DNA of 64,000 bases, taken from contig JAKZZE010000018.1 in the NCBI GenBank assembly GCA_024220505.1, forward strand, positions 744,001 to 808,000, given 5' to 3'. Below the pieces are notes generated by a model that saw nothing but the letters and a program-made list of their open reading frames with translations, had not been told where the DNA came from and searched no databases. Below are positions 1 through 64,000 of the stretch, in pieces. How positions within the stretch are numbered: the first letter of the stretch is position 1; the number at the start of each line of letters is the position of its first letter. This stretch comes from Rhizopus arrhizus. Its lineage: Eukaryota > Mucoromycota > Mucoromycetes > Mucorales > Rhizopodaceae. The position numbers and the translations under genes are program-made.

Positions 1-1
1 C

Positions 2-584
2 AGCGTGCTTGAGAACGTTAAGCAAATCCTTACATTCACTGAAGGTGCCCGTTTCTTGTGTTCTGCTCTTAAAAAACTAGGTTTCAAATTGGCAGTTATT
101 AGCGGTAAGTGAGCTCATATATAAAAATCATTCTTATTTATGCTTTAATTAGGTGGATTTTTACCTTTGGCTCGCTATGTCAAATCCGAATTGGGACTTG
201 ATTATGCCTTTGCAAACCAGGTAAAATAAATACATACTATTAAAAGAATATTTTCTGAACCCATCATAGCTCAAAGTTTCTTCCGATGGTTTAACCCTTA
301 CAGGAGAAACTGTTGGCCCCATTGTTGATGGAATCCGCAAGGCAGAGTTATTGGAAGTAATTGCTCAAGCAGAAGGTGTTACTTTGAATCAAGTTATCGC
401 TGTAGGAGATGGTGCAAATGACTTGTGGATGCTTAACAAAGCAGGTTTAGGGATTGCGTTCAACGCTAAGCCTCGTGTACAGGAGAAAGCAGGCGCCAGA
501 ATTAACCAAAAGAGTTTGAAATATGTCTTAACGTTATTAGGATACTCTGATCAAGATATGGAAGAATTAAGCAATGATTACTAA
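2..584 (+). CDS. SER2: Phosphoserine phosphatase, 3' part
   Basis: Carboxy-terminal two thirds of phosphoserine phosphatase, the HAD-family enzyme that hydrolyses O-phosphoserine to serine in the last step of serine synthesis. Exons end at 104 and 220 and resume at 153 and 270; introns 105-152 and 221-269 are GT-AG. HAD motif II (VISGGF) is completed across the first intron. The motif III/IV region reads GDGANDLWML, the usual Mg-binding aspartate loop. The protein ends after SNDY at the TAA at 582-584. The nucleophile motif DxDxT and the start codon lie left of the window, so nothing can be said about the N-terminus. Spacing and motifs look functional. Confidence 0.92.
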
Positions 585-1269
585 ATCATTGTAGAAATAG
601 TAGAAGACAATGTGCTTAAACCTGTTCACTGCCAAGTATTTACAAACTCTGATGCTAAAGCACACACAGCCCACTTTAATTTTAGAAAAAAATAAAATGA
701 AAAAAAATTAGAACATTTCTCGTAAGACAAATAAAATCTCCTTGCATGAATATATATCTTTCACTCTTCTAAAAATGTATCCATGTTTGCCATTTTATGA
801 TTTGAGCTACATTATCTAGTTATCTCTTGGTAACACTTGCGCCACATTTCAAAACGTATAGAAAGCCTTTCTCTAAACAATGAAAATATTACTGATTGAA
901 GGAACAAAATGCTTGAGGAAATAAAAGCTGCATGATGGAGTCAATTGTAGCCTCAGTCGGTTTGCTAAATGATACAATTACGTACCTTCCCACGGAGGAA
1001 AATATAATATGATAAGCTGTTGCAATATCTGACAAGTATAATTCACTTAAAGCACAAATCATTAGGAAGTATTACCACTGATATTCACTTGTTATATCTT
1101 TTTTTAGTGTTCCTTAATAGTATAATCATGAAAAGACGCGACTTTTTTTTCTGCACGGAACCGTCGCTGAATTTGAAATAAATTAAAGCGAAAGATGCAA
1201 ACCGTGGTTTTGCAGGAGGGAATAAACATTTTTTTTTTATTTATTGAAAACAACCTCATTAAAGCAACT
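585..1269. other. Intergenic spacer, SER2 3' end and promoter of the APSES gene
   Basis: No convincing coding exon seen. It should hold the SER2 3' UTR and the promoter of the downstream APSES factor. An upstream in-frame ATG at 1195 would add 25 residues to that factor, but the added stretch is hydrophobic and not APSES-like, so 1270 is preferred. Confidence 0.5.
1136..1141 (+). promoter_or_regulatory. MCB-like element (ACGCGA)
   Basis: A core CGCG motif in the context GACGCGAC lies about 130 bp before the ATG of a gene whose product has the DNA-binding domain that recognises such boxes. A single six-base match is weak evidence. Autoregulation is inference only. Confidence 0.25.
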
Positions 1270-3696
1270 ATGTTCACAAGTAGGATTTATTCTGCTGTAT
1301 ATTCTGGTGTACCAGTATTTGAAATGATAGTCAATGGTGTCGCTGTAATGCGTAGACAGAAAGATTCATACATGAACGCAACACAAATTCTAAAGGTTGC
1401 AAACATTGATAAGGGAAAAAGAACAAAAATCTTAGAAAAAGAAATCTTGGTTGGCGAGCACGAAAAAGTACAGGGAGGATATGGAAAATATCAAGGAACT
1501 TGGTAAATCGCAAGCTCTTTGCTAACTCACGATCTTTCTAAAGTTCATTTGCAGGATCCCTTTTGAAAAGAGTAAGGAGCTAGCTGAGAGATATAGCGTG
1601 CTGCAAGCGTTAGGCCCATTATTGGAACTTGACGTAAACACTTCTCCTGCAATCAATAGCTCAGTATCTTTACCTACTAAAGAACAAGCTACTCTGGCTT
1701 TGAGAAGTCAGGGCTTTGAGAATACAAATGCAGCTCAGCAACAATCTTTAAATGAGCAACCCTCTAAGTCAGAATATTTAAATGTTGATGAAACAGCAAA
1801 TAAAGATCAACAGCAACAACCTCAACAAGAAGTTCAAGCAAAAAAACAGAAAAACGTTCAACTTTTAGCATCAAGGCATAATCCTATGCAAACGCAACCA
1901 ATTTCACCCAAGCCTATGCATCCGCCTCAGACACAGACACAAACACGTCCTTTTTCAACATTTGAAGAGGATGGAAAGCTACCAGCGCGTAAAAAAGTCA
2001 AAAAAACTGATACGTTACAGCCTTTGCAGAGTCATATGGAAAAACAAGAAAATTCAGAGAAATTGGAGCATTTAAACGAAATTTCAGTTACAGATGAAAA
2101 TAATCGAAGTGTTCTAATGTCTATCTTCCTCTCAGATCAGCCAGATCAGGTGTTTGAACTCCTGCAAGCCGATCGGCCCTCCCTTGATATTGATATGGTC
2201 ATTGACGAATCGGGCCATACGGCTCTTCATTGGGCAACTGCTTTAGCAAGAATTGGTACTGTTGAGAAATTAGTAGAAAGAGGGGCTAATGTTTCTTGTA
2301 TGAGCTATACTGGTGAAACACCTCTTATGAGAGGTGTTTTAGTAACTAACAATTTTGATGATGGAACATTTCCAAAAATACTAGAATTGCTTGAAAGTTC
2401 AATTACAACACTTGACAACAAAAAAAGAAGCGTTTTGCACCATGCCTGTTTATCTGCTGGTGTTTCGGATCGTGTCAACGCAGCCGTGTATTATGTGGAC
2501 TTCTTATTAAAAACCATAATGAAAAACGAAAAATACAAGCATATCATTGATCTTCAGGATTCTCTTGGTGACACTGCTACAACCATCGCAGCTCGATTAA
2601 ATAATAGTGGAATTGTGGAGCTTTTATCGAAAGCAGGAGCTACCAGAGTGATGGAAAACAATGTGGGTCTAGTATCAGATGATTATGAAGAAGAAAGAAC
2701 CCCAAATCCTAAAAATTACCAGGAGGTGAGTAATATATTTTCTGATAATTACAAGGCACTAAAAAATCACAATCAGGAAGAGCAAATCAACAGAATAGCG
2801 CAATCTGATTCATTTTCACTTTCTAAAAAGTTACATGGCCCTAGCCAAAGAGGAAAAGAAATTGTTGCAAGTAAATGATTACAAGGTTTTATATAGCATG
2901 TAATACTTAATTTTTTTTTAAAATAGCTGTACAGAAAATAGTCGATGCACTTGACAACGAATATGGTAACCAGCTTGAAAGTAAAGAGCAGCAATTAAAT
3001 TCTATACAGCAAGAGCTTGACAACATAACAAAAGAGCTTGAGTCAACACGTAAAGAAGTCGAAAAACGTCAGATACAATCCCAGAAGCTTTCTGAAGCTC
3101 AACAGAAGACCCGTAATATAGAAAATGCACTAGAAGTTGGTTGGTCTCGGTTAGAGGAAATAATGGAAAAGGCAGGTGAAAAAATGCCAAATCGCATGGA
3201 AATTGATAGTTTTGATGAAAACGAAGATATTGACGAATTATTTGTTGTGAACAATTTGGATTTACCCAAAGATGCGACAGACGATGAAAAGAAGATTAAG
3301 ATGAAAGAGCAAGTACAAAAACTGCAAGCAGTAGTGAATGCATACAAAATTAATGATGAGCTGCTCAAAAAAGAAATCAAAGAAATTCAAGACCAATTTG
3401 CAGAGAAGGAGACGCAGTGTAAACGACTAATTGCTGCATGCTGTAATCTTCCGATAGAAAAGATTGATGATCTAGTTGAGCCACTCACGTTAGCTATTGA
3501 GAGCGATCCACCTGATCTTGATCTTGCTCGAGTTATTGGCTTCATGGACAAAGTCAAAAGGCAAGGCGCTTTTCCAGAAGCCCCTATAACTTCAAGTATG
3601 AGCCCATTGAGAATGAATACTAGAGATTCCCCTTCGCTGCCCACTGATGCCAATACAAACGACGAAGCTGATCTTACAACGCCTCCAGAGGCTTGA
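1270..3696 (+). CDS. APSES/ankyrin MBF-type cell-cycle transcription factor (Mbp1/Swi4/Res family)
   Basis: DNA-binding subunit of an MBF/SBF-like complex that drives G1/S genes in the nucleus. Exons 1270-1502, 1555-2870 and 2927-3696 join in frame to give 772 residues. Residues 1-100 form the KilA-N/APSES domain, with the typical run [17 protein letters not shown] and, across the first intron, [17 protein letters not shown] glutamine- and proline-rich linker with a basic patch (ARKKVKK) follows. Ankyrin repeats come next, with [20 protein letters not shown] and [20 protein letters not shown] as clear units. The C-terminus after the second intron is a long coiled coil, as expected for binding a Swi6-type partner. 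The closest role is Mbp1 or Res1/Res2; which paralogue cannot be settled by eye. Confidence 0.9.
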
Positions 3697-4092
3697 TATT
3701 TTTTTTTCTTTTTCTGTAAATAAAAGTAGTCTTAAGCTACATTATAATACATTGCTCTGTTTTGATTAGAAGAACGATATATGGACAATTTATTCTAAAA
3801 CAATAAGCACAACAATAATATCTATGTTCAGAAATTACTGGTTGATATAATTTTGTTTATCAGCTCTTGTCAAATTAAAGATAGTGTCAGCATTAAATAA
3901 CTATATCTGCTTATGAATAACTCTTTAAACATAATGGTCAGTTTTGCTTACAATGTTGTTGCAAAAGAAACGCTCTACTAGAATTTAGACAATAGTTAAA
4001 GTTCTGTGACTTCAGTCAAGTCATGTTTTTTATGCCAGATGAAGTTCTCAGTGGAAGCGTATTACTTTTTTTTCTTTATAATTTTTTAAATA
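3697..4092. other. Intergenic spacer
   Basis: AT-rich spacer between the APSES factor and a small membrane-protein gene. I see no exon, RNA gene or repeat in it. Confidence 0.5.
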
Positions 4093-4320
4093 ATGCTGAG
4101 CAGTAGACTGCCCCAAGTCGCTTTGGCTATTGGTGTTGGCGTAGCAACTGGTGTTTATGTTTTCCAACCTTTGATAAAACAATATGAACAGTAAGTAGCT
4201 TTACTTAATATTGATAAAAATTTTTATATTTAATTTTCTTTTAGAGAAACAAAGGGTACTTGGGTTCTCCCAACTGATGAGGAAAGATTAAAGAAAATTC
4301 AAGAAAGAAGGGAAAAATAA
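4093..4320 (+). CDS. Small single-pass membrane protein, probably mitochondrial
   Basis: Two exons, 4093-4190 and 4245-4320, joined over a 54-nt GT-AG intron, encode 57 residues. The N-terminus carries a short basic stretch and one hydrophobic helix (about residues 8-26). A hydrophilic charged tail follows, with GTWVLPTDEERLKKIQERRE before the stop. The layout matches small inner-membrane proteins such as respiratory-chain assembly or accessory subunits, but I do not recognise the family. The intact phase across the intron and the charged tail argue that it is a real gene. Confidence 0.6.
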
Positions 4321-4498
4321 ACTAGTATATATTTTCTAATAGACAAAGAAAATGTAAAGAAGTACTTGGGGTCTTTCTTTTCCATCAATAAAAAGCACAT
4401 TTCATAACTCTAATTACCAATTACTTTTATGGGAACTGTTTGAAGTTAAAAGTTTGAGGGCGACATTTTTTTTTCTAAAAATTTAAGTCTTTTTGAAT

Positions 4499-5371
4499 AT
4501 GTCAAATAAACCGCAACCTGTTGCTGTCGAAACACCAAAAGAAAATGAATCACTGTATGAACAAAAGAACGTTCATGAAGTGTACGAGATCATTGCCAAT
4601 CATTTCAGTGACACACGCTACAAAGTAATTCTTTTTTTCTTTTTTGTAATTCATTTTATTCTAATTATGAAGAATAGCCTTGGCCTGTTGTCGAAAACTT
4701 CTTAAATGGCATGAAACCAGGAAGTTTAGGAGCTGATGTTGGCTGTGGTAATGGCAAATATATTGGTGTTAATCCTAATATTCTTATTCTTGGATCTGAC
4801 AGGTAAAACAACATTTTAAATTTTGCAGATCGTTTTGAGTATTCATAAAATTGTTAAGGAGCTCAAATCTTATAAAGATTGTTAAAGAACGTGGCCACGA
4901 AGGGATGGTATCTGATGCATTGAATTTGCCGTATAGGGATAGCACATTTGTAAGTAGGAAAAGAGAAGCTTTGTAGGTGTACTTTTGTAGTAATCATTTC
5001 CACATTAGGACTTTGCGATATCAATAGCAGTTATCCATCATTTTGCTAGTCCAGAGAGAAGATTACAAGCTATAAAAGATATGGTCAAGATAGTAAGACC
5101 TGGAGGGAAAATACTTGTATTCGTATGGGCATTAGAGCAAACAAAATTTAGTAAACGTAATTTTGAACCTGGTCAGCAAGACGTTTTCGTGCCTTGGATG
5201 CTCACAAAGAAAAAGGAGGACAAAGAAGAAAATCCAGCAGTGTATAACAGATACTATCACTTGTTTAGAAAGGGTGAGTTAGATGCTCTATTTGAGCAAA
5301 TAGAAGACCTTGTTATAGAAAATTCTGGATACGATAGAGATAATCATTATGTTATTGCATGTAAAAAATAA
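4499..5371 (+). CDS. TRM9: tRNA (uridine wobble) carboxymethyl methyltransferase Trm9
   Basis: S-adenosylmethionine-dependent methyltransferase that, with Trm112, completes mcm5U at the tRNA wobble position. Exons 4499-4624, 4678-4802, 4859-4949 and 5009-5371 give 234 residues, close to the family size. SAM-binding motif I is GADVGCGNGKYIGVNP. The YKPWPVVENFL stretch before it and the AVIHHFASPERRLQAIKDMV stretch after it are typical of Trm9/ALKBH8. The protein ends RDNHYVIACKK. It lacks the AlkB and RRM parts of animal ALKBH8, as expected in fungi. It converges on the Aquarius-like gene with only about 70 bp between stop codons. Confidence 0.93.
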
Positions 5372-5439
5372 AAGACCTTTACATTGGTTACATTGATTTT
5401 TTTATTATTTGGGAGAGCAAGGATTTAAATGAGGATTTA

Positions 5440-8400
5440 CTAGTCCAATCGAATGGTAGGAACTCCTAATTTTACAAATCGTTTAAACATGCTTTGTCTC
5501 ATGTTGCTATATTGTTGAAGTGCCGCGTTCTTGACAACTGGTGACTGACTATCGTCACCAATAAGTACGATACGTTTTAAGCGATCCAAAATTTCTTTCG
5601 ATTCTTGTAGTTGTAAAAGAATAAATGTTTCTATTTCTAGCATCTGATCGGCCTCTAACACAACGATATTATTATATTTAAAGTTGCACTTAATAAGCTC
5701 AGGTCGTTTTAAAGCAGCGTGGGTACATGTCATACCAACAATCTTTGCCTCCTTTGTTAACAAGTAGTTGGCGCGATCATAATCATATCTTAAAAGTTCG
5801 AATGGTCTAATACCCTCTAATTGGCCAAATACATTGTCAAAATATCGTTTGCATCCACTTGCAGATTCAAGAGCTTCCTCCAGACTCATTGAGTCAGTAA
5901 ACACAGGCTTAGGAGCATGAGAAAAGAATTGAGCAAAAGGGAACGCATCACGAAGTTTCTCCACGGTGTCAATAGATTCGGCTGATTTTAAGAAGCTTTC
6001 CCAACGAGGCAAAACATGAACTTTATAAAAGTGACCAGCTGTTTCACAGGTAGAACCATGTTCACCAGGTACATTTAAAGAACGGGCAAGTTGATCAACT
6101 TGTTGTAAAAGAGAAATTCTACGCTCTAGAGTAGCAGGTATGCGGCTGTATTTACTGAAGCTAACTTCAGAGTTTAGCTCCTGCTCACCATGTCCAATGC
6201 GTATGAGGTGTCGAGATTGAACACCAAGTTCCACAACTATTTCGAATATTTTATCTAATGTTTCAATATTGCGGGTGATGATAAGTGTTCTTTGATCAGA
6301 GTAATTGCGATATAAGTTTGCAATAATTTGAACAGCAACTTCAGTTTTGCTAACATCAACATGACCCGCTATAGTCGTCAAACCATAATTCATTCCGGAA
6401 TAGATAGCTTCTGCTTGTGCAGGTGAAAAGCGAATTTGATTTTGCTTGTCATTATTTGAAGGGTAAGGGCCATCATTGGGTACTTTGTAGGATTCAACTT
6501 CAAATGTCTCGGAAACAGCAATTTTGGCTTCCGTTTTTTTGGATTTCTTTGATTTTTTGACAGGCTTTTGATCTTCTTCCATCGAATCATTGAGTAATTT
6601 GAGACGATAAGGTGGTTGCAAAGGCTGTTCCCCACCAGGAGCGGGTTGAACGTTTTTATCAGGGAAACTGCTCTTCAAATGATCCCAATCGAGGAAAGTG
6701 TCAATTAAATCAAACTTCTCTAGACGATCTGCCATTTTAGTGTAATGAGCACTGGATGAATCGCCATAACCTAAAAATATTTTGTGAAGCCATTCAGGGA
6801 CAGTAACGTCTGTCCCTGCTAAGTTTCTAATGGTTTCCAATACGGATTTGAAGTTGTTGTCTTCGGGTCTTCTACGTACAAGTACGTTGAATGTTGTATA
6901 AATATCTTCAGAATGTTTCTTGTTATATCTATCCATATCCCACTGAGAATATCCTTTAGCAGAATGCCAATTTTTATAATTTTGTATATTACCTTATATT
7001 GATTGGTATCCAATTGGACACGAATAGTACGCTCACTGCCTTTAATTTTATCTTTTCTATCTTCGGGATTTGGTCTAGATATTTCATCAATAGATCGTCC
7101 TAAACAAAGAGTTGTTTCTTTAGATAGTATTCATAATAATGATGCATTAATTATGTGTTACCATCAGCACCAATAAAATCAACAATTTCACAGCCACGAA
7201 TGTACTTGATACCATAATGCTCTCTAAAACTTTCACCACTGCTCATCATGTTTAAAGAATCTTCTGTTGCTTCGATGGATACTAAAAACAAGGTATCACA
7301 CTTGCGTAAAGCATCCCATTCATTACGCATATTACGCGCGTATGCACCAAGACTTATAGTGACCTAAAATAATACTACAAGTAAGAAACGATTTTAAATA
7401 TAAATGCACTTGATTTACATCAGCTTTAACATAAGCGGGCTTGTCTTCTCCAAGTTTTGCATCAGCAATATCAACAACACTATATAAAAATAAGCATTGA
7501 GCGATGTGCGTTTATATGTGATTTATCCACTATACTTGAACGATTGGATCAATGTAGCCATACGAGCTTTGCCGCCAAATTCTGTTTTGCACTCTGGAAA
7601 CTTCATTCTTGGTGACAATCTTTTCACTACATCTTCGATATCTCTTCTAACTTCACAGATGCTCCCAAGTCTAAAGAGAGTATGGTTTCTAAGCAAATAG
7701 TCATTGATAGTCAAGAACTGTAAATCCAATTTAGGCAAAGCAATGGACCGATCACCTCTGTAATTTTGTGTTTGAGTCAAACTATCATCAAATATGACTT
7801 TCTCATCAGGATACAATGGCTGATTGCTTATCTTCTTTATTTGGCTTTCCCGTTTTTCGTATTTTGCAACAAGTACATTGATCAAATATTCCTTTATATC
7901 CACGTCTATGTCAATCCCAACTGGTTGATTACGAATACCTAAGCTCTCACAAAGTTTCACAAGAGTATTTTCAGATAATGGTTTGAAATGCCACAATAAA
8001 TCTTCACGTGTTTCAATAGATGACAGGTTCGCTAAAGGAAGTTCCTTGATTTGCTCTCTAAACTTTCGAAAAGCGATATGCTATCAATACAAAAAAAAAA
8101 TGCATTTAGTATATTTTCAATGCTTGCTCTAGGTAATTATATTTACTTGTAGTTGAACAAGCTGCTGATAATGAGCTTCGATTATTGCAATATCTGTCAA
8201 GGCGACACCTGTTTGATCATTGACTTCGAATTTTGCGTAAAAGGACAAACTGTTCATAAGCTCTTTTAATAAATCAGTATCCTTGTTTTCTCTACGAGTA
8301 AACGGAGCCATTTGACATAGAACAATGACTTGGTGATCATCTAGTAGGGTGTTAAAAAATCTACGCGTTGGCAATCGAACTTCCAATCCAATTAAAAACT

Positions 8401-9368
8401 CAATAATGCGTTCACTATATTTAATAACCTCTTCATCAACTAAGGAAATCAATGCATTAGCATTTCTGTTTGTTACTTCCTCTTTTTATAAAACCTTCTC
8501 CCTCGGCAGGTATTCTGTATACAAGAAATACAAACTTTTTCAATAACAGACTTAACCAATTTCTTTCATATTCTAATTGTTCTCTTGTCGAATCATCTAA
8601 TATACATGTCTTTTGGTTAGAGAAAGATCGCTACTCGCCTTCTTTCTGAAATGTTACCTGCTGCACTCAGCTTTTTGTTACTTGAATTCCACAATTTCTG
8701 AAGTGAAGGATATTCATTAAAGAGGCGCTCTCTCATTGAATCGTCTGCTAAGTTAATCCAGATGCTAATAGTGACTAGTTTGAGACACTCTGTTCGAACA
8801 AGTTCATTTTCAAAGCTTTGGAAGCAATGAATTAGAAAGACAAGTAATACTCTTTGACAAGTTATTGATAAGTCATCGCTGATGATTAGCTGAGTAACGC
8901 GTTGAAAAAGTGTTGAAAACTTTTCAGGATCTTCATTAAACACGTCTACATGTAAGTTTGGCTATAAGTTAGTAACAATCAGTCTTTTTTATGCTTTAGT
9001 ATACCCCAAGCAATATTTTGACGAGATTTTTTCGACAGCCATTAAACCAATGGAAATAACATGATTCGTAGAGGCTTTTTTGTTGTAATGCGGCCAAAGA
9101 TACTACAATAAAGCTATTAATCAATTTTGAGGATGCAGTAAGACATTTTACAAACCTTTTCTAAATATTGGGATGATTCCAAGAGCGCGAGTTTGTTTAT
9201 AGCAAAATTAGAAGGTAATAGTTCATTATTAAAAATTTCTTCAACAACACTTGGCTTCCACTTGGCTTTGTTAGTAAGATGCACTTCAATAAGCTTTGAG
9301 ATGCTATCAACACGAGGGAGCGTCTCACTTGCTGCATCCTGAGAAGGTAATGCCGAGTTTTGTGACAT
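5440..9368 (-). pseudogene. Truncated, frameshifted Aquarius/Cwf11-like spliceosomal helicase
   Basis: Relative of Aquarius (AQR/Cwf11), an SF1 RNA helicase of the intron-binding complex. Ten exons can be joined: 9368-9156, 9102-9005, 8945-8658, 8596-8495, 8439-8147, 8080-7536, 7479-7419, 7363-7162, 7099-6993, 6942-5440. They sum to 3412 nt, one more than a multiple of three. The extra base is in a six-A run (plus-strand T run 9027-9032), which shifts the frame between IGLMAVEK and SRQNIAWD. The ARM-like N-terminal half and the pointer/RecA1 regions are otherwise well kept (ALPKLDLQFLTINDYLLRN, AKIVGMTCTHAALKRPEL). The helicase motifs are eroded: Walker A reads GHVDVSKT, the DEAx-type box reads LEADQ, and motif III reads GDDSQSPVV. 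The frame stops after GVPTIRLD, so RecA2 and the C-terminus are absent. It is either a decaying copy or a non-catalytic protein with one sequence error; a full-length paralogue probably exists elsewhere. Confidence 0.7.
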
Positions 9369-9485
9369 TGGCGCTTTTTACTAATAAAAAGAAAAATGCA
9401 GTAAAAAAAATACAGACAAAATTTATACTTAGCAAACATTTTACCGTCACATCACGGCTTTTTTCTTTCTCAAACAGTTTTACAA
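9369..9485. promoter_or_regulatory. Short divergent promoter between the Aquarius-like gene and TAF13
   Basis: Only 117 bp separate the two divergent start codons, so both promoters must overlap here. The stretch is AT-rich; I see no specific factor site that I would name. Confidence 0.45.
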
Positions 9486-9966
9486 ATGAGTGAACAACGT
9501 GAAGTTGGCTTTGGGCCAGGAAGAAGGAAAGCAGTTAGAAAAGGAATGTTTTCAAAGGATTGTACGTTTACTTGAAGAAAAGCAAAAGCATTCGTATGGA
9601 ACATTTTATACTAATGCTGTCGTATAGTAAAATTATTAATGTATGGTTTTGGCGATGTTGCCAATCCTGCTTCAGATTCTATTGCAGTAATGGATGATTT
9701 AGTTATTGACTATATTACGGATATGGTAAATAGATCTAATATAGCTATTGATTTCTGTAAGAAATAATCTATTTATATAGTGTCAAAAAGCAGCACAGGT
9801 AGCAGACAATAGAGGCAAAGTTAAAGTAGAAGACTTCAAATTCGTTCTACGTAAAGATACAAAGAAGTTGGCACGTGTAGAAGAATTACTGTATATGAGT
9901 GAAGATATCAGACGAGCTAAACAATTATTTGACGAGAAGGAGATGGACCCAGCAGATGAAATTTAG
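9486..9966 (+). CDS. TAF13: TFIID subunit TAF13
   Basis: Histone-fold subunit of the general transcription factor TFIID, which pairs with TAF11. Exons 9486-9561, 9628-9725 and 9781-9966 give 119 residues. Family landmarks are RKGMFSKDLKLLMYGFGD at the start of the histone fold, VMDDLVIDYITDMCQKA in the long helix, and VEDFKFVLRKDTKKLARVEE. The start was chosen at ATG 9486, 117 bp from the divergent Aquarius-like gene. The TAG at 9964-9966 overlaps the TAA of the convergent PEX2 gene. Confidence 0.93.
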
Positions 9967-11199
9967 CTGCATGCTTTTGTATATATTTTATTCAGCAATT
10001 TCAATAAACTTTTTATATCAGTGACCTTTTCACCACAGCGAAGGCAATACCATTCATTTCCAGTTATTGATAATTTTGACTGAATGCAATAATAACAGTA
10101 TTGATGACCGCAGTTGGTTTCATAAGGGTTATAAACGTTAAAATCTTGATTTGTAGCATTATCATCACTATCGTGACATATAGCACATTGGTTTTCAGGT
10201 AACTGAGAATAACCTTTAGACGAAACAAGAAATGATTTTGGCAGTAGAGTGTGCATCACTTTCATTTTCAATTTTTCAACGTTAATTAATGGCACTAAAA
10301 ACAATAGAAATTCCTTTTTTTTTTTTTGTCAACATTAAACCTTAAATACTATGCAAATAAAAACTTACTGTAAATGCGTGCCAAACCATTTGTCGGTTCA
10401 AAAATTCAAAACTAACTTGTCTATTCATCGATTTCTTTGAATAAACAAGTCTCATGGACAATAAGCGATCTATTAGCATGCGGTATTTCCCATTCCACAA
10501 AAACACAAGGAAATTAATGAGTGAGAATAGCTTCCAATATTTTTCGCCATATTGAAGCAATTTGTATATCTTATTTCTAATGTCATCCTCTTCTAGTTCT
10601 CCCCAACCTTTGTTTGTAGCAATCCTGCTTATCCTTGTCCACGCGTACTGTCCACCTACAGTCAGTATTCCATAAGATATTTTTTGTGCTTTGGTTAAAG
10701 GTGCATCTTTTGCAATAGATTCCACTTTTTGAATATAAGTTATAGGAATAAAATTCTTCTTTTTTCTTCATGTGCACTTACATGATCCCTTATGCATTCT
10801 TTCATTCCTGTATTTAAGGTTTTGAAGTTGTGCTCCGTAGGTTGTAGAGGAATTATATATTGAGAGCTTAAATAGTGTCAGATTTAATAAAGCAAGTAAT
10901 TCTGGCTCAAATCGCTCTTTCATCGCAGGCTAATCTTAATGCATGAGCATTTCTTATATACGTAAATAGAAAGCTAGGCATACCTTGAAGAGTGAGAATG
11001 CGCTCCATAACTGCTCCTTTAAAATGTCAACTAGTTCATTATCCAGGATTTCAGAATCAAGCTGGCTGACTCTCATTACTTTTAAAGAAGAGCTCTTTAA
11101 GGAAGCTACAGACAGCCTAATCTTGTTTAGAATGGGTTGAATATTTTCCCAATTGGAGCTCCATTCAGTTGAAACAGGTTGTGAAGGTAAGAGCGACAT
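9963..11199 (-). CDS. PEX2: Peroxisome biogenesis RING protein Pex2
   Basis: RING-type E3 ubiquitin ligase of the peroxisomal membrane that acts with Pex10 and Pex12 in recycling the import receptor Pex5. Exons 11199-10984, 10929-10782, 10724-10369 and 10313-9963 join in phase to 356 residues. Landmarks: RVSQLDSEILDNELVDILKE and TTYGAQLQNLKYRNERM in the Pex2/Pex12 N-terminal domain, membrane segments in the middle, HAFTEFLLFLVPLIN before the RING, and a C-terminal RING starting CAICHDSDD and ending CLRCGEKV. The acceptor of the last intron is preceded by a run of 13 A rather than a pyrimidine tract, but only this junction keeps the family sequence. The CDS overlaps TAF13 tail-to-tail by 4 bp. 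Confidence 0.92.
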
Positions 11200-11987
11200 T
11201 CTTTTTTTTTAAAAAAAAAAAATAGCACAACAAAGTGAAAGTGAAAAAAAGTTTACCGCATTTTATTTCATTACATAATCGCGAACCAGTTGTATTGGTA
11301 GGAATTCTCATGATAGATCGTAGGGAAAAAATGATCACATAAAGTAGACGTGAAGCACAGCGAATTTGATATGCTCAAAAACGAAAGTTTGAAACAATTA
11401 AAGAATTTTACAAGTATGTATTTATGAAGTAAAAAAGCAACATACATATAAAAGGATCTGTAATCTGGCTCGTACAACCTTGGAATGATCAATTGTGATT
11501 TTTCACATGTAAAGCCTAATTAAAGACTTTGAAGTTTTACCTTTCTTCTAGACATAGTGCTATTGTAGTAAAGTACATAAATGTTCTTTAAAAGTATTAA
11601 AAAGATTTAAGATTGCAAAAAAAAAATTGAATTTTTATATAAAATATGCTTACCAAAAGTATCAAGAATATTGTGCTTTCATTCGTAAACGATCCCATTT
11701 GTTTTGAATGAAGTTGTAATACGGGGTTTATTCGTTTTGAGAAAGATAAGGAAAATTGTACCCAAAACGGTATATTTTTCTATATCGACAGTTACCAATA
11801 ATAACAACAACCAGGCTATTATCCTATTGGATTTTTCTAAAGCATTAGGTTTAGATTGATTTTTGTGCACCTTAAAGCTGTCCTTTCGGCCCGATTATTT
11901 TCTCAAATAACATTTGTTTTCATCTTTTATTGTAAAAAATCAATTAGAGCTTGAAATACATGTAAATTTCATATGTTAACTTTTTAA
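11200..11987. other. Intergenic region, no gene assigned
   Basis: AT-rich. On the minus strand near 11557 there is a short MSRRK-like start followed by a GT donor, and open stretches near 11510-11430, but no splice choice kept a single frame. I could not establish a gene. It probably holds the PEX2 promoter and the arrestin 3' UTR. Confidence 0.4.
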
Positions 11988-14535
11988 TCACTCAATTCCC
12001 AATGAAATACTAAGATCCTTTCCAAAAGACAATCTCGGTAAACGTGGAGGAGTGCCATTGTTTTGAGAGCTTGTGGATAGGGTTTCTGGGGGAGGAGGAA
12101 GAGGAGGAAGAGGAGGTAAAGGTAACGCTTCTTCATTTTCTTCATCATCACTGTCTTCAAGGTAAACTTTAGTTAATCTTCTATTTTTTGCTGATGATGT
12201 TGGTATAGGTGGCAATGATGCATTCATATACCAATGAATATGTGACGAGTTATGAGATTCTATGCTATTTTGACGCTTGATTGTGGTATAATAATCATTA
12301 TTGTAGTAGCCATTCATCATAAAAATTGAAGGTGTGTCAGAATCTGTAGTATGAGATAATGATCCACCTCTGGGAGGCATCACAGATGGACCCAGCTGAA
12401 ATGAATCCGCAGTAAGAGAAGAAATTGTAGATAATGCAATACGACGACGTATTGCGTAACTTGTACGTGGTGTAAGTAACGTAGAGGATGCGATAGTATT
12501 CATAGCAGGGGACATGGCGTTTTCGACAAACGTTTCTTCTACTTGAGAGCCTTGGAATTCTTGTTCTCTAAGGGGTATAGTAGCTGGCAATCCAGGAGCT
12601 GCACTAAAGACTGGAGAAGGTGGTCTTGATTGAAGCGTAAGATGACTTTTGTTAGTGGACAATGTAGCTGATGAACTAAGACTTGGGGCATTCATACTTG
12701 ATGCTTCTGAATGAATAGATTTTGTATCATCTTCCACCTGTTCTTTGCTTTTCTTTCTGTTAATATCTATTACCATGCTGTTGCTATCAGAAACAGTTTC
12801 ATTCAAGTCTTTTTCCATGATAGGGCTCGTAGTGATCTGTGGTGAATTAATAAAACTGTGATTTACTCTGTCAAGAGCAGGAAGAACATCTGAACCAGAA
12901 GATTCACAACTAGCGGATATTTCTACTGTTTCAAGCGGGTTTGGCAGTGGGGCACTGGGTGGAGGGTAAGCAGGAGTTTCTAATTTTCCATTAGCAAGAT
13001 CTACATTGATAGGAGATAGAGGTTTTCTGTATTGTCTCCTCATCGTGGGCGTCGTTGCTCTTGGTCTTTCTTCCTGTAGCCCCAAATTTTCTGGTGAGCG
13101 AGTTTCGTGAGAAACAGCAGCTGTACTAAGATCAAAAGCAGACGCAAATTTTTTGATGGAATTGCTTAGCCTTCCAGACCCATTGTTTAATGTGGGAGAT
13201 ACTGTTCTTTGCATTGAGGGATCTGGATGGTTGCCTTGACTAGTATGTGGTCTTTGATATTGTGGATCAAGAAACAACATTGATGTGGTTTTCATTGCTA
13301 GCATCTCATCATCATCGTCATCGCTATTAATAGGCATCATAGAGTTGTCTCTTAAAACACTTTCGAAATCTTTTTGAGTACTAATCTCAGCCGCATGCTG
13401 TGCAGATGCACGAGACTCTATCTTATACGGCAGATAGTCTGGGCGTGCTACTTCTTCAAATGCATATCGCATCATACTTTCGTTTGTTGAATCAGGCTCC
13501 TTTTGAGGGACTGAGGCAATAATGATGGGTATCTTGGCCTTGATTTCTTCATATTTTGAGCCAAACTGAAAAGTGACCTCAATTTGATGATAGATGGATA
13601 CTAGCGGAGATTCTATAGTGCAAGCTAAATAGGGATGAAGGCGGTGACGAACAAGACAGGGCCTTTTCCATGCTGATACATTTGAATCAGGATAATGAAT
13701 GAGTGCTGGTATAGTGCGTTTTCCATACTCTACATGGGAGTCTTTTAAATTGTTTGCTTCAGCTAATTTCCGTTCCAAATCAAAAACTAGAGAATCCATG
13801 TTGTACATGGAAAGATCTGTGTCAGATTTAGAGGGCGATTGGCGTCTTTGAATATAGAAATTTAGCATTTCTTATTTTTAAACTTGTTCAATGTTCTTAC
13901 TTGTAAAGTTCAATTTGAACCAGTTGCGTCCTAATACTTTGAACTGGCTTTTGATCGGCAAAACTAATGTATCTAATGGCCATTGGGATGTATGTTTGTT
14001 GTAAGCAAATGATTTGTGGTGCATCAATTTCATAGTGGAACTTCCCAGGAATGGTCCTCTGTGAAATCTTAGTTTCTATTATTGGTGTAAGCTCTTTGTA
14101 AGGTAGTAAATGGCGATGTATGACAATTGGGTATTCCGTAGTAATAATTTTTGTTAAACCAATAGCTATTGATAAAATTACTTTGTAATTGATGATGGCG
14201 CGTTTTGTTAATAAACTTCGAGGGTATATATTTGGTATGTCTATTTCCCAGGGTATAACATGGTCTCCTGCTGGTAAAGTGGTTTTTCCGAACAAGGAGA
14301 GCTTGAGCTTCGGTAAGAGAGGAACAGACATGGTGTGACTGGGTAAATTGACTTGACTAAAGCCTTTGAACTTGACTGACATATTTCTAATCTTTACTGG
14401 CTTGATTAACTTCAGTCGCACTTCGCCTTTTAAAATCCTTGTTGTATCGGTTGAGTTTTCTGATTTCGGTGGGCCTATAAAATCTACTTGGGCCTCTTTA
14501 GGCTCAATTTCTATAGACTTAAAGCCTTCTTTCAT
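11988..14535 (-). CDS. Alpha-arrestin (ARRDC/ART-type) adaptor
   Basis: Arrestin-fold adaptor, a class that usually links plasma-membrane cargo to ubiquitin ligases. Two exons (14535-13901, 13845-11988) joined over a 55-nt intron encode 830 residues. Residues about 15-160 form the arrestin N domain (LKGEVRLKLIKPVKIRNMSV, LPAGDHVIPWEIDIP). The arrestin C domain follows (HRHLLPYKELTPIIETKI, IPMAIRYISF) and continues across the intron to about residue 290. The remainder is serine-rich and disordered, with a proline repeat (LPPLPPLPPPPETL) near the end. I see no PPxY motif, so recruitment of a Rsp5/Nedd4 ligase, if any, is not obvious. A start at 14667 is possible, but the added residues are an unlikely hydrophobic stretch. 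Confidence 0.85.
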
Positions 14536-14810
14536 GTCAAAAAACTTGGATTTTATTAATTGAAAAATTGTGGCAATTTTTTTGAAAAAAGAAAAAAGGG
14601 GGGAGTATAAATAGAAGGGAAATAATGTTATACAAGAAAAAGAAAGAGAACGAGAGAGAAAAAACAAAAGTTAGAACGAAATTAAAAAGAAGTTTAAGTA
14701 AATATTTGTGTGTCACCTTGCGTTGGGATAAAAAAAAAAGAGCGAAGGTTGCACTTGGTAGAACATTAATTTTTTTAAATAGGTTTCTTTTTTTATATAA
14801 ATCTTAAGCA
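14536..14810. promoter_or_regulatory. Shared divergent promoter, arrestin and ALG12-glutaredoxin
   Basis: 275 bp between two divergent start codons, rich in purine runs on the plus strand. A TATA-like stretch (TTTATATAAAT) lies just before ATG 14811. No other regulatory site is claimed. Confidence 0.4.
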
Positions 14811-16657
14811 ATGAAGCTCGTGCTTGGGTGCCTGTTCGCTTTAATTGCTCTAGAAATATACTATGCCCCATTTACGAAAGTAGAAGAAAGTTTCAACTTA
14901 CAAGCAACCCACAACATTCTCAACCAAGTTAAACATTACGACCATCTTGAGTTCCCTGGTGTTGTGCCGCGAACTTTTGTGGGTGCAATGCTCTTAAGCG
15001 CTCTTTGTTGGCCATGGACAAAACTAATTCCTTCAATCACTTTGTTCGATCAGCAAATTCTTGTTCGTGCCACATTAGCCGCTATCATTGTTCTATCACT
15101 TGGGCAGTTCTCTCAAGGAATACGCGTTCTATTCAGTAAAAATACAGCAATCATCACCATCATGCTCATTGTCTGTCAATTCCATTTTATTTTTTGGTCT
15201 TCTCGAACTTTACCAAACACTTTAGCTTTACCCTTGGTTCACTTGGGACTGTCCCACTGGCTTAAAAGCATGGCACAAACCAGCGACCGTGCTTTTCATC
15301 TAAGACAAATGTCTCGATACCTTACCTTTGCTGGTATTGTGTTTAGGTTTGAGGTGGGGATCCTTTTGGTTATTTTGATATTCACAGAATGGATTTTTAG
15401 TCGATTTCATTTGATCAGTATAGTGAAGACAATAACGGCCACTGCATTACTTAGTTTAATCACCACTGTACCGCTTGATTCATACTTTTGGAATCAATTG
15501 CTTTGGCCAGAGGGTATGGTATTCTATTTCAATGCCATCTTAAATAAGAGCTCAGAGTGGGGAACGCTTCCATTTTACGCATACTTTACGAACTTTTTGC
15601 CACGATTGCTCCTTATTTCATATCCACTTATGATCGTTGCTTATGCCCGAGATGCTCGTGTTAGACGTGTACTCTGTCCTATGATCATTTACACTCTTGT
15701 GTTTTCTCTTGTTCCTCATAAGGAATGGAGATTTATTATTTATACTGTCCCTGTATTCACCGCAGCAGCCGCTACACAAGTAAATGCACTACTGATTTAT
15801 CAACGTCGATCTTCCGCCGGCCGTTTTGGTTTACTACTACTTACAGGTGGTATACTAGCCTCATTCTTTGCTTCACTCATCATGTTTCAAATTTCTTCTC
15901 TAAACTATCCTGGTGGACAAGCACTGAAATCATTGCACATGATTGATGAAAGCACACCCTTCGTTTCTGTGCATATAGATGCCGAAACAGCCATGACCGG
16001 TGCGTCGCTTTTTGGCCAAACAAACACAAATTGGAAATACTCTAAAAATGAAAAACATACCACAGAGGAAGATTTTATTGAAGCACGATATACTCATATT
16101 TTGACAGCAAATCCTGAAAAGTTTAATAGCTCCTTATTTGAAACAGCTCATGTAACTTACGGTATTGGTAGCATCCAATTGATATTGCCCAACAAGATTT
16201 ATCAAGATACAGGACCAAAGAAAGAAATTATCAATCTTTTCGGAATAGTACGTTTAGAGGTGGCATTGAGGCCCAAAATATACACACTTCGAGCAATTTA
16301 TTCGCAAAAGACTTGGGTCCAAGCTTTGCTACGCAAATACCCAGTTATACTTTTTAGTAAAACGTATTGGTAAGTGAGACATACATTTGCTCATGTGTGC
16401 ATCTGTTTATTAACCACACTATTAGTCCTTACTGTAAAAGGGCTAAGCAATTAATTGCCAGATATTCAAACAGCATAAAAATAATTGAAGTCGATTTAGA
16501 GGAAAACAGTCGGGATATCCAGTTGGCTTTGCATAGCATCTCTGGTCAATACACATTTCCTAACCTTTTCATTCATAGCCAAAGCTTTGGTGGGTTTGAT
16601 AACCTATCAGAGTTGGATCGACAAGGGAAGTTGTCCAAACTCTTTTTAGAACAATAA
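14811..16657 (+). CDS. ALG12: ALG12 mannosyltransferase fused to a dithiol glutaredoxin domain
   Basis: N-terminal 520 residues are a GT22 mannosyltransferase of the Alg12 type, which adds the alpha-1,6-mannose to the lipid-linked oligosaccharide in the ER lumen. Landmarks are YYAPFTKVEESFNLQATHNI, EFPGVVPRTFVGA and VPHKEWRFIIYTVP, with many membrane helices. The frame reaches LLRKYPVILFSKTY and then a donor at 16370. Joining 16369 to 16426 (56-nt GT-AG intron with a TTAAC branch) yields FSKTYCPYCKRAKQLI, the glutaredoxin active site. The rest of the fold follows: TFPNLFIHSQSFGGFDNLSE with the TVP-like and GG glutathione-binding elements. The spliced product is 596 residues. Without splicing the frame ends one codon into the intron as SKTYW-stop, giving ALG12 alone. 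The FSKTY segment belongs to the glutaredoxin fold and is encoded in the ALG12 exon, which argues for a true fusion. Confidence 0.85.
16370..16425 (+). other. Intron linking ALG12 to the glutaredoxin domain
   Basis: GTAAGT donor, TTAAC branch-like site and TTAG acceptor. The stop codon TAA overlaps the donor (TGG TAA), so splicing decides between ALG12 alone and the fusion protein. Phase 2; the spliced codon TG|T restores the first active-site cysteine. Confidence 0.8.
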
Positions 16658-19600
16658 AACTCAAGAACATGTGCACATATCATTTGTAATACTTCAACTT
16701 TTAACACTCATCGTTAAAAGCAAACGAAACCCCGTACTTTCCTTTTATGAATATATCATGTCTTGTTAAGCCCCTCAAAATACAAACAAATTTAAGTACA
16801 GGGAAACCATATAAAGAACTTGAGAAACAGTTACTGGGAAAAATTAATTCACCAGAAAATTGAGTTACTACAACATCTCGGCTTCGGCCGTTACAGAAAC
16901 CCTTCATATACAATCCAAACACAGATGTATTTCACAATACACTTAGCCTAATTAAGTGAATAAAAAAAATACCATACCTAGTTTTAAAGATACTTTCGTA
17001 GTTTAGTCTATATAAACCTATCAACTTTTCATACTACCACGAGTAACCAACTTTCGAATAAAATAATCTTAATACAACACACAGAGCTATTAAAAAGTGC
17101 ATATTAACCAAAAGATTAAAAAAATAACAAAAAGCTGGCTTGACTGACTTAAGAATAACATTCTTTTATTTTTGACCTCTAAACATCTTCATATCCACTT
17201 GATATTTGTAGTTTGTTTGAGATTATAATGTTTGAAAAAGTCTAGCATAAAAATACCAAATGACATCTAACCCTATTGTTCGTATATTAATTAAAAGCAA
17301 TATGTCGTGATTAAATCTTAAAATAGACTATATCTTGATGAAAAATCATTATGTAATAAAGGTACACTGGGAAAATGTTAAAATGTATGTGCATTCACAC
17401 GTCAAACGGATTTTCAAGCTGGTCTTTCTGGGTGGCCATAGCGGATATGAATGATATTGTTTTTTATTAATTAAATTAAGTTTATATCCAAATGTTTTGG
17501 CCAATCATTTTAGCTCATTACAATCTTGCTCTATAGTTTAAATTACAAATCAATAGTAATTTAAGTACAGATTCAGTAAGTAGATCAACTAACCCACTTT
17601 TCATATCTCCATATTTTAACTGTACTTTATAAGAATAAACTTTTAAAGACATATATAATAAGTATCAATAAAGCAAAATAGATCTAATAGCTAATGTTAA
17701 TTACTTGCTTATGCAGAATGAGAACAAAAAAAAAAAAATGGGAACATCATACGTCGGGTAAAATATTTCCAACTAATATAATAAAATAGAAATATGTAAC
17801 CAAGTCATCGCTGATAGAAGAACAAAAAGGGAGATTAAGAAAGTGTTGTATTCTTCAAATAAGAATCCCGCGCGTCATCTTCATACCAATAAACAAAAAA
17901 CAAAACAAAAAAAAAATACATTATCATGAAAAAGGGTTTGCGAGACAAGAGGGTTAGCTAGTATAGTTGTTATACATTTATTATGAATCAATCTCAGGGT
18001 CCAAGGATCTGACTTGGTATGCTAGATTAAAGAAGTTGATTTAAGGATTAGATATACCAAATATGTATCTGTGTCACACTTGTTTTTTACGCTAAAAATA
18101 TTAACGTAGTATTTACTTTGCAGAAGTCAACAATCATGAAAGCCCAAGATGACTGTTCTGTAGATTTTTATGTACATAGCACAGTGCGATTCTCTTGGAT
18201 GAATTTAATCTCAGTTTATTCTATAGTGAAATAAGGAAGTGCAGCCATGTCCGAACACAAAGCGAAATAATAAAGAAATCACCATAACTTGAATATGAAA
18301 GACTTCTATATGGAGCATGGCAATGAAAATTTAGCTAAAGTGAGCAATATATAAGAATATACTTTCCTAAAACAAATAGTTATCGGACTACTATGCCTTA
18401 TAGAAGTTAGGATTGGGAGGAACAAAATTTAAATTACTTAGTATGTCTAAAATAATTGGAATAATTTTTCAATTGGGAAAATAATGATAACAGTAATGAT
18501 AGCTTTACTCAAAGGTTGCTCTGCAATATTGACATAAGTTGATTAAGAAGAACAAGCTTTTCATGCTTAAATAAAGTTTTCAGCTACAAACAATCTTTGC
18601 AAAAGATTTAAAAAATCTCATCAAGCAGAGGTCAATAAGCTAAGAAAAACAGATTGAAATGACAAGAACTAAAAAAAAGGAAGAAAAATAATCGTTCAAC
18701 GACCCAATTTTGAGTCAGTTTTATAGTAAATTTATAGATATGTCAATATTGATGAAAGACGTAAAAAAGTGTATCTAGAAAATAGAAAGTATGTACAGGA
18801 CCATTTATTTGAGCTTTTTTTTTTTTGAGATACTAGACAAATAATAACTTGAATAGATATGAAGCTTCATTTTTTATTTCGTTTAAACAAATAGATAGCA
18901 AATAATATGTTTAGAAAAAGTGTGTCATATCTTTAATATTGTTTTATGGACTTTCGCCATAAAATTTACCACCACTTTCTCGACCAATTAATAAAATTTT
19001 TTCTTTTTTGTTTTAGAAGTTGGAGATTCTCATCTATTCAAAGAGTTTTCGAAAATACAGCATATTTGTAAAAACAAAGCAGCAAGTTAAATTTGAAAAA
19101 GATGTGAGTTTAAACAAGTTCACTAATTGAGATTGAACACATGCAATTTATTTTTGCGAACCGCAAGTTCGTACTGGGAGTACTGTACTAAATCAAAGTG
19201 TTGAACTTATTACAACGACGCCACGTCTTCTAAAAGTAGAAATCTTCTTAGCTAATTACAAAATAATAGAGATTTTTCTAATAGGAGTGTAATACAAGGT
19301 AGCTAAAGCGTGCGCATGGTATTCAAGCCTTGCCAAAATATTAATTTTCATCAGAAAAAACTAGTTCAAATTACCTATAGTCCTTGATAATAGATAACTT
19401 TACTCTTGAAAAAAATTGTGATTGTTATAGTAAGTATAAATCAAGATTCCAGACACTTCACTTAAACAGTATCATCCGGGATATTTTTGTATATATCGCA
19501 TGCATTTTTTTGACTATGTAATTGCATTAACTAAGAAAAAACTTTACTGTTTGCTGCAAAAATACCAATTAAGGCAAGCCATATGTCTTATAATGCAACT

Positions 19601-22600
19601 TAGTGTGAATTCTTTGAAGTATTTTATTTTTATACGTGCAGATTTTTCCATACTTGTTCATGTTTCTTAATTAAGATTCCTTAGGTTAAACAATTTATTA
19701 TTTGCAACAATAAAAATGATAAATATTGAGATTTCAGATTTTTTAATATATTGAGAACATTAAGCACCTTTTATAGAAAAACTTCTTAAATTAAATTTCA
19801 TATCCGCAAAAATGTGAAATGTTTGACACAAAGAAAAATGTAATTTTTAATACAATTAACTAAACAAATCATTCAACTTTATATATGAAATATACTAAAG
19901 AGAATACAACAGTTATGATGAAAATTTATAAGCTAGTAACTACGAACAACAGCGTACCACGAAAAAAGGACTCTTAGAATAGCCATTGTTAAAAAAACTT
20001 CCAATTACGTTCTAAGAAAACTCACTCTAATAATACTGAATCTCGATATCTTTAAATACTCATATTCTACAACAAATTTCTGCGAAAAAAATTCCATAAA
20101 TTAGTTTACATCTCGCTTTTTTAAGTTTTCTCAGCTGTCGAGTTTGTACTTTTTAGCAGATTTGAATGCTTACTATACTTAAATCCTTTTTGATTCTGTC
20201 AATTTGGAGAGAAATTTTCATATTTGTTAATGTATGTTTTACAGGCTTCTTTCATGTCCTAAGAGATTAAAATTATGCTTTCAAAATACACAATTGATTG
20301 ATAATAAAAGTCAAAAGATAAACAAGATTGGCCTTAGTGATAGACCTTTTTGTTGAAATAGGATTATATGAAACCCCTTGATAAATGTTCAGAAAGATAT
20401 TATTATTAGTGTATCTCCATATTAAAAATATCAGAAGCAATTCTGGAATCAAATCATTAGCTTTCCATCTGCAAATTGTATTCAATTTCACAATTATTTT
20501 TATTCGCCTTTTTTTAACACGCTCTTTCTTGATTATTGATTTGTTCAAAATTCTTTTGATGTAACTACATAGTTAACACTCAAAAAACCTCTAATCACCT
20601 TCTATGATTCCTCATTGGTTAAATTCACATTTCATTATAAATAATGCTCTTTTTCGTGAGTTTTTAGGTGCCAGGGTCAATATCATTGAAAATACACAAC
20701 ACTTGATGCAAATATCGCCAATGGAGAGAAATGATATTTCTTCATAGAAGAAAGTAAATCATTTGAGATATTAAGCTATAGAGGGCTTCTTTTCGAGACC
20801 CTTAGCTTGTATAATGCTGTACTGGTACTTGGGAAGAGAGTATGACAATTTCTTCGCATTGGGTAATTTTCGAAGTCTTTATCAGACGAAAAGTCATAGC
20901 AACATTTCTGTTAGTACTATTGCAGTTTGTAACGCTACCAAATAGGTATTCATACTTTAAGTTATGATCCTTCTGTCCTTTTCTTTTTTATAAGAACTAC
21001 CAAAAGCTTAATCAAGGAACTACTTGAATAAATTATCAGATTAAATAGCTATAAAAAGGCATTTAAAGGAAACTATATACATTATTATGCATGCATACAA
21101 GAAAACATTTGATTCGTTTGCTTGGCTCATTAAATAATATCACAATACAAGTACTGAAGCAAAAGAAAACATAGGAATAACATGCTAGCTTATATGAGGT
21201 ACCTTTATTAATTTCTACTAGAAATAATCTCAAAATAAGGCAAGTAACTTATAAAGTATAGACATGCAAGTCTCATTTGAGCTTTATATAAAAGTTAATT
21301 CTATAGTAATAATCGTAAAATACAAGATAGAATATATACATATTTAATCTAAAGCCAGAATTGAATAAACATTTTGTAATTAAAAAAATTTGGAATTGAA
21401 TATCTCTAATCCGATGAAGTACTAACAAGACAAATACCTTTGCAGTTAATATTGAATACATTGAAATTGATTTTATAACTGTTACTTGAGCTAACAAAAG
21501 ACTAATAAATCTTTAAATAAAGCATGAGGACCACACGTAATCAATCTACAACGTTATTTATTTTATTTGTAATGCCAGAATCACCCAAGAGGCTAATATA
21601 TAAATATTGAACACATAATAATAAGAAATGACTTTATATTCCTTTTTAAAAAAAGTTTCCCAAGCAGTTTCACAGCTGTTTGCTAAGTAATAAGATATCT
21701 TTGTAACTATCAAAATTTAAAACTATATAAAAACAGTGATAAGTTTTTTTTTATGATTAGAGCGACTAATAATTAAAGATACTGTATGATTCTTTTATAG
21801 TTATAAAAACTTGAAGCTATATCTAAATCCCATACTTTTACTCCGGGTTGTTGTATTATATTTTTAAATGTAAAAGTAGGTGTTAAATCTGCTTCTTTCA
21901 TTATGCTTTAAACTCTAGGATCAATCGCTGCAAGACACTAACCGTTTCTCTTTCTCAAGCAAAGAGCACATAGGATGGAAAGACATGCTTGTTGTGAATC
22001 ATATTTTTCAATTGCTTAATAAAAAAAAACCTATAGCTACCATCTACTAACGTTCCTCAATTGTAATCAGCACACAGCAAATAATAAGCTATTTACAAAG
22101 TATCAATGTGAAAGTTGAGAAACATGCTAATATCCTATCACAATAGGTCTATCCATATTGGGACCCAGAATGGTTACGAATGTATTTCTCTTTAGTCGAA
22201 TATAATATAGTATTCGAACAGCGCATCCTCGCCAGAGTTTCTTTCAACAAATATGTTCTGCTTTTGCAAATTTTCTTAAGTATAAAATTTTTCACCGGTG
22301 AATTTTCAAGACCATCATAGATCCTGCAATGAGAAAGGTATAAACAAACATGGGTCTAGCCATGCAAACTTCTGTTCTTTCAATTGCAATAGCTTATTCC
22401 AATTTTCCAATCGACACAAATGACTCTCTTCAGGAATTCTTTGTTACAGATCTTATGAGATGCTATCTTTGTGTGCTGATGTTCTCGCTATTACCAATTC
22501 TATTTTACTTTTTCAGAAGGTTATAACGCTGATATTAAAGCTCGAATGCTTCCAATCCACATTCTCCACCTTTGATTAACTAGATCATGAAATTAACTGG

Positions 22601-24640
22601 ATAGATCTGAATACTAGTCTAGATTTACTCTAGATGATCTTTATCATAAAAGCACCTATTCAAAGTTACTCTTGATAAAAGATGTATATATATTCAATCT
22701 TATCGATTGTAAGCCTAAACCCAAAGGTCCTTTACTGTCTGTGTAGCAATAGAGGAAGACTGAAGCATTCCTTATTCTTGTGCATATTGGCCAAGCATTT
22801 GAAGTGTGTTGTTCTTTTTGTCGACAGAAACTCATTCTACTATGATTTTAGAAGCTTTATATTCTCTTCTATCTATTAATGGCCTACACCTCTATCCAGT
22901 TCTCGTTTTACCCTACTTCTACTAGAAGGTACGTAATTCAAAAATCTTGATATGCTTCCTTTAGACAGCGCCTAGTCCATATGTTCTAGAGCTAGCAAAC
23001 CCTCGTAGGATAAGTTTCGGCACTCCTAATGCCTCATCCAATATGAATCATTCTGTGCAACTTTATCTTTTGAAACTTCCCTCATGTTCCTGCCTGCATA
23101 AAATCATGCCCAACTACAGCGCAGATAAAGTATGCATGTTGTGTATTGCAATCGAAACAGATGAGCGCCTCATTTGGTCCTGCCTAGTCAAACGGCTTCT
23201 ATAAGATATATTAGTGCATTGGTTCCTTGGTGGGCCTTTGCTATTATCTTTTGATCAAACATTTTGACCATCTCAAACAGCAGTCAAATACTATTGTATC
23301 GAAAACTTGGATCTTTTCAGTAATCATTTACAATGCTTTAAGTTTATAGAAACTACACTAGAAATATACTTTCGAGTATTCACCTTTTTGATCGAATGAA
23401 GCAGCAGCAAGAGCTACAAAATTACTTGGATGAGTCCCAAAAAAATCTACGTCATCTAAGAATGCATAAACCTGATAATCCAACACCTTATTAATTTATT
23501 GTTGTAATTTATTTCTTTAGTTAGGCCCATTTACACTGTGACAACAAACATGGAAAACTCATTTTTATCTTTATAGCACAATCCATGTGTTCTTGTATAT
23601 TGGAATAAACAATACTCATGACCTAAACCACCTATATCAAGAATAGGCGATAAAATAAGCAGGTAAAAATCAATAATTAATCATAAAAGCGTCATTACCA
23701 ATTTGTCTTAGAAAACTAAATTTAGCCCTTGCAGGCCAATTCATGTTTTTTTATTTTTTTCATTTTTTAGCTTGTATCGATATCATGTTTCTTTTCTGAT
23801 CCCAATTTATAAACAGACTCCTTCAACACTTGATCAAAGCTATAACTCAATAAAATGTTGAAAAAATATGATTTGTATACGGAAACATAATAGATTCTAT
23901 GTAATTTATGCTTTGGTTTAAATTTAAAACTCGAACAAAGACGCGGCAAGGAGCATATATCACTTGAGAATGTAAATGAAATTACATTTAATGCTTTCTT
24001 TTTAAATTGATATTATCTAAGAGACTTCAAATTCATTACTAAAAATAGTATAAACTGCAAAAGAATAGATGTTTAATATCTCTATGGAGCTGTAAGGATG
24101 AGCAAAGGTTTTGTAATTATCTCAGTAAATTTCTTTAATAAATGGGAGAAAAAAGAAAAAGGGTCAATAACATAAAAAAGGAAAATGTTATTTACCTTAT
24201 TAATTAAGGAAAGTGTAGTGATGCTATATGCCAAAAAATGGTGGATGCAAGATCGATAGCTATCTGAACAAAAAACAAAGCTTTTTTTATGTAAATGCAC
24301 TCCTATACATTGCTCTTTGCCACTTTTTTCTTTTCATTCATAGCATATCTCGTTATACAAAGCTTCACAATTTATTGATTCCCTGCGATGTTTACAGTTG
24401 TATTCATTTAAAAATTATGATGAAATGTCTTGTGCTTATCAATTGAGGAGCTATGAATTCACGGCAAAACGTATTTGTATTCTATCGGCAAAGCAATAAC
24501 ACCTTAATTTCTCCACAGTTTATTTGTTTATATAAAAAGAAAAAAAAAAAGAGGGGGGGTATAAATAAGACAAAATGTGTATGTGTTGATAAATAAGCAT
24601 GGAGAGTTTAAAATATGTGTGTGTGCTTAAGTAGTGTTCA
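16658..24640. other. 8-kb AT-rich gene desert
   Basis: No gene could be built on either strand, which is striking beside the dense flanks. Frames are short and interrupted and base composition is strongly AT. Between about 21.9 and 23.5 kb composition and open-frame length rise slightly. There, 22965-23204 is a retrotransposon relic (separate entry). Two other open stretches, 22147-22320 (begins VYPYWDPEWLRMYF after a possible acceptor) and 22351-22527, look like remnants of coding sequence that I cannot identify. The right part should contain the downstream region of the convergent heat-shock-factor gene. No tRNA or rRNA gene was found. Confidence 0.55.
22965..23204 (+). pseudogene. Relic of an L1-like LINE reverse transcriptase C-terminus
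   Basis: A 79-codon open frame contains KLPSCSCLHKIMPNY, then CMLC, seven residues, Arg in place of His, four residues and Cys (ending IWSC). This is the CX2C-X7-H-X4C zinc knuckle found at the end of L1-type ORF2 proteins. It aligns without gaps over about 40 residues to the same region of the intact LINE at 52.6-56.5 kb (KIPHKDCLYHLL ... CSIC ... FFFSC). No RT catalytic motif could be found upstream, so the copy is badly decayed and probably from a different subfamily. Confidence 0.6.
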
Positions 24641-26344
24641 TTACTTCTTCTCTTTAGACTTGTCATCAGCATTAAATGAAGTTGAAGATTGAGCTGCTAT
24701 ATAAAAAAAATAAACTTTAATAAAATTATGTTTCATTCATTATATAACTGACGCACAATATGTGTTTAAAAAATCATCTATGTTGAGATATTCTATACCA
24801 CTGCTTCCTTCTAAAGAGAGCTTTTCTGCTTCCAATCCAAGCTCTGTTGCTAGTTTCTTTAAACTAGCATCCAAGTCGTAGTTTGTTGTCAATGGATCGG
24901 ATGGCGAAATAGGTGTACTTACTGTAGGTGTTCCTTCTTCAGAAGTTGTACTAATAGGCGTCTCTAATATAGGCGATAAAGTGTTGATTGTGGGGGTTAC
25001 TGTCGATTGGGCTTTTACATTTGCTTCAGTCGAAGTATTAAAATAAGAAGTATTGGTCAATTGGTTAAACAGTGTAGGATTAGAGTTTGCTAAGCTAATC
25101 AAGCTCTGGAATTGTGGTGCATTAAGCAAAGAAGAAAAGTCTATTGTGTTTGGTACGGTTGTAAGTGCATTAGAAACAGGTACACTATTTTTGTCATTAA
25201 AAGTTTTTAATGAGCGTAGATTGAGAGGAATAGAATCTATTAAAAGTTTAGAATCTAAAATTAAATTAAAATTGTCAAACTTACTCAATGATTCCGCTGT
25301 TGCTTTCTTAGTTTGGTTGTTTAATTCAATTGCATCAGCAAGATCAGATGTTGCATATTTGACATCTGAGGACAGTGGAATGCCAGTGTTGTTTTGCAAG
25401 TTAGGGGAACCATTTGCAAATTTCGTAGAGTTTAAAAAGTTTCTGGGATTATCTGAGTTTCCTTCTTCTTCATCGACGTTTTCAATTTTACAGCGTGGCC
25501 TTTTCTTTGAGGCTTCAGCTGTGCTAGCTTCAATCAGATATTGACGTTTACGTGGAGTAACTCCATGTTTGTTTTTATCACTTGAAAAGACTGAGGCCAA
25601 AAATTGCAAAATCTTGTCAATTGTCTCTTGGTGTCTAATATGTCTCTCTTTTGAAGCAACATTTTCTTGCCATAAAATTTCATTGTCGTTTTGAACATTT
25701 TTTAGTTCATTGCTAATAGACGTTTGATGCTTTTTAATAGCAGAGATTTCATCCAATATGTGGTGAATGTCTGCTGCGCCTGCTTCTTTTTCTTCTGGGT
25801 CACGTCCTTTCTTCCTTGTTACCAATAACAGTAAATCAGGTTGGCTGCGTTGAAAATGAGGATTGCTAAACTCCCAGCGTTCTGACTCTCCTTCTGCACT
25901 AAGAACTCCATTTTGAAGGTGTGGAACCTTATGAAATCCATACATGTTTAGCTGACGAACAAAGGACGAAAAATTGCTATGTTTGAAAAACCGAGGTAAT
26001 ACTCTTTTTGCAAATTCTTCATGATGGAGCACAAAGAATGAGAGACCATCGGGTGCCCACCGAATAAGATCGTCTGTAGACGAATCGTCAACCATTCTAA
26101 ACAATTAATAATAATTAGATCAAGAATTCACCCATAAGCAATTGATTTACCCATAAAGTTTGTTAAGAAAAGCTGGGACATTCTGGAGTTTATTTCTTTG
26201 TGATTGAGATGAATTCACTACTAAGTTTGGACTTGCAGTCCTACTGGGCATCGCTTGTGAATTGATAGATGAAGTTTCTGACTGTGATATCGTCTCTGAG
26301 GAGAGTGAATCAAGAAGTGGGATAATTGCAGGTAATTCACTCAT
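24641..26344 (-). CDS. Heat-shock transcription factor (HSF-type)
   Basis: HSF-family activator that binds heat-shock elements as a trimer. Exons 26344-26151, 26096-24757 and 24696-24641 give 529 residues. The winged-helix DNA-binding domain starts at PAFLNKLYG, is split by an intron at the position usual for HSFs, and continues MVDDSSTDDLIRWAPDG, FKHSNFSSFVRQLNMYGFHK and WEFSNPHFQRSQPDLL. A heptad coiled coil (about residues 165-220) should mediate trimerisation. A basic stretch (RKRQYL, KKRPRCK) could be the nuclear signal. The C-terminal acidic and hydrophobic motif IEYLNIDDFLNTY resembles an activation segment. The last exon depends on a GTGCGT donor. If unspliced, the protein ends CASVI at 24740. 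Confidence 0.88.
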
Positions 26345-27151
26345 TCTTTTTCTAAAGTTGATCTTTATACCATGTATAAAAAAGGAGTTAAAAAAAAAAT
26401 AGCTTTAAAAGATGTAGCTGAGAACGAATTTAATTACTGAAATCCAGTTTTTGATACGTTTGCTGAGAAATCAGATTGGATATCTTGCTGTGGCTGAAAA
26501 TTTTTTTTTGAAATATATTCAAATACCGCTTAAAAACTTGCACTTTTGAACGAAAAAGAATGCATGAGTAAAGAAATAACTGTAAGATAATTTTTTCTGA
26601 TTTGAGATAACTAAGGAGTATAAGAAAATGCCCCATTAGGAGAAGAATACGATGAACTAAGCTTGGAACCTAAAAAAAAGCGCCAATTCATTTTTGCGCT
26701 CGGCATTGAATCAATAAGTATGCTTTGCGTATTTAGTGATATCTTTTTAATTCTACTAAGAATGATTATTAAACATGAAACTTCAATAATATAAGTGCAT
26801 ACAAAAGGCTATTTAGGTGACAATATCCAAGCTACTTGGAAAACAAGAAGGAGCCATCAAAATATCCAGAAAGTAAAGTTAGTGACGTAGGCATATAAGG
26901 ATAAAGTGTGGAGGGAAGGTTTGTTTTATTCCCCATTTTAAAGGGTATAATAAAGCAGGGTGTCCTTGAGTAGCTAGTTTCATTATTAATAATTTAGTGC
27001 GATTACCTATTGTCCTTTTTAGTTTGCCAGCTCAAGGAGAGTGCATATACGCCAGTTTGCACAGCTTTCTAATATAATTAGTGATCTTTATACAGATTGT
27101 TTACTAATCGTCTTTTGCTATTACTTGCCTTTTATCATCTTACTATTATGT

Positions 27152-27190
<39 letters not shown>

Positions 27191-27862
27191 CAATTTACTT
27201 TTTCATTTGCACATGCGTAAGACTAAGAATAAAGCGATATATGCGTTCATTGTAAGCCGGTCTAGAATAACTTTTGCTTTATTGAAATATGCAGTTTTCA
27301 AAGGGATGTTATACGACAAAGTTCAAAGTTGAATTTTGTCTCACCAAAAATAAAATAAAAAAAGTAAATGGGTGCCTACAAACAATTGTTGTTATCTTTT
27401 GTTGCATTGCAGACGCTTCAGAGTATACTTGAATAGATGTATGAAGTATATTTACAAGTACACAATGAAGCCTAATATACAACGAGCCTATAATATCAAA
27501 CCTTTATCTATTTCACATAGACCCTTTTTATAAATGCCTTGTATAATATATTTCACTGTGTTATATGAGAGACTGAAAATAATACCATGTAGCTAGGAGT
27601 TGAAACCTCCTTTTCTTTTTAATTCTCGTGTGATTTCCTTAGAAAGAAACTTTTATTTGTTCTCTCCTTTCTTGTTATTTATTGAACTTTTGAGAGCTCA
27701 GATATCAAAAAGAATTAAACCAATTACCCCTTTTTGCGATGTATCGTTTTTTGTTGTATCTCCTGTCTATCTTGTTTACTCCTTTTAATATCAAAAGTAA
27801 ATATAAATTGAAGAGTAGAATACCAAATTCTTTTTCTCTTAATTGATTTAAAAACTGATAAT
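26345..27862. other. Intergenic region between HSF and the cysteine-rich peptide gene
   Basis: About 1.5 kb with no convincing exon. It should carry the HSF promoter on the left and the small secreted protein promoter on the right, and it contains an AT microsatellite (separate entry). One GAAACTTC pair near 26780 resembles half of a heat-shock element; I give it little weight. Confidence 0.45.
27155..27189. repeat. (AT)n microsatellite
   Basis: About 17 uninterrupted AT dinucleotides in the spacer between HSF and the cysteine-rich peptide gene. Confidence 0.95.
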
Positions 27863-28105
27863 ATGGCATACAAATATTGGATGGCTATTTTGCTTCTTGC
27901 CCTGGTGACATCTACAGTGTCGAGCTTTGAACTGAACAAGGAAATCACTGGTATTCGAAGATTGAAAAAAAGAGAGTGCGACTTTACCTGCAGAAATGCA
28001 AACAACTGTGAGAGTCTTTGCATGAATTCTGGAGAAACAGACGTTTTATTATTAAGTGTGTGTCACGATGGAAAGTGTTATTGTGGTTTCATGCCAAGTG
28101 AATAA
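27863..28105 (+). CDS. Small secreted cysteine-rich peptide, CS-alpha-beta (defensin-like) pattern
   Basis: Single-exon gene of 80 residues. A clear signal peptide (YWMAILLLALVTSTVSS) is followed by a short pro-region ending RRLKKR, a candidate Kex2 site. The mature part has seven cysteines, including a CxxxC (CESLC) and a CxC (CYC) spacing with a preceding CHDGK. That is the hallmark arrangement of CS-alpha-beta peptides such as fungal defensin-like proteins. The seventh cysteine is unpaired in the classic scheme, so the fold is not certain. Antimicrobial, effector or self-signalling roles are all possible; none can be read from sequence. Confidence 0.7.
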   Translation: MAYKYWMAILLLALVTSTVSSFELNKEITGIRRLKKRECDFTCRNANNCESLCMNSGETDVLLLSVCHDGKCYCGFMPSE

Positions 28106-28209
28106 AATAAACAGTTTTTAAAATCCAGCTTCTTATTGTTGTGGCTTTTCTTTGAAGAAAAGCAAATTTATTTTTTTTTTCTTTTAAGCATAATCTTACA
28201 TTAAATAGC

Positions 28210-29491
28210 ATGGTCAAGGTAACAAAAATACGCGTTTCTATTATCTTATTGATTCTTAAAACTATATACTTATTAGACAATTGGTACTCACAGCGGTCAT
28301 TTTCATTGGTAAAGTTTATTCTTGTTTCCTTCGAGCCAATTGTAATTAATATATATTTTATTTAGTGACGAAGCCCTAGCTATTGCTTTATTAAGAAGAA
28401 CCGATGAATTCAAAGATGCTATCTTAGTCCGTACCCGTGATCCTGCAAAGCTGGCTGAATGTGATATTATTGTAGATGTCGGAGGTGTATATGATCCTGC
28501 CACTCATCGCTATGACCATCATCAGGTTAATACAATTTCTAAAATATATTTTTTAAATACATACAATACTAAATAATTGACAAATAGCGTGGTTTCACAG
28601 AAACTTTCGACGACAAGCACGCCACTAAATTAAGCTCTGCTGGTTTAGTATACAAGTAAAGGATTATTATTACTAGACAAATATGCAATTTCTAATTTGC
28701 ATTGTTCTTTTAGACATTTTGGTAAGGAAGTTGTCGGTAAACTTCTTGGTGATGCAGTTTCACCAAGTGATGCTGAAAAGATCTATCTTAAGACATATGA
28801 CGTAAATAGATATTGAGCATATGCCATAAGACAATGTTGATTGACTTATAGTTTTAAAAAGTGTTTTGTGGAAGCATTGGACGCTAACGACAATGGTATA
28901 AGCGCATATCCCAACAACATCACCCCTCTTTTCAAAGAAACTCCTACAAGTCTTCCTGACAGAGTCGCCAAGAAAAATCCTTCTTGGAATGAAGTGGTCA
29001 CCAATGACGAGGTTGATGCACGTTTTGTCCAAGCATCTGAAATGGCTGGTGAAGAATTAGTTGATTATGTTCTTAGACTCAAAACGTCTTGGTTACCTGC
29101 TCGTACCCTTGTGGTTGAGGCTCTTGACAAAGCTGACGAAGTCCACTCTTCTGCTCGCATTATTGCCCTTGAGCGTTCTTGCCCTTGGAAGGAGCATTTA
29201 CTTGAGCTTGAAAATGAACGTGGCTTAACTGGTGATAAGTCAATTCTTTATGTACTTTATCCTGAAGGCAGCCCCGAAGGAAACTGGAGAATTCAATGTG
29301 TCCCTGTTCGTCCTGAAGGTTTTGAAAATAGAAAGAGCTTACCTGAAGCATGGAGAGGCTTCCGTGACGATGAACTTAGCCGCATTTCTGGTATAGACAA
29401 CTGTATCTTTGTGCATGCCGGTGGTTTCATTGGAGGCAACAAGACTCGTCAAGGTGCATGTGAAATGGCAAGATTAGCTTTAGAATTGTAA
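28210..29491 (+). CDS. MYG1-family DHH exonuclease
   Basis: Ortholog of MYG1 (UPF0160), a DHH-superfamily 3'-5' exoribonuclease reported in nucleus and mitochondria. Exons 28210-28218, 28277-28308, 28366-28525, 28588-28655, 28714-28801 and 28862-29491 join in phase to 328 residues. Motifs: [36 protein letters not shown] (the DHH motif) and [14 protein letters not shown], followed by [20 protein letters not shown] at the C-terminus. The first exon encodes only Met-Val-Lys. No strong mitochondrial presequence is visible with this start, and none was found upstream. The penultimate acceptor was placed at 28861 because the earlier AG breaks the frame. Confidence 0.92.
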
Positions 29492-30308
29492 ATAATATTG
29501 TTTCTTTCATTTCTATAATAAATTAAATAAAAGACCTTTGTCCCATTGTCTAAGGACAGCTATATTCTTTATTCTTGGCCAAAGTTGTTTTTGTATGATA
29601 TTATCAAGCATTTTAAAAAGCATATAATTGTTTATTCTTTTCGAAGACCATATATACAGCTAATATCTTTTTGGTTATAGATTCACAACGACTATTTATG
29701 GGCTTATGCTGGTATATCTGGGCCTGTGATCCACTTGAAATGAAAACTTAAAGATTTTGGTAAAGAACAAAATTTCTCCTAACATCGTAAGAAAATTGAA
29801 ATCGACGAGCATTTGCATTTTACTGCAAGTTTTCTTTTGGTTATGCAATGTAGCTTTTACTTCATCGAAGGAGCCCTTTTTTTGTAATGTTTCGCTTTTT
29901 GATTACTTTAATAAATTTAGTAATAGCTTGATAAACCTAGGTATCAAGACTGCTTACATTAATGTAATTTTTTTTAACTGTACAGCTTAACTTTTGTAAT
30001 TTATCTTGAACAATACTTATATTTCATTAAAACTCGTGCTGTTGATGATCATATTTGCATTTTAGAACTAAATGGTTTCTATATTTTCGTTATTTTTGTT
30101 TAGATTTTGGAATTATCCTCTTTATTCCACAAACATACAGTAAAAAGTTTACATAGGCATGGCTCATAAAATAGAGTTTATGTTCCACATTTTTAAAGAA
30201 CAGAAACAAAAAGTATCTAACATCATTGTAACAGTCACCCGAAACTGCTTATATAAGTTCATTTTAAAATGATTTTGACATTTGATCTTTTTTCAAATAC
30301 TTTGCACT
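29492..30308. other. Intergenic region
   Basis: AT-rich spacer between MYG1 and the next gene. A 77-codon open frame at 29757-29990 has no recognisable features and is probably chance. Nothing else seen. Confidence 0.4.
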
Positions 30309-31369
30309 ATGAATAGAAGTGACATACATCAAACGTTGAATGATCCGAACTCAACTTTTCCGACTGCAGAAGATATGATGCCTTCTAATGCTTTTTGTTT
30401 GGAAGATAGTCTTGAATTTTATGTGTCTGGGGTTGCTGATGGCTCATCTTCGCTGAGTACAGCTGACAGTGCTCTTCAAAGCTCTTTCATTGACAGTTTT
30501 TACAATCCTGAGCACGAAGGTTATGGTAACAGAAGACTGCAAGGCCTTCACCAATCTTTTGCTACCTTTCGACCTCCGTCACCTTCTGAACGCTGGAGAA
30601 ACTATCTTGAAGCAGCACGCAGTAGCCTTATATTTTACACCAATACAGATGATACTCAAGAAGCCACAGACAATGATAGTTATTTTGATCAAAATAGCTC
30701 TAGCTCTTCACTTGATTTTTCTCAAACAGATGATGTGAATATTAATCACGTTCGAATCAATAGTCCCATACCAACACATCAGATAAGGCAATCTATGGCA
30801 GTACCACGTTTATTGGAGAGAAGAGTCTGTGATCCCAGTCGATTTAAAAATGGTGAAAGGCTGTTAAAGTTTGATGTTTTAGATCATGATGGATCACATA
30901 TAAGGTATATATGAAAGTTCGCATGTCTAAAAAGTTGATAAAGGTAAACTAAAAATCAAGTAGCTTGAAGCATAAAGTGCAGAATATTCTAAAAAATGAT
31001 GATACTGTATATTGGTAAGTTTAAACAAAGAAAAATTGAATAAATGTTTATCATCAAACAGTTATCAATAAATTCTCTTAGTTCATTGAGAGGTGGGGTT
31101 ATCAATATTTTGCTCAAATACGTAGGCTATTCTGAAACTGGATACATGTCCGATACAATTTGCTCTCTTTCTCAGATAATCATTAAGTCACCCGAAAGAG
31201 GATACAGTTGCCCATGTAAGCAATAAGAAGGAAGAGAGTAATAATCAGTACCTATACTTACAACAAACACTTTAGGTTCAAGTGGTCTTGTATTCATTTC
31301 GCATAAGGAGATTGACGTTAGATGTAACTATAAAAGACTATTATTTATGGACTGAACACATTCTAATAG

Positions 31370-31400
<31 letters not shown>

Positions 31401-31743
31401 GCAACCAGCCAGTTTAATTCTTTTACGAAAGAAATTTACGAGCATTATGTTGCAAGCAAAGAGGGAAATTTAGATGATTCAGATCCAATAGGATATTTTT
31501 CACTTGACAGCATGAATTGTCAAAAAGATGTCATCAGGCTTTCTGACAGGTAAGTTCATGCAGTCTTTTTTTAAACAAAAATCTCTAAAATACAACCTTA
31601 GATCTGCTAAATATGTCCTAGTTAAGCTATTGGCAGCTCGTCGTGTAGGCAGCTCATCAACTGCTAGCAACACTGATCTGCAGTTTGTAGGGTTTGTTGG
31701 GCATTCTGGTCCAAGGTCTTTTGCTGGTGCAATGTTTCGATGA
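30309..31743 (+). CDS. Uncharacterised protein with a galactose-binding-like (DOC/F5-8-like) C-terminus
   Basis: Six exons (30309-30904, 30961-31014, 31082-31215, 31276-31323, 31402-31549, 31602-31743) sum to 1122 nt and a 373-residue product. The first 190 residues are serine- and acid-rich and probably disordered. The conserved part begins near HKVQNILKNDDTVYC and continues SLRGGVINILLKYVGYSE, GLVFISHKEIDVR, RSAKYVLVKLLAARR and NTDLQFVGFVGHSGPRSF. Alternating hydrophobic strands and the closing VGFVGH resemble discoidin/APC10 DOC-type jelly rolls. I cannot name an ortholog. The intron before exon 5 ends with 28 T followed by ATAG. Confidence 0.65.
31370..31397. repeat. T28 mononucleotide run inside an intron
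   Basis: Uninterrupted thymidines directly before the ATAG acceptor of intron 31324-31401, serving as an extreme polypyrimidine tract on the coding strand. Confidence 0.95.
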
Positions 31744-32604
31744 AATCATTGAACAGATTACTAGCTACAAGAATCTTCTTCCTAGAGCAATCTATAGTCG
31801 TCTTATGTAGTAAAATTGCAAACACGTATAGATACGCGTTATAAACAAAGTAAATAAAATTCAAAAATATTCAATCAAAATATATGATTCGGCATTTAAT
31901 TTACCTTATTTTTGATTTCCAATGTTGACTGAGATGCAGCATTCGATGTATACTTATAGGTTCTTCATCATATATCTCCGTGTATAGTTGCAATGAGCTT
32001 CTATGTAGTTGCAAATCTGACCGAAGGCCTTTTCCTTACACAATATCACTTTATATTCGCGCAGTATAATATAAACTAAAACTCTTTAATATATTAAGAC
32101 AAAGAGCCTTCTATATATAGATTTTCTACTGTTTATAATCTTACTAAAAATTAAATCCAAGCATAAACAATTGATTTCTCATGTTAGTTATTTAGAATAT
32201 TCAGTCAATAGTTAGAACAGTGTTAATATTAAAGTACTTTATAATCCTTCGAATTTCATCTATACGCAGCAGTATTGGAATATATTGTATTTGATTAGCA
32301 TATATATACATTTTTTATAAGTAAATCTTTATTACTATATGAAATATGTGCCTTTACCAATTGCTTTCTGAAGCATATGTAGTAGAACACAGCTATACAA
32401 ATGCAGCATCCAATCGTTTCGGAATTTAAAAATACGATGAGGATGTTGGGTAACCTTGGCTGTATTCTTCGGAGGTTTAAAATTTTTACCTTTGCAGCCG
32501 TTGTTTTTTTTTTTTCCCTCTTTCATTGAAAAATATATATAAAAAGCCAAGCAGCAAAGGATTAATCCCTTTGTGTATGAAGTATAATAACCTTTAGTAA
32601 TTCT
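31744..32604. other. Intergenic region
   Basis: About 860 bp of AT-rich sequence with no exon that I can support. It should hold the promoter of the BRPF-like gene. Confidence 0.45.
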
Positions 32605-35600
32605 ATGTCTTCAGAAATTATATTATCAACACAGAAAACTTCTGGTAGACGAGGCAGACCTAGAAAGCACCCCTTAGATACCGACAAATTATTAAAACAA
32701 CAAGAGAGAAAGCTACTTAGATTACAGCAGCAATTAGAAGAACAGAAAAGAAAATTACAGCAAAAAGAAATATATTCACTTGAAAACAAACCAAGAGAAG
32801 AATGTTCGTATAAAGACTTTTATCCCGATCTCAACATTAGAGAACCCTTATCAATTGTCATAAAATCGCCACCTACATCTATTGCTGAGGCAGAAAAATC
32901 AAAAGAGGCAGATCCTTTGAAATCACCTACTTCAGATGAATATGAAACAGCTTCAGAAGGAGAAGAAGCTGTTGAAATCGCGAATCCGATCATCAATCAA
33001 CAACGTAAATTACCCATTCCTTCTTTTCAAGTAGACACCACCCATAACAGTGGTAACAATGAATTACCGATTTTTAAGAGACCTGAGAATCATTATATTC
33101 GATATACAGGTATCTCTTGGATAAATGATTTGATATCGGTTGTTTCTTATAAAAAAGTCTATTAGAGCCTTCAGAAAGCCAATTACTTAATACAATTGAA
33201 TACGACATGGATGAACAAGGTAATATATTATTTATATGCGCTTGTAAATGTATAACCTTTTTTTTTTTTTCATAAAAAAGATGAGATATGGCTCAAGATA
33301 CTGAATAACGAACGAAGGAAGGAAAAATTGGGTGAATTAACCGCAGATTTATTTGAAAACATTATTGACCAATTGGAAAAAGAGTGGTTTGATCTTGTAA
33401 GTTTTTATTATTGTCATTATTATTGGCGCATTTTATTTATGCAATTTTACTTAATAACAGGTTAAAAATTTACCCAAGAGGGTAAGTGAAGAGCTTACTT
33501 TTCCTGAAGATTCAAAATGCGCAATTTGTGACGACGGAGAGTGTGAAAACAGCAATGCTATTGTATTCTGTGACGGATGTAATCTAGCTGTTCATCAAGA
33601 TTGTTACGGAGTTCCCTATATTCCAGAAGGTCAATGGCTTTGTAGAAAATGCATGGTCTCACCTGATAAACCAGTTTCTTGTATATTCTGTCCAACTGAA
33701 GGTGGTGCCTTTAAACAAACTACAACAAATCAGTGGGGACATTTGCTATGTGCTATTTGGATACCAGAAGTCAGTTTGGGCAATAGCGTTTATATGGAAC
33801 CCATTGATAACATTGCAAACATCCCGAAAAGCAGATGGAAATTGACCTGTTATATTTGCCGACGACGCCAAGGAGCGTGTATACAATGTGATAACAAGCA
33901 CTGCTTTACTGCCTTTCATGTCACATGTGCACGATGGGCTCGTCTTTATATGAAGATGAAGCCACCTAATAGCCATTATGATGATGTAGCCTTAAAAGCT
34001 TTTTGCGATAAACATACACCAAAAGACTATAAAGAACAAATTGACGTTAGTAAAAGTATTGCAGCAGCACAGCAATGGTTCTTAAATCAAAGACATAAGA
34101 AAAGGCAACAAATGCCGCGTAGAAGATACGTTGATGAAGAATTGGAAGCTGATAGTAGCGATAACCCTATTGAAGATAATGTACAGAAGAAAAAGTCCAA
34201 GAGAAAACGAAAAAATTCTGTCACCCAGCTCTTATCAACTTCTAAAGCTGCACGTGCTCACCAACATCATTATTCTGCAGGAGCCCCAGTTGCTCCACAA
34301 TATATTATGCATAAATTAGAAAACATGAAGTGTGTTCGTGAAGCTAATCTGCGAAAGAAATCCTCACTGATTAAGAGCGTATGTCGATATTGGTCTCTTA
34401 AACGAGAGTCAAAGAGAGGTGCTCCTCTACTTAAGCGGTTACACCTTGAGGTAATTACAGTGATATATGTTCATACTGTATCTTATAAAATACTATGTAT
34501 TTAGCCTTGGACCGCTTCAGCATCTCAGCTTAAAGAATCCGAAGTGGAAGCTGCGCAGAAAGCCTCGGTAATATATACATATTTATAAATGAACTCTATG
34601 GCTAAACTAGTGCTTTTTTTATATGTTTAGTCTTTGATGAACTTACGCTCTGATTTGGAGAAGGTTAGAATATTGACAGAACAAGTTCAAAAAAGGGAAA
34701 AGCAAAAATTGGATAGAGCACGTAAACAAAAGGCATACTTGGAGTTGATATTGTTTCCACTAGACTATGTAATTGGACCTGTTCTTGATCAAATTTCAGA
34801 GTAAATTTGTTTTGTTATAATTATAATATGATGTATTGATCAATTTTCTACCTTAGCTTGGATAAAAACGGAATATTTAGATACCCTGTAACACAAGAAA
34901 TAGCACCGGATTATCAAACTATAGTGAAAGAGCCCATTTCATTTTCAGAAATAGCAGATAAGATAGAGTCCCATGCGTATACCGGCTTTGATCAATTTGA
35001 GGTAAGATATATAACATTGTGAGTGAATCGGCATAGATACTGACTTTAATTAGAATGACGTATCATTAATATGGAAGAATTGCATGACATATAATAGATC
35101 AGATACTTCTTATTATAAGCTAGCACAGCGTTTAAAAAGGGTGTCTGTGGGCTTAATAGCAAAAGCTAGAGAGGCATATGAGGCACTGGACACCGATAGA
35201 CAAACCGGCTTCTTAAATGTTCAAGTTGATTCAGAAATATTTGCATTTGGAGATGATGAATCACATAGCCATGTGTGCGTTGAACTTAACCAAAATTCAG
35301 ATGATTTAGCTAAAGAAAATAAACCTAATACAATTGAAAACGAGAAAGATCAGCAATTGGAAGAAGAGAAGGAGGATGATGAACAAAGTGCACCTGATAA
35401 TGAGCCATTGACTCCTCCTCCACTAAAACCTACAGTTCATGCAAAAGCTAAATTACCAATCAAGCGTAAAGCTACAACTAAAAATACAGATGGGCCTCCA
35501 AAGAAACGCAAAGCTTTTATCAATCTTGTACAAGATTTGCCAGACAAATTCAAAATATCAAACACTCATCGGTTTTCTATGGAGCGTCGTTTAACAAGAA

Positions 35601-36305
35601 GTAAAACAGAAGAAAGTAAACGCTCACTGCGATCAAGGTCTACGCCAAGAGTTACATTAGAGAAAAAAGGAAAGAATTTGAACCCTTTGCGGCGAAAACC
35701 TGTGGTGGAAACAAAACGAACAAAAAATCAGAGATCATCAGGCATTGAACTTAATGAGCAAAACAAATCTGATACTCTTATGGATAAGAAAAAGTCACAA
35801 ACTATATCATTTAAATTGCAATATAAAGACAAAGAAATTGTTTGGGCCCGAGTACCAGGGTATCCTTCACATCCAGCAGAAGTGAGTCCTTTGTAAATTA
35901 TTGCTTAAAGACATGTATTAAAATGTGTTTATTAGATTGTTGAAGAAAAAAAACACAAGAACATCCCAGATAATGTGCTGGTATTAAAGTCAAACCCGTC
36001 TTATAAAAATAAAATACTCGTCAAATTTTTTGCTGTGAGTGAACTGCATACATGGTAAAGTATAATCATTCAATATCTAATGAAAAGAGGTTTTTAATTT
36101 GATTCTTTTTACTAGGGGATGGATAAACAAGCCAGATATTGAACCACTTGGAAACGAAGACATAGATATAAAAATGCTGTGGAAAGCAAAAAAGACAAAA
36201 AAGCATAATCGGATAAATGAAGTAAAGAAAGGCTATGAACACGCTTGTAAACTAAAGCACATTGATCCATCACCTTTCTTATTAACAGTTTTTCCAAACA
36301 AATGA
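32605..36305 (+). CDS. BRPF/Nto1-like PHD-bromodomain-PWWP chromatin protein
   Basis: Scaffold subunit of a MOZ/NuA3-type histone acetyltransferase complex, by domain order. From the N-terminus: an AT-hook ([10 protein letters not shown]), a coiled coil, then an EPL1-like segment. A PHD-zinc-knuckle-PHD module follows ([38 protein letters not shown]-like [29 protein letters not shown]). Next come a bromodomain ([50 protein letters not shown]) and a lysine-rich linker. A C-terminal PWWP domain ([35 protein letters not shown]) ends the protein. Around ten small exons; the product is about 1050 residues. This is the animal BRPF order. Yeast Nto1 has the PHD part but lacks the bromodomain and PWWP domain, so this looks like the ancestral form. 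Confidence 0.9.
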
Positions 36306-36345
36306 ATAAATAATAGATTTTTAACAATCAAATGCGGTCCCACTA

Positions 36346-36368
36346 TTTTTTTTTTTTTTTTTTTTTTT
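36346..36368. repeat. T23 mononucleotide run
   Basis: Lies between the BRPF-like stop codon and the NDUFAF5 start, 15 bp before the latter. Confidence 0.95.
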
Positions 36369-36382
36369 GCTTTAGACTACCC

Positions 36383-37757
36383 ATGCTTAGAAAACTACTT
36401 GCACAACAAACCATTCTGAAGAGATCTTATACTACAGCGCCTCAGTCTTTTCAAATTTTTGATCGATATGCGAAGCGCTTGCAAAAAGATAGAGCTGCTT
36501 CCAATGCTGAAGAAAGCAGAATTGTAGATTACCTCAAAGACGAGATCGCTGCTAGAGTTGCTGATAGATTTTTAGTAAAAAAAAAAAAAAGAAAAAAATA
36601 TTAGAAAAAAAGAGGAAGAAGAGTAAAAAGCTAAATGCGCATTTGAAATAGGACATCAAAAGAGATCTCGATACAGTAGTAGATCTTGGTTCTGGTTGTG
36701 GTCACATAGCAAAGCATGTTACGAAAGACATGATGAAAAAGTTGATTATGTGCGATATGTCAGGTAAATTGTATGAAATTGTAAACATTCAGGTGATTTA
36801 TTCATATTTTTATTGTTGCGAATATAGAAAAGGCATTATACAGAGATCAGGACGTTAAATATGCAGGTATATGGAATAAAAGAGAAAATTAACAGATATC
36901 TAAAAAAAGCTGTAGTATCCGTTGAAAGATTGCAGGTAGACGAAGAGGCTTTACCTTTCCCAGAAAATTCAATAGAGGCAGTTGTGAGCAGCTTATCACT
37001 AAATTGGGTAAACGATTTACCTGGCTCACTGATTCAAATCAAAAATTCACTCAAGCCTGATGGTGTGTTTCTTGGTGCCATGTTCGGAGGAGACACATTA
37101 TTTGAGTTAAGAACATCACTTCAGCTGGCTGAAATGGAAAGAGAAAGCGGTGTATCTCCTCGCGTGTCACCGATGGCAGGTAAGCTTTAATACGTGACAG
37201 TTCCATTTTCATAAATGATACAAATCTTTCTTTATTCTACTATTTATAGATTCTAGCGATATGTCTAGGCTTTTAACTCGTGCTGGATTCTCTTTACCAA
37301 CAGTTGATGTAGATGAAATTCAAGTCAACTATCCCAGTATGTTTGAATTGATAGAGGATTTAAAAGCTATGGGTGAAAGTAACGCAGTGCTTACGAGGTA
37401 TCCAAAGCATTATTTTAATGCCATATTTATTAATTTATTTGTATATATTTAGACGCCCCTTTTTAAAGAGGGACACGCTTCTTGCTGCTGCATCAATCTA
37501 TAAAGGTAGAGAAGCCATATACATTATACTCAAAGCGACGATTAAATTTCCCTTTTCCAATAGAGTTACATGGCAACTCTGATGGTTCAATTCCGGCAAC
37601 TTTCCAAATTATTTATCTAGTAATAAGAAATAGAAAGGACAAAGTGCACAAATTTGTACTTACCATATTGTTCTAGATCGGATGGAAACCTTCTGAAAAC
37701 ACACCTTTGGCGAAAAAACGTGGATCGGCAAATGCCTCATTAAAGGATGTTTTGTAG
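36383..37757 (+). CDS. NDUFAF5: Complex I assembly factor NDUFAF5 (mitochondrial methyltransferase-like arginine hydroxylase)
   Basis: Methyltransferase-fold enzyme that in animals hydroxylates an arginine of complex I subunit NDUFS7 early in assembly. Eight exons: 36383-36574, 36652-36763, 36828-36866, 36916-37179, 37250-37397, 37453-37505, 37564-37619 and 37677-37757. The N-terminus is basic and amphipathic ([15 protein letters not shown]), fitting a mitochondrial presequence, followed by [20 protein letters not shown] motif I is [15 protein letters not shown]. Later landmarks are [31 protein letters not shown] and [17 protein letters not shown]. Intron 36575-36651 starts with a long A run after the GT. 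Its presence implies that the host has respiratory complex I. Confidence 0.92.
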
Positions 37758-38126
37758 ACAACGGAGTGACACCTTTGATCTGTGCTATGATGAAAAAAGT
37801 TACAATTAAAATCATTCTTTATTTGTCTGTCAAACCAAATCTAATATGTAATTGATTAAAAAAGACCCATTTAATGTTTTTTTTTTGTAAATGCTTGCTT
37901 CATTTAGCAAAGATATGCTTTCTTTAATTTCATTTTAAGTAATCAAAAAATGACGATCTTCTATATCAATTGGTGATATGTCTGCCAATTTTGATAGTTA
38001 CTAGACGTTATAAAGTAAAAGAATATGTGGAGAATGTAACCTATACTGGTTATTTGAACAAAATAAGTTATGGTAGCTATTCCTCCACTTTTTGTTTATT
38101 CCATCTAAATTTGTAGACTGGGTAAC
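37758..38126. other. Intergenic spacer
   Basis: 369 bp, no exon seen; expected promoter of the GH81 gene. Confidence 0.5.
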
Positions 38127-40839
38127 ATGAAGTCTTTTATCGTTCCTTTTCTTGTTTCCATTTGCTGTTATACAGCAAAGGCAGCCTTTGTTAATAAGAG
38201 TGACTACACGGAAATCCAACGATTTTTATCAACCATGTTTGTTAACGAACCTCCCCCAGCACTTTTCCCCAGTATTTCACATCCGTATCCGCCTATTTAT
38301 GCAGACCTTGAATCTGAAGAAGTTGTTCCAACAAACTCATGGCTTAGTAACTTATTTTATCCGAGTGTCCAAAACTTAGCACCCACTACACCTGATCCTT
38401 ACATATTAAGACTTTTGGATGATTTTGGTGGAAATCCTGGCTTATCTATATCTCAGCCTTCAACAAAAGTAATAAAAGAAAAGCGAAATAATCAAGAAAG
38501 ACATTGACAATGATTACATTTATTGTAGGTCATAGGTAGATACCAAACTACGAATAATGTACCTGAAACACCCGCAGGCTATATTATAAACGGTGTCGTT
38601 GTTGATCTTCGAATTACTTCAGCAGAATGGAGTAATCACCAACCAGTACCTACAGTTACCAGTTGGGATTTATTTGGAGCAAATTTGAAGTTAGCTGCCT
38701 CAAATGGATGTATACAATTCCCAATTGCTAGAGGAATGCCCTTTGTTACTGCTATTTATGACAATTTAACACCACAATTTTTTACACAACACGCAATCTT
38801 AAAAATTAATGGTAAAGATGCACAAAACGCTGATACATTTACAGGAAGAAAGTTCAAATTATCATTCAATGACAACCCCACAAGCACCTTCCTTATCTAT
38901 GCTTTAGGCGAAGAGCCCTTAAGTTTGAAAAAGGTTGGACATAATAATCTTATTGCAAGTGGCATATACAGTGGCCTTATTCAAGTAGCAAAATTACCAA
39001 GCGAAGAAGGTGAGGGTACTTTAGATGCTAGTACAGGTATATGGGCCACTGGCGGTGATCTGGACTTAGACTTGGAAACGTAAAATAAAAGTAATATAAT
39101 GTGAGAATAGGTAAACTGACATGCATTCCAATTCTTTAGAAATACATATAAAATACAATGGAAGACTGAAGGCAATCACTCCAAAAAGTTGTTGACATAC
39201 GCATATCCTCATCATATGAAATCTTTTGTTCGAAATGGTGATATAAAAAGAACCAACTTAAGATTATTGTCATCTACAAAAGGACATATGCATGCAGTAG
39301 TCGGTAACTCTTGGACCCTTGCAGAGAAAGACCTGAGTACCATTGAGTGGTTCCCTCCTAATCCAGCGCCGGAGAAAACTACTCGGAATGAAATAATGGA
39401 AACTATAGTATCAGATGTTCAAATGAACTATACAAAGGAAACAATGAAAGGAGACAACTATTTTTCTGGAAAGGGATTACAGAAACTTGCTATGTTGGCC
39501 TTAATGTTAAATAAGCCAGAGATGACTTTTTTAAGAGATAAAGAGTTAGCGCAAGAGGCCTTAAACAAGATTAAAATGGCAATGATACCCTATATAGAGA
39601 ATAAACAGCAAGATTCTTTCAAATATGATAGGGTTTATAAAGGTATTGTGGCTAAAGGAGGATTACCAAAGGAAATGGGTGGTACTGGTGATCGGAATGC
39701 AGCATTTGGTCATTCATACTACAATGATCATCATTATCATCAAGGTTACCTTATTGTTACAGGTAAAGAAATAATAGTTTTTAAACACACAGCTGATTCC
39801 ATGCTTCTATTAGCTGCCATTATTCATTATCTGGATCCCTTATGGAGAGCTATACAAATCAAAGAATGGACCGAAACTCTAATTCGAGATGTCAATTGCC
39901 CACTAAAAGACGATCCTTATTTTGCTCAATTCAGAAATTGGGACTGGTTCGCTGGACATAGCTGGGCTGGGGGTATAAAAGTTGGTGGAGCACTAGATGG
40001 CCGTGATCAAGAATCTGTTCCAGAGGTGAGTTAATTAGTGAGCAAATAGCAGCAAAAAAAAAAAAAAAAAAAAAACTGAAGCCATTACCTCTTTTCGTGT
40101 AGTCAGTGAATTTCTACTGGGGTACAAAGCTTTGGGGACTAGCAACAAAAAATGATGAACTAGTCAAATTGGCGAACTTGCAACTAGCAGTTACAAAACG
40201 AACAGCCTATGAATATTTTTGGATGCTTGATGGAAATAAAAACAGACCTGCAGAGATGGTGAAGAATAAAGTAGCTGGGATTTACTTTGAACAAAAAGTT
40301 GATTATGTAAGAAATTTAAAAGGAGGTGAAATGGCACTATTTATTAATCCTTTTTTAATTGTTGCAAGACTACATACTTTGGCAGATATCTAGAATATAT
40401 TCACGGCATTCAACAACTTCCAATGACACCCATGCTCGGATATTATATAAGAACACCTGAATTTGTAGGTTTTATGATTTTGTGAATATATTTGGTATTA
40501 ATGCATTGAGCACAGGTAACTCAAGAGTGGGAACAAAAACTTAAGGATATTGCACCTACTGTAAACAATCCATGGGCCGGTGTCCTTTACCTTAATTATG
40601 CAATGGTGAACCCTGCAGAAACATATCCTATATTAAGAAGTGTCGATATAGATGATGGACAAACAAGATCGTACTCTCTTTACCTTGCAGCAACGCACCC
40701 TGACTTTTATAGAAGATGTAAGAATAAGTAAATTCAATAAAACAGACTACATGACTAAAGTGAATTTCATAAAATAGCTATTTCAAAGTATCTTGCAGAA
40801 AAGACAGGAAAAATATCATCGAGAAAACAAACCGTTTAG
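38127..40839 (+). CDS. GH81 endo-1,3-beta-glucanase, secreted
   Basis: Secreted endo-beta-1,3-glucanase of the Eng1/Acf2 family, used in wall remodelling and septum or spore release. A signal peptide ([19 protein letters not shown]) starts the protein. Exons: 38127-38468, 38529-39079, 39140-39762, 39814-40025, 40103-40306, 40369-40464, 40516-40721 and a last exon up to TAG 40839. Active-site regions are [19 protein letters not shown] (catalytic Asp) and [19 protein letters not shown] (catalytic Glu region), with [20 protein letters not shown] downstream. The C-terminus has two readings: a GTAAGA donor at 40722 spliced to 40785 gives the tail [18 protein letters not shown], and no splicing ends the protein at 40731 as CKNK. 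I prefer the spliced form. Total about 770 residues. Confidence 0.9.
40054..40075. repeat. A22 mononucleotide run in a GH81 intron
   Basis: Within intron 40026-40102. Confidence 0.95.
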
Positions 40840-41106
40840 ATTGTGCTATTTGTTTCTTTATTTTTAATTTATCTCAATTCATGATACCATCCTTTCTACA
40901 TTACATGAAATAGCTTATATTTATTTTTCAATAAACAGATTAAATTAAGTATTTTTCTGCTAAAACTCTGTTATAATTAATATTAAAAAAAAAGTTATAA
41001 TATTTGAGTAAACAATACAGATGCAAAAAAACCCTTTGTTTTCTCATGCAAGTATTCACTCAACAGCAAGAGCTCATGATTTCAAAAATGGCTGAACCCG
41101 ACAAAC

Positions 41107-41157
<51 letters not shown>

Positions 41158-41269
41158 AATATTCAACCAATAGTTGATTTTCGTCGCTTTAATTTTTTTT
41201 TTTTTCATTTGCATAAATTATAAAAAAACATTTCCCACTCTCTTTTTTTTAAAAAATATCCCAACAATA
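40840..41269. other. Intergenic region with a 44-A run
   Basis: AT-rich promoter region of the importin-alpha-like gene. It holds an uninterrupted run of 44 A at 41112-41155, about 115 bp before the ATG. No other element seen. Confidence 0.6.
41112..41155. repeat. A44 mononucleotide run
   Basis: Uninterrupted poly(dA) upstream of the importin-alpha-like start codon. Such tracts exclude nucleosomes and may shape the promoter. Confidence 0.95.
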
Positions 41270-43295
41270 ATGAATCGACCCAGAAGAAATTCGGAAGCAG
41301 AACACCATGCTATTTATAAACGGACAAGTATTTCAAGAAAACCCGAAGAGCTTGTTGAAAGAAGAATGGCGCATGCTGAAACTTTGAGAAAAAAGCATAG
41401 AGAGCAACTTATTACTGCAAAGCGTTTTCGTAATTTGACAAGACATGAAGAGTATGAAAGTGCTGGTGAAGAAGAACCAGAGTCAGAGAAGAGAAATGAA
41501 CATGATGGTATATGAGATCTAACCTTTTTTTTTTTATGTCCTAACAAAGAAGAATGATAGACGATATTAGTCCATATTACAGGTTGTCTACCAGACAAGT
41601 AGAATCACTTGCTAATGACTTGAAGAGTTATGATATGCGTACTCGAATTCAAGCAGCAAGTTACATTAGTAAATTTGTATTGGAGCCTGCTGAATCTTTG
41701 ATCAAGTACATATCAGAAGGTGACTGTATTCAGGTGTTAACAGTAAGATAGAGAAGTTCCTCTTTATAATCTTTGTTATGAAAATTAAAAGAGGTTCGAA
41801 ATTAGCAAATGATGACTGGACCAAACATTGAAGAGCAAATAGAAGCAACCCAGACAATTTCAAGTAAGAATTAAAAGAGAGAAAAAAAAGAGAGAATTCT
41901 TATCAGAAGTGTATACCAGATATTGCAGCTGGGCCCTATGAACTTTGGAAAAAGTCTATCTTTGCTGTGCCTTACCTTATTGCTCTTTTGGACTCTGACA
42001 ATATGGTATATATTTAGAATTTCTTCCTTACAAACAAAAAAATGTAAGCTGATTTTTTGTGTTGCTGCATTAGAATCTTCGAGAAATTGCTGCTGGTGCT
42101 TTAGGCAATATAGCAGCGGAAGATTTGGGTGACATGAACGATGAAGATGACAAAACGAGAGCTATTATTCGTAATAATGGAGCAATCAAGCCTCTTACAC
42201 GTATGCTTGATAGTGGAGACGTCCCTTTGATCCAGTCTGCATGCTTTGCGTTAGCCAATTTAGCACGCGGAGAAGAGAAAGAGCTTGAAGATTTCCTGAA
42301 TGTTGGGTTGATTGATAAGCTCGTGAATCATTTGACCAATGATAACGATACAATCGTAGAAGTATGTTGGACAATCAGTTATTTGACAGCCGGCAGCGAA
42401 AAGTGCAGACAAGAGGCATTAGCAAAGGGCATCGCTGAACCTTTAGTGAAGGCATTGGTATCCTTGTCTGAACAAGGACCAGTCGTTCTACCTGCATTGC
42501 GTTCTTTAGGAAATTTATGTGGAAAGGAAGATAATTTGAGGATTTTAGTAGAGCAACCTTACTTCTTGCCAACTGTCTTAAAACTTGTTAACTCTGAGGA
42601 GAGGTAAAATAGAAGTTCAAAGGCGATAAACTCCAATTTATGCTTATCTAATTTATCCTAAAAACAAAAGAATTGTAAAGAAAGAAGCACTTTGGGTCAT
42701 GTCAAATATCACGTCTTCGTAACAAGAAAAAAAAAAAAAGGCTTATTTTATAGCTTATAAGCTTACTTTTTTTTTCTTTTTTTATGTAGAGATAACACAA
42801 TGATTATCGAGCAAGTACAAGGATTGAATGCAAATGAAGTATTATCAGAAGTGATGACTAAAGGCGCCTTTGATATTCGAAAAGGAGTAAAAAGTTTATG
42901 GGACATGTAAACATGCAAACTCAATTTAATTTACATAGGCTGCTTATTGTATTATGAATATTGCCAATCATGGGCCAGAATATTTGGATAGACTTTGTAG
43001 TAAACGAATGTTGACTGCATTCTTGGACCTTTTGAGATCTCAAGAAGCGGACATGATTAGGCTGGCATTGGGTTATATCGAATTGTTATTAACACAATCA
43101 CCAAAAGTAAATTAAATCATAAAAATCCGGTATACTATAACCAAAACATGTTTGTAGGGTAAGGAGGTGATTGATAATACTTCTGAATGTATGGAAGCAC
43201 TCGCCACTGTTACTCCTGCACCGGATCCAGAGCTTTTTGCATTTGCTAATAAGCTTGTTGACGAATATTTTGGAGAATCCCCTGAAATGAGTTGA
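41270..43295 (+). CDS. Divergent importin-alpha-like armadillo protein
   Basis: ARM-repeat adaptor resembling importin-alpha, which carries NLS cargo and binds importin-beta. About eight introns; the joined product is about 500 residues. The N-terminus has a basic IBB-like segment (VERRMAHAETLRKKHREQL, then KRFRN). ARM repeats follow: NLREIAAGALGNIAAEDLGD, GAIKPLTRMLDSGDVPLIQS, TIVEVCWTISYLTAGSEKCR, VVLPALRSLGNLCGKEDNL, KKEALWVMSNITSS, AAYCIMNIANHG. The W-x-x-S-Y/N motifs that build the NLS groove are partly kept (CWTISYL, LWVMSN). Several canonical Trp/Asn positions are not visible, so cargo preference may differ. It converges on the next gene with 14 bp between stop codons. Confidence 0.8.
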
Positions 43296-43309
43296 AAATA
43301 AAAGTACAT

Positions 43310-44921
43310 TTATTCTTTAAAGTTACGTTCACATTTGCGCACCCATCTTCTTCTTCGTGTCACATATTGCTCTGAATGTGAGTGCTTATTAATTCTTGGA
43401 TTTTCCCAATTATTGTCTGTGTATACCCATCCTCCATTCTCAAGTGTAACAACAACTTCTAGAAAAAACAATAAGTGATAAAATAAAAATAAATAAAACA
43501 AGTACCAAGATTAAGTTTCTCATCTATCCAAGGACCAACTCCATCCAATCTCCAGTTGTCCTCTACCCAATGATATCCTTTGGGCGCGGGAAATTCTTCT
43601 TTTGGGCCATATTCGACTGTTCCTGAATAGTTTGTCCACAACCCACGCTCATCAGGAAGCATCTGTTAAACAATGTAAGCAAAAAGAATAAAGTTACATC
43701 TCTCTTTTTTACGTGGGGAACAAAACCACTACCAGACCACCAACGCTGATTCTCATAGAGTGACATTTCTTGGATATTGGCTTGATCATTCAAATTTTTT
43801 TCTAGTTGCAAGTACCATTGGAGAATGTTATTGAATTGAGACTGTCCCACATCGGTCAACTGGGGCATGAGCTCCTTCAGCAGATATTTTGTAAATCTAG
43901 TATTCAGTAAAAAGGCACACATGCCACCCACCAAGAAGATGATATTTAAAGGAATGAGCCAAATAGTGAAACAGAGAATAAAAAAAGACACCAAAGTTGC
44001 TTGAAATATATGCATTGTTTTGCCTTCTGAAGACCAATCAACGTGATGAGCATTAGAGGCCACTAGATCATAAAGATCGCTCATTTCTCCCATCATGTTT
44101 TGTAAGTTTTGCATGTTGCGGAGATATTCTGGTGAGGATTCATCAAAGGCAGGAAATAATGTGGCTGTAAAGTGTTCAAATCTCTTGCTACTACCACTAA
44201 TGGATGCTTGCTGTTGTTGTTGACGTCTTTTATTATAGCCAGTAATAAGTATATTTATAAAGATAATGTGTGGTATCAGTAATAATAACTTTGGATAGAG
44301 ACCTATTATGAATATATGAATTTAATTTGTATTAATGATTCTTTTTTTTTTAAAAAAAAAGAAGTGGTTACATAGCAAACAATAAATAAATAATGCAGCG
44401 AGGGTATCAGTAGGTTTATCCCAACTTAATAACAATATCACATTATCTCTAAAGGTAAACATTGGTCCACATCTTGAAACGAACCTGGAAAAGTTCTTTG
44501 CTGTATTTTGTGGATTAAGAGGTGGTAAATTAGCTAAATATTCATTAGTAGGTTGTGTATTATCTGATGCATTGATGGCTGCAGAAACAAGTATATTTTG
44601 AAATTCTTCTGAGCCTGCGATATTTTTAAGTTTAGAAAGTGAATCCTTTTCTTGAAGAGAGCGAAGGGATTTGGTAGCTGGTGAATCTAAATCTGATTTA
44701 ATTGGTAGTTTGGTTGTTTCTTCTTCTACTGTTGCTGTTGTTGCTGTTATAGTTTGTTGCTTTTTACAAGTAATAACTTTATTTTGACATTGAAAGTGAC
44801 AGACGATACCACAGTCTATACAACGACTACCCTGTTTCACTAGACCCCACAATAGACCTTGGCACTCATCACAATAAGTTGGTCTAGAAAAAGTATTTAC
44901 TTTAAATGAATGTGAAGACAT
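43310..44921 (-). CDS. C1-domain plus Pex24/DysF membrane protein (PEX23/PEX30-like)
   Basis: Four exons (44921-44372, 44302-43713, 43662-43506, 43458-43310) encode 481 residues. Residues 3-52 form a C1 zinc finger of the diacylglycerol/phorbol-ester type: HSFKVNTFSRPTYCDECQGL, then CIDCGIVCHFQCQNKV. A linker leads to the Pex24p-type region (RCGPMFTFRDNVILLLSWDK) with several hydrophobic segments. The C-terminal dysferlin (DysF) domain is marked by ENQRWWSGSGFVPHMLPDE, GYHWVEDNWRLD and GGWVYTDNNWENPR. Pex30/Pex23-type proteins shape ER subdomains where peroxisomes and lipid droplets form. The added C1 domain suggests recruitment or regulation by diacylglycerol, which is inference. Its neighbour makes lysophosphatidate, a diacylglycerol precursor. 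Confidence 0.85.
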
Positions 44922-45046
44922 TAGAATAAAAAAAGAAGAAGAAAAATTAAGGATTTTTTTTCCCTTTTATTAGATTACAGCTGCACGTGAAAGTGTTGAC
45001 TTGTATTTTTTTAAAGAGGCATATTCCACAGGGTTATTATTGATTC

Positions 45047-45050
<4 letters not shown>

Positions 45051-45079
<29 letters not shown>
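45051..45079. repeat. A29 mononucleotide run
   Basis: In the 183-bp spacer between the C1/DysF gene start and the acyltransferase stop codon. Confidence 0.95.
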
Positions 45080-45081
<2 letters not shown>

Positions 45082-45104
45082 AACAGTATGAGAAACAAAC
45101 ATTT

Positions 45105-46625
45105 TTATTCAAACAAAGGTTTTCCGTATTCTACTAAGTATTTTGCATTAACTTCGTTTTCCTTGGCCAAGTCAAGCACAAGTTCTCTGATGTGGTCTCT
45201 ACACCAGTGACGCAAATTGGCACAATCTTCCAATGGCTTTCTTGTTGATCGACTTAGGTTGAGAATAGCAACGAATATACGCCAAGAAGCAATAGCCTGC
45301 TTCAACATGTCATAATTTTTATCAATCAAAGCCATATGATACCAAGCGAATAAAGGTAATAATAATAATACGCATAGTAAACTAACCAGCCTGTATCCAG
45401 TCAACTTCCAGAGCATAAATATGAGTGAACCGTAAACTGGAAATGCTAAAATGACTGAAAATATGAGTTTATCTTGTGCAACTGATTCTGTGTAGGGTTC
45501 ATAGGAATCAACTAATCTTCCTAATAGATAAAATGGTGAATTGATGATTATTCCAGGTAAGAAAAGGGGTATCTGAATGAGTAAAGATATCCAAGTTGAT
45601 ATTAATCTTAAACTTGCTTTGGTTACTGTTATTTGTTGATTTTCATACATGCTGATATCCATTGCATTCAATCCAAGTTGTTCCAATTGATTATTAAAAA
45701 GTAACAATCTCTTCTTCAATTCCATACGTTCTTTTCGATACAAACATTTTTCATCATTCAACGCTTCGGGATGAAACAGTGCAATAAAGCTATCATTAAA
45801 TAAAAATAAATAAAAATTATACAAATTTCTTCATGTATTTCACCTTTGAGATACATGAACGTAATCTTCAAGTCTAACTCCTCGAGAATCACCAAATAAT
45901 ATAAACCTGGCTTGTTTAGCCGCATTTGTTACATCCCAATCTGGACTATTTATAGTACTACGTTCAACACCTTTTGCAATACGATCTGTCAATTTCTTTA
46001 CCGTTGTCTTTGGATCATCATTAAACTCTTCAAGATCACGGAAAGTTTGTTCAATAGGCTCACCGTATTCAACTACAACTTCACTTCTCCATTTGTTTTT
46101 TGTGCTGTATGTTATTCCCACAGGTATGATTGAGATACTGTCATGTTGTCGATCTTCTTTAGAAGCAAGTTGTCCGAGATATTCAAACGCGGCCCATGAG
46201 ATACCATCTTTGAAAGGTAAATGGTTGGGCGCAGTATATGACGTTCCCTCTGGAAACAAAGCAACTACTGCACCTTGATCAAGTGATTGTAGCGTATGTT
46301 CAAATAACTTGGCATTACTGTGAGTTTTTGTATCGACAGGTAGTACACCAGCTGCTTCTAATACTTTGCCAACAAGCGGTATACGAAAGAATCGAGCTAA
46401 AGCCCAAAAGTGGCAAGGTCTCGAATGCGGAAATGTGGCGATAAGTACAATAGGATCCAGCACCATGTTGGAATGGTTGGCTGCAACCAATAAAGGTCCT
46501 TCTGCAGATATAGGGACTTTACAAGTCACTTTTATTTTGCGAAAGTAAGCCCATAGAGCAAGCCTTGAAAGATATTGTAGTGTAATGTATGTTTTTCCTT
46601 CTCCTTGTCTTTCAAAGGAAGGCAT
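45105..46625 (-). CDS. Glycerol-3-phosphate O-acyltransferase (Gpt2/Sct1 type)
   Basis: ER acyltransferase for the first step of glycerolipid synthesis, acylating glycerol-3-phosphate (and often dihydroxyacetone phosphate). Exons 46625-45844 and 45789-45105 give 488 residues. Family motifs are ANHSNMVLDPIVL (block I, NHxxxxD), KVLEAAGVLPVDTKTHSNAK, ALFPEGTSYT (block III) and SIIPVGITYS (block IV). The second exon carries two or more membrane helices (IQIPLFLPGIIINSPFYLLG and later segments). It is shorter than yeast Gpt2/Sct1 (about 740-760 residues) because the long phosphorylated C-tail is missing. Confidence 0.9.
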
Positions 46626-48095
46626 ATATATTGTTACTAGTATATAAAAAAAGTGAAAAGGAATAAAAGGCTCATTTTAAAAATTTTATTGCAAGCTGAG
46701 TGCTAAATATCATGTGATTCAGAACTATTATAGACTTCAATTATCGCATTGTAGAGCTGTAATCGCACATATTCCAACATGTTTGTAGTAATTCGTATGT
46801 CAAATTGCCGTAACTGAATATAAATCTAACATTATGATGTAAATAGGTATGGTTTTCTTTAATGGTTTTATCTTGCCTGGAAATCCCTGGTTTGAATTGG
46901 ATAATAGAATGTTTTACCTCTTGTTCCTAATAGATAGAAAAACACTCTTGGTTTCACCAAAAATATGAAACATTTAAATTTGATGAGCATTTAATAGCAA
47001 CATGCTACCAATTATAAACACATTCAGTTTTTTTTTTTGTTTGTTAAAAAGTCTGTGTTCACCCCTTAAAAAGCAGAAACAAATAGATAAAGTCGGATCG
47101 TTTTTGATTTATAAACTATAACTGTAACTGATATTGTTATTAATCTATGCAGTACTTGAACTTTGTTTAGACAGCTTAAGCAGTAATATGTCTACAAGAA
47201 AGGCATGGTATTATAATTAAGTTGGCAGTAATTTATGGATAAATTGTCTGTGTCTTTTACAGTAATTAACGATAACTGGCTTTTTTTTTACAATACAAAT
47301 GAATACGGAATCTTTCATGATAATTATTTAAAAAATACAAGGAAAAATGCATTGTCTATGGATGATAACCATGTCTTTTCAGAGTGGTAGTTTCCCCAAG
47401 ATTAATACTTATTACACATTTTAGATTCACTGCTAAAAAAGAAAAGTGTCTATATTCATATCCACGCGTTTTGCCGATATTACGCGATCATATGAAGGTG
47501 GAATTAAAAGAATAGATATTACCCAAAAAGGAAGAAAATAAGGCAACAGAAAGCTTTATCTGTCACTTCGTATAGCATTATCTCCTTGTTTATCTACTTG
47601 TCTTTAAGATACTACCATGGATGCAATAAGCATAAAAAAGAGTCTACATGTCTATAATCATAAAATACAGTGGTACGTTATTTTTCTTATGTTATTGGAC
47701 ATGGCTACAACGATAAAAAATAATTTAAGGAAATAAAAAAACAAAGACGCGCATGTTAGTTAACTTCAAAACGCACTTTTTTTAAGCTTTATTATGAAAC
47801 ACAAGAACAAGTATTCCTGCAGGGAAATAATGGTAGAAAGGGTGTATCTTTAAGAAATTGTGTGTGGTCTCACTGAAGTTTTCGAATGATACGTAATGCC
47901 TTTTTTTTCTTTGAAACTGGACTACATAGAGTATACTTTTAAGGAACGCATGGGATTTCAATCATTTAATATCTTTTGCTTAATTAAACAATGAAAAATC
48001 TAGAAGAATGAGTTCACTTAGAGTAAACTTGGTTTATATTTATATTAGGTTTGTGCATAAAAAGCTTTTGTGTATGCAAAAAACAAAAAGGAAGA
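46626..48095. other. Intergenic region, 1.5 kb
   Basis: AT-rich with no open frame of note on either strand and no RNA gene that I can recognise. It contains the acyltransferase promoter and the 3' end of the bystin-like gene. Confidence 0.5.
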
Positions 48096-49751
48096 TTAAT
48101 CTATCATCATACCGTCAATTCCTTCACGACCTTCATATATTGCAGTATTCTTCACTTCAAATACTTCATCGCCATCATCACTTTCATCCTCATCATCATC
48201 ATCTGCTCCATAGCAGCTATCATCAACATCACTTTCATCGGTGCTCTCAATATCACTATCACTTATGATCTCCTCATCAAAAATTTTCAACCCATCTTCT
48301 TCATCTGATATACTATCAAACTCTTCTGGTCTATTGGTTGGTAAATGCTCCATCAAGATTGTTTGAAGTTTAATGGCAATATCTGTATGATGACCTTTCC
48401 GTGCACGAATTATTTTCATAAGCCGGCATAATTCGTTTTTATCCAATTCATTTCCACAGCTATATTCATTATTAGCCATGTTCTGTAAAAGAAATGAATA
48501 ACATTTACTATTTAACAAAAGCAAAAGCTGTTTGATACCAAATATAAGGTAACCGACTTATATCATTTCCTGCGCGTATGAAGTAATGTGCTAAAGGATG
48601 ATAAAATGTACGAGGCAACCGTTTCTTTCTTTCTAAAGCAACTAATAAAAATAGAGTAGTTGGTATGCTGAATGGTAAAGTCATCAGTGACCAAACTATC
48701 GGGACAGGCCTCAATTTTGTGTGAAGCGCCGTGACACAAGCAAGAACAGATGCCTCCATTGCTGTGCACTCGCTTGATTGACACAAAGGCAAGAGGCAAC
48801 CCATGGTAAATGCCCTTGAATTGAGCAAGACAATCTGCAATGCCAAAAATATCGGATATTCTAAATGATAATCGTTATTTTTAGCAATTCGTTTTCTTGC
48901 ATACGGGAGCAGTACATAGCGAATGAAGCTATATTAAATTTATCAATGATTTTTGGAAATAAACAAAACATAAAGCTCCTACTTTTGCAAATGTGTTGTA
49001 TGAAAAGTTACGAATAATTTTGATGCTTCATACATAGCTTGAGGTGTCCAGGATTGAGGATCAGTCAATAAAATGATCTCGTCCCAGTTCTTGAGCATAG
49101 GAATGATTTTAAAGGCTCGAGGAAGCTTGCCTGATTTATATTTCGATAAAAAGGCACCAAGTCTATGTGTTATAGAATCAAAAACATTACTTTTGCTATC
49201 ATTTTTCTTACCTTTTATACATCTCTGCCACTTTGGGATTGGAAGCTAATATCGGTACGTCTTCTATTCCTAAAAGGAAGTACTATGCTATTTAATACGT
49301 AGAGTTTCTTTTTTTCTAAACAAAGTAGTTTAACCATTCTGTAACATTTCGCATTTCTTAAGCTCCAACGCTTGTACTAGTTCTATCAAGGGCGTAGCTT
49401 TCATTCTCGGCCAAGCCTTGTGCATTTCTACATCTTCCTCTTTGAGCAAAACCTTAAATAGAGCCTTATCTTTACTGTCTTCAACAAATACAAATTCTAA
49501 TATATCATATGTAACAGCTTGACTAGTTGTGCTGAGCTTTTTAGCTTCATTTACTAATATATCTTCACTATATTTAAAGAGTTATTGTCACAAAACCTTT
49601 GGCTTTTTCAATTTTTTCTGACCTGTCCATTTCTTGTTGTTGCCTCCATTGTTTAAGTCTCTCAGCCTGATCTTTCTCGATCTGACTAATGGCTTCTTTT
49701 GTATCTTGATCAGCACCTGCCTTTTTGAAAATATTAAAATGATTGCGATCT

Positions 49752-49797
<46 letters not shown>

Positions 49798-49950
49798 AGA
49801 TCTTACTTCTATTTCGTCTACCTCAATAAATGAACTGAATCGATCAAACTTGAGTTTTCTTGTTTTTGAATGACTATTTTCAAGATGAATGTAAGGTACA
49901 GCAAAGCCATTAGTAAAGCTATGAGGTCTATCAGTGTTATATTTTCCCAT
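48096..49950 (-). CDS. Diverged bystin (Enp1-like) protein
   Basis: Relative of bystin/Enp1, a 40S ribosomal subunit assembly factor. Seven exons (49950-49807, 49720-49623, 49567-49335, 49269-49212, 49162-48983, 48928-48509, 48459-48096) give 498 residues. The bystin core is clear in SKYKSGKLPRAFKIIPMLKN, LTDPQSWTPQAMYEASKLFV and FTMGCLLPLCQSSECTAMEA. The second half is far from the family consensus. Where bystins have the invariant HSAAAL helix this reads WSLMTL, with a short deletion, and LPVLWHQ reads LPYIWYQ. The last exon restores a bystin-like end (YCGNELDKNELCRLMKIIRA) and adds an acidic tail of about 70 residues. It may be a fast-evolving paralogue. A T43 run on the plus strand lies in its first intron. 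Confidence 0.75.
49754..49796. repeat. T43 mononucleotide run in the first bystin-like intron
   Basis: On the coding (minus) strand this is 43 A starting ten bases after the GT donor. Confidence 0.95.
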
Positions 49951-50181
49951 AATTTATTGACAGAAAAAAAAGAGAGAAAGGGGTTAAAATACTGGAAAAA
50001 GGAATTTAATGAAAGTCTGTTTGACGAGAAATCTCTTCCATTACATTTCACCCAGCTGCGAAATAATTAAGTTTAAGCACAGGCGAATAATCCTTATTTA
50101 TCAATCATATATGACAAGCATCTTGTTTAGCATATAAGGTAAGTGTGATTTTATTGATAAAGTTGACCGCAGTAAATTTCG

Positions 50182-50227
<46 letters not shown>

Positions 50228-50666
50228 ATTAATTTGACAACCCAAGCTTCATAATAAAGCATAGGCAAAAAGACAACATTTCATTTCATATATATATACT
50301 CACATATCGGAAGAAATTTTATACATGGCATATTGAGATAGATCTACACGTTATTAGCCCATTTGTCCATTGCACTTCAGGTACAATAGTAGCCGGTTCG
50401 AATTGCAATCGGGAATGAGGCCAGACTATATAAATAATCAGCACTCAGTCAATAGGTTTATTTTATGAATAATTGTTTAAATAAACTCTAATAAATGCAG
50501 TATTAATTTTTTATTGCTGCTTTACCTTCCCTTTTTTTGTAAGTAAAAGGCAGGAATCCGATCAAACCATATAAACTTTATAGTAAATAGCATTTACTTG
50601 TAAAATCAATAATTCATTAGCCTATAACAATTTTCTTTCTTACTTTATTTACAATAAAATACAAGT
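49951..50666. other. Intergenic region with a 45-A run
   Basis: Contains the bystin-like promoter, an A45 run at 50182-50226 and the PPR 3' end. A GGTTCGAAT near 50396 resembles a tRNA B box, but no tRNA folds around it. Confidence 0.5.
50182..50226. repeat. A45 mononucleotide run
   Basis: Longest homopolymer in the window, in the spacer between the bystin-like and PPR genes. Confidence 0.95.
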
Positions 50667-52337
50667 CTACCATGATGAATTACTTAAAAGGCCTTCCTTT
50701 CTTTCAATTTCTAGTTCTTCTGCTTTTTGTATATATTGCTCCAAATGCGTGGAAAGTTTATACCCATAATCTTTCATATCATCTAGAGCTATATTGAGTC
50801 TTGAATCATTTGAGGCAGCCAGTTTTTTAACAAGTTTGTAATAACTTCCACGATATGGCACCATACTTAAATGTTTCATTTCTTCCAAATACTTAAACGC
50901 GTCTTCGTAATCATCTTGAGTACACATTAAAACAACCATTTTGTTCAGTGTGGATACTGTTTTCTTGACTCCTTTGGAAATCATGTCTTTGTATATTTCT
51001 TCACCTAGAGTGACATCCTTAGAATGGATACAAGCATCTAATGCAGCATCCAATGTTTCATTATTTGGTTTTAAGCCAAATTCATCTATTTGGCTCAATA
51101 AAGATATAGCCTCCTCGTTTTTTCCGCTACTAGCTAGCACATGGATCACCAGATTGAATGCTGCAATATCCAGTTTTTCACTGTTTGTACTTGCAATATG
51201 GTGCAGTGCATCCTTTGCTTTTTCAATAGCATTCTTATCATGTACAAATATTGAAACTATAGGTGCAACTGTCTTCTTATTGGGTATTATGCCTACTGCC
51301 CGCATGACATTAAACAGTTCAAAGGTACCTATGATATTTCCTGACAATGCAAATGTCTCAAGTAACAATTGAAAGTGGCATTCTCTATATGGATATCCTT
51401 GTCTGCCAATATATTCTATAACGGAGCTTGATAATTGCGGGTCTGCGTTTTTTCCTGCTGTATTTAATACGTGAAGGCATACCCCTTCATCTGGCTTGAA
51501 CTTTTTGTGAATGACTGCTTCTTCCCAGATTGCTTTGACAATGTCATACTGCTCATGATAAGATATTATATTTAGAAAACAGCTCTATGCTTCTCTGCTG
51601 CTAGGTTACCTCGTTATGGTACGCAGAAGATCGTAAAACTTGCAAAAACAAAAATTCATCATGCCAAGGGAAATCACTTAATTGTTTTGCAGAACAAAGT
51701 AATTCATAGGCTGTGCGAGGTTGCTGCAAAAGGACAGCCAAGTGAATAATCTCCCTATAACTAAGTGTACTTGGTTCTATCTCCTGTTTTTTCATATGTT
51801 CTATTGTATCTAATGCCCTTTCTAATTCCATATTCTCACGCATACAAGTAAGCATATAGTGATATGTCTTTGACGTTTTTGGGTATCCATAATATTCCAT
51901 GTGAAGTAATAGTTCGGCTTGTAATGTCGAATTACCAAACCTTGCAGCAAGCTATTAGTTAGAAAGTTAGTAAAAAAAAGATTCGACTTTAGCCCTGTCA
52001 ACGCCTTCTTCCTTACTTGTAATGCTTTATCAAAAAAGATTCGTGCAGGTTTTATATCTTTTGCCTTCATTTGTTTGAGAAGCAGCTTTATCTTGTCACA
52101 CTTGCCCGCTTTTGAATAGGCACTTAGTAGGTGCTCATAAGTTTTCATGTCAAATGGCGTGTCGGTATTATTAAGTTGTTGAGCTAGTCTCAGCACATGT
52201 TGAAGGGTAGTTCCTGGCCCTAGTTTTCTAGCAGCAGAATCTTCCAAGACTCTTGCCATTTTATTGTTAATCTCTGTTAAAAAGCTGATGTTGTTAGAAG
52301 TATATGATCTGATAACAAATGACTTGGAACATTTCAA
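50667..52337 (-). CDS. Pentatricopeptide-repeat (PPR) protein, probably mitochondrial
   Basis: RNA-binding PPR protein of about 515 residues in three exons; introns fall near 52017-51953 and 51598-51550. The N-terminus (MKCSKSFVIRSYTSNNISF) is basic and hydroxylated like a mitochondrial presequence. At least eight helical PPR units can be picked out, for example FDMKTYEHLLSAYSKAGKCD, IAAFNLVIHVLASSGKNEEA, NETLDAALDACIHSKDVTLG and VSTLNKMVVLMCTQDDYEDA. Fungal PPR proteins stabilise or activate translation of particular mitochondrial transcripts. The target cannot be read from this sequence, and I do not assign an ortholog. Confidence 0.85.
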
Positions 52338-52490
52338 ACAATCTAATGTAGCAGTTTAACTAAACACGATCTATAGTATTCAGACATCATTTGACACATT
52401 ACTTGTAGCTGATCTTTTTAATAAAGTTTGAAAAAACATGCAACCAAAAAAAAAAGAAAAATACAGGCTCACTTTCCGACTGCTTTTTCC

Positions 52491-52498
52491 TATCTTTA
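52491..52498. repeat. LINE target-site duplication, 3'-side copy
   Basis: TATCTTTA directly next to the poly(T) that marks the LINE tail; identical to 58003-58010. Confidence 0.65.
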
Positions 52499-52652
52499 TT
52501 TTTTTTTTTTTTAAATGGTTTTATTAACTGCGCCGTGTAAATTAGTGGGTTGCACTAACTCAGAGGCGGTTGCAGATAAATGTTAATAAAAGGAAAAAAT
52601 TAAACTGAACAAGTTACATAAAATTAAAAACTATAAAAAAAAGATAGGAAAA

Positions 52653-55600
52653 TTAATCGAAATCGTCTTCTTGTGCAAGATAAGTCGCAACTTCCTTGCG
52701 AATCAGTGCCAGGGCTGCATTTGGTACAAAGTCCTGTTGACGAAAGATGCATTGCCAGTGTAGCTTCCATATAGCACTCAAAGAGATAATGAGCACTATG
52801 TCACCATCGAGCTTAGGGTTCAAGCAATAAGATACCTCTGAAAAATCTAGGGAATAAAGGGCATGTCGAATTTTGGCGATGTCAAGCGTTGGCCACAGGA
52901 ATTCTCGGATGACTTCTTGCCAGACAAGGTACTTGAGAGGACAGGAGAAAAAGAAGTGATCGATGGAGTCAATCGATACAACGCAGATGGAACAGTAAGG
53001 TGAGATATCTGGTCTAGAGAGTAGGTGATATAAGCAGTCCTTATGAGGAATCTTGTGGTGTATCAGACGATAAATAACGTTTCTTTGGATGCAGGTGAGA
53101 GATAGCGACCAAAAGGCTAACCAATTGGCACAGGAAATTGTAGGATGGGTAGCTCTGCGATTGTATGCTGCCATACAAGTTTTCCGGAATATTTTTGTAT
53201 TAACGTGTTGAAAAGATTTACCAGAAGGAAGATGAAATTTGAGACAGTCAATGAAGCTGGTAAACAAGCCAGGTGAAGTGTTACCAAGTGATGGAGAAAT
53301 ATCAGAATTGGTGCTAGAATAACAATGTTTACCAAAGAAGTAAGAAATTTGAAGGCTACCAGAAGCTATGGCTCGAATTAGCTTGTTCACACCTCGCCTA
53401 TAACGCTGGTCGATATTGTCTATGGTTCGGCGTTGTATTATATCCAATTCGCTGTTGTACATAAAAACATCGCTAACTGACATGTCTTTACAGATCCTGG
53501 GGAACCGAAAGGAACCAGTGGAGCTGACGAGTACTGCTTGTATAGGAAGGAGTAGGCAAGCTTGGGGATTACGACTCATTCCCCCAAAATCCCGGTCAAT
53601 CAAATCTAAGGATTTTACTAACATGTTACAAGTGTAAAGGAGCTTGGGCTTATAGGTAACCCGCCCTTCCTTGAGCAATAATGGTATCTCGTGGTATGGA
53701 GTACGAAAAGAGTTCTTCAAATGTATCCGTAAGCACAGAGAAACTGTCGAAGGACGATTACCTTGGTGGAGAACCAAGTTTATCCATTTAAAGTAGAGAG
53801 CTGCCTGTTGAATTTTAGGGTCCAGAATGCCCAAACCGCCTTGTTGTTTAGGTGAGCTGAAGATATTCCAAGAGAGCTTAGGGAATATATTTGTATTGAC
53901 AAATCGGGAGATCACTGTTCGAATGCGAGAGATATCTTCATCGGGGATTGGGGAAACTCGTAACAGATACCAACATTTGGCCAAAATGAGTGAATTTGCA
54001 ACCGTTGCTCTACCGAGGACTGACAGGGACCGAGTCGAGTGTAAGGAAGTGAGATCTTTTAGTTCTTGAATAAATCTAGTCATGTAGGATTTGCGTTGAA
54101 GCAGCGATTGCCAAAGCGGAAAGCCAAGGTATGTCACCGGCTCAGTCTGGGAGGGGAGATGAATTGACGGTATGCCCATCTCTTGCAAAGAGTTTGACCA
54201 GTAGGAGGAGTGATCTCTACCTGACATAGAAAGTGTTTGAACTTTGTTATAGTTGATTTTGGCGTTGGAAGCTTGACTGTAAATATGCAGGAGTTGGTTC
54301 AACCGATTGAGGTCGCGGAGATCGCGCACGAATACAATCGTATCGTCCGCATAACATAAGAACTTTATGTTTACCGACGTATGAGGTTCTTGAGCTATTC
54401 GTAATTCCTGAAGAGTCTCCAATGTATAGCCAGAGAATTGCGAATCCTGTGTAAACGACCGCAAGAACGGTTCCAAAGCGATGTTATACAAAATTGGTGA
54501 CAGAGGGTCACCTTGCTTTAACCCCCTTTTCTTTGGAATATCCCCAGAAAGGAAGCCATTGAGATTAACCTTGATTGTATTATTAGCCATCAAGGAAACC
54601 GTGGACTGTATAACTTGGGGAGGGAAGCGAAGTGCTGTCAGAACCTCCCGAAGATAATCCAAATTTACACGGTCGTAGGCCTTTTCCTGGTCGAGGAGTA
54701 AGGCTAGGGACTTGTCTTGAGGATTGTTGCAATCAGCCGCATGCTCCATGAGAATTTGAGTGATCAATCCGTTTTCAGCAATATAACGACCAGGAATAAA
54801 TCCAAGTTGGAGTGGATTTATAATACCAGAACAAACTCGCATGAACCTTTGGTTAATGATCCGGGTAAATATTTTGGTGTCAACGTTAACCAAGGAAATG
54901 GGACGGTAGTTTCGAAGTTGGGATAGGTCACCTTTCTTAGGGAGCAAGGTCATAATTGAGGTGTTCCATGATGAAGGGAAAAGGCTGTTTTCTAGTGCCT
55001 CATTATATACCTTAATAATTAAGGGGTGTAATAGAGGACACTCCATAACCAGATTAAGGATTTCATATGGTAGCCCGTCGCTGCCAGGGCTGCTCTTTTT
55101 GGGTGAGCGGCGACTATGTTGAATGATATCTTCGACGATTATCGGTGCTGTAATATTGTTTTGTTGGTTCTCACTTAGCTTAATAGAATCCGGGATGTTG
55201 GACAAGAGTCGCTGCAGCGCTGAATGTTCTATAGGGTCGGGGGAATACAATGTACTGTAGAAAGTTTCAACCGCTTCATGTTTGCTATCTTGGTCATAGC
55301 ATATATCACTAGTGGTTGGATGCTGTAGAACTGGTATGTATCGCTGGGTTTCCCTAGTTTTAATCATCCTCTTAAGAAAGCCAGGGGACTTTTCATTGTT
55401 TTCACGCCAAAATTTTCCAGCTCTCAGGCATTCAATCTCTGCAATAGCATCCTGCAGGCAGCCAATCTGTTGTTCAATTTGTGGTAGAACGGCAGAGAGA
55501 ACATTGTAGTTCTTGTACTGTCGAAGAATACGGTTGCGCTTGCTTTGTAATTTTTTCAGTTGTTTTGTCCTCCAATTGTTTTTCTCGATTTGGTACCCTC

Positions 55601-56525
55601 GAATGAAGAATTTAATCCTGTCTTTCAGCCAGTCCCACTGTTCCTGAGGGGAGAGATGGTTTGACGACGACAGCTGGACATGTAATTTTTCCAAATGATC
55701 ATTAAAGGTTTCTTGAAAGCGTTTTGATCGAGCCAAGTAGGGGTTAGCTTTCCAAGCACCTGGGCCATTATCGAAAAGTTGGAAGGAAATGGTAACAGAG
55801 AGCATGGAGTGGTCGGTCCAATCACTGTTAAGGAAGCCTTGTGATTTTTCTTTCACCTGATGAGTTAAGGATTTATGGCAGTATATGTAATCTAGCCGAG
55901 ATGAGTGGGTACCACGTCGAAATGTTACTAGAGCATCATCGTAAAAACAGTCTTCATACCACTGGTGAAGTAAGGGTAGCCAACTGTTAGATATAGTCCC
56001 TGGAAGGGAGGAGGATGGGGAGGTGTAGTTGTAATTAAAGTCCCCCATTAAAAGTAGATTGTGATGTTCCGAGTAAAGAAGATCGTGGATGAAAGGAATA
56101 GTTGTCAATTGAGCAAAGTAAGAAGAGCGCTCTTGACGATCCGCTGGAGCATATAAATTAAAAATATGAAGGATGGCATGTGATTGATTATCCGTAGAGT
56201 CGTGTGTAGTTGAATGTATGGAGGGTACGATCGAGGCAAAGATAAATCTGCCATCAATACCTGTGTATATATCATGTATGTCAAACTTTTTGTTTAAGGA
56301 AAGAATGCCACAATGTTTAGACCAAGAGGCAGAATGGGTTTGAAATTTCTTGTTAAGTGAGTCTTGAGTAGTAATGTCTGATGCGTGTGTTTCTTGGAGT
56401 ACTAAAATATCCATATCACAATTTCTTAGAAAGCGTATAAATTTTTTTTGTTTTTCTTGATTATTAATTTTTGTTAGGCCACGACAGTTTAGTGTGGCAA
56501 TTTTAATGTTATGCTGATATAACAT
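52653..56525 (-). CDS. LINE ORF2: endonuclease-reverse transcriptase
   Basis: 1290 residues. The N-terminal APE-type endonuclease shows IKIATLNCRGLT, LVLQETHA, LLMGDFNYNY and SDWTDHSML, the expected Asn/Glu/Asp/His catalytic positions. The central reverse transcriptase shows RNYRPISLVNVDTKIFTRII, LLLDQEKAYDRVN, GLKQGDPLSPILYNIALEPF and the YADD box (FLCYADDTIVFV). The C-terminus has a CX2C-X7-H-X4C zinc knuckle (CSIC ... DHFFFSC) and LVWQEV. It starts six bases after the ORF1 stop (TAA-TTTTA-ATG), a spacing that suggests translation by termination and reinitiation. No stop or frameshift is seen. Confidence 0.93.
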   Translation of the reverse strand: MLYQHNIKIATLNCRGLTKINNQEKQKKFIRFLRNCDMDILVLQETHASDITTQDSLNKKFQTHSASWSKHCGILSLNKKFDIHDIYTGIDGRFIFASIVPSIHSTTHDSTDNQSHAILHIFNLYAPADRQERSSYFAQLTTIPFIHDLLYSEHHNLLLMGDFNYNYTSPSSSLPGTISNSWLPLLHQWYEDCFYDDALVTFRRGTHSSRLDYIYCHKSLTHQVKEKSQGFLNSDWTDHSMLSVTISFQLFDNGPGAWKANPYLARSKRFQETFNDHLEKLHVQLSSSNHLSPQEQWDWLKDRIKFFIRGYQIEKNNWRTKQLKKLQSKRNRILRQYKNYNVLSAVLPQIEQQIGCLQDAIAEIECLRAGKFWRENNEKSPGFLKRMIKTRETQRYIPVLQHPTTSDICYDQDSKHEAVETFYSTLYSPDPIEHSALQRLLSNIPDSIKLSENQQNNITAPIIVEDIIQHSRRSPKKSSPGSDGLPYEILNLVMECPLLHPLIIKVYNEALENSLFPSSWNTSIMTLLPKKGDLSQLRNYRPISLVNVDTKIFTRIINQRFMRVCSGIINPLQLGFIPGRYIAENGLITQILMEHAADCNNPQDKSLALLLDQEKAYDRVNLDYLREVLTALRFPPQVIQSTVSLMANNTIKVNLNGFLSGDIPKKRGLKQGDPLSPILYNIALEPFLRSFTQDSQFSGYTLETLQELRIAQEPHTSVNIKFLCYADDTIVFVRDLRDLNRLNQLLHIYSQASNAKINYNKVQTLSMSGRDHSSYWSNSLQEMGIPSIHLPSQTEPVTYLGFPLWQSLLQRKSYMTRFIQELKDLTSLHSTRSLSVLGRATVANSLILAKCWYLLRVSPIPDEDISRIRTVISRFVNTNIFPKLSWNIFSSPKQQGGLGILDPKIQQAALYFKWINLVLHQGNRPSTVSLCLRIHLKNSFRTPYHEIPLLLKEGRVTYKPKLLYTCNMLVKSLDLIDRDFGGMSRNPQACLLLPIQAVLVSSTGSFRFPRICKDMSVSDVFMYNSELDIIQRRTIDNIDQRYRRGVNKLIRAIASGSLQISYFFGKHCYSSTNSDISPSLGNTSPGLFTSFIDCLKFHLPSGKSFQHVNTKIFRKTCMAAYNRRATHPTISCANWLAFWSLSLTCIQRNVIYRLIHHKIPHKDCLYHLLSRPDISPYCSICVVSIDSIDHFFFSCPLKYLVWQEVIREFLWPTLDIAKIRHALYSLDFSEVSYCLNPKLDGDIVLIISLSAIWKLHWQCIFRQQDFVPNAALALIRKEVATYLAQEDDFD

Positions 56526-56530
56526 TAAAA

Positions 56531-58000
56531 TTATTGAGGATGAGTAGACGAAGGACTGCCGTTCTGGGCTCCTTCAACGGCAGAGTCAGGCAAGTATGCT
56601 TTATTACACTGATGGTCGATTACATGTTCAGAATTGAGGGGACGAAAGGCGGAAGGAGAAGAGCCTTTCGTATGATGAGAGACATTGTCGAGTCGAGGAT
56701 GTTTAACAGGATGAACATCTTCTTTAGTAGGATCAGACGATTGATTGTGTCGACCCGTAGGGGTTACAGCTTCAGATACACTATCATCTTGTCCTGGTTG
56801 GTCATTAGGTCGAGGGGAAATGTTGTTCATGGCAATGTCGGGGTTGCCATTCGAAGAACGGGAAGGGTCATAATAGCTGTGGGACTCAATCATGACCGTA
56901 TCCTGATCTTGGGAAACGTGGTCAGCTTTAAGGATAGAGGAAGATGGTCTGGACTCAGGTTCGCTTGAGACTTCACTCTTGTGGTTCAATTCCCCTTTTC
57001 TGGCAAGGGTAGAAGGAGAAGTGGGCTTTTTGTTAGGAGCCCACTTTTGTTCGTTACGGTTGTTGCGGGGACAATCTCTCATAAGATGTCCTTTCTTATT
57101 ACAGTTGTAACATTCAATAAACTTTTTTAAGTCAGGACAGTCGGCCCGACAGTGATCGCCTGATTGGCAAATACGACAGAAGGGAGGCATTTCGTCCCAT
57201 TGAAGGAACACTTCACGGAAATCGCCGTCACCTTCATCCCAATCAATGACGCGGTGGAGTTTCTCCAGTACTCTCTCAGGGCTAGCCTTAGGGTCAATAT
57301 CCAAAGTGGCATAACCAATGCCAACATTGCAGCCTCGGGAGCGAATAAGTCCCAGATCTAGGACTTTGCCAAAACAAGATAATCGAGCTTCCATAGCTTT
57401 GGTCAATTTTCTGACAGGTTGCAAAGGTAATCTCTCAAGCTTCAAACGAGTAATCTGGGCTTCGGCTGGTAGGCTAGGGTAACCCTTAACAGCAGTACCG
57501 TCATCAAGAGTGATTCCTTCATTAAGCAGCGTATTACGACCACGACTGCCTAGAGCCCACTGGGTTTCAATAAAAACCCTGTTCAAATATTTTCTGACGA
57601 CAAGAGATCTGCCAAGGTAGTCCTCATCGCCGTCATCGTTGTCACTATCACCGTTATTGAAGGCTTGAAAGGCCTTGGTGCATAGATCAGGACTTTTAAT
57701 ATCAGTAACATCAACAAGCACACTGTTTTTTTCAATGCCTTTAATGTAAGGACGAATGATCTGTTGTTGCGCATTCTCATTGAAAAGTGAATCCATAGAG
57801 GAAACACTGCTGCGTCTGGAAGAGTTTGTAGAAGACAGAGAGGAGGTTCGTTGCGTGAAGCGAAGTTGAGTAGGAGGACGTCCCAAAGGTTCAATGTTCT
57901 TTGAAACGATCTTGTTCCAACTCATTGCAGTAGTCTGCTTGCTTTTGCCAGAACGAGCTGGGTTTAAATTTTGCATATGTTTTTTAGACGAAAGAGCCAT
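56531..58000 (-). CDS. LINE ORF1: nucleic-acid-binding protein with CCHC knuckles
   Basis: 489 residues. The central part has an RRM-like region (LKLERLPLQPVRKLTKAMEA, then GYATLDIDPKASPERVL). Two tandem zinc knuckles follow, CRICQSGDHCRADC and CYNCNKKGHLMRDC, both CX2CX4HX4C. The N-terminus is serine-rich and the C-terminus disordered. It is the RNA-binding partner of ORF2 in the retrotransposition particle. ATG 58000 lies two bases from the inferred 5' end of the element. Confidence 0.88.
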   Translation of the reverse strand: MALSSKKHMQNLNPARSGKSKQTTAMSWNKIVSKNIEPLGRPPTQLRFTQRTSSLSSTNSSRRSSVSSMDSLFNENAQQQIIRPYIKGIEKNSVLVDVTDIKSPDLCTKAFQAFNNGDSDNDDGDEDYLGRSLVVRKYLNRVFIETQWALGSRGRNTLLNEGITLDDGTAVKGYPSLPAEAQITRLKLERLPLQPVRKLTKAMEARLSCFGKVLDLGLIRSRGCNVGIGYATLDIDPKASPERVLEKLHRVIDWDEGDGDFREVFLQWDEMPPFCRICQSGDHCRADCPDLKKFIECYNCNKKGHLMRDCPRNNRNEQKWAPNKKPTSPSTLARKGELNHKSEVSSEPESRPSSSILKADHVSQDQDTVMIESHSYYDPSRSSNGNPDIAMNNISPRPNDQPGQDDSVSEAVTPTGRHNQSSDPTKEDVHPVKHPRLDNVSHHTKGSSPSAFRPLNSEHVIDHQCNKAYLPDSAVEGAQNGSPSSTHPQ

Positions 58001-58002
58001 GA

Positions 58003-58010
58003 TATCTTTA
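58003..58010. repeat. LINE target-site duplication, 5'-side copy
   Basis: TATCTTTA followed by TTTTTA, then the first base of the Tc1/mariner-like terminal repeat at 58017. The match to the other copy can be extended through the T run. Confidence 0.65.
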
Positions 58011-58016
58011 TTTTTA

Positions 58017-58107
58017 CAGTGCTTCCACTCTCATTTTACCGAATGTTTGAAAACTCCGCCCACTTTTTTGAGAATAATTGACCGGGAAAAAGAGACTAAA
58101 TTGCCCA
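58017..58107 (+). repeat. Left terminal inverted repeat (91 bp)
   Basis: Pairs with 63390-63480. The first 17 bases are identical, about 8 of the first 64 differ, and both repeats end in CTAAATTGCCCA. Just inside it, a TTTTCAAAATAAATTAACC unit occurs twice (58109-58150). Confidence 0.9.
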
Positions 58108-58184
58108 GCCTTTTCAAAATAAATTAACCAGCTTTTTCAAAATAAATTAACCTACTTTTTGTATTTTGAATTTTTCTTTTAAAA

Positions 58185-58940
58185 ATGAATTTTTACTACG
58201 AAAATGGTAGAGGCAATATTGTAGACGATTCTGGAAATGAACCAGACGCTTACTTGGTCGAGCCTTCATTTCGTTTAACCAATTTGACGAATTTAAAAAA
58301 ATACATAAAAAACAAAAAGGTACCGATCGAAGATGAAGCAAATGACGTTGAAATGAAGGAAGCACCAACAAAAAAAGAAAGATTCTCTACGTACAACACC
58401 TATTCAGATGACGACCATAAAAGATATTTCTATTTTATTAAGGAGAAACTCATGACTCCCTCTCAAGCAGCTAAAGCTGCCAATGTTCAATATGAAACTG
58501 CTCGAAAATGGAAAACGGCCAACGAAAAAAACCCCGAGGAGGGTATTCCTCTTAAGAAAACAAATCGCGTAAACAGGCCTGTGAGTAAATTGAATGAAGA
58601 GCATAAGACCTTTATACAAAACTTTTTTGACGAAAATAAAACAGCTGTTATACAAGACGCTGTTGAGAGCTTGACAAAGAACTTTGAGGGCTTGGAAATT
58701 AAGAAGAGTAGAGTTGCTGAGTTTATGAAGGAAGACTGCAACCTCACTATAAAAGTGGTCACTCGCCATCCTAAGCGAAGAAACTGCAGCGATACGTTAG
58801 AGAAACGTGCCCAGTTCGTAAAAGAGTGGACGGAGAAGGGCATGCTTTTTATGCAGAACTGTGTGTTTATTGACGAGTCTGGCTTCGATATTAACATGCG
58901 CCGCTCAAGAGGTTGGTCAACGCGAGGAACTCAAGCAGTT
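58185..58940 (+). pseudogene. Transposase, N-terminal half (HTH and first DDE aspartate)
   Basis: Starts at ATG 58185. It contains a helix-turn-helix region (MTPSQAAKAANVQYETARKW) and the first catalytic block FIDESGFDINMRRSRGWSTR, where Tc1/IS630 transposases carry the first Asp. Transposase similarity stops after GTQAV at 58940; the sequence that follows belongs to the cargo gene read on the other strand. The second half is at 62829-63281. A stop closes this frame at 59084. Confidence 0.8.
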
Positions 58941-58958
58941 TACATTTATACGGTATTT

Positions 58959-60035
58959 TCAATGGGTATTTGGATTCAACTTTTTCTTTTTTGGCTTTGG
59001 CGAGAACATAACACGAGGGGTTTCGCAGGGAGCCTCCACATCATGTGCTCTAGATCTAGTAACACCTTTCAATCTCTGCGCTGACAAATTCACTTCAAAA
59101 CCTTCCGTAGATTCAGCAGCCAGTTTTTGCAAGTGATTCTTTGAAGTTGGAAAAGGATGAGTTTTGTGGGTTAAAGAATTATTGAGATTATCTTACCTTG
59201 AACATAAACAAAGTATTTATTGTTTTTGGGATGTCTTTGATTTCTTTCTTCTTTCTAGGGAGGTAAATATCTTCCACCATGGTTGCAACATATACTCCTT
59301 CTATTTTCTCTATGCTGTACATATAACCAACACTACCTATTTGTTGTCATTGTCATTAAAGCCTGGGATATACTTGATCGTTTTAGCAAATACTTACCAA
59401 TAAAATCCATAGCCACCACATTCTTCGTTTTTATGCTGTATCTTCGACTCAACTGATTCAAAATAGACAAATTTGTTCTCAAATTTTTTGATTGCTGCTT
59501 CATTGCTGTGTTAGAACTTACACAGCTTTTCTTCCACTCATTCGATGACAGTTCAACTCTTTCTTTTTCAATATTTGTAACAACGATGGCATCTATTTTT
59601 CTTATGGAGCAAGTTGACAAGGCATTTTCTTCAGAAGTTGGGAATAGAGGATGATTTACAATCATTTCTTCTTTCACAGCCAAACAACCAGGCTCACCAC
59701 TAGATTTTAACAGATTTATAATCAATTAGCATTGCACTAACCACATACTCAAAATTTCAACTTACTCTAATATTTTAGGATTTGTTCCGCTGAACAAACA
59801 GTCCAGAATTTTTGCACAATGCCGGTACGCCGTCATCTCGCTGTCGGCTTCTGACCACTCTTCAGCTCTTTCAATACTGTTGTGTAATGAAGGCGTCAGT
59901 ATATACTATTTTCAAATTTTAATATTATGTTACTTACATGTATCTGAGGATGTTGAGCAACTTATACGTGTCACTATTCTTTGCGCCTGCTTTTCTGAGT
60001 TCGAGTTGCTCCGTCAAGATCTCGATCATTGTCAT
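58959..60035 (-). CDS. Cargo gene A of the transposon, unknown function
   Basis: Intron-containing gene on the minus strand. From ATG 60035: MTMIEILTEQLELRKAG, then IIERAEEWSEADSEMTAYRH, DGEPGCLAVKEEMIV, LSSNEWKKSCVSSNTAMKQQ, MDFIGSVGYMYSIEKIEGVY and a basic tail (MFSPKPKKKKLNPNTH) with stop at 58959-58961. Exons join in phase across introns near 59939-59880, 59763-59701, 59399-59337 and 59194-59137. I recognise no enzyme family. My recollection is that similar uncharacterised proteins recur in Mucorales genomes, but I cannot verify it here. It may be the 3' part of one gene with cargo gene B, since B ends MMIEVF and A begins TMIEILTE. Confidence 0.6.
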
Positions 60036-60358
60036 GTTTTGACATGTCAATAAGATACAGTCTTATCATTCTGGACTAAATCTTTACAAATGAGTTTGAA
60101 TAAGAATAGAACCTGATAATTATCACTGCCCTAAACAGCCGAGTTTCACTTTCATCTCAACAGTTGATTATTAACATCAGTTTATAAAATTTTTCTTATA
60201 CATGTCAAATCATATCGGTCGTAACTATTTTTGTCATCTAATCTCAGGTCTTGCTCAACTAATATAAATAGCCTTGAAATCTTTCTTTAATAAAAGTATT
60301 CGACTTTAGAACTATTGTTCGGTCTCGTTAATTGTTCTTTGTCCCATTTTTTTTGTAC

Positions 60359-61867
60359 TTAAAACACTTCAATCATCATGAGATCCGTGTTGGCTTCGGC
60401 ACCTCCACTACAACAAAGAAGTCGTTGTAAGCAATGATGTTTTCAAGGCAGACTTGTTCTTTTGGGATTTACCTTTTCAATACCTTCTTCAACATATTCT
60501 CATCTTCATCTGATAATCCAACATACAAATCCAAATTTGATTTGTCGATAGTCTTCATCTCGTTCTTTGTCAATATCTTCTTTAATACTTCATAGGATTC
60601 GGGATGTATCAGGTTAGCTATATTGGATAAAGACAACCTAGCGAGTGAAAGAATAAAAACTTATTAGACCAGAGCCAAAACGCTTTTGAAAATATGATAT
60701 TTACTTCAGCATCATGTCATCTTGAGCATTTGTGGTTTTCTCCAATAACAGCTTTGCTCCCAGTCCAAGCAATTTATCCTTAATACAAGTTTTTTTCTTC
60801 ATCATCTGCTTCAATAAAGCTTTCTCTTCACCATTAAATTCGTGCTTATTAAACTAAAATGCATACAGAAATGTTAGTTAGCACAGCAGAAAGATAGAGA
60901 AATATATAAACATGAATGTTACTTTTTTGTAATACAACTTGTATAATTGATCGACTGGCTCTTGTTCTTCTTGTCCATTTTCATTTTCTTCTTCATTTTC
61001 TTCTTCATTTTCTTCTTCTTGTTCCACTTCTTTGTGGCTACTTCTACTGCTTTCTGCCAATATCCTCTGCGATCTCTTCGCCGCCTTTTTCATGCTCATA
61101 GTGGCCAGCTTTTGACCCTCAATACGACTCTCTGATTCGAAATCCCTCTATATTACAATAACCTCTTTGTTAGATATGATGAATAAAGTCAACGCGTATT
61201 TAGACTTTACCAAGGCCGATAACTCTTCAAAAAGTTTGTCCCATTTTTGTGCGTTAAATTTTGTGTTTCTGTAAAATAGGTTGGTTGGTCTTAAGAATTA
61301 CGAGACAACTAAACTAATAAGCTTACCTTAATAATACATCTTGTCTTGTTTCTCTGATAGCGCTATTGAAATGATTGACCCAGTTCCTATGCATACTTTG
61401 AAAGGTAGTAACAGAAGTCGCCAATGTCCATTCAGCAATCTTGGATTGGTGGTTTGTAACAAACTGGCAAAATGTGGGGTTTTTTTGTTTAAGATAAACT
61501 GATGTAATTCTATATGGAAAACTTTAATACACCAACTGCTATTTTGCTTGTTTCATTTACCTTCTTTTCCAGGAAATGTTGTCATTATAATATTCGTCTG
61601 AAAGTACTATGCAAAGGGAAGAGCAAGATGAAAACTACGCGCGCTGAATTTTACATCACTAAAAAAAAGTAATCACTTTTTCTTTGGCTTGAATTTTTCG
61701 CTCTAATAAACAGTTTTGAAATTTTTCTTTTTATTATTGAACCAAGTGCTAAATTCTACCACTGAAGCCAAATTGAGTGTTACAACATCTAAGTCATACT
61801 CAGGTTCAACACGATAAACATATTTTTTAATATCTACCAAGGATGTGGAATCAGTTTCAGCAGACAT
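60359..61867 (-). CDS. Cargo gene B of the transposon, unknown function
   Basis: Begins at ATG 61867 (MSAETDSTSLVDIKKYVYRV). Later exons contain HQSKIAEWTLATSVTTFQSM, HRNWVNHFNSAIRETRQDVL, NAQKWDKLFEELS, an extremely glutamate-rich stretch, KALLKQMMKKKTCIKDKLLG, HPESYEVLKKILTKNEMKT and DLYVGLSDEDENMLKKVLK. It ends at TAA 60359-60361. Exon junctions were placed by eye; the first intron is long and uncertain. The Trp/His-rich helical segments do not match a catalytic family that I know. It is transcribed toward cargo gene A and could be continuous with it. Confidence 0.55.
60982..61017. repeat. 12-bp tandem repeat, three copies
   Basis: CATTTTCTTCTT repeated three times inside cargo gene B; it encodes the repeated Asn-Glu-Glu-Glu run. 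Confidence 0.9.
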
Positions 61868-62828
61868 GTTGTACATGTAAAAAAAATATTCAAACAAAGA
61901 GTGACTGTGGAAAATATGGGATGTTTAACGATTTCGTCAATGTTGCCTCTTGATGTTCCATTCCTTTTTACAAATATACAAGGAAGGGCAGGAAAAGGTA
62001 AACAATAGTAATATTTGAACAAATAACCATGTGAAACTAATTATCCTCTTTTACGTGATTCTGTAAAGAGCCACATGCTCTTTTGTCAGGCATCTCTGTA
62101 CATTCCGCATTGCCAAGAAGGAAGTAAGGGAATCTACCAAGCTAGCATTAGCTCCTTGTTAGTAGGCTTTTACTAGTCGCCCCGAGTGAAAGTGGTAACG
62201 AAGTATATCCAGCTTTGATGCTCATATACGGACTATCATGAGTAGCGTATACTTTTGCTTATCTTGGCGAGCTGCTAAATGACTCAGTGCAAAAGGAATG
62301 GTGAATTGCTATTATTGTTGAAAACAAATACTAATACGTATATATTTTTACTAGATACATATACTCTCTTGGCGCATTGAAGCCATTGACTCCACCTCAA
62401 AACCAATGCCTTCGACTACTGTTTTGGCATCCCCTTATATTCTGCCGCCGGTAATGCTCGATCTGATTTAAGAAAAATACATTAGCAAGTTTTAATGATC
62501 TCAACACATAACTTTGATGAATAGTGCAATAAATGTTTCTAATTCTACTTTAAATATCCTCATAAGTGGGTTTTCTGGCAGCAGTACCCCCATTGTTCAA
62601 TTTGTTTTAAAACTGAAATTCTGATAGAACGGCAGTTTTGGCCAGTCTTCAAAAGATCATCAATTTCTTTATCCAATGCTAAAGTTCTGATTTCAGAAGT
62701 TTCACGGGAACATACAATTGGTATAATCTCTGGTCATAAGGAATTCTCAAACGTCAGGATTTGCAGAAAAAATTCTGACTTGAAGCAATGCAACACTTCG
62801 AATCCTTTTGTGCCATACGAACAACTCT
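61868..62828. other. Non-coding part of the transposon interior
   Basis: About 960 bp between the start of cargo gene B and the second transposase half. No frame could be assigned. It is expected to hold the cargo promoter and the right junction of the inserted block. Confidence 0.45.
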
Positions 62829-63281
62829 TTGGTAACTGCTACTACGATGGCAAGGGTTGTAGGCGCAACCAAAAGAAAAGCACCTGAAGATGCGGCTTCC
62901 GCTATACCAAAAGGAACAACAGCGTCCAGTTTATATATCAGTGACACATTAGACATCATGGATGAATTTCCCAACATCAAGGGCTTTCATATTGTTATGG
63001 ACAATGCCCCAATTCATAGCCATGATATCGTAGATCCTATAATTATCGAACGAGGATACATACCTGTATACCTCCCTCCCTATTCCCCCGAGCTTAACCC
63101 TATCGAGCAGTTTTGGAAAGTTTTGAAGGATAGAGTCAGAAGAGGTAAGTTGACTGATGTGGAAACCCTCACCTCAAGAGTTATTGAAGGAAGCGAAGAT
63201 GTTCCAGTTGAACATTTACAGAATTTCATTCAGCATTCCATAAATTGTTTCCCTAAATGCTTAAATAAAGAATCTTTGTAA
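62829..63281 (+). pseudogene. Transposase, C-terminal half (second Asp and final Glu of DDE)
   Basis: Begins around ATKRKAPED. It contains the second catalytic block GFHIVMDNAPIHSHDIV and the third block YLPPYSPELNPIEQFWKVLK, with the terminal acidic residue of the triad. The frame ends at TAA 63279-63281, about 110 bp from the right inverted repeat. Relative to complete Tc1/IS630 transposases, roughly 35-40 residues between the first block and this part were not found. Confidence 0.8.
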
Positions 63282-63389
63282 TTTATTTGACCAGAAATTG
63301 GTCAAACTATTTGTAAAATGTGGTCAATTTATTTTCCCAAAACTGGTCAAATTAGCTTCAAACATCCGACCAAACTAGTCTCCTTTGTA

Positions 63390-63480
63390 TGGGCAATTTA
63401 GCCTCGCATAGGTGCGCAAATTTTTTCAAAATAGTGGGCGGTCTTTTCAAACATTCGGTAAATTGAGAGTGGAAGCACTG
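63390..63480 (-). repeat. Right terminal inverted repeat (91 bp)
   Basis: Reverse complement begins CAGTGCTTCCACTCTCA and follows the left repeat to CTAAATTGCCCA. TGGTCAA-type motifs recur just inside it (63290-63360). Confidence 0.9.
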
Positions 63481-63667
63481 TAATTGTGACAATTGAAAAA
63501 AAAAATTGTTTGTCGTGCCTAATACAATCCCAGTTGACTCCGCTTCGACTTCCAATGTGATACATGCTCTCTGAGCCACGCTTTATTTTCCTTTTATATA
63601 TAGCAGTAATAAAATTTTTCCCTTTTTTCCTCATATCTTTCTAAGCCGCGCACCGTGGAATAACTCT

Positions 63668-64000
63668 ATGAATAATATCAACAATGACAATGTGGAAAAT
63701 ACAGCAAGTTTATCCTTCACAGAGACACAAATGGAAGAATTGTACCAACAATTTGCCCAACGTCTCAGAGCAGAACAAGACGAACGTAGACGAGGAGAGG
63801 TCCTGGACCTTCCAGAAGAGATTACAAGCGAGCTCAACAACGCAAGCCGCTCAGATATCCAAAGCAACATCAAGAAATACCAAAGAGATGTTCAGAAATA
63901 TGAAGGTGGTGACTGGACGAAGTCCCCAACCATTAACAAAAGCTACATTCAAGACCTTAAGCGATACCAAGTGGACGCTAAACAAGTGGTCAGCTATAGA
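63668..64000 (+). CDS. Unknown ORF, 5' part, running off the window
   Basis: Open for 111 codons from ATG 63668 to the window edge. It is a hydrophilic, helical protein rich in Gln, Glu and Arg (MEELYQQFAQRLRAEQDERR, IQSNIKKYQRDVQKYEGGDW). The base composition is less AT-rich than the host spacers. Its position next to two transposons, a TATA-like stretch at 63595 and the coiled-coil character suggest a gag-like protein of another mobile element. No diagnostic domain is within the window. Confidence 0.5.
   Translation, partial: MNNINNDNVENTASLSFTETQMEELYQQFAQRLRAEQDERRRGEVLDLPEEITSELNNASRSDIQSNIKKYQRDVQKYEGGDWTKSPTINKSYIQDLKRYQVDAKQVVSYR

Follow-up and report, generated by a model that had tools for sequence, protein, structure and literature searches.

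The locus described here raises the question of whether an ALG12 mannosyltransferase of the endoplasmic reticulum (ER) and a glutaredoxin are encoded as one protein and, if so, on which side of the membrane the redox domain would lie and what it would do there. The window, that is, the whole stretch of DNA that was analysed, comprises 64,000 nucleotides of Rhizopus arrhizus (contig JAKZZE010000018.1, positions 744,001 to 808,000 of the forward strand). The features of the gene are as follows.

14811..16369, plus strand: exon 1, an open frame covering residues 1-519 and the first two bases of codon 520; it encodes the ALG12 (GT22) module and the opening helix and strand of the glutaredoxin
14811..16301, plus strand: ALG12 module, residues 1-497, a GT-C membrane fold whose C-terminal part contains more strands
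14877..14894, plus strand: KVEESF, containing the EE acidic motif; it follows the first membrane span and, by homology, lies in the first lumenal loop
16302..16654, plus strand: glutaredoxin domain (residues 498-596), encoded by 16302-16369 and 16426-16654
16368..16435, plus strand: active site CPYC (residues 520-523), formed when 16368-16369 meets 16426-16435
16370..16425, plus strand: phase-2 intron of 56 nt, GTAAGT...TATTAG, read from the sequence and with the same point marked in homologues
16371..16373, plus strand: TAA read on intron retention, giving a 520-residue product
16426..16657, plus strand: exon 2, the remaining glutaredoxin and the stop TAA (16655-16657), from the sequence and a PF00462 match

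The ALG12 frame opens at the ATG at 14811 and stays open until the TAA at 16371-16373. The splice sites are TATTG/GTAAGT (16369/16370) for the donor and TATTAG/TCC (16425/16426) for the acceptor; the intron thus interrupts codon 520 (TG/T), which encodes the first cysteine of the active site, after its second base. When it is removed, the frame continues through SKTY-CPYC-KRAKQ to the TAA at 16655-16657, giving a product of 596 aa instead of the unspliced 520 aa. The length of the intron, its donor and acceptor and the overlap of the TAA with the donor were all as the earlier note had described them. That 16369 is joined to 16426 we infer from the frame and from homology. In the spliced frame, Pfam PF03901 (Glyco_transf_22) matched residues 9-399 (E=4e-42, 145.3 bits against a cut-off of 23.8) and PF00462 (Glutaredoxin) matched residues 512-572 above its curated cut-off (E=8.5e-14); exon 2 by itself also matched PF00462 in the genome profile scan (E=1.7e-7). 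Profile searches of the genome placed GT22 matches on contigs 7, 10, 23, and 31, the window gene being that of contig 10, and gave 10 glutaredoxin matches, one of which is the window gene.

The earlier note had proposed looking for GT22 and glutaredoxin domains in one protein of related fungi, and the search was successful. Both Pfam domains were present in 38 of the best 120 of 2277 matches (36 of them named, from 33 species); for this listing, only the 7996 candidates sharing the most words were scored. Among these 120, the fusion occurred in the Mucorales (Rhizopus, Mucor, Phycomyces, Absidia, Lichtheimia, Syncephalastrum, and others) and, outside them, in Umbelopsis isabellina and U. ramanniana of the Umbelopsidales. 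The closest database protein among the matches listed was 98% identical and annotated as Rhizopus arrhizus, and the aligned homologues were 35-77% identical to P0001. Some database rows carry the source tag "lgn", which we take to denote assemblies of read archives. With 38 of the best 120 of 2277 homologues showing the domain pair, chance and misassembly are excluded, and the junction of the two frames claimed in the earlier note is confirmed as a real architecture at the level of reading frames and homologues.

Meanwhile, no glutaredoxin annotation was found among the best 120 of 2277 matches in the ALG12s of Jimgerdemannia, Glomeromycotina, Mortierella and its kin, Coemansia and its kin, chytrids, or animals, the Endogonales being represented by one species (Jimgerdemannia, P0071). 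The non-fused ALG12s with visible ends stop near the ALG12 C-terminus, except those of insects, which have other long tails. A narrow search with the glutaredoxin region alone returned 8 proteins from 71 candidates, all of them fused rows already known. The Endogonales branched off before the common ancestor of the Mucorales and Umbelopsidales. A single gain in that ancestor, after this split, is the most economical history. It should be noted that five Mucorales rows without the domain were not scored as losses: P0027, P0028, and P0067 are by reading short or partial models, and P0022 and P0040 are annotated models ending at the intron.

The literature searched, with subscription papers, preprints, and supplements outside its scope, held no description of this fusion, and the word glutaredoxin has no occurrence in the main texts of PMC7928374, PMC8778642, and PMC7563561. 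The novelty put forward in the earlier note therefore stands in part: the architecture is undescribed in the literature searched, though the precomputed Pfam annotation of public proteins already displays both domains.

By profile and by predicted fold, the added domain is a glutaredoxin, with a site and binding residues like those of the class I dithiol type and a putative glutathione-dependent oxidoreductase activity. We compared 41 fused rows, namely 40 database rows (some being second models of one species) and the window. The active site reads CPYC in 31 of them, CPFC in 4, CPYS in 2 (P0006 and P0048), and CSYC, SPFC (P0034), SSEC, and SVEC in one each, so that Cys-x-x-Cys or Cys-x-x-Ser is kept in 38 of the 41. 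We take the glutathione-binding positions to be K, T-x-P, and G-G-x-D; counted in the rows, all six letters are complete in 39 of 41, and the window has them all together with CPYC. The domain shares CPYC, the glutathione-binding residues, and the fold with the class I dithiol glutaredoxins (yeast Grx1/Grx2, plant GrxC1, and human GRX2) but differs from them in being tethered to a polytopic ER enzyme.

Most fused rows also have an extra pair of cysteines, the first located where the helix that follows the active site ends, the second in the tail. Both are present in 36 of the 41 rows and neither in four (the window, P0001, P0002, and P0077); in P0008, with its truncated end, only one of the two can be seen. 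For comparison, we used 113 mostly plant stand-alone glutaredoxins with a readable motif, i.e., the best 120 of 1916 matches minus 7 set aside: P0122, P0128, P0129, P0139, and P0213, which resemble frames from the second exon of a fused gene, and P0182 and P0219 (CPFA). None of the 113 has the pair; the helix cysteine occurs in none and the tail cysteine in one. Of the five second-exon-like frames, four carry both cysteines and P0139 neither. In human GRX2, a tail cysteine takes part in a structural disulfide. The pair may form a structural disulfide gained after the fusion, which would suit an oxidising lumen; the window gene lacks it.

The origin of the domain was approached with an unrooted tree of 53 hand-picked rows: 27 fused rows (the window and 26 of the 40 from the database), 11 GRX6-like rows, one of them L005 of the same genome, and 15 plant C3/C4-type or cytosolic-type rows; P0182 was lost. 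The fused and GRX6-like rows separated from the 15 plant or cytosolic-type rows with a support of 98/83, which places the fused domain with the fungal GRX6-like rows. The fused rows did not form a single clade in the best tree, which takes 2 changes, and one clade was not rejected (p-AU 0.196); GRX6-like rows may fall among them. A hydrophobic stretch precedes the domain in 6 of the 11 GRX6-like rows (peak 1.59 to 2.37), while four others are partial or without such a stretch and one is short. Kinship with the GRX6-like secretory glutaredoxins is probable.

The yeast GRX6 and GRX7 are ER/Golgi membrane proteins, and GRX6 has been suggested to modulate lumenal glutathionylation (PMC5053157, in excerpt). 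In the accessible part of PMC4765768, the GRX6 clade of Rhizophagus irregularis includes Mucoromycotina homologues; the R. irregularis GRX6-GFP gave an ER pattern in yeast, some cells also showing signal in the cytosol, and R. irregularis GRX6 failed to relieve the peroxide sensitivity of the yeast grx6 grx7 mutant. Besides their place in the tree, the fused domains share with GRX6/GRX7 a probable secretory setting and, mostly, the TFPN motif. They differ in that GRX6/GRX7 (CxYS) are monothiol C-x-x-S proteins, whereas most fused rows read CPYC and only 2 of 41 CPYS, and in having no N-terminal membrane anchor of their own, as the domain directly follows ALG12 at residue 497. A separate GRX6-like gene with an N-terminal hydrophobic segment, CPYS, and introns near the active site was observed in the same genome (L005, about 1250-1900), which indicates that the fusion is no simple replacement.

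We consider it likely that the gene encodes one ER membrane protein made of ALG12 and a lumen-facing dithiol glutaredoxin, in which ALG12 serves as the anchor and address of a GRX6-like glutaredoxin. Residues 1-497 would hold the protein in the ER, and the last ~100 residues, with an intact active site and set directly on the ALG12 C-terminus, would lie in the lumen. There, the glutaredoxin could use ER glutathione to deglutathionylate proteins or reshuffle disulfides at the site of glycan assembly, the candidate clients being glycosylation enzymes or new glycoproteins. That a GRX6-descended lumenal glutaredoxin, stabilised by a newly gained disulfide in most species, acts at the glycan-assembly enzyme and couples ER glutathione to glycan completion or to glycoprotein disulfides we put forward only tentatively.

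The proposed arrangement has parallels in the oligosaccharyltransferase (OST) with Ost3/Ost6 and in Htm1/EDEM with their PDI partners. OST carries thioredoxin-fold subunits with CxxC (PMC7563561, in excerpt), and the alpha-1,6 mannose exposed by Htm1/EDEM trimming, for which these enzymes work with PDI partners, is the signal for ERAD (PMC7835635, in excerpt). Taken together, these cases make the pairing of glycan enzymes with thiol chemistry a known theme. Ost3/Ost6 and MAGT1/TUSC3 likewise place a lumenal thioredoxin-fold CxxC on the N-glycosylation machinery (PMC7563561, in excerpt), but they are separate subunits acting at the transfer step, whereas the present fusion joins a glutaredoxin to an enzyme of glycan assembly. 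Htm1-Pdi1 and EDEM-PDI similarly tie a mannose-handling ER enzyme to an oxidoreductase (PMC7835635, in excerpt); however, they trim protein glycans, and the PDI partner, instead of being fused at the gene level, is bound through a disulfide and other contacts. Throughout the lineage, the fusion would join the assembly of lipid-linked oligosaccharides covalently to glutathione chemistry, probably on the lumenal side of the ER; if the proposal is true, one fungal lineage wired glutathione redox chemistry into the eighth-mannose step of the ER.

A different role for an active domain would be the regulation of its own ALG12: the glutaredoxin would sense the glutathione redox state of the lumen and alter mannosyl transfer, so that assembly would follow ER redox. 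The predicted fold (overall pTM 0.87), in which the modules meet at residue 497 with almost no linker, is consistent with this, as are the retained catalytic residues. We nevertheless regard self-regulation as unlikely, because the ALG12s of other lineages (best 120 of 2277) lack the domain.

The domain might also be a passenger that aids the folding or stability of the ALG12 tail and does no redox work. Several observations point this way. In Cunninghamella (P0077 and P0078), the domain is decayed: the catalytic cysteine is gone, SSEC and SVEC stand in place of CPYC, and most glutathione-binding residues are lost, although P0078 retains the extra cysteine pair. R. microsporus P0013 (11 member sequences) ends before the domain, which may reflect domain loss or a cut by another intron or by the frame limit. 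With these rows, the glutaredoxin domain looks dispensable. In comparison with the window protein, the conservation of the glutaredoxin also falls short of that of the membrane part in 8 of 10 rows, the gap being 1.5 to 21.5 points; the glutaredoxin equals or exceeds the membrane part in P0002 (78.4% vs 77.9%) and P0010 (64.0% vs 61.9%), and the glutaredoxin is more alike than the preceding 85-residue stretch in 9 of the 10. The active-site cysteine and the glutathione-binding residues kept in 38 and 39 of the 41 rows, respectively, make a mere passenger improbable. The natural variants, i.e., Rhizopus without the extra pair, Cunninghamella, and the possibly domainless R. microsporus, make the role testable by comparison.

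The reading of ALG12 as anchor of a lumenal glutaredoxin depends on the side of the membrane, which the earlier note had named as decisive. Residues 1-497 are ALG12, with a predicted activity as the alpha-1,6-mannosyltransferase acting on Man7GlcNAc2-PP-dolichol: the best structural match was ALG12 rather than ALG9 (chicken ALG12, 9S6T), and the folds of both modules were predicted confidently. The fused protein differs from an ordinary ALG12 (GT22) in the about 100 extra residues that form the glutaredoxin. In the excerpted text of PMC6801728, the ALG12 model has 11 spans with a cytosolic N-terminus and a lumenal C-terminus, and a functional role is given to the acidic motif that closely follows the first span. 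Under the 11-span assignment, the mean K+R per residue was 0.108-0.349 in the five cytosolic loops and 0.043-0.168 in the six lumenal ones, with loop limits set after viewing the structural model and with overlapping ranges, as EL5 (0.168) exceeds three cytosolic loops. The hydropathy scan gave only 9 peaks over 1.4 as against the 11 spans assigned. One peak (1.45, residues 48-66) adjoins helix 57-72; the lumenal assignment requires that this helix does not cross the membrane, since a crossing would flip the C-terminus and place the glutaredoxin in the cytosol. The published 11-span model with its lumenal C-terminus (PMC6801728, in excerpt), the charge bias of the loops, and the GRX6-like closest relatives in the tree all argue against this, and we consider a cytosolic domain very unlikely. 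The glutaredoxin thus probably faces the ER lumen.

The earlier note had further described a stop built into the intron, with retention giving ALG12 plus a fragment of the fold and splicing giving the bifunctional protein; this might be read as a regulated switch between plain ALG12 and the fusion. The TAA does sit at the donor, the retained-intron product (520 aa) includes the complete 497-residue ALG12 module, and 21 homologous rows (best 120 of 2277) end exactly at SK[TS]YW, which places the intron at the same codon across the group. However, the stop needs no special cause, because a phase-2 GTAA donor always writes TAA next. Moreover, of the 26 homologous frames that reach the intron point, the 5 others do not stop there: P0044, P0046, and P0051 stop 2, 8, and 26 residues later, and P0036 and P0034 continue for 85 and 100 residues. 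An RNA with a stop upstream of the normal one might be degraded. The designed switch was not borne out and was rejected as an explanation of the stop; a regulated switch of this kind keeps only a slight probability.

The Syncephalastrum row P0034 continues in frame into the glutaredoxin, by reading with the intron retained in the annotation. The public models P0022, P0028, P0034, and P0040 stop at the intron, shorten before it, or translate through it, and the fusion seems to be mis-annotated in several species. No intron interrupts the frames of P0002 (596 aa) or P0008 (579 aa, with a cut end that reads by eye as Illumina adapter); these frames would fit spliced RNA or may reflect genomic intron loss. 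The idea that the intron is a fossil common to the stand-alone glutaredoxins was rejected, as the positions are near and not equal: by reading, the intron lies downstream of the fused-gene position by 2 bases in L006 and by 3 bases in L005. Common descent with sliding is possible.

Finally, that two separate genes were read as one, through a glutaredoxin start of its own or a misassembly, is scarcely credible, as no in-frame Met follows residue 395 of the 596, which led us to reject a stand-alone glutaredoxin gene and rules out, as far as the frame goes, the separate start considered in the earlier note, and as 33 named species have both domains within a single protein, annotated or read (best 120 of 2277).

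The other genes of the window include a divergent upstream gene (11988-14544, minus strand) of two frames with weak matches to the arrestin N- and C-domains below the Pfam cut-offs, which looks like an arrestin-related adaptor. Further Pfam matches in the window are listed below.

1526-2878: ankyrin repeats
5443-6993: Aquarius insert/AAA
24743-26104: HSF-type DNA-binding
33458-34504: PHD fingers
39120-40034: glycosyl hydrolase 81
43566-44321: Pex24p
45843-46676: acyltransferase

Towards the end of the window, a 1306-aa frame (52653-58030, minus strand) reads by eye as a LINE-type endonuclease/reverse transcriptase and adjoins a 499-aa frame with zinc-knuckle motifs. A frame at 58170-59084 (plus strand), for which Pfam gave no family match, reads by eye as a Tc1/mariner-type transposase.
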